64,000 bases of DNA from Phoenix dactylifera (lineage: Eukaryota; Streptophyta; Magnoliopsida; Arecales; Arecaceae): positions 38,869,410 through 38,933,409 of the forward strand of contig NC_052392.1 of assembly GCF_009389715.1 (NCBI RefSeq), read 5' to 3'. Positions 1 to 64,000 of the stretch are shown here, piece after piece. The notes below the pieces were generated by a model. It made no database searches and was not told the origin of the DNA. It saw only the letters and a program-made list of their open reading frames with translations. Position 1 is the first letter of the stretch; each line of letters begins with the position of its first letter. The position numbers were made by a program, and so were the translations under genes.

Positions 1-3000
1 CTAAAAATTATTCACAATTAAACACATTCAGAAAAACTATAGAATTAGAAATGAGGGAAAAATTTAAAAGTGTGAAATGAGTTAAAAATTTATTGAATTA
101 ACCTTAAAATATTCTATTTGATGATAAAGTCTTTATATAGACAGACAAGACATATAAGAGATAAGTCTATGGCTTGAAGTCAGAAGCTATGAAACAAATA
201 ACTAGCTATCTAGATCGGACGTGCATATATAAAGATATTCTTCATAAGAAAAAGGAAAGAAAAGATGTACAAAGTGACATACATTCCTAACCTCAGCTAT
301 TAATCTAACATGATTAGTAAGTTAAATAAGTCAGTAGGCAGGAATAATTGATGAAGAGTTAGGACTAAACAATTAATCAAGGGTCACAGGAACATTTAAT
401 TTAAGTTGTCACCATGCTAATGTGTTAGGGTACCAACAGGAAAAACAAGTGGGTTTGTAGCATGTCAGCTCGACCCACCTGATACCCCAGGATACTGCAC
501 CTAAAACCTGACTTCTTCAAAGTCACAGCTGGATTAGCTTGAGCTGCATAGGCCTAAGCAAATTGCTTGGGTTCCTGCTAAGTGGTCAAGCCACCCTACG
601 TGGGATGCTTAGGGTCCACCTAAGCCTAGGAGGCTGGGATAGCTGCCCCTAAAAATACCACTCATTATGATGCTTCCTGATTGTACTTGGAACTAAGCTC
701 CATATTTCTTAGTGCTTATGCTTTTCTATAAAAGAATGGAATGCCGACACAAGACTCTAATACCTTGTTAATATTGCTCTATTTTCCTAGCTATATTTCT
801 ACACCGGACAACTTCACTTCTTCGAGATTTAATAAATATGGGCAGTCTTTAGAAACCTAAAGGATATGGGAACCTATTAAGTCGGTTGTTATGAAAAGAG
901 AACCCTCTTTGAAAGTGGGATTTTTTGAGAAGACAATGATAGAAAGAGAATGTGATTAGCTATCATGAAAAAGAAGGGGATTGGATTAAAATCAAAAATT
1001 CCTGCACGGCGGGCCGGGTTGGGGGAGCTAATTTTTGGAGGGCGCACTCCATACAAAACAAGCAAGACATAGAGAAGGTTTTGGTCTTGGGGGAGCCATA
1101 ATCTCCCTTGGAGTAAACATAGCTCTGCCTCTGGCTTGGTTGAGTAAACTAGAGAGACGTAGAGGGAAGGAGAGGAGAAGAGGGTTGGGGGGGGGGGTGA
1201 GAATTTGGGTTTGGCGAGGCTAGGTGTTGGATAAGAGAGAGTTGCATTAGGGGTGGATTTGTGAGATAGGTAGATCCTGTGGAAAAAGGGAGGGGGGGTG
1301 AGACTTCTGACTTTAGAGAGAGAGAGAGAGAGGTGCTTGGGGAATTTGGCCAAGACTTAGGCCTAACATGTACAGGAAAGTTTTGGAGAGAGGAGAATGT
1401 GGAATACCAGAATCTCTCAAACTACACCTTCGTTTTTTCTTTTTTTCCCATTTTTAAAGAAGGGACATGTGATTGGAGGCACATAATGAAACTCATGATT
1501 GTTCCTTTTCTTTGACTGAAGTAACTACTCCACCTGGCAAATCTCATGCCTTTTGAACTCTTAACACTTGGGATTCTCCTAATGACACAACGGGGTTTGG
1601 GAAAAGGACCCAAAACTGACTTGGTTAATGGTTACTCCCAGACAACCCAAAGCTTGGCCCATACATTGAAATACTACACACAGACCTTGTTATTTTGAAT
1701 GGTTTTGGGCTGAAAATTGCCATCCCATCATGTGGGCTTTTTTCAACTTATTTAGTGTGAGTTAGTAGTACTATACACTAGGTATCACGAAGATCATCGT
1801 TGAAGTTTCATGAATTGGTATTAAGGTTCCGGAAGAAAGAGAATTTATTAGTCACGAGGAAAGTTGCTGGCAATGCATAAGCACCAAAAATCATTATATG
1901 CTTTTGTGGGATTCAATTACTAAAATATCTAAAACTTGTATTGCATAGTTTAGTATCATAGAAAAAATATGTGGTTTACGTAATTCAATAAATAACGTCT
2001 TTTACAATTAAGCATTTGACCCAATGTCATATTTCCCAAACTCCAAGAAACTTGTTAACATAGTAATTTCTCCTTATAAAAGGGACAGAATTTGCAATTT
2101 GAAAACTTCCAAACATAATAAACTGGTCGTCCACAGATCTTTTGCAACTTTCGACATAAACCTTGTGACATGCTCAAATTATTCAACCCCGCCCTCTTCA
2201 GTGACTTGGTTATTGTTCTTGCTGAATCAAGGATTGTCCTATTCACTTTTGCCTTGATGAACCTGGCCTACTCATTGCCACTGAACCTCCTCATCAAAGA
2301 TCATTTTAATCTAGTTTTATAACCAAGTTAGCCATCTTTTGTTTAACATCCATACTAATAGTCAATTACAATTTCCCCTTGGATGCATACCATAATCTCC
2401 TTAAAGTGCCATGGATTGTCAGGTTGCCTTTTAATGTCAAAATGCATACTCCTCCATGTTGGATGTTTTTATGGTAGCATAATATGGCAGGTCTATTGAT
2501 GTTTATATTATGCTTTATACTTTTTGGGGACTTCAGCTGGGATTACATGGTTATGATGATCGCCATTGATTGCCAGAATGCATACTTGGGCATATCTTCC
2601 TCTTTTGTCTTTTTCATGATAGCATTAAATGATTCAGTTATTCAGACTTATATGATACCTTATATGTAAAGTTGCTTACTACATTGTTCAATTCCTTTGA
2701 CATGTTCAAAGGTGCTGTTATTGTAAACTGACATGAGAAATGCCACACAGACTCGAAGAGCCTATCAGCAATAATGCATAAAAAAGGAAGCAAACTAAAG
2801 AGTACGGAAGTTAATTTGTTCACCTTGATGGTTTTTTTCAGCATACAAAGAAGATAATTCCCTTTGCTTGGTGGCCAAGATGATAACCCCTTTAAAGAGC
2901 TCCCATTAGATATTCCTAATAACATTTTGCCATAACTTGATATTCTACACATTTTTAACATTATCTAATCAAGTTATTCATGTCCATCCGAAAATGGTAT

Positions 3001-3726
3001 CTAATGGGTTTATTCATGTCTAATAGTAGGCGTGGTGAAACCAATGGGTATCCAATTACTGTGGAGCCATCAACAGTTGGCATTAAGCCATTCCTCGTGT
3101 TGATTCAATGCATCATGGGTACTGGGTTCAGTTACAAGTACACAGTTTCTCCATATGTCAACCAATTTTGTGTAAAGTTGGCATTACAAATAGATCTGCT
3201 TAATCCTGCTGCTGAACCTTCTTGACTTTTGAGTCATACTTCATAGAATTCCATTTTGACAAACAAAGGTGTAGTTATTTGGTCGAATGACTAATATTTG
3301 TTAGTTACATGGAGTATGCACTTTTTGGAGCTTTTGGTTTGTGTGATGGTTATTATGAAAATATGCATGCATTAATATGCATAGTATGTGTATTTTCTCT
3401 AGGATACTAATTGCATATGCCAAAGCTTTAGTAGTACAAAAGGTTTACACATAATATGTGTAGCATATTACTAAATCAGCTTTCTTTTTGTATCAGATTT
3501 GGATTAATTGATATCAATTCTTTATTGATTTCTACGGACTTTCTGTTTTATTGAACGTTCAACTTGATAAATGTCTGGTCTATTGTCAAAAAATTCTCGT
3601 TCATTTAATATGATGCATTTGTAAAACTTAAAAAAGCATGTTTGCTCGGGCAACAATCATTATATTCCCCTCAAAAAAGGTAATGTTCTTTATATCTCAG
3701 AATCATGCTAATTTTCGTTTTTCCAG
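1..3726. other. Upstream flank or unresolved 5' intron of the PHD-SWIB gene
   Basis: AT-rich sequence without a convincing coding exon. It contains an 11-G run (about 1187-1197) and a GA microsatellite (about 1315-1332). The first visible PHD exon starts at 3727 in the middle of a codon, so at least one upstream exon carrying the start codon and the first zinc ligands must exist. I searched for it here and did not find it. It is either before the window or too short to recognise. Open frames in this stretch are short and lack family motifs. Confidence 0.5.
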
Positions 3727-3806
3727 GAATTGTCTTAAATCTTACCATCCTCAATGTGTGGGGAAGGATCTTTCATTCTTGGAGACAGATGAAGTTTGGA
3801 CTTGTG
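3727..3806 (+). CDS. Exon: PHD finger, first visible part
   Basis: After the acceptor ending TTCCAG the reading is [19 protein letters not shown], then DEVWTC. This is the central Cys-His part of a PHD finger in this family. The exon begins with the last base of a split codon, which fits an Arg codon ending the preceding exon. It ends in phase 1 before GTTAGT, and the Gly codon is completed by the next exon. Confidence 0.85.
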
Positions 3807-6800
3807 GTTAGTAATTTCCTGTATGCCTTCACAAGTTTGTTTTTCAGTTAGCTTTCTAACTTATCTGGAATTGAGAAATGATATTTTAATCTTTTTTGGC
3901 ATCACTTTATGAGGATAGTTTGGTGCATTATAAATGATGTTCAATCTATTGTAAATTCATTGTGTGGGAAACAGTACCAGTGAATTTAATCACTAAAATC
4001 TGGGTAAGAATTTTTGATTTAAGCAGTATGGGAACCAGAATAATTGATTCCCATGTCTGTCAGCCAGTGGATTTGCCATCTTACTGTATGCAGTGTCCTT
4101 AAATAGACCCTGTTGCCCTCTAAATATGCTTCTTATCAAGCTCTGTCAATCACATATTTGTTATTCTAGATTTAAGAAAATCGATCTGGTGGTTTTTACA
4201 TACAGAAATAATCTCCAATGCAAAAATTGTTTGTAGCCATCAGAGTATGTGAAAGTATTAAATAACTATTACTTCTTTTCTGTGATAGGATGGCATTTGT
4301 GCTTCATATGCCAAAAGAGCTCAAGGTTCCAATGTTTTTGTTGTCCAAGCTCAGTATGCCGCAATTGTATCAGAGAAGCTGAGTTTGTGCAGGTGAAAAA
4401 GAGGATGAAGGGCTTCTGCAATAATTGCTTAAAGCTGGCAATTCTGATAGAGGAAAATATTGATGTTGACTCTGATGGGGTAACACTACTAAATAAGCCT
4501 TGGCAAATTCTTAATTGCCTACTATAATTCTATTATTTTAATCTTTATTATTTTTGCCTTTACCTTGTCAAAATTTTTACCTGTCTTTTTTTTCTGTATG
4601 CATGGCTTGTGTTAACTTAGAAAATCACATTGGCAATAAGGAAAAAAAAACAGAAAACAATAAACACAACTTGATGTATTTTTAAGTTTGAACATAATGC
4701 AAAAAGAGAGCATTGATAACAACTAAATATCATAATTAAGAATTGATCTATTATTCATGCGACATTCTGCAATTCCAATCAAAAAAGACATTTTCTGATA
4801 AGATTTGTTTAGAACAAGTTGGTTTCATCGCACGATGTTCCAGAAGAGAGAAAAGGAATGGCTCTACATAAAACCTAACATTTTCTGTTGCCAAGTCTAA
4901 CTCAATCCCATGAACAAAATAAAGTGATAAACAATTAAAAAAGCTTAGGAGAGAGGATTTATATTGCTCATCAATGAAGTCCTTCTGGAGAACTTTTAAC
5001 ATGGGAATTGAAGCTTTTTGTTGTTGTTGTTGGAAACACGAAGGGAGACATGGATGTTTCAGTATTAGAGGCGTAATCAAATAGACATGCTGTAAACTTG
5101 AAAAGAAAATTTAAGAAAGAAAGAGAAGATATACAGAACATAGTCACAGCAACTGCTTTCTCATTTTCATTTCTTCTATTCTTCTTCTTTGACTCCTACA
5201 TGGCAGCCTTTAGAAAATATACCTAAAATATTGAACCAAATTAGCTGAGGCTTTACATGGGACTAGCCTCTTTAGGACTTTGATATCAAGTTCATGCTAT
5301 TAAGGAAAGAAAAATCTTATAAATTCTACACTTGTGAATTGTTTGGGATTTTGTAATAAATAATTACACTGGCAAGTATTTCTAAACAAGGTTTTTGAGT
5401 ACTGGCACTATCAGCTGGAGGATGGTCTTCAGCAATGGGATAGTTTATTAGGCAACTAGCTTGAAATGGCCCACATCTGCTCCAAATTGTCCATTATTGC
5501 ACTTTACCAAGCTTAAATATATTTTACACCAGCTCTTTTTCTGTATGTTTTTTGTACTGATTGATGCTGTTAGTATAGGGACGCATTGCAAGATTTGAAA
5601 CGTTGCTTCTAGATCAGATATCTGGTTGAGTTGAAACATGAATTTGTACCTTGACATTAAGACCGAGAAGCATCAAATATTTTCCGATATGGTTAGTTTA
5701 GTGCTTCAATGCTTGTAGGACTTGGACGCATGGTATGCTGTACTGGCCCGTACCGGTCGGTTTAGCATGTACTGTACCAGTCCAGTACGGTGGTGGAAAG
5801 CAATTCTGGCCCCTTTGGGGTTGGAACTGGCTTCATCGAACGTTGCAGGACATTCGCATCGACCGTCTCCGATACGGAGGCGTACCGGACCGGTTCACAC
5901 CGGTATGCGTGGTACGCACGCTCGCGCGTGCTGGGAACCATGCGGAAGCGCGCCTGCTCGCGTTGGGCTGCGCTCCCGCGCGGTTGTAGGTAACAGACCA
6001 GTTTGGTATCGGTCCGAACTGATACCGTACTGGTCCGATAGGCAACTGGTACGCCTACCGGTACTGGTACGACATACCTTTTGGACATTATAAATTATTT
6101 TTTAACTATTTTCTATACTATGTGTATTTTGTTCTACATATCATGATGCAAAACTGAGTTAATTAGAATTTTGAATATGGTAATAGATGTTAGAAACCAA
6201 GGTTTTGAATACAGGTATTGAATCTTGTATTGTTTTTCTATTACAATTGTGCAATGTCGGTACAGTACGGGTTCCGACATTATGTACCAAAACTGAGAAC
6301 ATCAAAAAGAGCAAAAAATTGTCCGCATGCATTAGTACAGTTGGTAAGGTACCATCGATGCAAAGTGGTACAAATCAGTATGGTTAGTACGTACCAATAC
6401 ACTGGGTTTTGGCATCCAATCTTCATATTGGTGCTGGTTTGTGTCGAAACCATATGGCATCATGTTTTAGTGGTTTTTGAATCCATTCAACTCTTTTTTT
6501 TTTTCATCTTAAGGGTCATACTCACCTATTTAGAATTTACATAGTTTTCATCTTGGCCGAGACTCGGTTTGTATTGGTGGTATTGAATACCAGTCGATAT
6601 GATATATGTAAAAATCTGGGCCCTATTATCTCGGTCGATATAAACCGATAAAACTCGAGATATTGCCTAATATGATGTAATTCATATCGGTCCGAAAATA
6701 TCACCCAAGATATTAGAAAATCTCAGTTCCCTTTAATTTTTCCAACTTACCATATTAACTGAGCTAAACACAGATTTCGGTTCATCTCGGTCTTGGTCAC

Positions 6801-9800
6801 CCATCTAGGTAACTGATGTATCAAGATTTAAAAACCTTGATTTTACACAAGTGAAAGGACCTAGTTTGTTTATGGTGCTTTGGGTGCTGCCTAGGTACTT
6901 AGACTGGGTAAGGCACATCTGAAGCCCCAATAACTCCTGGTGAGGCAGGTTTGATAAGGCGATGTGTTAGAGAAATCACTTCTCTAATCTTAATTCTTAA
7001 GCTCCATTCTTCAAAATTCCTTTTTTCTCAAGATCTTTAATATCTAACTTTTATTTGAGGGGCATTTTTGTCCAATGCAACCCTTAAAAGTGATGGGCTA
7101 AAAGAAAAAGGAACCCACTCTTCTGTATTCAGCTGGGAACTAGGGTTTTCAAGCAAGAGGGCAAAGGTGGAGCATGAGGTAAAGAAGAGGGTTAGCAATA
7201 TCTAAACCCTTACAGTTTGCCCCCTCTTTGTTACTCCACCTTCTCCCTGTTTTTCCCATTTAATCGGCACTGGTCTTCATTTTATTCTTCCGATGTTTTT
7301 TGATGGTCTCTCTGTGTGCCTGCGTGCATTTATGTGTGTGTTAGTTTCATCAAATCAGGAAGCATAAGGTTTTTTTTTTTTTTTGTTTTTTTCTATTTTT
7401 TCTTTGTTTGATCTGTCTATTTAATTTCTGTTTCATTTCTCTTCTATTTTCTGCTTCTTAATTTCTTTTTATTTTTGAATGTAGTGCACATGTTTGATGT
7501 GCCAGAAGCTATCACCCGTGAAATGCATGTCAGGCATCTTGTACTTTAACCTAATCTTGTTACAGCACCAATTTGTTATCAAATTTAACATGATCGTGAA
7601 CAGCATCAGAAGTTTGGGTTCAAATTTAGTGCTGAGAATCTGGGAATCAACATAGGCTGCTAATGCCTTTTTCTTTTCTACCTTAACTATTTAGTAAACA
7701 GAAGTCATTTATGTTAGGTAGTCGCCATAATAGATATTCTATTTTTATATGCTTGGTTCAGTTATAGAAGCAATTTGATGTATTCGTTACAAGAAACTTG
7801 AAAAATTTCATTATGACCTAAAAAATTTTCCATGCATTATCCATGAAGTCTATTAACTCCATATGATAGAGAAAAGGAATGGACAGCTTGATGTTTATAT
7901 GATATAGATTGTTTCAAATAGACAGGTTTTTGAAATTATGAGCCTTTTTCATAGTTTGCTTTTTTTCAGTTTTCACCGAAATAATTCTTGTTTGCAGGGC
8001 AAGGTAGATTTCAAAGATACAGAAACATACGAATTTTTGTTTAAGGACTACTGGGAAATCATAAAGGATCAGGAAGGATTAACGTTGGTTGATCTTCATG
8101 CTGCTAATGCTCTTCTTAAACGAGGTGAAAATTGCAAGAGTGAATCAGATTCTGATAAGTTTCCCGAGGAGGAGTTCTTGTCTGAATGTGATGACTTGGG
8201 AGATGATTGTCATAATGAGATGTCACTCCTTGATGATTTAAAAGTAAAGCGTGGTAAAATGAAATTTCCAATAAAAAGGTGTAGGTCAAGGAGAAAGTAT
8301 ATTGGTTGGGGTTCAGAGGAGCTCATTGGATTCCTTACATCCATTGGTAAGGGTACAGAAGAACCTCTTACACAATTGGATGCTTCTGAAATTGTTAAGG
8401 ATTATGTCCAAGCAAACAATCTTTTTCATCCTGACAAGAAGAAGAATAAGGTCGTAGTGTGTGATGAGAAGCTGTATTCTCTTTTCAGAAAAAAGAAAGT
8501 GAAGGTTCATAAAATCTACAGCTTACTGGAAAGCCATCTTGCTGCAGACGATGATATGGATGATGAATTTTCTTTTAGCTCGGATGATGATGACAACTCA
8601 ATTATCAGGAGAAAGTGCCGAAGGACAAATTCTGATTCCAAAATTCGTAAATCAGAGCCAAATCATTACAAGCAAAAGGTTATGGAACCACTCAAAAGCT
8701 GCTATGCTTCTGTGATCGACAGAAATATTAAATTAGTCTATCTGAGAAGGTCTTTAATCATGAATCTTCTGAAAAACCCTGAGACTTTTGAAAACAAAGT
8801 CACCGGTTGCTTCGTGAGGGTTAAAAATGATCCCAAAGATTTCTACTGTCGACCTCAAAAGCTATACCAGCTTGGGCAAGTGACAGGTACCTGCATTCAT
8901 GTGCATGCATTTATGCTTCCTGCTGTCCCTTTTAAGCATGTGCTCCTCCTAGGGGAGGAGTAGACCTCAAAATGGGTATGTGCCATATGTTGGCACCTTT
9001 TGTTTTCTGCCAGAGAGAAATATACAAACCCCTTTGACTTTTCAGTCAGGGGTAAGTGACTTATGCAAGTCTGGGTGAATATATGTCTACCATGCACCCA
9101 TTTGATATTAGTTGGCCTTTTCACAGAATGGAGAGCCATGTATACACAAACACATACATACATACATACTTATATATGTATATATATTGGTTGTAGAAGA
9201 CATAATTTCTGTTTTCATACCAGGTATTAAGAAGGCTCCACATGCATACAAGGTAGGAGAGACATTGATGGATACCGTCCTATGTGTTTCCAATATGTGT
9301 AGGGATATCCAAATAACTATGTTGTCAGATGATGATTTTGAGGAGGTATTCCCAGTAAGACTTCTGTTGTACACTTTGTTAAGCATTGCATCATTTCATA
9401 CAATATCTTATTTCTCAAACTCATCATCAATGAGTTTAAGTGAAAATATGCAATTCTCTGTTCTGAAATGTATACTGTTGGGTTACTATACAATTCTTAT
9501 CTTCTCTTTTGGCAGGTGTTGCTTTCGATGATATTTCTAATTTTTTAATTCACATGTAACTCAGCACTATCTTTTGAGATTTTATGCAAGCACCTGGCTT
9601 AATTCCTATTCTGCATCCCTATTGATAGGAAGAATGTGAAGATCTCTGTAAGTTGGTGAAGAAAGGCCTCCTTAAAAGGCCTACAGTTGTGAGTTTTTCC
9701 TCCTCAGAGCTATTTAATCTTGTGATACCATATGCCTAAGCATTGCTTTTGCATCTCTGTACCTTATAAACATAGAGAATCAGTATTTTTCAACCTACAA

Positions 9801-12800
9801 CATGAAAGAGACTCGTATGTCAAATACTATCAATCTATCATGGTTATCAATATACACTTTTATGTTTGTATTTTCTTATTTTATTTGATAAGTTGTAGGC
9901 TACCAGAATTTATTGAAAATAGAATATTCATTCTTATTTCCTTTCTTCTGCAATAGTTTTTGTATGAAATGAAGAAAGTAGTAAGTTTCTAGGATGGTCA
10001 TTTTGTTTCAGTAGCTGCATGAACAGAAGAAAAATGCTCTTTCATTTATAAGTTTAGGAGACTTCCATGCAGATAGTTGACTCGGTCGACTGAGTTTTTG
10101 AAACACAGTTTATATACTAGAGCAGTGTATGTTAAGTATGTTATTGTTGGATGGTCTGGAATTGTAGATAAGGTTAGTTCAAGGGCAAAAATGGTGGAAA
10201 TGTGGTGCAAATTGCTAAGGAGGGTAGGCAACCGTCATTCAAATCAAGGATTATGAATTCAGCTTTCATTGGAAGACAAAGGAAAACAAGGGTTTGATCT
10301 TTGTTTGGTCCAGTGATATCCAAAAGCCATTGTTTTAATTATTTTCTTTCACAAGAATTGGGCTATAGATATAGGTATGTATAGCAGGATCTCTGTAATT
10401 TGGATGAAGTGGTGATGCTCTCATTCTTGATCATCAAAATGTTGGGGCTAGCGGCTAGCTAACAATGTTGTATGTGTTGGCATGTTGGGTAAAACGAATC
10501 ATGTTTGCATAAATTGGTCAGAATAGAAATGACTGCTGAACTTAGTTTGTGGAAGCATTTGGAACATGCTTTAAACATGAGTGTGGAAAGTTGACTTCAA
10601 TGCACTGTACACCGCAATGAAGCCTGAGAATAGCAAATAGAAGGGACTTATGGGCTTTGGCTGGGATTCTTAAATTGAAGTGATGAGACCAAGGAAAATG
10701 TGTATTGCAGTGAACTGAGGGAAATGTAAAAGCTCATCACTATAGAGGTTGGCCTTCTATAGTAGCCATTAAGGAAGCAGAATTCATAAACAATGCAAAC
10801 TGAAAGACTTTTGATATTATGACTTTTTATTTGAACATAATCATCTGTACCTTTGCAACTGCATACTGATTAATTTTTGTAAGAGATATATTTATCTTAA
10901 ATACAGTTTTAATCTTTCAGAGTACTATTTTTGAGTATAACTAATTAATTAAGGAAAACTGGAAAAGTGATAAGTTTGGTTAATTCTTAGGTCAATAGAG
11001 TCTTAGTCATTTGAACTGTTTTTTAGAGTAGCTTTAGTTTGTTTATATTAAGATTTATTTCAAATTTCTAAAGTCCACAATGCTTATTGGTTAAAGTTCA
11101 ACTATCAAGATTTAAATGCTTCCAACCTTATGAACTTGACATTTTATAATTTGAATATTGGTCATATATCAAGTATTGAAGTATGACCTACTTCTGCTCT
11201 CGCCTATGTCTAACATCTCTTATAGTAAAGGGGTTCTAGTGTCTATCACTTTATCTTACTACTACCTTTTGCTTCTTTATGTTGTGAAGATATTAATTCA
11301 TCAATATCGAGCTAAAGTTCCTTAGAGGCCTTCTTTTTTTGGTATTTGCATCGAGGCCTTCATTGGGTTCTAAACATTCCCTTCTTTTTCTTTGGCATGC
11401 AAGCATAAATTCTTAATTATTTGTATAAAAAAACCTTCAACTCTCTTTTCTAGGTTCATCGATATTGAATCAATCGAATGCACTTCTAAGATTTGTTCCA
11501 CTTTTGGAAGACATTTCTCAGCTTTCGCTTCCTCCTTTTATTGGTCTTCTTGGGTGGGAAGGAGTTGGTTAGTTAAGTATGCCAACATGCCGCTTTTTCT
11601 TTTTTTCTATAACTTTATTGGTGAACTAGAGAGAGGACCTATTTTAATGGCATAAAAGCAAATGAGTTAATGGGAGTCCTATAGTTCTACCAACCACAGA
11701 TGAATGGGAAGATGCAATCTATGAACTAAGGTAGCTCTCTCTTCTCCAGGGGAGGAATAAATAGGTGGATCAATAAGGAGAGTCTTACTTGAACCCACTT
11801 ACTGAACTATTCACGAGTAAGTATGCATAGGACTTATTCTGAAGGATTCAACTTACAAAAGAGCTCTTCTTCAAACAAGAGCCTGTTCGTGCTTGTCACA
11901 GTTTCTTTCTAGCGAGGTGATGGAAATCCATTTTGAGGACAAGGGGTGGTTACAGCTTGAAGAGGAAGGACCACTCACTCAGTCCTTCTGAAAAAAGGAG
12001 AAGAAGCCAATTCACTTCCCGGGAAGAGTTGCATGTAGAGGGTTCGCCTGACGCTAGCTCCAGCTAAGGATTAGAACATCCTTGCTCCTCTAAAGGAGAT
12101 CCTTTCATTGCAAAGTGTCTATGACATGCTCCCAGAACTGCATTTAGAGGGTGAACCTTGGCATGACAGTTAGGTTGCACCATTATGACTTGGAGGTTAT
12201 GGGTTTGAAAAACGGAAACAACCTCTTTGCATGAGGGGTGAAGGCTGCATATATGCAATGGTGGGATCCTCGTGCGCTGAGCTGCTCATTTACATTAATT
12301 TGGTTTCATTTTCATATGTCCTAACTTCAGTTCTTTTGATTAACACTTTTTGGTTACAATATTACTCTTTGGCACTTGATTATGGGGGTTTTCAATATAT
12401 TCATAAAGATGGCTACCTTTTAAATTATGCTCTCTTTTTATTAAAGAATGGTCCACCACACCGTTCTATCTTGTAGAAAAAAGATGTTGTTTTAGATATG
12501 CTAACTTTTTGGTAACCATTTGGAAATGCAGAAGGATCAGTTCTGGTCCATAGAAAGAAAGGAAAAAGGATTGATTGTGATTCTCGATGGAAAATGTCAG
12601 AAAAAAGGGATGTGATTTCTTTTCTTGTTTTATGACTAAGACAATAATAAAAAAAAAGAAATGGAAGAAAAAAAGGAAGAGTGAAACAAGATGAAATGAT
12701 GAATCCTTGCATCAACAATATCAAATGTACATATACCACAAAAAAGGGATGAATTATTTATCCGTTAATTGTATTCTTCAATTTATGGCGTAAATATATG

Positions 12801-15800
12801 TGAATGCCAATTTTCTTGCTTCAGACAGCGAAGTACATTTACATTAATTGCACAGTTATCTAAGAAAAGGATCTTGTTTCACATGTCCTTTGCAGTGATT
12901 ATTCGGTAACAGAACTTTGGTCGTATATGTTTTCTTCACTGTAATATTATGTCTGGAAAAACAAACTAAAGATACTCTTATTGGAAAACTCCATGAGTTA
13001 TATTTATAGGCCTGGTTTCTCTTTTTCTGCTTAATTACATATTTATCCGTCTTTTTATGTTTTCCTGAGAAGACAAAATTATCAAATTTCTTTTAGTGAT
13101 TATGTAAAACCCTAACAATATTTCTTTTACATATTTTCTTTTACAATGTAAGAAATTATGTAACAATATTTGATTTTTCTTGCTCTTTTGGCAGGAAGAG
13201 CTTGAGAAAAAGGTCAGAATTGTGCATGAGGATATTACAAATCATGTATGTAATTTTGCGTCTTAATAAATCTTTTTGTTCTTTGATAATGTTAACAACA
13301 TGGTTTCCTGAGTCTGCCTTCCATTTTGGAAGATCAAAATTCATGTTCTCAGAAATTTTAGTTTTGATGATCTTCTTTTGTTGCTATTTTTTGATTTTGT
13401 TCTTTCAAAAGTAATCTTGAAAATTGCAATAATTGCAGCATCATGTAGTCTCATGACTTCCTAAAAATTATGTGCCCCTATGTTTTTTTTTGTAAGAATT
13501 AGTGGATTGATGCAAAACATAAGCCTGGAAACTAGTTCCTTTGTTTAATTTGCTGATTATTCTATATGTTAAGTTTCTCTTTTGCTAATCTAGTTGATTT
13601 CTTCTCAGTGGATTGACAGAGAGATTGTGAAATTACAAAAACTGATTGATCAGGCAAATGACAAGGGATGGCGCAGAGAATATCCTTCAACATAAAAACT
13701 GAAAACACAAATACATGTGCACATGCTATAAAATATGAGAAGTCCATTCATCTGCTGATCTAGCACATTATCATCTCGTACATTTCACTGGCTTAGTTGA
13801 TATGCTTGAAATTATTTTTCCTTGACTTTATGGTACGCTATTTGAGTATATTGACAGAAGAGAACTGCTCTGCACGCCAGCTGAAAGAGCACGCCTTCTA
13901 AAGGAGATTCCACAGGTCATTGCAGATACAGAAGAAGAGGTTGAAGTGATCACTGATACATTACTAGAGTCCCATGGAGAAAATAAAGGTTCACTGTACT
14001 CATTGATTTCTGTTTAGCATTTGTTTTGGATATTTTCTTTTTCCTGGTCTTGAGAGTTTTCAGTTTCTGTATTCTGATCGGTTCTTTTTTGGGTTCTAAT
14101 AGAAATTTCTTTGAGCCCCGACGGTGTGGGCTGTAAAACCACATCTCTTTTTGAGCTGTATGTGGATTCCAATTTTAAAACACTCTTATTTTCATAAATA
14201 TAACCTCTCAAAATAAGAAGGAAAAAATACAGTCTAATAAATGACTACCAAAGAGTATATAAACCAGCAGTTCTAATGCTGCCAGTTTGGTATCCTGGTA
14301 CCATACTATTCTGACAAGAACACGGGGCCTGTGTAGGTGCAGGACACCGGTCTCACCTGAACCAGTATGTACTGACTTACTAGAACGTACCAACCATATT
14401 GGTCCATGCCGATTCCCAGGACATGATGGGAGTTGGTATGCATTAATTCCTTTTTATTCTTGTTGATTCTAATTGTTTCAGTCCATGATGATCATACCAG
14501 TACGTTACTATTTTGGTTAAAACCAACACAGGCCTGGTACTTGTATTTTTAATCTTAAAATAAACTAAATTGGGAATATATTTTTTAAAGTACGACGCTC
14601 AATCTTGATTGATCAGATTTTGGCATATGCTTATTGTTTATCAATAAATCATGTAACTTGCATATGTGGGGATCTCTTCGTATTAACTCTAGTGTGGCAT
14701 GAGTAATGCATGCGGCCTTAGAAACGTGGAAACATGGGTTCATGGAGATTCATGAATGAACTCCCCATCTGTAGTTTGGTTATAGAGTTTACCATGTAAT
14801 ATATGAGCAGCCTGCCCCTATTAAAGCAACTGCACAGCAAGTTTATTGATGTTACAGGTCTTGAAGGTTAACAAGGTTGTTTTGAGTAGCAAGTTGACCC
14901 GATTGTTGTCCTACTAAATTATTATGGGTTTTAAACCAAACTGTGATACTGCAGAAGGCCAAATGTGGAGTCTTGAAGGGAGTCCATATCAATTAAAAAC
15001 TACTCATTATACTTTGAAATAGAGACTCGAAGGATTCAAGGTTTTCGGCAGTTTATAGTTTTATTGTGGTTACCCTGAAAATTTGAAACATTGCTGGAAA
15101 GAGAAGATGATATGATGCAGAGGTGTGAGATGCTCAAATTGAGATACTGATATTTCAAAATGATAATGCTTTAAGATTTCTCAAAACACTGGTTAAAAAT
15201 ATAGGAAGAAATTTCATTTGTCCAGCTTGCTTACTTAAACATTAGTCTTTCTCTTTCTCTGTCCTTTAGCTTTAAGCATTTATCATTTGATAACTTCTAA
15301 TTATTTTCTTAAAGACATTCATTTCTTTTTCATGCATTAGTAAGAATGTTATGGAAGTCCAAGTTTTGGATGTATGTGTTGATGTCTGCATGTGTGATTC
15401 CTGTGACACTCTCATATCAACTGTTATTATGGTTTTGTCTTAAGTAGCTGTTAATATGATTGGCAGGTGGAAACATTGCCATCATGGAAGCCCTGCCAGA
15501 GGAAGCTAAATGTTTGTTCTCCTTATCCAGTTTCTCTCTTGGCCCATTACAGTTTATTTAAATTTTTAGTTTATTGAATTAAAAATGGGTTGGAGTAGAT
15601 TGGGACTTTGATGTCCAGATTTTATATAAAAAGCTCCAATCTAGATGAAAATCCCATGGAAATTGCATTGCTTGGGTATCTCAACGTGATAAAATGACTA
15701 TCAGGATTGGAGAAACAACTAGCCTGTGGATCTTAGAAGGAAATTCTTTCAATCTTGATGGAACGGATTTGATCAAAAGATGGATATGGGGATGGTCTGA

Positions 15801-18800
15801 AGAAACTTATTATAATCCTATGTTGAATAAATTGCCTCTCGACTTCTAGGTGTTAAATTTCCATCTAACAGAAACATGCTTTGCAATTTTTGTTCTTCAC
15901 ATCTTAATTGCAATACATGCTGCCTCTCAAAAGAAAAAGAGGCATGAAGAAGAAGTAAGGAACCCTTTGATTGCTTAAAGGCACAATTACGGACAGAAAA
16001 ATGCAATGTGAGATGGAGGAAAAAATCATGAACTTGTCAGTTCTTTTGAAGAAAACAAAAACTCAGTTGTATAAATTACAATTTTAATTTTAAGACATAC
16101 CCAAAATTAAAAAATATTATTTTTGTTACAATACATCCAATAGCACCCTTCAACTCTTGGAGTCTTGGTAATGATTTTCTAAAAAGGAAAAAATGCACAT
16201 GTTTTAAACTGTTGTAGTGGTATAGCAGGGAATGGAGCGTTCTCTTGTGAAAATGCTGCTGAAGAAAGATCTGAAGGTATGCTTATATGTGTATTTGAAT
16301 TTTTTTTGAATTCTTTGTAAGTAACAATTGCTAGTTATGCAAGATGGAATTAATATCTTCCATAACCTGTTTCAAGCTGCTGCTCTTGTTTTTCTTTGTA
16401 AGATTTATCTGATCTCAACACTTTGCATCTTTGCTTTCTATATTTTAATAAGCTCTTCCTATCTTAATTACTTTAGGGTGCTTAGTCAGCGGATTGTGCG
16501 GTGTTGAATGTTTGTTTTAAGGTTCGCAATCTCGGTATCAGACACCGTATCAGTGCTATATTGGTATAGTGTTGGTACGCTCGATGTAGGGTTGGTTCAG
16601 CATACCGACTGGGTATGCCGCACATACCGAGTATCGGTTTGTTATTGGTATGGTGTAGTATGCCTGTACGGGTGGTATATACCAGTATTGCGAACCTTGG
16701 TTTGTTCTTTTGCTCATAAATCATTCTCTTTTTCCATTCTTCTTAGTCCGCTTATAGTTTGCACTTGTAAACATTTTGGGATTTTCTGTATCATCTTGAG
16801 AATGACACTTTACTATTCGCTCACCATTCTTGGTTTTAAACCACTAGCAATGGTTAATCCTGAAATATAGAAGCACTTGTTGGTGGGATTGGAAAAAGAT
16901 AAAATACTGAAGGGTCCTGGATGTTCCTGTCACCTTATTTTCTTTTTGTTTCCTCTGATGATAACTTGGCCACAGATTTTCTAAACTACTGATATAGGAG
17001 AAAGTTTTTTTTTGTATTCTTTTTCTCAAGTTTTTCGTGAACGCGTCATCTGCAACTCCTCTCTATCTAGCTTCATTCATCATCCAGTAAATTACTGATT
17101 CTTCATTCAATTTTCAACTTGCATTTGTGTTCACATATATTCTTTTCTTCTCTTCCTTCTTTAGCCCTGATCATTTATCATTTGAGAGTTTCTGCTTTCA
17201 AACACATTTCTTTTTATATCCCTAAACTAAGAAAGCTTTTTGTGGCCCAAATTTTGATTATGTTTTCTTCTGACATTTTTGATTTTTTTGTTCTATAATA
17301 TTTTGTTTTTATTTTTTATTTTTTTGAAAAGATCACTTGGTTTATCAGATAGACATAAGCAGTGGATTCAGGTTAAATAACTGTTGTATATAATTAGAAG
17401 GTCTGCATGTGGCTACTGTGGAAGCCCCAGCACAGGAAGCTAAAGGTCTGGATACTTCGCAGATAAACTTGAGAGACTTCCTTGATTCCTCTAGGAATAA
17501 GGGGAAAGTTCCTTTTCTCGTCCTTTCCTTAGCTCCAAGATTGTTGAAACTATTGCTATTGAATCAGGGGAATACTTTGTTCACCTGCTGTCTGAACACA
17601 TCCTTCATTTTTTTGTTTCTTTAGGTTTTCATCCATTGCCCATTTTTTAACTTCATTAAGTGGTAGTCCTTTCACTTCTTTCCCTGTTTTTAGTTTTGTG
17701 CATCTGTTAAACATTTCTGATTGCTTTCTTTCCTCTGTTTCCTCAAAAAAAGATTTTTTTAATGATAGTATAAATTTTACATATATTTATTGAGTGATGT
17801 TGTCTTGATATTTCTTTTTTTAGTATTATTGTATTTATTGATCTATGATATCGGTCGCTTGTTTGTCAATTTTTCATATGCAATGGATTTTGGCTTGAAA
17901 AGTTTTAAATATTATTATAAGTTATGTCGCTCATGAGGAAGTCCCACTATGATACGCTAAAGGTTCATCAAAATATACTTGTTTCTTTAATTTTTAAAAC
18001 GTTATTATGTGCATTATAATCTGGTTCTGTTGTATGAACTAAAAACTGGGTGTACTTGGCTTTGCAAATGCAAGGCTAAAATGTATAAATAAAACTTCAG
18101 TCTAGGTGTATATACCATGGTTCTATTTTTGTAACTGCTTGGCTTAGGCATCTCCTCTGAGGATGAAATGTCTGCCAGAGTTGAAGCAGTCAGGCTTGCA
18201 AACTTAGACAGCCATCTAGACTTGATAGGACAGTTTTTTTATCAAAGAATGCATATGCCATTGTATGCAAATCTTGCCTAAAAAGCTTATTGGATTATCT
18301 TGACCTGCTACCTGTTAAGTTTCCATCCAATGCTATTGTCTAACTCTGCTTTGGATTTTTTGTCTTGATCTCTTGATTGCAATATATGCTGCCTATAGAA
18401 GATGAACATCATCATCATCCCAAAAAGTTGAAAATAAAGGGAGAATTTGCAGAAATTTAAACTTTTGCTCTGGTGTAGCAGGGAATGGAGCTGATTCCCA
18501 TGAGAATGCTGTGGAAGGACAACCTGAAGGTTTGCTTATTTATATATTTTTAAATAATTTCAATTTGAAACATTTGTAACTAGCATAATGATCTTGGGTG
18601 TGATTAACTGTAAACCCTTCTAGAAGCAGAACCTATTTTTTAAAGTATGTCTTGTTGTTGCTGCTACTGCTGCTGCTGCTGCTTTGTAAGCCATTTTGGG
18701 TTTTCAGTTCACATTTTGCTTCTGATCTAGCTTCATTAAACATTTTATTCTATGACTTTTGGATCATAATTACATTCGCTTTTGCTTATTCCCCCGATTG

Positions 18801-19880
18801 TGTGGTAGCCTTTTATCTTATAAATCTCTCATATTCTTTTGTTATCTATAGAGAATCATCATATTAATATCCTTACAGAATTTGTTTTCTTTTTTCTTTT
18901 TTAATTGTATGCTTTATCTTGATTTTTGGGAATGGCATTTAACTGTTGCATTGCCACTTTTTAAACCTTTAAGACCTCTGGTGAGGTTTGATCATTAAAT
19001 GTAGTTGCCAGTAGATGTGATTGAGGAAGATTAACTTCTGAAGGTTCAAACGGTACAATGTTGTGCATAAGCTTTTGGTTCAAGATTTAAAAACTATTTC
19101 TTTTGATTTAGAAGAAGACCTCATCATTGCTCGTCTAAACTTCTCTAGAAACACTTGTGATTTGTGAAGCTTTCTGTCTGCTTTTGAGCTAATTTCATTT
19201 GTAATCTCCATATCACTTCAATCATTTTTTATTTTTAATTTGCTTCTTAAACATGGCATGTCATTAGAAAATTATCTATGTTTCCTAGTCAATATCCCAT
19301 TAATCTAGTTAACAATTAGGAACTTAGCTTGAGTTTTGCCTCCAACTATGAAGCCTTATTGTAGCTGTCTGGATTCAGTCTAAGAGTCCTTTATGCATTT
19401 CTTCCTGTTATTCCAATGCTATTGCAAGTTTTCCAGTTTCTTTTGTATAATTTTCGTCCATGCAACCCTTGAATCTTCTCCTGCTCTTTCTAGATCCTTA
19501 AACACAGATTTGAGTACCTTTCCTTAGGGGGCCTTAGAATTTTATGCACAGGTTCAAACCATGTTTGATTGATTCTCCATTACTTTAGCCCCAATTCATG
19601 CCAGTCTTAGGCCTTCTCCATTAAATACTTATTTCTCACTCCTCCTTTTCTGTTTATGCAACATATCTGTTTCAACATTCATTTTGTCATACCTACTTTG
19701 TCGAAGCATCTATTGCCTAACATTATTAACCATAAGTAGTGCTGGCCATGTTGTTGTCTTACAAGTTTTTTGCTTGTCCTTAGGGTATACATGGATATAG
19801 ACACCACAAAACAACTTGCCCATTTTGTTTACTATGCTCCAATTATATTAGACATGTTTCATCCCCGTCCGCACCTCCGC

Positions 19881-19921
<41 letters not shown>

Positions 19922-22900
19922 CCCCCCGGGGTCTCATGCAGGGTTTCAAGTGCTGGCCCATGTTGGGCCAGTATTGGCATGTGTGCTGGGTTGATACTAG
20001 CATGGAATGGGTGTTTTGGCATAGCACTGCATGTATGTTAGCACGGCACAACATGTTCCTTGCTGGCCTTTGGCCAGCATGTTCCATGCGAACAACACTT
20101 AAATCCTTCGTATCATGTTTGTTGGGCTCTCAGTTTCAGTTTTTTACGTATCCATTACATTTCATATATGTTCCTATTGTTTTTTTACACCTTATCTTTT
20201 AAGATTCCTGCTCATAGTTCCAATTTCACATCTAACCTTGTCCTCTTATCATCAAGCAACTTTACATCATCCACAAATTAGATACACCAAAGCACATCTT
20301 CCAGATAAGTTCACCTTAAGCGATTCAGGCTAGCTTTGGCCCTTGTTGTAACCACAACATGACTTAAAATTCACCTGCTACTGAGAGCTACTTCTCTATG
20401 TACTCTATCCTGTGCTTTGTTGAAGTTGATAGCGACCATTCATGGAATCCTTTCTATACCCTACATCTTTTCATCTATTTCTTAAGAAACATTAGTCTTT
20501 GTATTACCCTTTTTGGTCTAAAATGATAGTTGATTCTCTTAGATTTTGCGTTCTAAACAAGGTCCGCTGAACCGATATCGAAACCCGTACCAGTCGGCGG
20601 ACGGGTTGGTATGGTACTGGTTTGGTATCGTAACGACACACGGTACGGTAAGGCATACTGGCATACTCAATTTTTTTTGAGTTTTTCAAGTTGATTTAAT
20701 TGGTAATCAACTTTTTTGAACTTTTTCAATGATTTTAAGTCTAATTTGATTTTTTTTTTGATGTTTCTATGTCGGCACACTCATTTTTTTTGAGTTTTTC
20801 AAGTTGATTTAATTGGTAGTCAATCTTTTTGAACTTTTTTAATGATTTTAAGTCTAATTTGATTTTTTTTGATGTTTTTTGATGTTTCTATGATCCTGGT
20901 TTAACCTAAATGATCCCTCTTATTGTTTTAAAATGATACAAATCATAAAATGGTTAGTAAGATGTTGCGTGCTACAAGAAGCTACATAAAATATCTTCAA
21001 ATCAAGTAGTGAGGTAAAAAATATAAAATAATACAATCAGTTACATATATTTAAAATGCAACATACATACCGATTTCTAAAATCTCATCGAGTGGCAATG
21101 ACTCTCCTATCTGATCAATCACCTCCTCCATTAGTTTGAGGATGTACGTGGCATCATACACCTAATCAGCAGCAACTGACTTGTGAAAGAAAGTCTTTAT
21201 ATCATAATATGTCAGAAAGTTGATAATAATCTACTTGGTAGGACCGGTCCAACCATCACACACCACCGTCAGTCCATATGTGGATCACTTGTGGGTCACT
21301 TGCTCTTGTATGAGACAATCCATTTCTCTAGCTCCTCATTACTGTCAAGAAGCTCACTATAGATGTTCTTTGGGCCTGGAGGATCTACATTGGGGCCGAC
21401 AGCCTGTATAGCGGAAATGATAGCCCTATAGCACATCTTGTCTACCATATTTGTTGGAATGTGGCTGAAATGAAATCAGGATCTAATAGCTCGCCACATA
21501 TCCTTCTTCTTATTCTTCTTCAGCATTGTGTCAACCTTCTACTGCTTCGAATCTCTGCTAGGAAGGTATGTGGATCTAAAGAATGGATTGCTGCTAAAGG
21601 TGAAATATGTCTGAATGACTTTTTTTTGCTATCAAAAGCCTCCAGCATAGATGTAATACAACTGCCGCCTTTGTTAATGGCCTCCCTGACTAAGGAGGTC
21701 CTTCTGCTCGTAGAACCGGAACCTGACTCATAGTATGAAAGCCCAAATCGAGCCTTATACCTGGCCACCTCATCCTGCTGCCATTGATCATCCACACTCG
21801 CCTACATGGCAGCCTGGATCTGTGCCTCCTTGTTATCCGGAGCGGACGTCTTCTTTAACTCTCTAGAGTGATAGGAAGGTGGCCTTGCCGCTTGGCGGTC
21901 CACCTCCGCCTTCCATTTGGAAACTCTCTCCTTTGCTTTGAAATCAGCAAAGTATTTCTTCGTCAGCTGCCGAAACTTCTGTGGGCATTTTCGGCACATA
22001 GATACGTCAGCAAGGTCGGTAGAACCATCCTGAACTGCCTGGTTTGGGGTATTCCGAGCCATACCGGCTGCGGACCGGGACGGTTTCGGCGACGAAAATG
22101 AGACCGACGCCGAAGAAGTTGAAGAAAAGAGAGGAAGAGAGAGCGGGGGAGGGAGGGAGAGGGAGAGGAAGAGAGATTGGTTGAGGCTGGCTGGGGAGCC
22201 TCCGTGCAGAGGGAGCCGTAGAAGAGGGGATTAGCAATTTGCCAACTTTCACTTAAAAACCTCAAAAATAAAAAGGCCCCCTCCGGCCCCTGTTTCGAAT
22301 GAAACCGGTTCGGACCTTTTTCGGCTAGTTCCAGTCTGTTCGGAACTAGTTCCAGCCGGTTCGGGGCCGGAACCGACTCCATAGGCCGAACCAATCCGGT
22401 TTCCTACCGGGTGGGCTTGATACGGGCCGAACCGGATGGTTCAGTCCGGTTCGGCAATCCTTGGTTCTAAATATTCATTCTATCACTTGTTCCCGCTACT
22501 TTGCTCGTGGCTTATAAGTTTAGTTCCAAAATAATTGGTGCAAATGTGCAATTTTGTATAGCATGTTTATTCTTAAAGACATGTACCTAATACTTGTCCA
22601 GACATTTTTCCTCTTTTCTGCTTGGGCATTGCCTCTCAAGGTCAAGCAGCTATGAAGATTGGAGAAGCTACCAGACTGTTTGACCTGGTTAAGTATTTTT
22701 TCTTGTATAAGCCAGTGTTGATTAAACAGCACCTTTGTACTATATGCAGAACTCTTGCAATCCTAATTCTTTAATAGATGACCATGTATTTGCCAATTCT
22801 TAAGCTTCCATCTATGGTAGCTACATTTGATTATTATGTTTCACTCTCTTGATTGCTATATATGCTACGAAAAGAGGACAAACAGCTTGAAGAAAAATTG

Positions 22901-25900
22901 TCTGACTCACTGCACTGGTGTAGCAGGGAATGTAGCTGCTTTCCATGAAGATGCTGCAGAAGAAAAATCTGAAGGTGCGCCAATTTATATATTTAATTCA
23001 ACATAGTATGAAATAATTTTATGTAATTATTCCTAATTAGGATGGTATAATCATTGCTTGTGGTAACCTTTTATTTTATTGTGTTGCTCACTCTAAATTA
23101 ATTTTTATTCATGGGCATATCACAACTACATGCTTATTTGCTTTCTGGTCACCAGATGATCTCATAATACTGCTGGATCTTAACGGAAGCCCTTCATGTT
23201 CTTTTGCTATGTACTGTCCTAGAGAGCTAATTTATTTTGTTGCTTTCCACGTAGCATACTTTTTTCATCTTGAGAATGACATTTAACTTTATGCTGCTGC
23301 ATTTATGGTTTTTACTGATGGCCTGTCCAAAAATGTAGTTCCCAATTGCTATAGTGGGAAGAATATGAAATGTTGAAGTTTCTGAAAATAAAGTTCCCCT
23401 TTTCCACTGATAATAATGTACAGTCTTTTGGTTTGAGATTTTTGAAATAGTTGTTTCTGAATTCTGATTAAGGAGAAAACTTCATTCATCACTTTTTCTG
23501 AACTTCCTGAAAAAAAATCCTTTGCTTGCTCTTATTGTTCTCTTACCATTAATATTTCAGCTTGTTTCTGGACAGACTAATCTTTCTTTCTCTCCTTGCT
23601 TTTGTCCATGTCGCTCAATTTTTTTTCTTTCTTAAAGCACTTTTTTTGTGGCTTTCCCTGTATTGAAATCTTCAAATTAGCATCTATTTTTCTGGTGACA
23701 TTCTGGTGATATTTTCTGATTTCTATTCTTGTTCTATTCATCAACTTATTTATGGAATGGAGTTTGTCGTAGGTGATTGTAATATGATAAGTGGGTGCAC
23801 CTGTTGCTGATGTGGAAGTCCTGACAGAGGAAGCTAAAGGTTTAGGTTGTTAACCTATACTAGATCAGCTTTTTTAGCCACTTATGATATCAGTAATATC
23901 ATGAACCTAAAGTGGTTGAAATATCATATTGCCAATGCCAAATCAAATGGATTAAATTTCTACCTACATCAATATCATATGAATCTAACTATGTACTGCT
24001 TAATCAGTGCATCTCCTCTCAAGAGTAATTCGCTACGATGTTATACATGAAATATGGCCATGAATATAACAAAATAATGATATGTTGATACGAAAAATCT
24101 TGAAAAATTTCATAAACTCCATCAAGCAAAGCAGGGTAACAAAATGACATAGTCCGTACTTCATACAATTTTATAAACTTCCACAAACTCATCATTTAGT
24201 CAGCTTTGAAATCAATAAACCCTCCACACTTTAATGTCAACATAACAGAATCCAAAATCATCCATTCATTGAAGGTTTACACTATAAAAAGAAAGAAAAG
24301 CTTCCCTCTCTTTCTTGGAGGTATCATGGAAGTACCTTGAGTGAATGCATGAAGTATATAGAACTTTCTTTAAAAAAAAAAAATATATGCTTAACATAAC
24401 TATTGGCATGTATTTTTGACGTATCTGATGAGTATTGATTTCTGATATTGACATGGCATCCGATTTGAAGTTGCTTCCTAGATGGTTAGAGGTGTAATCG
24501 AAATGGAAAACTTAGACAGCAATCCAATCTTGCTAGGACAGATTGTTTAAAGAATATGCTGAGATTCATTGAGCATTGAGTGAAGAAAATCTTATTGTAA
24601 CCCTTACATTTTATGACTTTCCTTCTCTTTGCTTGTGGTTGGGGTTCCATGTAATCTGAATGGTATGCTTTTAGTTATTAAATTTCAATCTCTTCATTGA
24701 ATGAAAGAAAAGAAAAGCATGATTTTTTTTTAATATTTATGTTAATATCTCTAAAAGAAGTAGAATTTTATCTTTTTTAAACTATTGCTTGGGTGTTGAC
24801 AGATAATGAAGCTGCCTTGCATGAAAATTCTGTGGAAGTTAGACCTGAAGGTTTGCTATTTCTTAAGAGTTTTTTTTTTCCTAAGTTCTAGAATCATTGT
24901 AGGTTAGTTTGATGCGATGTTTGCTATGGTTCTTCATTGTGGTATTTTGTTTTAAAGTGTTGTTCTATCTTTTCATTGTAAAATGCCTGATGCCTTTGAT
25001 TTGGAATTTTCTACATTTTAATTATGATCGTTCTAACTTTATTGAATTTAGTATTCAGTTGTTTTTGCATCTTAGTTATATACACTTATGTCATCAGGAT
25101 TTAATGAGTTTGATATTGTAAGTTACTGTTCTTGTATAGATAATTTTCTCTCATCAGTTATCTAGTGTTCTCAAAAGATACAACTTACTGATTTCCACTT
25201 AATATACATCAATGAACTCTTTTTATATCTTATGAGAAAGAAATTTAACATTGCATTGTTGCTTTATGAACATCTGCTGATGGTGAATCCTAAGATGTAG
25301 TTTCTGACTGGTGGGATGGGAAGAAGATTAATTCTTAGAGATTCTACAAGCTAATATTGTCTTTCTTGCTGCTGATAATACGTGGTCTTTGCTTCTTGGC
25401 GTCACTCTTTTTTTCCCCCCAACTTCTTTGTGCACGCATCTTTCATTTTCTGACTCCTTTTTTAAGCCAGGTTTGCTCATTATTCACTTATCTGATTTTT
25501 ATTATCCTTTTTTTATTTATGATTTACTTAAACAGGAGTCATCAAGCTAGACTTGTTCCTTTTTCTGGTTGAAATGGATTAAATAATTTTTCCACATCGA
25601 TGTTTTGAACTGTTATAGGTGTTTGAATCTGCCCTTGTAGATGTCTGGTTAACCATTTAGCTTAATTAATACCAGTATTCCATGTTCCTGTCTAGGAATT
25701 GGTTAGTATATGGATTTCCTCCCTGGATCAAATGAATCTTATGTGGGTGAAACAATCATTCTGGGCACCTTAGTGTGTTTGCACTAAGAAGACCACCTAG
25801 AGTCTTAGCAATCGAATATTGGTAGCTCAGGTGTGATAAAGAAGAGACATCTTGGCCCAGGGTGTTGGAGTTCTGGTCTACCTGTTGTGTAAAAGTCTCC

Positions 25901-28900
25901 TTTATTTTGCTACTTAATGTGTCTCTCTCTGATTTTGATGGTTTGACATTGTCTTTATTGTAATTAATACTACCTAGAGGGGTAACAGAACTGTGGGAAG
26001 GAAACCCTTATTACTTCAGACACTCTTGATAATAATATCCATAGAAAAAGAAGAATCACATAATGTCTTTGAACTTTAAAATGTTGCTCTGGTATATCAG
26101 GAAATGGAGCTGCTTTCCATGAGATTGCTGCAGAAGAAAAACGAAAACATTTGCCAATTTATATGAATTTACTTATTCAAACTAAGTTCAAACACTTTGT
26201 ATATAAACCTTAAGTTTGTTAGATATTGTTCTAAAGGAATCAACCTTTTTGTTTAGTTAGTTTTGCCTTTTTAATTTCAAGCCATCTCTTCCTAAATTAA
26301 GTCATTGCTTCTCTCATGTCATACGCACTCTATTCTCTACTTCATCTCAAGCTGTTAATTCCTTTGTGGATCTTTTGGGTTTCTGATGGAACATGTGTAT
26401 GTGTTAGTTCTCTTTCTAATTATTTTAGTTTTACAACTGCACTGTTGTTACTTTGATTGTTTTTTACATCTGGTCATTTCAGTTAAATCTTTTCTTTTGT
26501 TATTTGCCACTCTTAGATTGACTGTTCAAGACAAGTAAGATACAATTTTTCATAGTTTCTAGTCAGTTCTTACATTGTGCAAGGAATTATCATTCCATTT
26601 GAATTTGTTGTACTTGTACTTTTCTTTTTCTTTTATATTTTGTGGAAGAAGAATTAGGCTGACTACTAAGGGATTGCTATTAATTTTGTCATTCATCCAG
26701 CCAAATTACTTGAGATTACTTTGCTTGAAACTGAACAATATTAGTAACAAGCTCACCTGATTCTTTCTAATCTGCTTTGGGGTTTATCTCTCTCTCTCTC
26801 TCTAATTTGGCTAGGTTTAAAGACTTAGTATTGCTTTGTTAATTCTCAAATCTGCCTTCTGAAAGTGTTATATGTGTTTTGGCAGGGAATGAAGCTTCTT
26901 CCTATGAGGCAGCTAATAATGAAGAAGTTGAAGGTTCTCATGACTCAACTTCTTTTCCTTTCCATGGTTAATAAATCTTTTCCATTCAAGAATCTAAATG
27001 CTGCTATCCTTGACATGATAGGGATGGGAGCTTCACCAAAAGTCACTGGACAACTTGGCATAGGTGGAACTCCTACATAATTCTTGATCAATATTTCAGA
27101 CTTATTTTCTTGTTTAGAAGTGCATTTATATGCAGTGGCCTATTAAGTATGCGGTATGCCATGTCAGATGTCTAGTCAGGTAGAAATGGGTATTGCTTAG
27201 TTAATGTTGGAAAATTTATCATGTGAAGCCAGCTTAGCAGTTGGTATCCTTGGAGCTAGAAGTTCACCTGATAGGGACTGGATCTTCTTTGTCTGATGAC
27301 TGCATATGTTGTTGTTCATCTGCTTGTTTATTTCTTGGGAGATTCTGTTTACATTCTAAAGTATGTCATGGCTTCAGTTTGTGTCAGTTATTAGATACTT
27401 CTTTTGCTAGTTTCTTTTTGCAATTATTGCTGTCTTTTCTTATCTGATAGAGTTGATATCTTAAAAAACTAAGAAGCTGCTGTTAATGAACTAGTGGGGA
27501 ATAGAATTCTCTGTATTAAAAATTTAAATGCAAAGAGCCTGTATTTCTCTAATCTGTTAGGACTGTTTACGAGCAATATATTTTCTGTGAATTTTTAATA
27601 TTTTGTTGGCATGCCCAATCTTCGTATCCACATGGGCCTCTCCTGAAGGGTTAAGGAATCTGATATTCCAAGTCATTGAGATTTATGGCTTAAATGAATC
27701 ACAAGCTTTGAACCTAGTTTTTTTCTCATCATTTCTCATCTGCAGTTTGTATTTTAGGCATTTAATTGTTGCTATTAGATCTTTTGCTGGCTGATAAAAG
27801 GGGAAAAACATGTTAAATATTGTCAGTATTACATATGTTTCCAATGCAACCCCAAGTTCGGAAGCTAGTTATGGCTAGGATGTTCCAAATGGTTGTAGGC
27901 ACTCACCAGCAATTCGCTTCCATCCCTTACAATATAGAACTTGTTTTATATAATTATCTTCAATAGATTTTGTTATCCAAGAGGAGATTCCTTAATGCCA
28001 TTTATTTAGAAATGATAGTTGGTGTATTTATGGACGAAGTACATGATGAGGCTTAGGTTTGAATTTCAGGAGGAATCAGTATGGAGCAAAGGTTTGCTAC
28101 TAGTTGGACCAGAATATGGTGCATGTAAATTAGAATAAGGGGCGAGAGATCCCACCATTCTACATAATTTTGAAGAGAAACAATTTATGTACCATGTATT
28201 GCAGTTGTATTATGGGGCTGCTTTTCATTTGGCTCATTGGCTTATTTGTGCCTTTGAGATGAACACAGCTTCTTAAATCAAAAGTTATCATCCTCCACCT
28301 TCATCTAGGCTCTTTCCAAGTTTAGTCAACTTCAATGGGTTGTTCTTTGCGTGAGCTTAAACTGCAATCAATAATGTAGATCTTCCTTTCCACCATTAGT
28401 CATCCAGGTTTCATGGTAGGCCACTCTGTTGCTTAGATTTGCCTTTGCTAAAATTTTGGCACCAATTTCTAGAGAGTTGATTTAAGGTTGACAGCGGATG
28501 GTAAAATCTGTTCAATCTATTGAGCCTTCTCAACTTTGAGTCGTGCCCTATAGTCAACCAGATAGTTGTCAGGGAACAGCTTGGTTTGCTACGAAAGAGA
28601 ATTACCCTTAATTTGAAATCCAAAATTTGACTATTACATTCAAACAAAAGTGGCGTTAAAATTTAACCGTCTTTAAAGAAAGCGTGCAATTGAATATAGT
28701 GCAAGTAAAGGTGCATTACAATTCATGAATCTTAAAAAAAATTTAATTACTAAACTTTGAATCATGGTTGGCCTCACTGTACTGTACTGGCCTATGCCGA
28801 CACTATACTAGCATGGTACTTATATATGTACTGAAACTGGTAATCCAAGCATTGCTTGAACATTGCCTATTTGCATAAACTACCTTCATAATGCAAACAA

Positions 28901-31900
28901 AATGCAAACTATCTGGTGCTGGTGTTCTTCAATAATCACTAGATCCAAAAGCAACTTTAAAATGTCGAGCTCTCTTTTTTGAAAAAGGTCTATTGGATCC
29001 CTCACCAAACACTCTGAAAAGATTATGAAATGGACAACATGAGGTACACAACTTAACAAGTAAACTTCTTCCATGGTTAAAAGAATTTAAGTTCCTGTTG
29101 AGAGCGAATGACCTTTTAAAACATAGCATGAGAATCTGATTGTCATTAAGATGAAGGTTCCTAGAAAGCATTTTGATTATAAATGCTAAAAGTCAAAAAT
29201 CTTCTTATAAGGAACAAAATACTGCGACAACGAAAACACATTTTAGATTTCAGAGAAGCTATGATATTTCAAATAGTTAATGTTATCCAATTAAGGTTCC
29301 GTTACACTTTCAAGGCCAGATAAATCATCAAGTCCACATTTATCGCTTGGCCAAGGGTTCAAATATATCCTCATTGATTATCTGAAAGAGACCACAAGTA
29401 CCACCTAGATAGAGGTCCATATGTATCTTCATCGAAATTCGAATGCTAAAAATATCACTGAGCTAGAGATCCACATTCAAGTATGATGTTATTTTCAGAT
29501 TTGCAGTGCTCTCGTAAATGCTATAGTTAAAGAGGTTTGAATAACAAGAGAATGTGAAATCATAACACATATACATGAGCTCAAAATTAGCAACTAAAAT
29601 CTCATATACTTTTAAAATTCCACATCAAAAACTCGTAGCAGGATTTCAATGAAAAATAACTTAAATCGTTGAAACTAATAGTCAATTTCAAAATAAAGAA
29701 TAGTTGCACCCTTTGTGGACTCCAAAATTTTTGAAACCCTAATTTGAAAATGATACTGAGATTTATCACTTAAAATTGAAATTAACCACACTATTGGAAA
29801 TATGCTAAAGATGCCAATTTTGAAAAAGTGACTAGGAATTCATAATTTTAAAAAATCATTATGTTTGAGACTGAAAATGACTATGGACTCAAAAACAGTG
29901 ATCAGATCTCATTTCCAAGGCATGGAGAAGGATACGTACCAAAGAATCCTTAAGTCCTTCTCCGAGCTCCCCTTCTCCTCTTCTCTCTCTCTCTCTCTCT
30001 CACTCTTTTTATTAGAAAGGTCTAATACCCTTCACTTCCTTGTCTACTATTGCTTGCCCCTTCTTAGAGACTCGCTTGGTTGGTTCGCTCGCATATGTCA
30101 GCCCCCATACCATTTCAGTTCCTTTAGGTTGGGTGTTGGCTAGGTCGGTTGACTGCTCAAGTAGGTTGGATTTGTGATTCTGTAGATGGACCACTACAGA
30201 GAAAAGACTGCTGAAAAAGGCCTTTTAAATATGAAAACTAATTGCCACCTTCTTTTCATTTCTATGTTTATTCCCATTTACTTGAGATATTACATGTTAA
30301 TAAGGAACTACTCTCTGTTCAAGTTAAATAAAAAATATTTAAATTTTCAAACTCCTTTAGTTTATAAAATGTTGATTTTCCAACTTTAAAACAAATTTCA
30401 ATTTTTTTCGAGATTTCAACTTTTAAGTATAGAGCCAAGGTCCGCCGTACCGCCATACCAACGTACCGGTAGGCACTGGTACCGGTATGGTACCGGTACC
30501 ATATTGAATCGAACCGGTATTGTACCGGTTCGGCTGGTTCGGGTCAAAAGCCAAAAAAAATTTGAGTTCGGTACGGGTTGCGAATAGTTGGAACCGAAAA
30601 ATATAGCTGTACCCTACCGGTTCCGTCCGGTATCGGTACGTACCGGTCCGTACCGATCCATACTGATCGGTACGGCAGACCATGTATAGAGCTATATATG
30701 TGAATGAGTCGAATTACTTATCTCTCGGTCTATTAGAGAACTATCTCTCTAGGGATTGTAAAAGATGTTCCACTAGAAATATTCTTGTTATTGCTTCGAC
30801 TCATATTTCCCGATCTGAAAAATTGTCTGACCTGAAAAGAAGAGTTGATCAAAGGAATACCTGAATCAAAGAATAAAGACATGGCACAGCTGGGTGCTAG
30901 AATAGTAGTCGATAGAAGTTCGTTTTAGACAGGAAGGGTCACGAGAAGCGGGAAAGCATTTCGATGCAGCACGGGGAATCGACTCAAGTCAATTCTCTTG
31001 CTGGATCGAAAGAAAAGATTTCGGAGTTAACTATAAGTCAAGCAAGAAAAACATACATCTGTCTCCAAAATGTTTCACTTAAAATAATGCTAAAGAGATC
31101 TTCAGCTTTAATGCAAAGAATCTTAATTTTTAATGTTACACCCACTTTACATATAGTTATGTATATTTTGTTTGCACACGCTGGTTATGATATTCTATCC
31201 TCATTAAAAAAATTGACTCCTCCAAAATTCTTGTATTCTCTAACTAAAATAAAGGAGGGTACACTGAAATTTCATTCTCCCACTATCGACTGGCTTCTTG
31301 TGGAGTGATGCTATCATTTTACCTTTATCCAATCAGATTATTTTATTTCATAATACTTGTTTTTTCTATGATTTGGATTGAATGGTCCACAATATGCTCA
31401 AATCGCCCCTAATTTGAATTGGCCTGTAACCTATGGTATGTGACATATGGGGATGTATTTTGCGAACATTGACATGTGGATCACATTATGAGCACATGAC
31501 AATTTAACAGGCAGGGCCAAAGTATGCCACTTTTTCGACCCCACAACTATCATCATGAGTTCTCTGTCTACTATGAGCATTTTGAGGTCTATTATCTATG
31601 AATTTGATCTTTTCGGGGGTGTCTTGAACAGACTTTGACTTAAGCAATTTCCTTTTACTCATCTCATCCTACCAATCTGGTGATTTGCACTTTCTTACTG
31701 GAATACTTAATTATTTATAAAATGAGTTGCAAATCTGTGCTAGATCGTGATCATTGATGTTGAACTGAAAATCAAAATGTGGCTGTTGCTCTTCTCGTGA
31801 ATCTCCATTTATTGAATTTGTTTAGATCCTAATTTTGCTGTTGTTTAAATCTGACACGATTAGATCATTGGCGAGCTTTGTAATAAATTAATCTTGGAGC

Positions 31901-34900
31901 ACAACAGTCATGATTTGACCTATGACAGGATATTTGGACAGTTGTTCTTCAATCATGGAAATTTTAGACAGTAATCATAGATTTTTGAATCTTCACCTGC
32001 TGGGTGCACATCCTATCTCATTGTTTTGCGGGGGAGAAAAAGAACTATCTCGAAGAAGATGATCAATCCTCCTGATCAACAAGCAAGCCTGTAGAATTTC
32101 TAGATAAGCTCCTTATTCTCCCAGTCAAAACATTGTTCTCTGTGATCAGAAGTACAATGCATGTGTTAAGAGAAACTCCTATTGCTGTTGAAACCGCTCT
32201 TGCATTGTCAATGTTGTATCTAGTGATTGATGTGTTACCCAAGGACTCAAGTCCTGACAGGACATCCTGTGGGATGTTGGGATGGGGTACTATCCCAAGT
32301 GTCAGGATAGGACTGTTCCGCCATTGTCCCAACATCTCCATTGGCACGTCTTGGGACATCCCCTGTCCCCAGTGTCGGGACGGGGCGGGATGGTGGCGCA
32401 TCCCATTCCATGGAAAACTCGGGACAACCCTATCCCATAGGATTTAAAACCTTGGATGTGTCACTACATGTTGAATATGCTTGTTATTGTGATTTGCAGT
32501 GAGGATTTTTCCATTTGAAACTACTTAGATATGGAAATGATTTCAGCGGTTGATTCTTTTAATAACTTGGAGCCTGAAAATTTATTTTAGATGCACACAA
32601 AAAGAAAACAGAAGTCTTAAAAAGGTTTTGGTAGATGTTTGAGGGTAAATCCTCATGCGCAAAGAGAGGGAGACTAGGAAGGAGGATAACAATCAAGGGG
32701 GAGGGAAAGAAAAGGCTGATAAGAATTCTATTAATTCAATTCTGGATTCTCCTGTATATATAACTTTTCTCCTATTTTGACTCTAAACTTGGCTAAAATA
32801 ATTTACAGGACCATGATTAATGAACTTTCAAGCTTTTCCTAACAAGAAGTAATAGAAGAAAATATTTAATTTTGGATTCTGATGAAAATGTATTGAAAGT
32901 CATCTTGCTTCAGACTTAATACTTTATAACTGTCCTACCCTGACCAGTACCTAAAGTAGACTTATGGGCTCTAATGCTAGTTAAAATAAGACACAATAAC
33001 CCAAAAAAAAAAGAAGCCCTAAAGTTAGTGAGAATATTATAAGAAAATATAAGAAAAGATGAACTAATGAAGACCCCTAAGTCAGAAGATAGATATTGAA
33101 TCTTTAAGCCTGGAGATAAGTATAATGGTAACAGAATAATAATCTTGTAAAAAATAGATTCCTGGATCTAGACATAGAATGCTGCTTGTTTTTTTTAAGG
33201 AATTTGAAATTCAAAAGTTTCCGATTTGAATATTGCGCCAAAGCAAGATGGATGAGGACCTTTTTTAGGCTATTGTGATCCCTAATGGTGCTGATAGTGG
33301 TTGGTTGGGCATAAGAGAAAAGAATGGGTTTCTTAAGGTAGAGAAATGATTGCATGTGAGGAGTACAGATCCGTTGGATGCTTGTAATTGTACAAGGGAT
33401 GAGGGAGAAAGGGGGTTTTGATTCAAGGGACAACAAAGATTATATTGTTCAATGAGGTGATAGGACAGTACATTTGAGAGATAAGACTACTGAAATACTT
33501 AATTAGTTGTGAAGTATGGACATGGATATGGGAGATGAATGCTACATGATACTGATGCTCCTATACGAGAAATCTTGAAAAAATAGGATACAATATGACT
33601 AGGATGTGACAATGTATGTATATACTTGTGTTTGCCATGTGCAATTAACGTGATTGGATGTATAAAGGATATAATGCCATAGAAGGAGAAATAGTTAGCT
33701 TTATTATCTAATACACTTAGGAAGGGGGAAGTGGGTTTAACACCCTCTCCTAGAGACTTCCTTTTTTAGTGGGACTCTGAGATGTATATTTTTAGGATCC
33801 GAATGTAGATGGTCTAATTATAGATTTTTAGTCTGGCTGCAAATTGTTGGCCTCTCTCTCTTCTAATACACTTGTGAATTTTTCTACGAGGTGAAAAAAA
33901 ATGCTTTAATGCACAAGTCAGTAAAAATCTTCAGAAGTCATGTTTTGAACAATTAAAGTTAAAGGGATAAAAAATATAAACGGAACAGAAGACCAGCATA
34001 TTTCGTAGGTACATAATGTTAACTTCAGCTTAAAACTGTTAAAAACTGCACAAATGAGTCTATATAACAAAAATATACATTAAAATGTTCTGTGATAATT
34101 TTTCTCATTTTTTTAAAAAAAATCTTAGTTTTTATTTTTGGAATATTTTGCCAGAACTCTCGAAACCGAAACCACACAAACTTGGCTGAAAATGAAAACC
34201 AAAACAGAGTTTTCGAATCTTGCTTCTGAGAGCATTGGGCTTCAAATGCTTCTCTTAAAGTCAAAATCCACACTGTTGATCATAATCTACATTGTATATA
34301 ATGCCTAGAGACTAAAAATCATTTGTTTTTAAGCATATCATCCTAAATTTCAGCTGAGTTGGATGTGCAAAAATATTTTATAGACTATACAATTTGCAAA
34401 TCCAGACTGCTGATCTTTTTTTAGATTTTCTTAAGCATATCATCCTAAATTTCAGCTGAGTTGGATGGTTTTATTACTATAGATCAAACCAAAATGTGGT
34501 ATCATACTGCTGCATTGTGTGTATAATATGTACATATGTATGTATTTATATCTTACACATGTTTGTGTGCATTGTGTTTGTGTGTGTAAAAATAGCATCT
34601 ATAAAGAATAGTGGGCTATCAAAATAAAATCCGTACTCTATATCATAGTGCCAACTTCCACAAACTCGTCATTTAGTTGCCATTCAAAATCCAAAATTAA
34701 CCATTAAATGTTAAAAGTTTAACGTTCATTTTAAAAATGTTTAAAATAAAGACCTTCCCCCACATTTCAAGAGGAACCAAGGAAATATCTTAAGTTTATG
34801 TAGAAAGCATATGGATAGCTTTTTCGAATTTGTAAAAATGAGCTACCAAATGTAGTTAGTGGACATGTATCCTAGAAGTGCCCTATGAATATCGATTTCC

Positions 34901-36707
34901 AATGCACATCCAATGGGGACATGGTATGCAGTTTTGAGTTATCTGTACTTCATATCTAATTAGCCTTATGGAATTAGTTGGATTTAGGGGATATGATTAT
35001 GATATAGGGCTCTTGAGATTTAAATTTAGAGGTCTGGTGAAACATATGGATAAATTTGAGGTATCCTAGAACTTCTTCACTGACAAAAAATTGTTTCAGA
35101 CTGAAATGTTTGGAGCAAAAGAATAAGGATCTACAAGAATCTGCTGGATTTCTGCCTTTGTTTTACAAGTCTAAGGTAAAAACTAGGTTGTTACTGGTTT
35201 CCTTCAGAAATAGAAGTGGTTTAGAAGTTAACCAGAAAGCATAGAAGGAACATGATAGCTTAGAAGCTGTCATCGTAGGAGTTCTTACCTAGGTCTGCAT
35301 GAATCAGGTGCATATAATCATTATTGAAAGAAGAGATCGACAACTTCTCAAAAGATTTAAGTGTATCTTACACAAGGGGACTGACTGGGACTGATCAACA
35401 TATCAGCAGATTGCTGGTACCTTCTAGCTTTCGGAACACAAAACACAAAAGTGAAGAAACCCTTCTTCCCAAGAAGAAAATAAAAGCTGACCCGTGAAAA
35501 AAGGTGAAGGAACTTAAAACTTTTGATCCCTGTGGGAATCTGTAGACAGACACCTAAAACACTCAAAAACTCAGTCTAAATTGTTCTAGCAATTCCTGAG
35601 CTGCCGAGCTATGGCTTAATCGAGATATTAGACACTAATCTTTGTCAAAAGGATCTTAAAATATATGCTAAAGGCAATGCCAATCAAAGGGAAAAAAGCA
35701 TACCTACTGTTTCATTCTCTGCTAATGGATGACCTTAAAGATTATATGAAACCCATTGATTCTCACAAGAAGTCCTGGTTTTTATTAGGAATTCTTTTTT
35801 TGGAGTTAAACGCAATTCAATGTGGGGGTCCTGCCAACCTGTTTTAATAGGCCGCCTAAGTGATAAATGGAACTTCAAAACACTGCCTTAATTCTGGAAC
35901 AACAATATTTGACCTCCTCCCTCTCCTCCTCATCTTTTGATCAGTCCATTCATATAATTTAAAGCTTCCATTTCATTTTCCTCCTTTCTTTCTTGTTTTC
36001 AAAGAAAAGTTGAGCAAAGCTCAACCGCATTAGTTTCTCTCCTTTCATCTTCTTACTGCATGAAGGTTTCCGTTATTGCTATTACCATTTCTATTATTAT
36101 TATATTTTCTGTTGCAACCTGGCTTAACACCATCGTGCCTTTATATCTCATATTTAATGGCACAACAGTTTGGACCATGAATACAGAAAGAAAGCAGTAG
36201 CTATCTCTTGTAGGTATTGCTTTTCCGTATTGCCATATTGTCTGCATTACGTATTTGTGTTCCATGGAGGAAGAGGGATAGTCCTCACTCAAAGTGACAT
36301 TACTCTTCTTTGCAGAAAGTGAGCCACTCAAGTCTAGTGTAATAAACGAAAACAGCAACACCAGCCGGATAATTGAAATCGTAGAGGATGAAGAAATTCT
36401 AAGGTACAAGAGGACTGCAGATGTACAGATAATTGATTTAGATGAAGATGAAGAAGACTGCTTGGCTGCCTTGAAGGAAAATGACCCATCAACAGCAGAT
36501 ACTTGCTATGAGATTGTGGACGCAATGATCTCTGAGAGGCAGAAAGTATGGAACTATATTGACCCTTCAGGGAATGAACAGGGACCGTTTGCATTGGCTT
36601 CACTGAGATACTGGAAGGAAGAAGGCTTCTTTGATGATGACTTCAGAGTGTGGAGAACAGGTCAATCCAAAGAAGAAGCGATCTTGTTGATGGATGCTCT
36701 CCGTTAA
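3727..36707 (+). CDS. PHD-SWIB-Plus3-GYF domain protein (NERD / ZC3H44 / At5g08430-like), 5' partial
   Basis: A large spliced nuclear gene. Proposed exons: 3727-3806, 4289-4479, 7998-8886, 9224-9345, 9629-9688, 13195-13245, 13609-13679, 13837-13988, a micro-exon array (15467-15511, 16229-16276, 17401-17445, 18482-18529, 22927-22974, 24803-24850, 26886-26933) and 36316-36707. Phases agree across every junction and give roughly 775 residues plus a missing N-terminus. Domain order is PHD finger, SWIB, Plus-3, acidic repeat linker and C-terminal GYF. In plants this architecture defines a small family that includes NERD, which links histone/Argonaute binding to RNA-directed DNA methylation; other members are poorly characterised. 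The PHD would read histone tails, Plus-3 binds nucleic acid or RNA polymerase-associated partners, and GYF binds proline-rich ligands. No CCCH finger follows the GYF, so this resembles the short At5g08430-like branch. Introns are swollen by transposons. Identification rests on motifs; exon borders are inferred from splice signals. Confidence 0.88.
4289..4479 (+). CDS. Exon: PHD finger C-terminal / extended zinc-binding part
   Basis: It starts after TGTGATAG and completes Gly, then reads [18 protein letters not shown] followed by further Cys pairs (CRNC, CNNC). The Cys-rich extension after the PHD is typical of the PHD-SWIB-Plus3-GYF family. The donor is GGG|GTAACA, phase 0. The next exon continues naturally as [19 protein letters not shown]. 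Confidence 0.88.
5730..6080. mobile_element. hAT-type MITE, CCGGTACC-rich (351 bp)
   Basis: GC-rich, GTACCGGT-rich island in an AT-rich intron. The ends are inverted: left ATGGTATGCTGTACTGG against right, reverse-complemented, AAGGTATGTCGTACCAG. Flanks TTGGACGC (5722-5729) and TTGGACAT (6081-6088) match at 6 of 8 positions; both differences are transitions, as expected for an old 8-bp target-site duplication. The open frames across it are by-products of base composition. Confidence 0.6.
6542..6839. mobile_element. hAT-type MITE, TCTCGG-rich family (about 298 bp)
   Basis: The right end is TTAAAAACCTTG. The left end is degraded (TAGTTTTCATCTTGG) but aligns with the reverse complement of the right end. 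The interior is rich in TCGG/CCGA and GATAT. Flanks AATTTACA (6534-6541) and ATTTTACA (6840-6847) match at 7 of 8 positions. Confidence 0.5.
7998..8886 (+). CDS. Exon: SWIB domain and start of Plus-3 domain
   Basis: Begins after TTTGCAG with [19 protein letters not shown]. The SWIB/MDM2 fold is encoded at about 8280-8530, running from [17 protein letters not shown] through [18 protein letters not shown] to the [13 protein letters not shown] helix. An acidic Asp-rich linker (about 8540-8605) follows, then the Plus-3 domain opens with [15 protein letters not shown] and [10 protein letters not shown]. The donor lies inside GTGACAG|GTACC at 8886, phase 1. An open frame continues to 8963 but runs into the intron. 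The next exon supplies the conserved [12 protein letters not shown]. Confidence 0.9.
9224..9345 (+). CDS. Exon: Plus-3 domain
   Basis: After ATACCAG it reads (G)[19 protein letters not shown] and ends SDDDFEE before GTATTC. This is the central beta region of Plus-3. Phase 1 in, phase 0 out; 122 bp. Confidence 0.88.
9629..9688 (+). CDS. Exon: Plus-3 domain
   Basis: A 60-bp exon after TTGATAG encoding [20 protein letters not shown], followed by donor GTGAGT. Phase 0 on both sides. It continues the Plus-3 fold. Confidence 0.85.
9689..13194. other. Intron with SINE and possible organelle-like segment
   Basis: A 3.5-kb intron. It holds a tRNA-type SINE (about 12151-12295). The segment just before it (about 11690-12060) differs in texture: mixed GC, no poly-T tracts, resembling plant mitochondrial spacer DNA. 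That is only an impression. No coding exon was found. Confidence 0.5.
12151..12295 (+). mobile_element. tRNA-derived SINE (Au-like)
   Basis: It opens GTGAACCTTGGCATGACAGT (A-box region), then has TGCACCATTATGACTTGGAG and a degenerate B box GGTTTGAAAA at 12202-12211. ACGGAAACAACCTCTTTGCA and GGATCCTCGTGCGCTGAGCT follow, ending near a short T-rich tail. This order matches the widespread angiosperm Au-type SINE as I know it. Base changes in the B box suggest an old, inactive copy. Confidence 0.72.
13195..13245 (+). CDS. Exon: Plus-3 C-terminal helix
   Basis: A 51-bp exon after TTGGCAG encoding [17 protein letters not shown], donor GTATGT. Phase 0 on both sides. It is the start of the helical tail of Plus-3. 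Confidence 0.87.
13609..13679 (+). CDS. Exon: Plus-3 helix, ends at AT-AC intron
   Basis: After TTCTCAG it reads [20 protein letters not shown] and then WRR plus GA of a Glu codon. There is no GT at the end of homology; the sequence turns directly into ATATCCTT. The Glu codon is completed by the first base at 13837. See the U12 intron entry. Confidence 0.87.
13680..13836 (+). other. U12-type AT-AC intron (157 bp)
   Basis: The 5' end ATATCCTT (13680-13687) is the consensus 5' splice site of minor-spliceosome AT-AC introns. TTCCTTGAC (13818-13826) matches the U12 branch-site consensus TTCCTTRAY and lies about 11 nt before the terminal AC (13835-13836). Removing exactly this segment restores [15 protein letters not shown] in frame, as expected in Plus-3 relatives, whereas the unspliced reading hits a stop almost at once. 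No GT-AG alternative gives this junction. Confidence 0.88.
13837..13988 (+). CDS. Exon: end of Plus-3 helical region
   Basis: It starts immediately after the AC acceptor. It completes Glu, then reads [20 protein letters not shown] and [17 protein letters not shown], ending ESHGENK plus one base before GGTTCAC. Phase 1 out, so it joins in frame to the micro-exons or directly to the GYF exon. Confidence 0.87.
13989..15466. other. Intron with decayed GGTACC-type repeat
   Basis: No exon seen. About 14280-14530 contains CCTGGTACCATAC, CCGGTCTC and GGCCTGGTAC motifs similar to the hAT-type MITEs elsewhere in the window, but no matching ends or target-site duplication could be read. Confidence 0.4.
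15467..15511 (+). CDS. Micro-exon A1 of the tandem array
   Basis: A 45-bp, phase 1/1 exon after TTGGCAG encoding (G)[14 protein letters not shown]. The donor AAAT|GTTTGT is weaker than the AAAG|GT of the sister copies because the last exon base is T. It aligns with A2 (17401-17445) and A3 (23795-23839), sharing GAAGCCC and GAGGAAGCTAAA. Confidence 0.65.
16229..16276 (+). CDS. Micro-exon B1 of the tandem array
   Basis: A 48-bp, phase 1/1 exon after TATAGCAG encoding (G)[16 protein letters not shown] with donor GAAG|GTATGC. It is the first of six type-B copies; both splice sites are intact. Confidence 0.75.
16518..16699. mobile_element. hAT-type MITE (182 bp)
   Basis: The ends are inverted: TAAGGTTCGCAATCTCGGTA on the left against CAAGGTTCGCAATACTGGTA for the reverse-complemented right end. 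Flanks GTTTGTTT (16510-16517) and GTTTGTTC (16700-16707) form an 8-bp target-site duplication with one mismatch. The interior is rich in GGTATAC/ACCGA. It lies in the intron between micro-exons B1 and A2. Confidence 0.82.
17401..17445 (+). CDS. Micro-exon A2 of the tandem array
   Basis: A 45-bp, phase 1/1 exon encoding (G)[14 protein letters not shown] with donor AAAG|GTCTGG. The acceptor TTAGAAG has AG but a poor pyrimidine tract, so inclusion may be weak. It is homologous to A1 and A3. Confidence 0.55.
18482..18529 (+). CDS. Micro-exon B2 of the tandem array
   Basis: A 48-bp, phase 1/1 exon after TGTAGCAG encoding (G)[16 protein letters not shown], donor GAAG|GTTTGC. The upstream intron shares TCTTGATTGCAATATATGCT with the introns before B1 and B3. 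Confidence 0.75.
19882..19920. repeat. Poly-C homopolymer (39 bases)
   Basis: A run of C from 19882 to 19920, followed by G and six more C. The flanking sequence (about 19930-20100) is rich in GCTGGCC/GGCCAGC and resembles a dispersed repeat. Open frames across it encode only Pro or Gly runs. The exact length is likely unreliable. Confidence 0.85.
20130..20557 (-). mobile_element. LINE reverse-transcriptase relic (downstream half)
   Basis: Read on the minus strand, with stops, it gives a decayed MPGRS-type segment, then [17 protein letters not shown] (20397-20440, the counterpart of the plant LINE DLEKAYDRVPREV motif), then [12 protein letters not shown] (FVDD at about 20263-20277, the catalytic YADD/FADD box). 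This is the reverse transcriptase of a non-LTR element. The tail may continue to about 19310. The upstream half is at 22472-22565, separated by the hAT insertion. Confidence 0.75.
20558..22463 (-). mobile_element. hAT element with decayed DUF659-type transposase (1906 bp)
   Basis: Ends CAAGGTCCGCTGAACCG and, reverse-complemented, CAAGGATTGCCGAACCG. Perfect 8-bp target-site duplication GTTCTAAA at 20550-20557 and 22464-22471. Minus-strand pieces form a broken hAT-like transposase: a linker with [16 protein letters not shown] (about 21870-22060), [13 protein letters not shown] and SGSGSTSRR segments (21520-21795), then [12 protein letters not shown], a stop, and [17 protein letters not shown] (about 21175-21270), the DUF659 core of plant hAT transposases. 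The C-terminal dimerisation domain is not visible. The ends are CCGG/GGTACC-rich and the right part has a GA-rich tract. Non-autonomous today. Confidence 0.9.
20661..20893. repeat. Two-copy tandem repeat inside the hAT element
   Basis: About 115-bp unit repeated twice (20661-20774 and 20775-20893). Both contain TTTGAGTTTTTCAAGTTGAT and AATGATTTTAAGTCTAATTT, differing by a few substitutions and T-run lengths. It lies just inside the left end, where hAT subterminal repeats often occur. Confidence 0.8.
22472..22565 (-). mobile_element. LINE relic (upstream half, split by hAT)
   Basis: Minus-strand reading gives [19 protein letters not shown] and then VIE, the counterpart of the plant LINE stretch CTNYRGIKLMSHTMKLWERVIE. 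It joins in order to the segment beyond the hAT element once one copy of GTTCTAAA is removed. This confirms that the hAT jumped into an existing LINE. Confidence 0.75.
22927..22974 (+). CDS. Micro-exon B3 of the tandem array
   Basis: A 48-bp, phase 1/1 exon after TGTAGCAG encoding (G)[16 protein letters not shown], donor GAAG|GTGCGC. It is closest to the dead copy B5 (26101-26148), sharing AGCTGCTTTCCATGA. Confidence 0.75.
23795..23839 (+). pseudogene. Decayed micro-exon A3 of the tandem array
   Basis: The region homologous to A1/A2 would encode (G)[14 protein letters not shown] with an intact donor AAAG|GTTTAG. The acceptor AG has mutated: where A1 has GGCAG|GTGG this copy has AGTGG|GTGC. 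An upstream AAG would shift the frame. It is probably skipped. Confidence 0.6.
24803..24850 (+). CDS. Micro-exon B4 of the tandem array
   Basis: A 48-bp, phase 1/1 exon after GTTGACAG encoding (G split) [16 protein letters not shown], donor GAAG|GTTTGC. Splice sites intact. Confidence 0.72.
26101..26148 (+). pseudogene. Decayed micro-exon B5 of the tandem array
   Basis: The acceptor TATATCAG is intact and the body matches B3 closely (AGCTGCTTTCCATGAG), but the donor GAAG|GTTTGCC has become AAAC|ATTTGCC, losing the GT. The CTGAAG end is also changed. It would not splice normally. Confidence 0.7.
26886..26933 (+). CDS. Micro-exon B6 of the tandem array
   Basis: A 48-bp, phase 1/1 exon after TTGGCAG encoding (G)[16 protein letters not shown], donor GAAG|GTTCTC. 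It is the last and most divergent type-B copy, followed by the 9.4-kb intron to the GYF exon. Confidence 0.75.
28763..28854. mobile_element. Possible decayed hAT-type MITE (about 92 bp)
   Basis: It starts CATGGTTGGCCTCACTGTAC and ends near CTGGTAATCCAAGCATTG, with GTACTGGCC and GGTACT inside. Flanks CTTTGAAT and CTTGAACA only partly agree. It is called by resemblance to the clearer copies. Confidence 0.3.
30436..30684. mobile_element. hAT-type MITE, CCGGTACC-rich (249 bp)
   Basis: Left end CAAGGTCCGCCGTACCG; reverse-complemented right end CATGGTCTGCCGTACCG. Perfect 8-bp target-site duplication TATAGAGC at 30428-30435 and 30685-30692. The interior is dominated by GGTACCGGT palindromes, so the single strand can fold extensively. 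Its end sequence is very close to that of the 1.9-kb hAT element at 20558. Confidence 0.92.
30698..30810 (+). pseudogene. ycf2: Nuclear plastid DNA fragment: ycf2 piece
   Basis: The reading [20 protein letters not shown], then [14 protein letters not shown], matches the plastid Ycf2 protein near its ATPase-like region. Homology begins at about 30698 and stops near 30810, after which the sequence is unrelated to ycf2. It is a short, non-functional plastid-derived insertion (NUPT), or a plastid piece that came via mitochondrial DNA, since about 30830-31050 also looks organelle-like. A hAT MITE sits right beside it. Confidence 0.82.
32240..32454 (-). mobile_element. hAT-type MITE, GGGATG/TCCC family (215 bp)
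   Basis: It begins CAAGGACTCAAGTCCTGACA and ends GGATTTAAAACCTTG, and is the reverse-complement relative of the 215-bp copy at 52025-52239. GATGTGTT (32229-32236, three bases before the element) and GATGTGTC (32455-32462) are a likely target-site duplication with a small left-border change. The interior is rich in GGGATGT/CATCCC. Confidence 0.78.
36316..36707 (+). CDS. Last exon: acidic linker and GYF domain
   Basis: After TTTGCAG it completes Glu and reads [14 protein letters not shown], an acidic stretch ([15 protein letters not shown]), then the GYF domain [20 protein letters not shown] with RYWKEEGFF and VWRTGQS, ending ALLMDALR-type (ILLMDALR) and stop TAA at 36705-36707. The W-x-Y-x-D-P-x-G-x-x-Q-G-P-F signature for proline-rich ligand binding is intact. 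Phase 1 in, matching all micro-exon donors as well as 13988. Confidence 0.92.
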
Positions 36708-38760
36708 AGTCATAATTGCTGACTATTTTCACATGCAGAATCTGAAGGCCTAGATCATTAATTGACTGGCCCATTTTGTGGAATGCTCTCCCCAATTTCC
36801 TCAATGCAAAAAATGAGTGTTGAATTTTGTTCATGTAAAAAGCAGTTATGTGATGGCAAAAATACCATTCAATGATATGCTATTAAATCCCTGAAGAATT
36901 TGTTGTTGCTGTTGTCTAATCGGAGCTTTACTTCATTTCCATCACTCCCTGAAGAATTGTGTGACTGGGTGGTGGTTAAACAGTGAAAAAGTTAGAAAAT
37001 TTGGTTGTGCTGCTGAACATTGTACAGGTGGTACTCATCCACAGTCGGTGCTTTGGTAAGGTCATTGCTTTCTCTTCAGGATATTCACATTTTTAAATAA
37101 TGCTTCTGTTCCTTGTCTTGAGTTGCAGCTTACAATTTCCGATGTGCACAAATCCTGGGATGGCACATTGAGAACAAAATTGAGATCACAGGTTTGTAGA
37201 CAACAAAGAGGCTGACCAAATCTCAAGTTCATGTCTTTCTTAGCACCCCAGTCCTTTGTATTCTGAAAATGGATTTGCAGCTTAAACTAGGAGAACAGCA
37301 ATAACTTATCCTAGCTGCAAATGTTTCACATTAGCTATATGTATACAAATCCAGGTGTGACTTATAAAAATTTGGGAATGTATGATGGTCAGCCTTTACA
37401 CCGTTCCTTCGTGACTTGCTGGTTAATGTTTCTCAAGCTATTTTGGGCATAAATGTGGCTTCATTAAAATCTACTGACTTTTAGCAGATAGGATATACTG
37501 GCTTTGTAGTATACCATATACAATTCATTAAAATTTGCATACATCTCCAACGACATATTGCTATGTGAGGTTGATGTTAATTTTAGGTTATTGTTATTGA
37601 AATCTAGATCTATCGCACCAATATTATCACCTCTCACTTAATTGTGTTTTTTTTCTTTGTTTGGTATGTAGAGACCCTTTCTTATAACATTGGTAACACT
37701 AAATTCGCATTTTTTTTATTATAAGAGACGGACCGACCGGTTACGAATCTAGATTTTTGGGATGCATCATCTGAGGATCAAAGCTAGAATCTCTCGTCAC
37801 CAGGTGCTGCAAGATATGCTCGCTCGCACTCCATGGACATCAATACCCCAAGTATGCCTTCCCGTATATAGTGTGAACGGGTGAGAAACCTAGGGCAACG
37901 AACTCTAGCTGGTTAAGAGTAAAATGTCTCTCATCTAAAACGCTTTGACTGGTTCCTTGGAGACACCTACTTCCATCCAAATAAAAGTTCTGCTATTCTT
38001 TCATGAATTCTCTTCTAATCCAGAGACCCCAAAAAATGATATATTTTGCGTAGATAAGATAAACAACATTGCTTATCCATCCAACAGCTATAATCCGAGC
38101 AATAAACAAAAAAACAAAAACTAGCATATCGTAAACATACGGTTTTGAAACTACGAGCAACCTGAACTAATGTGCGCTATGCGTGGCGCTAGCTGTGAGC
38201 CCATGCTATCGTGCTCGGCTACGATTACTGGTTAGATTCAGTAGGATGTGGGAGGGATGTGCGAGCACCATCCGCTGCGGGCAAAGCATGTGTATCGTGA
38301 GGCCAACGGAGCAGTATGGATAGCCTCGTATGTGGCTAACTATTCTAGAAAGATCCTATGGCTAGAAAAGAGGGAATTATTCGGTACACTTCAAAATTTA
38401 TTATTTTTTAACTTTTTAAAAAAAAAATAATAATATGGTTTTGACGTTTTGAATCGCTCCCCCCAACTATAGGTAACATGGTGATTATAGGAAGGGGTAA
38501 ATAGAGGATCATTTCTAAGCCGGTTTGAGGCACTTCTTTACAATTTACCTTACAGACTCTGCGATCAAGCGCGACATTCGCTAAAGAAGCCAAGCCATGG
38601 GCACCACATATAGAAATCTTGGAGTCTGTCCGTATCTGACACCCAAACGTATCCATACGCCAGCCTGTCGCCATCCTATTCCCTTGTCTGTGTCTCCCTT
38701 CAACTCTCTCACTTTCGTTGAAACAACCGTTTCTCTCCATCCATATTCTCTTTTTTTAAG
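36708..38760. other. 3' flank of the PHD-SWIB gene and spacer
   Basis: The start is probably 3' UTR. A possible UTR intron has donor GGTAAGGTC near 37055 and acceptor GAGTTGCAG near 37127, but this is only a signal match. About 37690-38350 is a more GC-balanced segment with no frame or motif I can name. Confidence 0.4.
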
Positions 38761-38899
38761 TGATCTCATCATTTAGAAAGGCCTGCCCTTTCTCTCCATT
38801 AAGAATCCCCTTCTGTGATCTTATAGTTTTGACAAAAAAGGCCTTTAGATTCCCTGTTTCCTCGCTATTTCTCCTCTCAAACCCCCTCCCATTAAAGAG

Positions 38900-39503
38900 A
38901 TCCATCCACTGTGAAAACCCATCAATTCTTATAAAACCATTCGGTTCCAAACCTGTGAACTCCCTCCCTCACGGAAAAGAACCAATCTTTGAGATAATCT
39001 CAGCATTTCCTAGTTACCCATTCCATCACAACTCTCATCTCATCAAAAAAAAAAAAAAAAAAATCCCATCTTTGACGGAAAGGCACCATTTGTGCCCATT
39101 ACAGAGGCCCCTCCTTTGAGGAAAACCTTCACGATACCTCCTAAGACGAAACTTCTGACCATTTTCTAGGAACCTATTCCATCATCAATTTCCGCATATT
39201 AAAAAGATCCCACCTTTGACAGAAACAAACTAGTTTCCATTCGTTTCCAATCAGAAGATTCAGAACTCCACCAAAAAGTTTGGTTTGTTGGGAAAGACTC
39301 ACCATGTTCTAGAAAATCCATACCATCGCCAATCCCGTTCCACCGGAAAAATCCCACCTTTGAGAGAAACCCATCAGTTGTTTGTTTTTTTGCCCATTCC
39401 TACCAGAAGAAAGAGAAGGGGTTGATAAGAAAATCAAAACCCCCTCTTCTTCCCCCACAAACCTAACCCAATCCGTTCCTCCTTGAAAAAATTCCACCTT
39501 TGA
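38900..39503. repeat. Tandem minisatellite of about 144 bp upstream of DUF538 gene
   Basis: The motif TCCCACCTTTGA recurs at 39064, 39208, 39352 and (as TTCCACCTTTGA) 39492, spaced 144, 144 and 140 bp. A weaker copy may start near 38901, the extra length being a run of A (about 39043-39061). Each unit also shares TTCTAGGAACC- or CATTCCATCA-like sequence. The last copy runs into the start codon at 39504. Confidence 0.75.
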
Positions 39504-39983
39504 ATGATGCCAACCTCCAAAACTCTATTGGTTTTCCTCCTGATCTCTTCCCTTTCCCTATCATTCACAGAGGCCCTGGTCTCCGACGCCCCGTCGGCCT
39601 ATGAGATGCTGGAGAGGTTCAGTTTTCCCAAGGGGATCCTCCCAGAGGGCGTGCGGAGCTATACACTGAACCAAGATGGAAATTTTGAGGTATTTCTGAG
39701 TGGAGACTGTGAGTTCAAGGTGGATGGTGGATACTTGTTGAAGTACCAAAAGAAGATCACAGGGAAGGTGGAGTCTGGCTCGCTCACCAATTTGAGAGGG
39801 GTAAATGTTAAGGTCGTCTTCATGTGGTTTGGCATTAATGGAGTGGTGAGGAGTGGCGGAGATCTAAATTTCTATGTTGGTCCACTCTCTGCATCGTTCC
39901 CCCTCTCCAACTTTGAAGAGTGCCCGAAATGCCACTGCGGCTTTGACTGCACCGCCGCCGCCGCCCTGGTATCAGATTCTTAG
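39504..39983 (+). CDS. DUF538 family secreted protein
   Basis: A single-exon 159-residue protein. Residues 1-24 (TLLVFLLISSLSLSFTEA) form a signal peptide. The DUF538 body follows: SAYEMLERFSFPKGILPEGV, then a beta-rich region with FEVFLSGDCEFKVDGGYLL, ITGKVESGSL, VKVVFMWFGI and LNFYVGPLSASFP, ending in a Cys cluster (ECPKCHCGFDC). Length and order are typical for this plant-specific family, whose biochemical role is not settled; lipid-binding or pectin/chlorophyll-related roles have been proposed. The first ATG is used, with a second two codons... directly adjacent (MM), so the start is ambiguous by one residue. The tandem 144-bp repeat forms its immediate upstream region. Family assignment is firm, function unknown. 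Confidence 0.88.
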   Translation: MMPTSKTLLVFLLISSLSLSFTEALVSDAPSAYEMLERFSFPKGILPEGVRSYTLNQDGNFEVFLSGDCEFKVDGGYLLKYQKKITGKVESGSLTNLRGVNVKVVFMWFGINGVVRSGGDLNFYVGPLSASFPLSNFEECPKCHCGFDCTAAAALVSDS

Positions 39984-42739
39984 GCCTGCACTGTTGGTTC
40001 TGATCTTTGCCTTCTCTCTTCCCTTGCCCTTTGCATTGTTTGCTTTGTAGGTTGAGGATTTGATGGAGGATGGTGTATCTGTTATTATTGCAATTCGATT
40101 GTTGAATTGAATAAAGATTATATGCTCCCATGATCTTGTTATTAAAGTTATACTGCAAATTGTTGACTTGGTATTCATCTGTTTGAGATGCAATTGAAGA
40201 ATTCATGTATCCTTTTTATTTACCTTAATTGTATTGGGTTTTGATGGAAGGATAGATGGATATACATTGGAACTATCTAGTGCTTGCATGTTTAATTACA
40301 GCTAGGCTTTTTCATGGAGGTTGTTGAATTATAAAGAAGAAGAAATAATGAAGTTTGGGTTTGATGGAAATGATTTTCTTCTCTTGAAATCAATCATCAT
40401 CTTAAGCTTTGTTGGGTCTTCTTTTACTGAAAAGTGGATGCTGAGTGTCTCTTGTAGGTATCACTATATTCAGAATTTGCAGGTTGGGATCTGTATTCTC
40501 TTTTCCTCTTTTGAGATGAGAATGTGGTTAGCTGAACAATGAGAACTGGTCTTGTTATGGTTTTGGTCATAAGGACCTTACTTTGCTATTACATTTCCTG
40601 AATTGTAACATTGATTTCATGCTGATAGACAATTAATTTTGCCATATGTCAGAAACAGAGAGATTAGTAAAGAGGCCTGATGGTTGCGTCTGATGGTAGT
40701 GTACTTTTATTCTTTGAGAGGTCTCATTTGATTTGGATTTCAGTGTGCTAGGGAAATTTGGTATGTGTTCTTAATATTCCTTTATCTTCCCTCTTTTGGT
40801 TCGTGGATTTAGTTTGTTTTACTTGGTTTCTTATAACTTAACTTTGTTTATTCTTAAATGAATGAGGAGAGGAGGTGCGGGTGGGGCATGTTATAAAGCC
40901 AATTATGGGCCGGGCTTGGGCACAGAAAATGTCAAATTTTACATAGGCCCAGCTTGAAGCCCGATTAAAAATGAATAGAGTCTAGGCCCGAGGCCTGGCC
41001 TATGATTAGCTCTAGGCATACATATTGTTCGCCATACATATCCTGGATCATACATGGAATAGTTACAATTTTATTAGAGCGAAAAAATAGGTGGACTTGT
41101 GCACTAGATTTTCGATTTGAAGATTATACCAGCTCTGTTGCTTTAAGGCAATATTTGGGCCTACCCTCTTAGGATAGAACTAAATCATCCATCTAATTGT
41201 TGTGCGCAAGTTTTCGAAGTTTTTTTTCTGCCCTATGTTAATGTTGGGATTCTTTCCTCTTGAAATAAAAAAGGAGCAAAGAGGGCAGGTATTCTATATA
41301 TTTTTGGTTGAGATCTATGTTTCCCCTCAAAAGAAAACAATCTATATATTTTTATATGACTTTTTTTGGTGTTTAGAGACTGACATGGTCTGTTGTAAGG
41401 TCAATAATCAGTAAGTGTGCAAGTTCAAGTTGTATGAGTTAGTTTAGTGGAATGTCAGTTGCTTGGTATTTATGTTATTACCAAATAATCAGGAAGAATT
41501 GGAATCACTTTGAGATTTTATTGGTTTATATGATGATAACCTATTTACCTCATGACCCACATTTTTAGTAGTTATAAGGTGGTTTAACAAGCAGTTCATT
41601 TGAGAAAAATGGCTAAGACTTCAAAACCACTGACCTTTCAAATGAAAACCTTACCATACAAAACAAAATGCAGGTTATTGTTCGTTTGCGGTTGCAAATC
41701 GTTAAAGAATCAAAGTGTTACAATCAGGGAGGTAGAAACATAGCTTTGTCAGAATGATGTGCTTTGATAAGTAATCATAGGGCTAATGATCCCTGTCTAT
41801 TATTGTAAGTTATGTAAGCTAGCTAAATATACAGAGCTAATTTATGTTGCTGAGTAGAAGTTTTGACAAGAAAACCCATATACAAGTGCAAAAGATCCAA
41901 TTTCTGCTACTCTAAATCGTTCATCTCTATTGCAACTGAAAGAGCCATACAGATGTGATTTCCAACATTAATTTTCACACATTTTTTTGACGAGCAACTG
42001 GGCAAGCTTGGCCATGAAATAGAATAAAATAATTAAGAAAAACATCTCTAATGATGGAAAGTTCATGTGTATTCTATGGAAAAATAATTTACCGGCTAAA
42101 CATTTCATTATGTAATGTTCCCTTTTCACGAAGAAATACAGGATGTTTTGATCATACATTCCTATGATTTACCTTCTGTTGCATCTTCATCTCTTATCTT
42201 CTTGACAAACTCTTCTTTTTGTGCTAAATATCTTGTGCATGCCTCATCCTAACAGAACTTTAGGTCCTTATTCTTCTTCTGTATTAAAAAAAATTGTGGT
42301 TTTTGTGAGGGAGACTGAATGAATAGAGACTTTGGATCTATAATTTGGTGTTGACCTTAAAAAGTTATGATGAGGTTGGATTTAAATACTCTTAATTGTC
42401 TGGATAGTGTTTATTTGTTGCCTCTTTTTTTTCTCTAGCTGTAGTTCATAAATTGCTCATAGTCATATCTATAACGAACTTTTGGAGAAAAAAATAAAGT
42501 TTGAGTTGATCATGAATATCAGGTTTAGGTAACAATACCTGGTCATATGTATATCTTACAAAAATACTAACTGAAGATATTACCATTCAAAATCCTATTT
42601 GCTATGCTTGTAATATCTCAAGTTCAAGTATGCAGAAATGCTTGGTCCCCTCTACAATTTTATATGAATACTCAAACTTGTACATGTTTTATTTCTTACC
42701 ATCAGTGCTAAAACTGTCACTTCTGATTCACCTTGCTTC
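39984..42739. other. Intergenic spacer
   Basis: The first 150-250 bases are likely DUF538 3' UTR (AATAAAGATT near 40109). About 40870-41000 has GGGCCGGGCTTGGGC, GGCCCAGCTTGAAGCCCGAT and GGCCTGGCC, a common plant dispersed repeat style, but no ends were read. No genes seen in the remainder. Confidence 0.5.
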
Positions 42740-44520
42740 TTTAACATAATCTGTGCTTTGATAGATGATGGTTGGTTCGAAAACAGATACAGTGGAAGTA
42801 CAAGCTCAAGCATTGTCTCACTGATGCATAACTCTTTTCTGTCTCATAAACCATCATTAATTCCTTTCTGATATCTTCTTTGATGGTCCATCTTGTTCTA
42901 TCATAAATCAAATGCTGGCTCCGGACGAAATTGTATTTAAGCATAGGAATAAGATGGAGAGAAATTATATTCTATGCCACGTTTATCATATCGGCGGTGT
43001 GCAGTCCGTTTTCTATAGCCAACCAGATGAATTCCTTAACCTTTTCTGCTCCCTTCCAAATTATTTTGTTGAATGGACAAATGAGGCCACTGTTGTTAAG
43101 AAATTTATAGAATGAGCTGACCGTGAAGAAGCCACGTTGAGTATGTTTTCAAATAGGGTATTGGCAACCTTTGAAGGAGGCCCAGAAGATTGTCATCTGG
43201 ATCCGAGGCAATATACCTTCAACTTGTTTTTTTTCTTGCTACAGCAGGAGACTCACACCACTCTAGTGTGAATATATTCAATAAAATTAGAAAACAAAAC
43301 ATGCCGCAGGGCTCTTGGCAGCTAAGCCTCACCGGTCCAGAGTACCCCATCTGTATAGTCTGCCATAAAGAAGGCCATCCAGTCAGCAGCACTATTTGCT
43401 TTTCTGTAGATGTGCCTGATTCGAAACGAAATGCATCCTCCCACTAAGCTCTGGAGATCTCGAAGTAGGGAATGGATCTGGACCTTCCTCGCACGTCTCT
43501 ATATCCAACTGACCACTGTAGTCGAGTTACCTTCCAACTGAATGGTACCGGCTTTCAAAACACAGTAGGCATAGCTGAGGCCAGCCTATGCAGCTCTCTT
43601 CTTCGCTTCAGGAACCGAGGGGTCGAAGATTTAACTCCCACAAGCTGCTACCTCTAACTTTGATGTTCCATGTGGCTCTCCTCCAACTCAATTGTGAGGC
43701 AACTGAAGAGTTGGACTGGATTACGATGGAATACAACTCAGGTAGTAGACCATTTAAGGGCACCATGTCAAGCCAAGTATCTTCTCCAAATCTAACATTA
43801 TTTCCATTTCCTAGGGAGAATCTTGTGCAATTCCAGTAAGGCAGAGAGGTCCTTCCTCATGTCTCTCCAAATAGGAGAGAGAGTGACAAGGCTTCTTCCA
43901 ACGCATATCCCAATCTTCCTTCTGGAGTAGCAGGAACTTCTGGCTAGCTTGCACCACGATGTTTCAGTCCCAGCTGCGAGTTTCCAAATCCATTTTGCAA
44001 GAAGGGAACAGTTCATATATTTGATGCATCTAATGCCAAGGCCGCCCTCTTCCTTCCAGCCGCAAACACAATCCGAATTCCCTGTCCACAGAAAACACCC
44101 GTCTCATTTGATCAATCTTGCGGGCAACCCAGACATCAGACATGAAGGCATGGCCGAGAGTACTGTATTAATGAGAGTTAGCATTACACCCGAAGATAGA
44201 AGCTTTCCTTTCTAGGTGGCAAGTTTTGAATTCATCATCTTTTCAATGAGAGCCATCCAACATTGTTTAGGAATTTTTCCTGTCATAAAGTGGAAGACCA
44301 AGGTAAGTGAAGGGCATCGATCCAAGCCTGCAGTTCATCATCTTGGCAATTTTTTTTTTCTTCCTGCACATCCATATTGAGATAGAGAATCATGCTTTCA
44401 GCAAAAAAATTAATTTTCAGCCTCAAAGCAACGTGATACCCTCGGGCCCGGTCTATTTGACCGACCCAGAGTATTTGGTCCAAAGGAGTTGGCCCAACCA
44501 ATTGATGCACGTGCGCGGCA
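42740..44520 (-). mobile_element. LINE relic: RT C-terminus and zf-RVT region
   Basis: Read from high to low coordinates with stops and frameshifts: LKINF near 44425, MNCRLGSMPFTYLGLPLYD (44284-44340, the G-x-PF-x-YLGLPL motif of plant LINEs), KGKLLSSGVMLTLINTV (44161-44215), LSAMPSCLMS, then NCSLLAKWIWKLAAG with WCKLARS (about 43900-44020), and a zf-RVT-like CPFNKIIWKGAEKVKEFIW (43023-43080). No intact polymerase. The 5' end stops near 44520, so this is a 5'-truncated, old copy. Confidence 0.82.
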
Positions 44521-45215
44521 TGTGCTTCTAAGTTTATCGGACGGAATCCGACTCCGAGTTAGATTTCGATCGTGATCGAGCTTAATTTAGAGCTCGTCCC
44601 TCATCTCTCTTCCACCATATCAGAGAGCCCAAGTCCTCGATCAACGCTGTCGTTGGAATTCCTCGATCAACTCGGGTCGAGGGCATGACATTTCTGGAAA
44701 AAAAAAAAAAAAGAAGAATAGCTTTAATTGTCGAGATCCTATCCTCCCCTCCTGCACAAAACAGAAGTATGTGATCCGCGAAATAAAGACTTTAATTCCT
44801 CTGAAACAAGAAGGATTGCATCCAATTCCTTCAAGGAGATCCAAAAACCCAACTTGCTTGAGGATTTGAGAATGAACATCCATAACTAGAATGGCCACAT
44901 TTGGTCCATTTGCCTGTAAAATCATTTACCAACAGTGCAATAGAAGTTGAAGAGCGTATTCTGAGAAAAGTCTCTGGTCTTTAAAGATGGTAATAAAAAA
45001 CATTAATTTATTTTATCAATTTTTTTTTCAAAAACCAGCTTGTAGAGTGTCCCTTCAACCAAGATTGATTCAGAAACAGTTCAGTTCTGTGGTGTATCAA
45101 AGTAAGAGAAATCCTAAAATAGAACAATATTGAGAGAAACTAAAGAGAAAAAGCCCTCAAATCCATCTATTCCTCCTCCCAAGGTCAAAGGGTTTTAGCC
45201 ATCTGGACCCCATGC
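44521..45215. other. Spacer upstream of the PPR gene
   Basis: Contains an A-run (about 44698-44712) and no convincing frame. It leads into the PPR promoter. Confidence 0.4.
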
Positions 45216-45263
45216 TATATAAACCCCCTCTCCTCCACTGACCGCTACAAGTCGGTAGGGTTT
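45216..45263 (+). promoter_or_regulatory. PPR gene core promoter: TATA box and telo-box-like motif
   Basis: TATATAAA at 45216-45223 lies 123 bp before the ATG. TAGGGTTT at 45256-45263 is the reverse complement of the telo-box AAACCCTA, common near transcription starts of plant housekeeping and organelle-biogenesis genes. Transcription start is inferred at about 45250. Confidence 0.55.
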
Positions 45264-45345
45264 TGGGTTCTCTTTTTCTCGTTCTCTCTCATTCTTTCTA
45301 GAGTAGTAGCAGGCGGAGGAGGAGGACAGCAATCATCGTATTCCC

Positions 45346-47004
45346 ATGTCGTTGTACCGCCACGTCCTCCGCTCCCTCCGCCGCGCCGGCGACCCCCGGC
45401 CTCTCGTGATCGCCCGCCCCTTCGCCTTCTCCTCCGCCGAGGAGGCCGCCGCCGAGCGGCGCCGGCGCAAGCGGCGCCTCCGCATTGAGCCCCCCCTCCA
45501 CGCCCTCCGGCGCGACCCCTCCGCCCCCCGGCCCCCTCGCGACCCCAACGCCCCCCGCCTCCCCGACTCCACCTCCGCCCTCGTCGGCCCCCGCCTCAAC
45601 CTCCACAACCGCGTCCAGTCCCTCATCCGATCCGGCGACCTCGACTCCGCCTCCGCCACCGCCCGCCACGCCGTCTTCTCCTCCGTCCGCCCCACCGTCT
45701 TTACCTGCAACGCTGTGATGGCCTCCTTGCTCCGCTCCCGCCGCCTCGACGACGTCGTCGCCCTCTTCACCTTCTTCTTCAACCAGTCCAACATCGTCCC
45801 CAACGTCGTCTCCTACAACATCCTCATCAACACCCACTGCGACGCCGGCCGCGTCGACACCGCCCTCGATGTGTACCGCCACATCCTCGACCACGCCCCC
45901 TTCTCGCCCTCCCCCGTTACCTATCGCCACCTCACCAAGGGCCTCGTCGACTCCGACCGCATCCAGGACGCCATGGATCTCCTCCGCGAGATGCTCAACC
46001 GCGGCCACGCCGCCGACTCCCTCGTCTACAACACCCTCATGGCCGCCTTCATCGACAGCGGTAACATGGACAAGGCCCTCGAGCTCTTCGACGAGCTCCG
46101 CGAGCGCTGCCTCGTCTATGACGGCGTCGTCCATGCCACCCTCATGGAGGGCTACTGGAAGCGCGGCATGGACAAGGAGGCTATGGAGTCCTATCAGTCC
46201 CTCCTCGACCGCCAGTTCAAGATGAGCCCTGCCACCTGCAATACCCTCATAGAGACCCTGCTGAAGCACGACAAGCAGGCCGAGGCCAACAAGCTCTTCG
46301 AGCACATGCTCGACAACCACACGCCCCCCAGCTTCGTCGCCATCAACACCGACACCTACAATCTCATGGTGAACCAGTGCTTCAAGGAAGGAAAGTTTTT
46401 GGAGGCCGTCGAGGTGTTCCACCGGACAGGGAAGAAGCCGTGCGTGATGGATGTCAGCTGCTTCAACAACATCATCGGGAAGCTCTGCGAAAATGGCCTC
46501 CTTTCAGAAGCAGAGAAGCTGTTCGAAGAAATGCCTGGGAAATCAGTGAATCCAGATGCGCTGACCTACGGGTTTTTGGTTGACACGTGTTTCAAAGAAA
46601 GAAAAGTGGATGATGCCTTGCGGTATTTTGAGAAGATGGTGAACACTGTAGACGGGGCTCCAAAAGTTGATGTGGGATTCTACAACAAAATGTTTGATGG
46701 GTTGGTCAAGGCAGGATCAGTCGGTCATGCACTGGAGATTTTTGGGAAGATGGGGGAGAAAGCGCTTAGGCCGGATTCAGCTAGTTACGAAATTTTGGTT
46801 AGAGGGCTGTGCAAGGAAGGAAACCTGAACCGAGGACGGGATTTGTTGGAAGAGATGGTGAGGTGCAGAATAACTGTGTCGCCTGAGTTCCATAGGTTTT
46901 TATTGGATGCTTTCGTTAAGGCAGGACGAGGTGATGAGATAGAACGTCTGTTCGTTGGGAATGCAGGCAATGTTCCTCCTCAATTCCAACAGGTAGCAGC
47001 CTGA
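45346..47004 (+). CDS. GRP23: P-type pentatricopeptide repeat protein, GRP23-like
   Basis: An intronless 552-residue protein. The N-terminus (MSLYRHVLRSLRRAGDPRPL) is Arg-rich without acidic residues, as expected for a mitochondrial presequence. An RRRRKRRLRIEPPL segment and VGPRLNLHNRVQSLIR follow, both features of Arabidopsis GRP23 as I recall it. About ten 35-residue PPR motifs then follow, such as PNVVSYNILINTHCDAGRVD, DSLVYNTLMAAFIDSGNMDK and PDALTYGFLVDTCFKERKVD. GRP23 is essential for early embryo development and its family acts in organelle RNA processing or editing. Known GRP23 carries a long Gln-rich C-terminal tail; here the protein stops soon after the last repeat (NVPPQFQQVAA). 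GC is very high in the first two thirds and falls toward the 3' end, a monocot trait. Family certain, orthology moderately so. Confidence 0.85.
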   Translation: MSLYRHVLRSLRRAGDPRPLVIARPFAFSSAEEAAAERRRRKRRLRIEPPLHALRRDPSAPRPPRDPNAPRLPDSTSALVGPRLNLHNRVQSLIRSGDLDSASATARHAVFSSVRPTVFTCNAVMASLLRSRRLDDVVALFTFFFNQSNIVPNVVSYNILINTHCDAGRVDTALDVYRHILDHAPFSPSPVTYRHLTKGLVDSDRIQDAMDLLREMLNRGHAADSLVYNTLMAAFIDSGNMDKALELFDELRERCLVYDGVVHATLMEGYWKRGMDKEAMESYQSLLDRQFKMSPATCNTLIETLLKHDKQAEANKLFEHMLDNHTPPSFVAINTDTYNLMVNQCFKEGKFLEAVEVFHRTGKKPCVMDVSCFNNIIGKLCENGLLSEAEKLFEEMPGKSVNPDALTYGFLVDTCFKERKVDDALRYFEKMVNTVDGAPKVDVGFYNKMFDGLVKAGSVGHALEIFGKMGEKALRPDSASYEILVRGLCKEGNLNRGRDLLEEMVRCRITVSPEFHRFLLDAFVKAGRGDEIERLFVGNAGNVPPQFQQVAA

Positions 47005-48995
47005 ACTATAATATTCTATGCTTCATAAAGCCCTTCTCTCTCATTCGTGATGGAAGAAACTGGCTTCTTAGAGTATAAATTTGAAGTGAGTTTGTTTTCC
47101 TCTCAGGAGTTACAGTATTGAAGTATTAGGCTCTGGTGGTAATTGTTGTGTCTTCCTATGAATTGTGCTATCTGATCCATAATATTTATGATTTTGGTGT
47201 ATGAACATATTGAGAATTATTTAGTCCATGTTATAAAGCTTTTATCATTTTGTCTGGTATAAGCACGTGAGTAATTCATTGGTGATACATGATATGTTCT
47301 CCATTTTATGCATGTGCTGTTGATTTAATGTGTTGTATGTTCATTTTGTTTGTGTTCATCTCCCTTAAAATTTGGCAAGTAACATTTGTGTCAAATAACT
47401 TCTCTCATTTTGCAGGAAGTACTAACTTTAGTTTGGTTGTTTGCAATTGTTGTTATACTTTTTCTTTAAAAGGTAAACAAACTAGTAGAATGTATCACGT
47501 GTTCCTCATGTTATGTAACATCTGTATATTCATCATTTATTTTCATACAAATCTATCATCTGCAAAGGCTAAAATCGACTCAAGATAGCATTCCTTTACA
47601 CTAGATAAGCTTAGTTATAAGTGAAAACAAAGTTCTGTTTTGTGCACTTTATAATATAAGATGTCTCCTTGAACAAGGAGATATCTTTAACTCTCATTTC
47701 TTTTGTTTGTTATTTGTCCAAAATATGTCTAAATCACTGTTTGTGGATCAATACTAAACTCTGAACAGATCTCACAAGCATCATTACAAAACATAAATAA
47801 TGCTCAGCACACTCAAGATTTCTATCTATGGGTGGTTTACAAGATAGGCATGCGGCTTCCACACCTAATTGCAGGCAATTAGATGCTAACCTCTACCTTT
47901 GGGGTCATTTTGACATTTGTTTGTTATTGTATTAATATATTGTTTCAAACATCACTAGGAAAACAGTAAGATTCAGGTGCACCCCTAAAAGAAAGGAAAA
48001 AAAAGAAGTATAAAAGGTTAACAGTCCAGTCACTGCTCAGTTCTCCAATCTTATGGGTGATCAGTTGAATGGTACCCATGGCCTCAATGAGCAACCATCT
48101 AACCCCCTGTGCTGCATCAACTCCAGCTGCCACATAGGGCCAACGAACTCAGCAATAACTGGATGATGATCTCTAAGAATACTCAAAAACCTCGAATGAT
48201 AAAAAAAAAGTCTTGCACTAACCCAATGATTTCATGAATTACCCTTGCATAGGAAGTCTTTTTTGACAACATGGATTGAGAAAGGAACCAATTCTTGGAG
48301 AGGGGTTAGTAGGACTGGATTAGTAGAAGTAGGGAGGATCTAAATGCTACCCACCAAGATTGCCATGGTTTTCAAAATCAAATTCTATATGGTTGAGAAT
48401 CTTATGAAGTACGAGGTGTTATGGTTGGATTATGAAGGAATACGTGATGCACTGTTTCTTTGAAGGTTGTCTTCTCGTAATCTTGATGGTGAGATGTGGA
48501 GATCAGGACTGTGTAGTTAACTACATCATTCATGACTTTCTGGTTGGCAATAGCACTTATGATAAGTTAAATGGAGAGAGTGATGGGTTTTTAGAGCTGT
48601 GCAAGTGTACATTATACGTCTCATGTGACTATGCTCCCTGCACACCTAACTGCTTTCCTTGTTCTGTGAACTTCTTGTCAGGTTCTACCTGTTAGCTCCA
48701 CAATGTTAAGTACATTGTTTGGTGCATGGTGTGTGCAAGTGTTTAGATTTGAAGAATCATGCACCTTGAGCATGTGTCTGAGTTCCTAAGAGGAAGCAAC
48801 ATGCCTTGTGTTATTATGTTTTTAGTGATTTGCTTTTAAAAACATGGGAGGTAGCATGGCTTGACCAATGAAATCCTTTAAAAGGGACAAAGTTCTTGAT
48901 TGATAAAGCAAATGGAGGTGCAATCTCATCCCCTGCGTGATTTGGTGAGAAATTTTGGTCGATTAGAGTTGTCTCTATGGATATACACTTTAGGT
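47005..48995. other. 3' UTR and intergenic spacer
   Basis: AT-rich with no coding evidence beyond the likely 3' UTR in the first 200-300 bases. Confidence 0.4.
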
Positions 48996-49472
48996 CAATG
49001 TCGGCAGAACCGGTACTGAGCATCGTATCAATTCTCCAACGGCACGAGTCGTTATAGCCCCGCGTCGTGCAGTGTCAGGCATATACCGACAGAGGAAAGG
49101 GTATGCAGACCGTGGGATAGAGGAAGAGAGAGAGAGAGAGAGAAGGGGGAGAGGGAGAGGGAGAGAGAGAGGAGGCCGACAAAAGCCGTAGGAGGCGAGG
49201 CCGCAGCTGATTTTTAAGTGAGTCGGCAAATCGCTTGTTGACTTCACTTAAAAATCGCAAAATTTTTTCTTTGCCTCTCGTAGCCTCTACTGGCCCTCCG
49301 CTGGCGTCCCTCTCTCTCCCTTACCCTCCCTCCCCGCTCATTTTCTCTTTCCTTTTTCTTCTCTGGCTCTGGCAACGGTTTTCGTTTCCGTTGCCGAAGC
49401 CGTACTGGTGAGCCGTCGGTACGGCTTGGAACGACCAAAACCGCCCGGTTCGGGATGCTTCCGCCGACCCTA
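48996..49472 (-). mobile_element. hAT non-autonomous element (477 bp), deletion derivative
   Basis: Perfect 8-bp target-site duplication CTTTAGGT at 48988-48995 and 49473-49480. Ends CAATGTCGGCAGAACCGG and, reverse-complemented, TAGGGTCGGCGGAAGC...GAACCGG. The interior shares the GA-rich tract, GCCGTAGGAGG-like sequence and TTCACTTAAAAATCGCAAAA with 22100-22275 of the 1.9-kb hAT element, in the same order and orientation, but has no transposase part. Strand is given relative to that element's transposase. Confidence 0.88.
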
Positions 49473-49480
49473 CTTTAGGT

Positions 49481-52016
49481 CTTATCTGCATCAAATATAA
49501 TACTACTAATGCCCCTCGTTGAAGTATTTGAGAAAAAAGGGAAGTATGTATGCATTCAAATTAATTGGACATCAAGTTTGGCCTCTTTGGTGCATGCTGT
49601 ATTGTAATAACCTTAGTCATCCTCCATGCTAGGAAGGATATGATGATATGTCCTGAGTGTTCATCCAATAATTCATTTGTATTATCCTACAGCGTTTCAA
49701 ATGCTAATTGATAATTGCCTTTGAGCCACTGCTACTTATCTATGTTGGAAGACAAACATCTAGTTTATTGATGCCTTGAAGAGGTACATGTGATTTGTTT
49801 GTTGGAAATCCTAAAATGGGATTTTTGCATTTCTTAGCTTATGGTGGCAAGTGACTACGGGCATTCAGTACAAATAGATAATTGGTTAAGAGGTAGGGTT
49901 TGGGTGAAGTTGGGAGAGGAAGCTAGTGAGTTTATCCCAATGTTTGATGAGAACCTGAATGGAACAAGGGTTCTTGTTGTAGATTCACTCACTTTGGTCA
50001 AAGAGAGTTCATATTTTTCTATGTAAGCAATCCAAGTGCAAGTTAGCTTTTAGCTAAAGCTGATTGTTGTTTTAGCCCTGCTTAGCTTATCAAATTTATA
50101 AGGAAGAAATGCTTAGGCCTGTTTGTTGTACCCTTTGCATATGCAAGGTGATTAGGTAAACGCTATCTGCATTCTGTAATTATACATGAAGGAGAATGAA
50201 GTGAATATGGGGATGGTGGTGTTTGTGTCATTGCCCAGGGAATCAGGAGTGTGCATATTGTTGAGTGATTGGAAATGGACAATTGACAGCCATTCTGTCT
50301 AATGCAGCTACAGTATGCATCTCCATGTGATAAATGTGTGAATAAGACCTGAAATTTTATAAGGTTAGTATGTCCAAGGACCTTATTTTGGGTGAGGAAC
50401 TATTTTCACCATGGTGATTTCTCCAGTAGATGTCAAAAACCTAAAGAACATCATCCCTGAGGCATAGATTAATCAAGGCTTTTCTAGTGGGGTAGTGATC
50501 CAGTGATGAGTTTGTCAAGGCAGTCATGTTGTCGAAATATCTGCCATCTGTAGTGATCAATAAGATACAGTGACAAGCAGGACATGTGGTTGATGTACTT
50601 ATTTTATATTTTTGACAATTTGACATTGCAAGGATAATTGTGATGCCTCTCTTGTTCTTTTTGGCATAAATTATTGTTGATGATGCTGTACTTTCTCAAC
50701 TATATTTTAAAGGAGGTTATGCTGCTGATTTGGCATTGGATAGAGATGGGAAGGGGAGATTTGTCGATGATGTGGGCGTTGATGCCATCAATAAGCTATG
50801 CTTTTCGTTGTCATGATGGCTGCACGTAGCTATTTTTTAAAGAAGTTTAGCAAGTTGTTTTTGCTTCTAAGTTGGCGGTTGCAGTACTTTTCATGCAGTG
50901 AAGAGGAAGGTACCTTGGTGGGCCTCCATATGTTGCAATTTGTAGGGTATGGGTAGCAAACATTGGTAAATTACATACATAGATGGTGATTTGTTGAACC
51001 CAAAAATCATTAAATAGAAAGGTGGTTCACAAATGAAAAGAGAGTATACTAGGATTCAACCACAAACAAATATCTTTTGAAAAAATTCATCACTAAAAGA
51101 TTGGGATGCCTCAACACTATATAAGCAAACTTGTTTAGATGATTTTAAATCATTGACAAGGCTAGAAAATTCCAATCTTGAAATAAAATTTAAGAGAAAC
51201 CATAATCATGGATATAAGCAATCTAGCCCTATCCCTCATTTATACAATTGGCATTAATCAAGGCTCAGAGTTGAATGATTTGGATGTAGACTTGGATTGT
51301 TTTCTTTTTCTGCTCAAGAAATTAAAAAAGATACTAATTCTGGTTGACCGTGTGATGTTGGTAGGTTATTCTGTATGGGTGGAAAGTTTACTATACAGTT
51401 TAAAGGTGCAGTTGTAGAGTTGAACATACCATGAGCCTCCCATTTGCTGCCATCTTGAAGGAGAATTTGACTCTTGGCATGGTTATATGTAGACAAGCAA
51501 ATTATTTCATAAGCTCAATTGTTTCCATAACTTTCTTATGGACAAAAGATTATCACTTGTGATATTATGACTAGAAAAAAGTTGCATATAAGGCCTTTCT
51601 TATAAAGACAAGACTATATCTTGTGATGTTAGTATAGAAAAAGTTGTATAAAGGCCTTGTCAGGGTATTTATAAGGATCATCTTTGCTTGCCCTAGTGAA
51701 GCAAGTGAAGCTCCTGAAAAGGATCTTTTAGTTGGGTATTTCTCATTTTGAAGTCCTATTGTTGGAATTTTGCCACTGGAAGTTTTGCTATATACAAGGT
51801 CTGATTCTCTGAGATTCTGTCCGCAGGATGGTGTTTAAAGAATTAAGGTGAAAGTACTTCTCTAGCATCCCTCTTGGTTGTTGAAACCCAGTGTCTTTCA
51901 CCGAGGGAAACAAGAGATCAGAAAGAAATCACTGGTAGTTGCCTATGTTGATAAGGCTCCTTGCTCTCTGAGATATAGTTCTTCAAAATAATTGGGACAA
52001 ACATGTTTCCAGTAAT
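49481..52016. other. Intergenic spacer
   Basis: No gene, RNA or repeat with readable ends recognised. Confidence 0.4.
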
Positions 52017-52024
52017 GTATCAAT

Positions 52025-52239
52025 CAAGGTTTTAAATTTCGTGGGATGAGGCTGTCCCATTTTTTCTATGGAATGGGATGCGCCGCTGTCCCGCCCCGTC
52101 TCGACACTTAGAACAGGGAATGCCCCAAGACGTGCCGATCGAGATGCTGGAACGATGGTGGGACGGTCTTGCCCCGACACATGGGATGGTATTCCGTCGT
52201 GGTGTCCTGCGGGATGTCCCTCCGGAACTTGAATCCTTG
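52025..52239 (+). mobile_element. hAT-type MITE, GGGATG/TCCC family (215 bp)
   Basis: Starts CAAGGTTTTAAATTTCGTGG and ends GGAACTTGAATCCTTG. Perfect 8-bp target-site duplication GTATCAAT at 52017-52024 and 52240-52247. Same length (215 bp) and family as 32240-32454 in opposite orientation, sharing GGGATGTCCC-type interior and CCATGG/CTATGG-like blocks. Confidence 0.93.
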
Positions 52240-53690
52240 GTATCAATATCACTAACCAGATATAGCTATTAATTAGATAGAGCCTGTGCTAAGAGCAGTT
52301 ATGGATCATTTCATTGCATGACAGTTAATTCTGTTCTCAAATATGATGCACCAGATTTTGTATCTTCAGTGACATGACCTATTTCTGCTGCAGTAACTGA
52401 AAGAGCTTCACAGATGTGTGATAAGTTCCCGTTATCATGGTCAATTAAATGGAAGCTATCGCTGAGAAGAAAGGAGAAGCATTCTTTGCCACAGCTGTTA
52501 CATTCACAAAATAGCATTGGACTTGCAACACAACTTCAATTATTTATATCCTCATGATTCATCTGTATGCCTGTTTCAGTTTTTACAGCTCTAGTTTACA
52601 AAATTTGTTCCAACATCATAGTTACTGATGGGATACCATGATTAGACCATTCTATGTTTGTGGTACATGAAAACATTTTTGCTTCGGACATGTGTACCTC
52701 TTCTTATTGAAATTACTTGTTGTCTAAGATTTATCATGGAAGGGTGAGAAGACTCATGGAAGGCCTATTTATTGTCTAAGATTTATCAGGCAAGGAATGC
52801 TTTGGGATTGGTATGTGAGTTAAATGTGTTTTGACCTGCAATATAGGCTCGCTTTAGTCTGAAACCAGTTTGGTTGGGTGACCCTCTGGCCTAGTGCTGC
52901 TATAGATAAGTCTGATAAGCTCTAGCTCTTAATACTCCAATTTTACTGTATTGTCATTATATTATGATTGAAGTATGTGAACATGAGTGGTGCTTAAATT
53001 TTGTTTATCTTCTTCGTTTGATATGTGCTATAATCAATTATCCTTACCCATCTGATTTAGTTGGATTAGAGTTAATCTAGTAATGTTTGTAGGATCTGTT
53101 ACCTTGAAATGAGGAAATACTTGATGGATTGGAAAAGCAGCATAGATAAATAGGGCTTTGATCACTCCCTCCACTCCATCAACAGCAAATGTCAATAGAG
53201 ATAGTAATCAATACTCTGATCAAATAAGAGTGGCAAGAGAAGGCCACTATGCTTGACTAACTCTAGTAGACTGTTCTACGATTCATTACAATTACTGACA
53301 AAGCATATAGCATAATTTCTGATCTTGCTTAACCTTGAGAACACTATTTTGGAGAGAGAAGAACTAAGAAAATCTGGAAAATTGGTTCGGATGCATTAGC
53401 CGCTGCAGTTTAATTTTTATTTCTATTTAAATCAAAAATATTTTGATTGCTTTCAAGATAATCCCTCTCGCTTTAGAGATTAAAGTATTCTGTTGTCTTT
53501 AATGGTCTGGTATGTTTTTAATTAGTTTTCAGCCATGATTTGTCGTTTCTCTTTCTTTTCTTTGAGAAACATGAGGCTTTATCGGATCAGAAATGTTAGT
53601 ACTTGTTAGTTTGCAACATTTTCTTAAACCCATGAGGACTTTTCTTTTCTTTGAGAAACATGACGACTTTGCTTGTCTTTTATTCTCAAA

Positions 53691-53693
<3 letters not shown>

Positions 53694-53729
<36 letters not shown>
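53694..53729. repeat. GA microsatellite
   Basis: About 17-18 uninterrupted GA units. The Arg-Glu open frame across it is an artefact of the repeat. Confidence 0.9.
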
Positions 53730-53731
<2 letters not shown>

Positions 53732-54420
53732 TTTTTAGTCACCATTCTTGTGTTCTGATGGGAATCGTATATACAAACAACCCAGTGCTTGTCAAGAATT
53801 AGCCTTATCTTTGGAAGTTGAAATTCTTAGTGGATATGTAATTACTTTAGTTTACTAATCACCATGAAGAACCAGCACTGAGGGATGCTAGGAGAGTTAT
53901 CACGATATTAAGCTGACACAAACTCACATTATTCAAATATGTTCTAAAGGTTAATGGTCCAAAGCAACCCAAATTTTACAAAATATGCAGCAAGCGTTAA
54001 CAAATATTTCCATCATCTACATTGTATTATGGTTTATTGGTCTATTTGATGTAATAAATTCCATGACTTCAACTTTTGCGCGCGTATCTTCCTTTGGATG
54101 GAAAGTATAAATACTTCTTCAAGACTTTGTCAAGATGAGAAATTCTGAGATAAGTTCCTTGGAACACACAGAATGGGGGCGTAGAACATGTTTCTCCATC
54201 CTTCCACATCAAAATGATCAAAATCAATAAGCATTTAAAAGAACATAATGATATCATAGCCAGTTTATGTCAAGCAATTGGTGGCTGATGGTTAGCACAG
54301 TTTCAAACCACATATATTCTTTGCTGCTTCTAATTCCTCTTTTTTTTCTTCTTTTTTCTTTTTTTCTTTTTTTCCTTTGTGTGTGTGTGTGTGTGTGTTT
54401 TTTTTTTTTTATTTATGGGG

Positions 54421-54613
54421 TTTCTCAATGGATGTCTCAATCGGATGAATTCTTAAATCGAGATGGATTCTTGCCTGATGTAACACCTATGACATACAAT
54501 GGGTGATTTTACCTCTCCCATCAATAAGTTTCTAAATGGATGTCTCAATCGGATGAATGCTTAAATCGTGATGGATTCTTGTCTGATGTAACACCTATGC
54601 CATATAATGGGTG
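54421..54613. repeat. Two-copy direct repeat, period 108 bp
   Basis: Copies of about 85 bp at 54421-54505 and 54529-54613 share ATGGATGTCTCAATCGGATG and CTGATGTAACACCTATG with a handful of substitutions. The first copy follows a GT/T-run. Confidence 0.85.
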
Positions 54614-55215
54614 TTAACCTTTAAAAAAAAACGTGTGTAGAAATAAAAATTAAACAGATTTTAAGAGAGAGTATAAGCATGAGGATTTTATTAGAGTTGG
54701 GACCCAAAGAAAACTTGGGCATTTATTAACTGAGCTCTAAATAATGAGCTGATTTCTTACTCTTATGGCAATTGGATTAAACAAACAGTACTTGCAGCTT
54801 GTGCTAACTTTAGTTTTTTTGAGAACAAGATGAGAATGCCCCCTTCCTTGACCTTGTTTTTTTATTCTTTGTTCTCTCTACAAAAAAATAACGGCATGCC
54901 ACCACCAGGTGGAAGCCCTGGTTGGAAAGGATGCTTAGCTCCTGGTACTTGTTTTTTTTTTTTTCATCTTTAGTTTTCAGCCAAACTTTGCCGAACGTCC
55001 AAGTCTGCTAATGAAGGATGCTTAGCTCCTGGTTCTTGTTTACCTTCAATGTAAGAATTGCTGGAGTATCAACCAAGTTGAAAAGGTTCGATTACGTACT
55101 ATAAGGTGACAGCAGAGAGCTTAAGGCTTAAGGCTTAAGGTGAAGCAAAGAAAGAAACCCGCTGTGTGTTAAAAAAAAAAAAAGAAGCAAACAAACCCGA
55201 TGGACATGTTTATTA

Positions 55216-55490
55216 GGCATGTTTGGTTGGAGACAGTTGGGCTTAAGTTGAAATGGGAACGGGTAATTCTCATTTCAGCTGTTTAGTTAGAGAGAGTCCC
55301 ATCCCCATTTCAATTCCAAAAAGAATAGGCATTCCTCCAAAACCTGATCCTAACTCTTTTCTATTATTTAAATTTCATTATTATTCCAACACCGATTCTT
55401 GTCACGAACCAAAACACCGAGAAATATGGTCATTTTGATTCCCATGTCAATCCATTTTAATTCCAATTTCAATAACAAGCTAAATACACA
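55216..55490. mobile_element. Tourist-like (PIF/Harbinger) MITE, about 275 bp
   Basis: Left GGCATGTTTGGTTGGAG and reverse-complemented right TGTGTATTTAGCTTGTT are imperfect inverted ends of the TTTGGTT type, flanked by TTA on both sides (55213-55215, 55491-55493). The interior has the usual GAATGGG/CCCATT and ATTCCAATTTC pattern. Confidence 0.6.
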
Positions 55491-57039
55491 TTAGCAGAGT
55501 ATATCTTTAATCTTCGGGACTATAGAATTGGTCCCTACAAGAGCCTATGAGTTCATGCATGGTACTTCCACTTAGCTGTTCAAGATCCAAACCATACCAA
55601 ACTCCATACTTGAACTGCACTGAAGAAACATCCACCGGTGATTTAATTCAGAGTATAAGAGGAGACTGCATAAACATTTAAAAGACTAAAGCATGAGCTA
55701 AGTCTAGCTAACCAGAAAAGGGGCTAAGGATGCATTTGGTTTGTTACCAGAATCGGAATGAATTGGAATGGTTATATTTCCTGACGCATTTGATTCTTGA
55801 CAAGAATCGAAATGGAGTTGGAGTTGGATTTAAAGACTAAGTGAGAACCCAGATCGGAGTTTGGGATGTTGAGGCATTTTTATTCAAAAAAATTATGACT
55901 CGTTATTGCCTTACCATTTAGCCATCAGCATGGAGCTGATCTGGTGCCCCATGAATGAATAGCCGAACGTTCATAGAACAAACACATCAACCACCCATAT
56001 ATGACTCACAACTATATATCCCCAATGGGTAATTGAGCAGGTATAAGGAAGTGGTTCCCTGCAGTATTACCCTTGGTGAAATCAAAATTCCCAAAAGAAC
56101 TCTTCATGAGTCTATTATTAATGAGAGAAGTTCACACAAGCACAACCTCTACACTTAGCGGAGGCAATGGCTCAAGGCAGGTGTAGTTGCATGCAGATCA
56201 AAAAAGAAGAAGGAGAAGAAGAAGAAGTCGAACCAACCCAACCTGCATCTACCACTTTATAAACAGGTTGATTTCGAACCCAAATCTAAAAATGACCAAC
56301 CCTAACATTTCATGTCGATTCACGCGTGTTGTGGGTCTGGTCAACTACGAGTGAGCAGGTCTTCAGCCATGGAGGTTGATTCATTTGAATGTCATCAGTT
56401 TGGACCACGACCCATCCCCCTCTAATTGAGCTATTTTGGTCGGTCTTCCAATAACGCGTCGTGAGGTCCAAGTGTTAAACCACGTGTTTACGAGCCCATG
56501 CATGACCATGACAGCGCTACTGTTTAATCTCAGATATAGGCATTTATAAATTGGATTCTATAAGTCATCAAGCTATATATTTTTTATATCGTACACCCAT
56601 ATCGAAATAGCTTTGACGCATAGACTTGGATAAGTATTCATATTTTTTATCATTGTTTAGTTTCTGCTCTCTTTTGTGCATCAGGTTCTTCACCTTGAGC
56701 TGCATGCATGGTCTCTTAATTGTGACATTGCAAGCAAGCATTCATCTTCTTTGCTCGACCAGTCTTTGGCTTCTTTTCAAAGCCTCCATTAATTCTTCTT
56801 ACGGTACGAATTTGGAATTGCAATATCACAAGACTCGATCTCAGAGCTCACAAACAATTGACCAAGACTCGGTCAGAAGTTTAAAATAATGGCTCCATGG
56901 CCCATAGTTCCGTGGTACATACATTAACGAGAAGAATTATTTTCCAATAGCAATCCAACTGGTACAAGAAGCTCAACAAGGATATCGAAGTGACTAGGAT
57001 CATATTCATCTCTTGATACTTGTACATTTCCTTCAGAAG

Positions 57040-58590
57040 AATGCGTGCATCTGCAGGAAATATTTTGGAGACAAAAATCTCGAGTTAAATGGTTAAAAAA
57101 TGGCGATATCAATACTAGATTCTTTCATCAGCCTACCATTCTTAGAGAGTGGTGTAATCGCATTTCTTCTTCACTTAATAATCAGGAGGAGCTGGTCTCA
57201 TTTAGTTTACAACATTGGTGGGAGGCTCATGCAATGCCTGATGAAGGCCAGATTGCAGCTCAAAGTCATATGCTTCTCGCGTATCGGCCCTCAATATCAG
57301 ATTGTGTTATTTCACACATCTTGTCTGCTGATGACTGTCTTCTACTAGCTCGCACCATGACTCAAAGATGCTATATGGTTAAAAACTCTAATTGATGGTC
57401 AATCTTTGTTAGTCTCATATTGTGCTCATCCCATCCACATCAAGCACTCAAATGCAGAAGAAGGCAGGCACTTGTAAAGACTTGGAAATACCTCTATTAG
57501 GTATGAAACCACTAGTTTTTTATTTTAATTTCTTAATAGATAAGGTGTAGGCATGGATTGAGAGTTGGAAATGGAAGGCTCTATCATTAGCCGGTAGAGC
57601 AATCTTGCTCCAATTCATATTGTCAACTTTAAAAAAAATGGAAGGGATTTTGTGGTGACATGCAACTGTTTAAACTTGCGGCTCATTTGATTCTTCACTC
57701 AAAACTCCTTATGGGCCCGAGTAGTAACAGCTACATATAATTTTTGGGGAACCTGGTCGCACTATTAGAAACCAAAAGTCGACCCTATGCTTCAATATCA
57801 ATTCATCTGGTCTATTGGAAATGACCCTTTGGATCCATTCTATATCTTTGAATGCTTAGCCAACTTATCTGAATATGGATGTGGATTATGTTGAGTTGAC
57901 CCAATGGATTATATTGGTCTTAGAGGCTGGTTCTCTTGAGGTTTTTAGTAGAGTAGGTTTCTCTTCTTATTTTGGTTTGGGTTGCGTGGTTAATGGTGTT
58001 TCTGGTCTAAGCGTTCTTGTTCTTACTACGTTGTTTTGGATGTAGGTATATTACAACTGATGTTATTGAGTTGTCCTGTGCTTAACCATGCCTTCAAGAG
58101 AAAAAAAAACAAGAAGAATGACTATTTGACCTCTTCAATATTAATGTAAATAAAATAATATATTGAATTAAAACTTGGAAAGCCATAGTTATTTATTGAA
58201 AAGCGCCCTGCCGTATAATAAGAAAAGCCCGTTTGACATCCTCCATAATTATTTAAATAAAATTGTATTTTGAATTCAAATAGCCAGCCTAGTTAAGGAT
58301 TTACTAGAAGCTGGGTATATCATCTTTGAGGAAGACTCAGACGTAATGATTAAGTGTATACTAGAGGTAGAATAGGGAAAGGCAGATGTACTTTTCAGGC
58401 CGTGTACATGTTTCATAAAACGAATAGAGTTGCTGATTGGGTTGCATCATTTGCTGGCCAACATTCTAAAGAGATCTTTTAGACTCGGCATATTTTTTTT
58501 CCTTCATCATTGTATAGTCTTCTTTCTATGAATTCCGCTTGTGTTCATGCAAGATCAAGACGGACAATTGATGTAAAAAAAAAAATACTT
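57040..58590 (+). mobile_element. LINE relic: RT fragments and RNase H-like tail
   Basis: Plus-strand readings in shifting frames: EIFWRQKSRVKWLKNGDINT then RFFHQPTILREWCNRI (57055-57170, the WRQKSRxxWLKxGDxNTxFFH motif), later IESWKWKALSLAGRAILLQF (57555-57615, the SGWKxKLLSLAGRxxLI motif), and near the end HKTNRVADWVASFAGQHS (58415-58470, the RNase H motif). The core polymerase between them is deleted or unreadable. The 3' side ends before a TA microsatellite. Confidence 0.82.
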
Positions 58591-58652
58591 AAGATTAGTA
58601 ATAAATATTTTATTTTATATATTTATATAATCTATCTTTAAATTATTTACAT

Positions 58653-58655
<3 letters not shown>

Positions 58656-58701
<46 letters not shown>
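58656..58701. repeat. TA microsatellite
   Basis: About 23 uninterrupted TA units, at the 3' side of the LINE relic and about 770 bp before the start of the glycosyltransferase coding sequence. Confidence 0.92.
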
Positions 58702-58704
<3 letters not shown>

Positions 58705-59467
58705 TGAAAAGTTGGCATTGGTCCCGCGATCAGGTGAACTTGGTAACCGTTTTTTCCTTAGCACATTCAAAGTCCGACGGGTTCGGGCCCTACAGCGAAC
58801 GAGCTGGGTTTGACTCGTAGACTCGGTCCGGTTAATCCCACCGGCTCTCGCCGGTCGCCACCCCCTTCCTCGCTGTTACCATCGGAGGGCTGGTTCGCCT
58901 CGCTCTCGCGACAAAGAGAGGGAGTTCGAGTGGTGGGGTTGGAGATAGCGATCGAGAGCGGAGAATATTTGCCCCAATCCACGCGTTTCTCATCGGGATC
59001 CCTATTTAAATCCCGTCCCTTCTTTCCAACGGCTCTAGCCAATCGATATCGATCTCGCCCCTGCCCTAGATTTGATGGAGGAGAGGGGAACAAGGGGACG
59101 GATTTGTTTGGCTTCGATTCTTCTTTAGGTCATTCTCGTGTTCGATCTCGATCCCGGGGGATTTCGTTTTTTTTCTCTCTTCTGCCCCCTTTGATCCTCC
59201 TTTGTGCTTGAACATTACTCTCAAAATTCGATTTTTATTCTCTTTTTTTGGATTCGGAGCTGTGGCTGATGACCAGATTTGAGGGGTTGGGATCTCTTTC
59301 TGATTCTAATTCATTGTGCCGGCTCTTTGGTTACCTATACTAATTTTCCCGTCCACTTGGAGCTGTTGTCGATCATACCATTTGGCGATTGGTAAATTGC
59401 TATCAATAACTCGTGATCGGAAGCAAATTGAAGGCGATACACGACTACACGAGGTGTAATCAAGTGT
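58702..59467 (+). promoter_or_regulatory. Promoter and 5' UTR of the GT14 gene
   Basis: Base composition rises sharply after the TA run. TATTTAAA at 59003-59010 is a plausible TATA box, placing transcription start near 59040 and leaving a long, T-rich 5' UTR of about 430 bp. Open frames in both directions here (for example 58810-59211) have no family features. Confidence 0.5.
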
Positions 59468-61466
59468 ATGTGGAGGCAGATGAAGCCGGTATTGAAGAGC
59501 CAATTGGCCGAGGAGGAGGGAGATTATTTCCCTGCGACGCCGAGGAAGGGCTGGTCGATCGGGCTGATGAAGTTCGTCTCGATTCTTGTTGTTTTCATGG
59601 CAGGGGCGGTGCTGGGCCTGTCGGTGAGCGCCCATTTCAACAAGTACTTCAATTCGCAGGCTGATCTCTTCTTTCCGAGGACCATGTACACGGCGAATTG
59701 CGACAGGGATTGCTTGAGCATCAAGAGTTTCGTGAATCCGTCGCATCTGATGCACACCATGACCGATGATGAGCTCTTCTGGCGGGCGACGATGGTGCCC
59801 AAGATGGAGGACTACCCCTTCGAGAGGGTGCCCAAGGTAGCCTTCATGTTCCTCACACGGGGGCCTCTGCCGTTTGTGCCGCTGTGGGATAAGTTCCTCA
59901 GAGGCCATGAGGGCTTGTATTCAGTTTATGTGCATGCGCTTCCTGACTACAAGCTCAATGTCTCGGAGGATTCTGCTTTCTATGGCCGCCAAGTCCCCAG
60001 CTTGGTAAGACATTGGTTTGGTTTATTTTCCAATCTTTCTGAATTGCCGATCATTTCTAGAGTGATTATTCGGATGATACGTACGATGAGTTTGTCATTT
60101 AAGGTTGCAATACAAAGGTAGAATCTCATACTCCTCATTTAGTTTCACTAGCTGCAAGAACTTGGGTAATGCATGTATTATTCCAATCTTTTAGGATCAT
60201 ATAGCGCCTCATAAATCAGCAAAAACAAAAAGCATTGGCCATCCAAGAACCAAATTATTTGTTCTGTTCTTTTAAACTTAAAAACGTGTTGATAGTATTT
60301 TTTTTATATTAAATTACTTTATATCCAACATTGAGTAGGGTTACTTAGAATGCAATTCTCGACATTGTAACACGGTATACATATAATGATCCACTAAAAT
60401 TTGCTGTCATGACTGATGTTTCCAAGAAGGTTATGGATCCCCTGGATTAGAAGATTTCATGCGGGCAAGTACTCAGCACTTTTAGAATAAAATCAAATGT
60501 CTCTTGGAAAGCAAGTATTACACGATATGCATTTCAAAATCTAAATATGATCCGCAACGTATTCTTATAATCGTTTATGTGAAGTGTCTATAGCAGTTGG
60601 TAAAATGTATTAAAACAACATAAAACGGATCAAGAAAAAGATTGTAAAATAATCATAACTACATAAAAGAAAATGACAACCCAGTTAGATAAAAAGGGGC
60701 ACAATAGTGATGCAAATCATCGTTTACATTATTTTTCAAAGTCTTCGTTGATTTCAGACTGTCTGGAATGAAAATATGCTGTTTGCATTTCATCTAACTT
60801 GCATCATTCTTCTGTGTTCCTATGCAGGAAGTTTCATGGGGTTCGGTTACTCTGGTGGATGCAGAGAAGCGTCTCTTGGCCAATGCTCTCCTGGATTTCT
60901 CCAATGAGCGGTTTGTTTTGCTCTCTGAGAGTTGTATACCAGTACACAATTTCCCCGCTGTATATGAGTACCTCATAAACTCAGAGCACAGCTTTGTTGA
61001 GTCCTATGATGATGATTCCTCACAAGGCCGCGGCCGTTACAGCCGCTACATGGCCCCTCATATCAAACTCTATCAATGGAGGAAGGGGTCTGAGTGGTTC
61101 GAGCTCAACCGTGATTTGGCTGTGACTATTGTTGCAGACTACAGGTACTATGCCATCTTCAGGAAATACTGTAAGCCTTCTTGCTATCCTGATGAGCACT
61201 ACATCCCGACTTACCTGAATATGTTCCATGGGTCTCTGAATGCAAACCGGAGCTTGACTTGGGTTGACTGGTCGAGGGGAGGGCCTCACCCAGCGAGATA
61301 CGGCGCTCCAAACATTACAGCGGAGTTTATTCAGGCAATAAGAAATAATGGGACCTTCTGTATGTACAATTCAAGGCCGACTTCTGTTTGTTTCCTCTTT
61401 GCAAGGAAGTTTGCTCCAAATGCACTGGAACCTCTACTCAACCTCACTTCAGTAATGGGTTTCTGA
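59468..61466 (+). CDS. GT14 core-2/I-branching glycosyltransferase, BC10-like
   Basis: Two exons, 59468-60004 and 60828-61466, encoding 391 residues. The intron (823 bp) runs from TTG|GTAAGA to TATGCAG|GAA; skipping it gives YGRQVPSL-EVSWGSVTLVD in frame. A type II membrane anchor lies at about residues 33-52 (LMKFVSILVVFMAGAVLGLS). The GT14/DUF266 domain follows: KVAFMFLTRGPLPFVPLWDK, LYSVYVHALPDYKL, DAEKRLLANALLDFSNERFV, LLSESCIPVHNF, KGSEWFELNR, PDEHYIPTYL and LTWVDWSRGGPHP, ending FARKFAPNALEPLL. Rice BC10 belongs to this Golgi-located family and affects cell-wall composition and mechanical strength; plant substrates are mostly unproven. N-glycosylation-type NVS, NRS and NLT sites are present. 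Length is complete for the family. The first frame runs on to 60121 only by reading into the intron. Confidence 0.93.
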
Positions 61467-62821
61467 CTTCTTTGTTCGGCATGCTGATTTATTGCCTTCA
61501 GGTGATGCTCCATCCACTTCTCAGTGATCAGGGTGGAATCATTCTGATGCTACCACCAGGGCATCCTTGCCTCCTCTGGATTTGGACTAGAGGCGAGTCT
61601 CGGATGGTTTTTTTTCTAGTGGACTTCAGATTAGGTGGCAAGGATGTGAAGGTGCCAGACACGGAGCTTCAATTTCTTATTCAATATCCTTATTTAATTT
61701 TAGTTTTGTACAAGAGATCTTGTAATGCATTTGTTCGGATACTAATCTGTGAATACGAATTCATCATTCATTTTGTCATTTTAAGTTCAACAATGCCATT
61801 GGATTTTTATCTCCTCGATGTTGGTAATAGCTTAAATATTTCTTCTTTGTGTCTTAAAAGAGGTTGGCAGTGTTTGGGGTGTATTACTAACACTTGGATG
61901 ATGATCGAAGGGAGAGCAACACAAAGTGAAATGTGCTTGCACCTAACAAAACTAATGGATAGATTTATTTATTTATTAGGATTTCTAGTTTCATCTTACG
62001 TAGTACGTGTTGATTACAGTTTAACTAATCTGAAAACATGTTCTATGGTTTCTATGTCAGGATTTATTAGTGTAAGAGGAAAACGATTTTCAACTAGGAA
62101 TTGAATAATTTTAATATATATATATTCAGGTATCTTCCAACAGTTGATAGCAGCAATGTTTGTGAGACAAGGATGCAATATTTTCAACTTGATCTTGTGT
62201 AGTCTGTCCAAGCTGTTATTGAAAATTAATATCAAAATGCTTGCTTCGTTTACTAATACACATCGGAATAACATACCAGAAGCAGTGCTCGAGTACATGG
62301 AAATTTTATCAAGGAACTTAAAACATGGTCCTTCTCTTGACTGTCATTTTACATTTACCTTTCACACAGCAGTCCAAATTTAGTTTCTGAACATAGATCT
62401 ATATATGGCATGGAATTATAAGATAACTATATATATCTGTTTAGTACATAATTATCTATACAAAATAGAAAACTAAACATACGATAACTATAAAAATTAA
62501 TTAAGAGGTGGGAATAAAATTTTCAATCATCAGGGATTTAAATATTTAATAAAATATGGCTGAGACAATAAAGAAAATAGAATACAACATGAGGTCTTGC
62601 CCTCGGGCTCGAAATTATGCGAGCATCTTCAGCTCTTTTTCTTCCTTACTCTAATAAGTAACCAGGTCAAGTCAAAACAAGATCCATCTTGACCAAACTC
62701 ATCCGCATGGCTTAGTCTAACCTGTCTGCGTCCAAACTGAACCAGCCATTTGGCAGAAACGGCAGCAGCATTGTTCACATATCATACAATTTAGGTACAT
62801 CAGAATATATTATTAAAAATT
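61467..62821. other. 3' UTR and downstream spacer of the GT14 gene
   Basis: Open reading continues in another frame but without homology. 3' UTR probably ends between about 61700 and 61800. The rest is AT-rich with no recognised element. Confidence 0.4.
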
Positions 62822-63370
62822 TTAATCAAAATAAAAGGAACAGTTCATCATATTTTCATTCCATTTATTATGGAGGTCTTGACCCAAAGACTGGAAATAG
62901 ATGAGTATTTGCTGAAACGAACTGCTTTTCTCTAGTGAAACGTAGGGAATGGGAGGATAAGAAAGCTTACATGCAACTCCATCCAAATTTTGTAGTTGAT
63001 CAAGCTTGTGACCTAGCATGCAACTCAGACATTCCATATATTTGAAGTCAGTGTTCGAGAATAGAGGGGAAGGGATGGTACGCGCGAGATTTGCTATGAA
63101 GTCAGCAGCCTGATTCCCTTCGCAAAATACATGATTTTTTGAGAACGCTTCTTCCGAGGAAGGTTGTAGCTCTGGATGATTTGCCTTAATATCTCGGAGA
63201 TATGGATGCAGAGTATTGGATTGGCCATTCACCCAAAAGAATTACGGTAGAAGAATGCCCCTCGAAGGAATCAAATGGATTAAGCTAAAATTACGTGGCA
63301 GCTCCGAGCCCTTCTCTTGCAGCAGCGAGCTCAGCAAAAGAAATTGAAGCCAGAAGAATCAGCAGCAAGC
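62822..63370 (-). mobile_element. LINE RNase H-like domain relic
   Basis: Minus-strand reading from 63370: SFAELAAAREGLGAA, DSFEGHSSTVIL, a frame change, then NGQSNTLHPYLRDIKA, and near the end VFCEGNQAADFIANLART. These match the RNase H domain attached to plant LINEs (A-E-x-x-A-x-xxGL, E-x-D-S-x-x-V, and the REGNxxAD-x-LA motif). Frameshifts and stops show it is inactive. No reverse transcriptase is visible in the remaining window. Confidence 0.72.
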
Positions 63371-64000
63371 GGGCCGGATGGATGGCTGTGGAAGCCATTT
63401 GATGAGGAGTACCAATTTTGCCTTGGTACATTTAACACATTCCTACTGGACTACTAGACAAGCAAGAGAGATGATATCGCAGATTTATAATTCATGATTC
63501 CAAGATCAAGCTTGTACTATATTTTGATGAATATAAATAAAAAAATAGAAGACAATAAGTGAAAAAGTATTAAAATTTTGTCAAATTTTTTTTTAATAAA
63601 AGGTAATTTTCCATCTTTAGTATGCTTCATTCAATATTCATCTTTGTTTGTATCCTTCTAATTTAAAAAAATATATAAATTGGTGACTTAGAATGGATGG
63701 ATAATTTTTTATTCTATTTACTTTTTTAAAAAAAATTCAATGGTGTATAGAGATATCCTTTTTTTATTATTATTTTTTTGGTACCGGCAGCTCATCCACA
63801 TCGTGTGTGGGCACAGCCTATGAAGTCAGACAATAAAATAGAATGCAAGAAAGGCTATACAAAGTCTTAGGTCTTCCAAATAAAATCTCCGAAGTGATAG
63901 GTTGGACGCTGGGTGGCCTGAAATGCGACCCAGGAGAGATATCCATCCTTCAAAGCTCAACCAATAGCTAAACCACCCAGGAGAGGACAGGCCAATCCGG
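63371..64000. other. Terminal spacer
   Basis: AT-rich up to 63780. The last 220 bases change to a GC-balanced segment starting GGTACCGGCAGCTCATCCAC that may be part of the same minus-strand LINE or another repeat cut by the window edge. No gene recognised. Confidence 0.35.

Follow-up and report, generated by a model that had tools for sequence, protein, structure and literature searches.

Introduction

Between the exons that encode the Plus-3 and GYF domains of a date palm gene lies a series of very small exon-like modules. The locus raises the question of how such an array arose, which of its modules are used, and whether the number of modules joined matters for the spacing of the two domains.

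The gene and its domain exons

The window, i.e. the whole stretch of 64,000 nucleotides of date palm DNA that was analysed, contains an At5g08430-like gene with the domain order SWIB, Plus-3, GYF; the three domains are recognised in this order by Pfam (PF02201, PF03126 and PF02213), all above the cut-offs. No Pfam PHD match was obtained in the protein part encoded inside the window. The N-terminal region, Cys/His-rich by eye, weakly matches the PDB entry 2naa_A (E 6.2e-4), which belongs to a histone methyltransferase. Two protein models served as references: P0001, the NCBI date palm isoform X3, and P0002, the oil palm isoform X4. Going by their “isoform X” names, an NCBI convention, we take both to be computed models. 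The parts of the gene outside the array are:

3727-3806, 4289-4479, 7998-8886, 9224-9345, 9629-9688, 13195-13245, 13609-13679, + strand: upstream coding exons (Cys-rich zinc finger region, SWIB, Plus-3); joined translation open and identical to P0001
13680..13836, + strand: AT-AC (U12-type) intron, ATATCCTT ... TTCCTTGAC ... TAC; this join is required for identity to P0001
13837..13988, + strand: final exon ahead of the array, ending in phase 1 (AAAG-gttcac, exon-intron), as in P0001
36316..36707, + strand: last exon, with an acidic stretch, the GYF domain (Pfam) and the stop codon; identical to P0001

About 2.1 kb ahead of the window start stands the first exon, whose peptide is present in L015. 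When the exons of the window are joined with modules A1, B1, B2, B3, B4, B6 and C, the product is exactly residues 32-810 of P0001. Three Plus-3/GYF paralogues of the same genome contain no module (best match E 0.018, on the opposite strand). An antisense reading frame at 21802-22230 had no Pfam match.

Modules of the array

The modules, in order along the window, are:

15467..15511, + strand: A1, 45 nt; donor AAT-gtttgt (exon-intron); in P0001; oil palm P0002 has GGNVAIMEVPPEEAK
16229..16276, + strand: B1, 48 nt; in P0001; a gap in oil palm P0002
17401..17445, + strand: A2, 45 nt; donor GT present; homologous to A1 and A3
17866..17966, + strand: a fourth, dead copy of A, its core about 41 nt and its frame broken; upstream intron homology
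18482..18529, + strand: B2, 48 nt; isoform X3 starts at 18479 (51 nt) via an upstream NAGNAG acceptor
22927..22974, + strand: B3, 48 nt; isoform X3 starts at 22924 (51 nt) via an upstream NAGNAG acceptor
23795..23839, + strand: A3, 45 nt; homologous acceptor AG is GG in date palm
24803..24850, + strand: B4, 48 nt; in P0001 and P0002
26101..26148, + strand: B5, 48 nt; donor GT lost (AAC-atttgc, exon-intron); absent from P0001
26886..26933, + strand: B6, 48 nt; in P0001 and P0002
27022..27063, + strand: C, 42 nt, phase 1-1; in P0001; oil palm P0002 has GMGAAPKVSGQLVI

A preliminary description of this DNA had reported nine of these, three A and six B, from the start of A1 to the end of B6 (15467-26933). 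Its coordinates are exact: the nine are 45 or 48 nt long, in phase 1 on both sides and free of stop codons. Module C and the dead A copy had been overlooked; the latter is found by nhmmer at E 4.9e-5 with the A60 profile and 3e-7 with the A200 profile. With C, all ten modules are multiples of three in phase 1-1. Their lengths of 42, 45 and 48 nt, or 51 nt where an upstream NAGNAG acceptor is used, fall inside the plant microexon limit of 51 nt or less.

Frame, AG and GT are all retained in eight of the ten modules, while B5 and A3 each are without one splice site. A3 has an AG lying 3 nt before it and a GT 6 nt after it, the use of which would preserve the frame; its peptide, then GL, is present in P0002 (12/15 residues identical). 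B5 is probably dead in date palm; its best match in P0002 is the B3 peptide. A2 is absent from both P0001 and P0002, its best P0002 match being the A1 peptide. The earlier statement that any subset of modules can be included is thus too broad: at most seven of the nine can, since B5 is without its GT donor and A3 without the homologous AG. As to exon status, six of the nine are exons of the date palm model and a seventh, A3, is upheld by the oil palm peptide, but the nine are not all usable. The pattern N-x-A-x-x-x-E-x-A-x-E, given for all B peptides, fits B1, B2, B3 and B5 and fails in B4 and B6.

Homology among the units

When each module in turn was left out of the profile, nhmmer still recovered it from the 64-kb window (9/9), with E-values from 6.7e-7 to 1.5e-24 with flanks and from 7e-4 to 2e-11 for the exon alone. 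The modules are therefore homologous units, as had been proposed, far above chance. Among matches printed outside the modules the best E was 0.19 or worse, bar one extra copy of A around 17863-17967 (E from 3.8e-6 to 3.4 across the runs). The introns flanking the units are homologous and collinear; with homology found in exons and introns alike, the tandem exon duplication of the preliminary description holds. With E-values up to 10 admitted, none of the B copies was matched by the A profiles, nor any A copy by the B profiles; the peptides of the two kinds resemble each other by eye alone. Module C is without visible relation to either.

Not every repeat there is a unit: a match of 83 bases joins 24118-24200, in the array, to 34598-34677, in the last intron.

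The linker in the two palm models

The date palm X3 model carries six of the nine reported modules and C, i.e. five B copies in one protein. In oil palm P0002 the peptide order is A1, B2, B3, A3, B4, B6, C; this model has A3 and is without B1. The NAGNAG acceptors ahead of B2 and B3 are also used differently in X3 and X4. These comparisons involve one isoform model in each of the two species.

The X3 linker is 111 residues long and acidic, as previously described (26 D/E versus 5 K/R). It is predicted to be disordered and likely flexible, the pLDDT being under 50 across residues 552-752, a low value which may stem from a thin alignment. An alignment of the date and oil palm linkers pairs 93 residues, of which 84% are identical, and has 35 gap columns. 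Identity is 90-97% in the regions of PHD, SWIB, Plus-3 and GYF, and falls to 79%, below the linker, in the acidic stretch of the last exon.

Linker repeats in other plants

We looked for internal repeats in the Plus-3/GYF linker of relatives anchored on P0001. Of 120 proteins 34 were dropped (alignment to P0001 ending before residue 535, GYF match below 80, or linker below 30 residues). Repeats were found in 42 of the remaining 86. Nine of these 42 (Prunus, Malus, Fragaria, Malania) are without a precomputed Pfam GYF and were anchored on a diverged GYF-like end; when this Pfam match is demanded the count is 33/71. The control region gave 0/86, being shorter than most linkers and tested against 20 shuffles, not 30. 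The repeats recur across 26 named genera; the 44 relatives below the repeat criterion include Musa, Curcuma, Canna, Typha and Ananas.

Within wheat and within Aegilops, isoform models differ by unit blocks. Wheat X6 and X7, for instance, are identical over 881 residues and differ by one 18-residue unit plus 13 residues of another. The alternative inclusion put forward in the preliminary description is supported in part, by these annotated isoforms of the grasses; for the palms it bears on a single isoform model per species.

With the palm B profile, the only non-palm proteins above the best shuffle (6.4) were P0034 from Anthurium (11.3 bits) and P0035 from Magnolia (7.6 summed bits); P0040, also from Magnolia, equalled it at 6.4. 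The palm A profile gave nothing above shuffles among the non-palm relatives. Homology of the units of wheat, yam and others to the palm modules is consequently not established. A protein search centred on the linker returned the two palm proteins and no others.

Origin and possible role of the array

The array is likely the outcome of tandem duplication of an A+B pair with its introns, followed by decay of copies, and forms a frame-neutral tether of changing length. In this reading, an At5g08430/ZMP-like gene would once have had two small exons in phase 1, one A and one B, between its exons for Plus-3 and GYF. Tandem copying of the pair, introns included, would have produced A1 B1 A2 (dead a) B2 B3 A3 B4 B5 B6; C stands after them. 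The duplicated unit was probably this A+B exon pair. The tally of copies speaks against such a unit, since the six B copies face three clear copies of A and a dead one. Copies later broke, at the B5 donor, at the A3 acceptor and in the dead A copy; the picture of a gene growing its linker is hence right as to gain by duplication and one-sided as to loss. Since the length of each module is divisible by three and its phase is 1, the frame survives when one is inserted, lost or skipped. The product would be an acidic, predicted disordered linker joining the Plus-3 part to the GYF domain, its length altered by duplication and, in palm presumably, by splicing choice. This length would probably set the reach between the nucleic-acid-binding Plus-3 and the peptide-binding GYF.

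Near-neutral growth, in which tandem duplications in long introns were tolerated because they kept the frame of a disordered linker, and length has no regulated role, has close to an even chance. It would fit about equally well as tether-tuning by splicing, and the likelihoods of the two overlap because the anatomy is common to both and function alone differs. Uncorrected pN/pS among the date palm copies lies at 0.8-0.9 (0.91 for five B copies without B5, 0.81 for all six, 0.82 for the A copies), giving little sign that the copies would be under constraint. Two damaged copies and a dead remnant, the lower palm identity of the linker compared with the domain regions, and the relatives without detected repeats also speak for tolerated growth. 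Yet most modules have kept frame and splice sites, seven peptides stand in common order with oil palm, and recurrence in so many genera wants a cause, though a mutational bias is possible. That the intact modules are all constitutive, with meaningful alternative inclusion absent, seems unlikely: the content of X3 agrees with it, but oil palm X4 differs in A3 and B1 (albeit in a different species), the NAGNAG acceptors differ in use, and the wheat and Aegilops isoforms differ by blocks.

Two other readings have next to no probability. Tandem homologous exons could recall a mutually exclusive cluster with a single copy per transcript; the five B copies of P0001 contradict this. Chance resemblance or an assembly artefact has nothing in its favour except the shortness of the modules. 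The leave-one-out E-values rule out chance repeats; moreover the B copies are not identical but have diverged, with exon identities of 52-79%, and the oil palm protein follows the same module order.

Tandem duplication with a changing tether might also be a special case of something wider. The Plus-3/GYF linker of ZMP-like proteins would then be a general evolutionary hot spot: in many lineages of flowering plants, small phase-1 exons would have multiplied independently, and splicing among them would set the domain reach. A presumed siRNA/methylation regulator would thereby have a tunable, lineage-specific tether, perhaps as the outcome of a conflict with transposons. We consider this quite improbable.

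Relation to known systems

No description of a micro-exon array in this family was found in the literature searched, in agreement with the preliminary description. Among the closest systems are NERD and the ZMP/ZMP-like proteins; for Arabidopsis ZMP (AT5G63700), interaction with Pol IV and an influence on siRNA and DNA methylation are reported (PMC9699677). An exon array or linker repeats are not described in the consulted part of that paper, and the words monocot, linker and isoform are absent from its main text. Wheat TaPHD145/162/179 have the same PHD-SWIB-Plus3-GYF order, linker repeats being unmentioned in the consulted part of PMC9791960, where the word isoform is absent. Like the palm modules, plant microexons (PMC8831610; MEPDB, PMC12409088) are coding exons no longer than 51 nt, but those treated in the parts consulted are of 1-15 nt; SWIB, GYF and tandem are absent from both main texts.

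The palm gene is a clear plant case in which tiny exons that keep the frame are gained, lost and probably skipped, so that the spacing of domains changes; copies that are intact, damaged or dead coexist in one array. If the linker repeats of other flowering plants are exon arrays as well, they would form a good natural system for separating tether length that matters from length that drifts. Gene models of the family may be incomplete across the linker stretch.

Tandem exon duplication itself is already known. Grass CENP-C is likewise a plant chromatin protein with repeated tandem exon duplication: according to the portion of PMC549713 consulted, tandem duplications and deletions of an ancestral exon pair in a poorly conserved middle region gave size variants, with positive selection reported in the duplicated region. 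That gene, a different one, has two or three copies of the pair, whereas the palm gene has ten small exons. Titin PEVK, with about 100 small repetitive linker exons (113 annotated in human and 99 in mouse, in the consulted part of PMC6469411), resembles the palm array in their gain and loss by duplication; it belongs to animal muscle and acts as a spring.

The host gene and its small exons

The following coding exons join into one open frame, whose translation contains SWIB, Plus-3 and GYF domains; module C, a further small exon, is listed with them.

3727-13679, + strand: seven upstream coding exons
13837-13988, + strand: exon before the array
27022-27063, + strand: module C, 42 nt, one of the small phase-1 exons in the run that holds A and B
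36316-36707, + strand: last exon

With A1, B1, B2, B3, B4, B6 and C inserted, the translation is identical to residues 32-810 of the NCBI date palm protein P0001 ("uncharacterized protein At5g08430-like isoform X3 [Phoenix dactylifera]"), B2 and B3 being taken with the upstream AG of their TAGCAG acceptor. A peptide equal to the first 31 residues of P0001 lies about 2.1 kb upstream of the window. To all appearances, the gene is therefore the locus of the P0001 model. P0001 represents a cluster of 13 sequences and is presumably a computed model, judging by its "isoform X" name (NCBI convention). An AT-AC (U12-type) intron (13680-13836) lies directly 5' of the exon preceding the array; at this position the models of maize (P0110, ..KEYP..) and Colocasia (P0036, ..REYP..) seem, by eye, to run into the same intron.

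The nine modules of the preliminary description (A1-A3 of 45 nt, B1-B6 of 48 nt, at 15467..26933) were all found in place, stop-free and phase 1 on both sides. Leave-one-out profile searches of the 64-kb window recovered every held-out copy (9/9); outside the modules the single place beating E 0.19 was a broken A copy near 17863-17967, missing from that description. Module C has no visible relation to A or B.

The 773-Mb genome, whose contig C1 carries the window, holds at least six Plus-3 places. Besides the array gene, three of them (contigs C2, C5 and C209) are accompanied by a GYF match some 6-11 kb away or less. No A or B copies were found at these three loci (best match E 0.018, on the opposite strand). 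Their open frames at GYF span 864 to 1073 aa, and we take them to resemble larger NERD-type genes. The C2 paralogue carries, between its Plus-3 and GYF matches (L019:7129-7702), a tandem repeat with a step of ~82 bases and 78-85% identity.

Origin of the array

Self-comparison of the window bore out the proposed homology of the flanking introns, with collinear homologous stretches between units:

15243/17138: intron stretch before A
15881/18350/22826 and 18200/24508: intron stretch before B
16791/23265: intron stretch after B

When the unit regions were compared with the remaining introns and flanks of the window, matches spanned just 15-23 bases, with one longer exception. This is a direct repeat of ~83 bases, 72% identical, between the array (24118-24200) and the last intron (34598-34677), and it belongs to no unit. 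A further partial copy of the stretch preceding B modules lies at 15707-15931 (nhmmer E 8e-8), and the intron between B2 and B3 contains a run of 39 C (19882-19920), a possible assembly weakness.

The simplest reading is that a unit of A plus B, roughly 2 kb, was multiplied several times, A copies being lost later. Because A1, B2, B3, A3, B4, B6 and C are matched in the same order by peptides of the oil palm isoform X4 protein (P0002), these duplications probably predate the date palm/oil palm split. Uncorrected pN/pS among the date palm copies is 0.91 (five B), 0.81 (six B) and 0.82 (three A), which points to weak sequence constraint on modules that keep their frame.

State of the copies and isoforms

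It had been proposed that any subset of modules can be included. Frame-neutrality holds, all lengths being multiples of three with phase 1-1, but the wording is too wide because two of the nine have defective sites: A3 has GG at the position of its relatives' acceptor AG, and B5 has AT where the donor GT is expected. For A3 an alternative, frame-keeping AG lies three bases upstream. A peptide within P0002 matches A3 at 12/15 residues and continues with GL, which would be compatible with a GT six bases downstream. A2 has both AG and GT, yet is absent from both palm models. B1 is missing from P0002, where A2 and B5 queries match the A1 and B3 peptides only. Pyrimidine fractions over the 27 bases preceding the AG are modest (0.41 to 0.59), and such weak acceptors would fit module skipping. 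TAGCAG (NAGNAG) acceptors lie 5' of B1, B2 and B3 (16223-16228, 18476-18481, 22921-22926); at B2 and B3 the upstream AG is the one used in isoform X3, and the peptide of oil palm X4 is consistent with the downstream AG.

Eleven protein pairs were compared. Wheat X6 and X7, whose contigs are equal in length, agree completely over 881 residues; what separates them is one 18-residue unit plus 13 residues that form the end of another. The same kind of difference is seen between Aegilops X7 and X8, and one 19-residue unit distinguishes another Aegilops pair. Other pairs among the eleven show differences at further sites too. These comparisons are our best evidence that such units are skipped as putative exons.

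Linker repeats in other plants

The best 120 of 345 protein matches were considered; both anchors were present in 86, and the other 34 were dropped. A linker was scored as repeated when its self-alignment exceeded every one of 30 shuffles and z was at least 5. This was the case for 42/86, against 0/86 for the control region (between zinc finger and SWIB, 20 shuffles), in which one protein (P0092) exceeded all 20 shuffles at z 2.9. Ten of the 44 other linkers, two of them from Zingiber, beat all 30 shuffles at z under 5. The 42 proteins (26 named genera plus two unnamed sequences) are not independent, since many are isoforms or close relatives. With a precomputed Pfam GYF required, repeats appear in 33/71 linkers; nine of the 42 lack such a GYF. 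Among the 86, clear repeats are absent in Musa, Curcuma, Canna, Typha, Ananas, Nymphaea, Nelumbo and maize, among others. Palm module profiles gave no matches to wheat and yam linker units, a result that lends no support to shared ancestry with the palm modules. That linker repeats turn up in so many flowering plants makes a genomic survey worthwhile.

The Dioscorea alata linker (P0009) has several near-identical 15-residue units of type GGNVAVESPSKDLES, which suggests recent expansion. Three D. zingiberensis proteins (P0038, P0060, P0096) show no linker repeats in the shuffle test; a fourth, P0033, among the dropped proteins, has a two-fold repeat by eye.

Possible role and precedents

The linker is acidic, as had been claimed: that of isoform X3 has 26 D/E vs 5 K/R in 111 residues. 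AlphaFold pLDDT is below 50 for residues 552-752, a stretch flanked by confidently predicted Plus-3 and GYF parts; given the thin alignment in this stretch, the low pLDDT counts as no more than supportive. GYF domains bind proline-rich peptides. The RTF1 Plus-3 domain binds single-stranded DNA (PMC9699677, excerpt). With a low-pLDDT acidic linker joining a putative DNA-binding domain to a putative peptide-binding one, the modules would set the distance and charge between Plus-3 and GYF. A near-neutral course, with the array expanding and decaying simply because nothing prevents it, would leave the same anatomy and fits about as well as this tether.

The array resembles grass CENP-C, a plant chromatin protein with a tandemly duplicated exon pair in a region that evolves fast (PMC549713, excerpt), and, as a small-exon array, titin PEVK (PMC6469411, excerpt). 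For the At5g08430-like family, nothing in the literature searched, mostly outside subscription papers, describes an exon array, which agrees with the preliminary description.

Elsewhere in the window

An inverted repeat pair, 80% identical, lies at 32288-32454 and 52025-52191. The neighbours identified by Pfam are:

39504-39983: DUF538 protein
45310-47004: pentatricopeptide repeat protein
59432-60121: Core-2/I-branching enzyme
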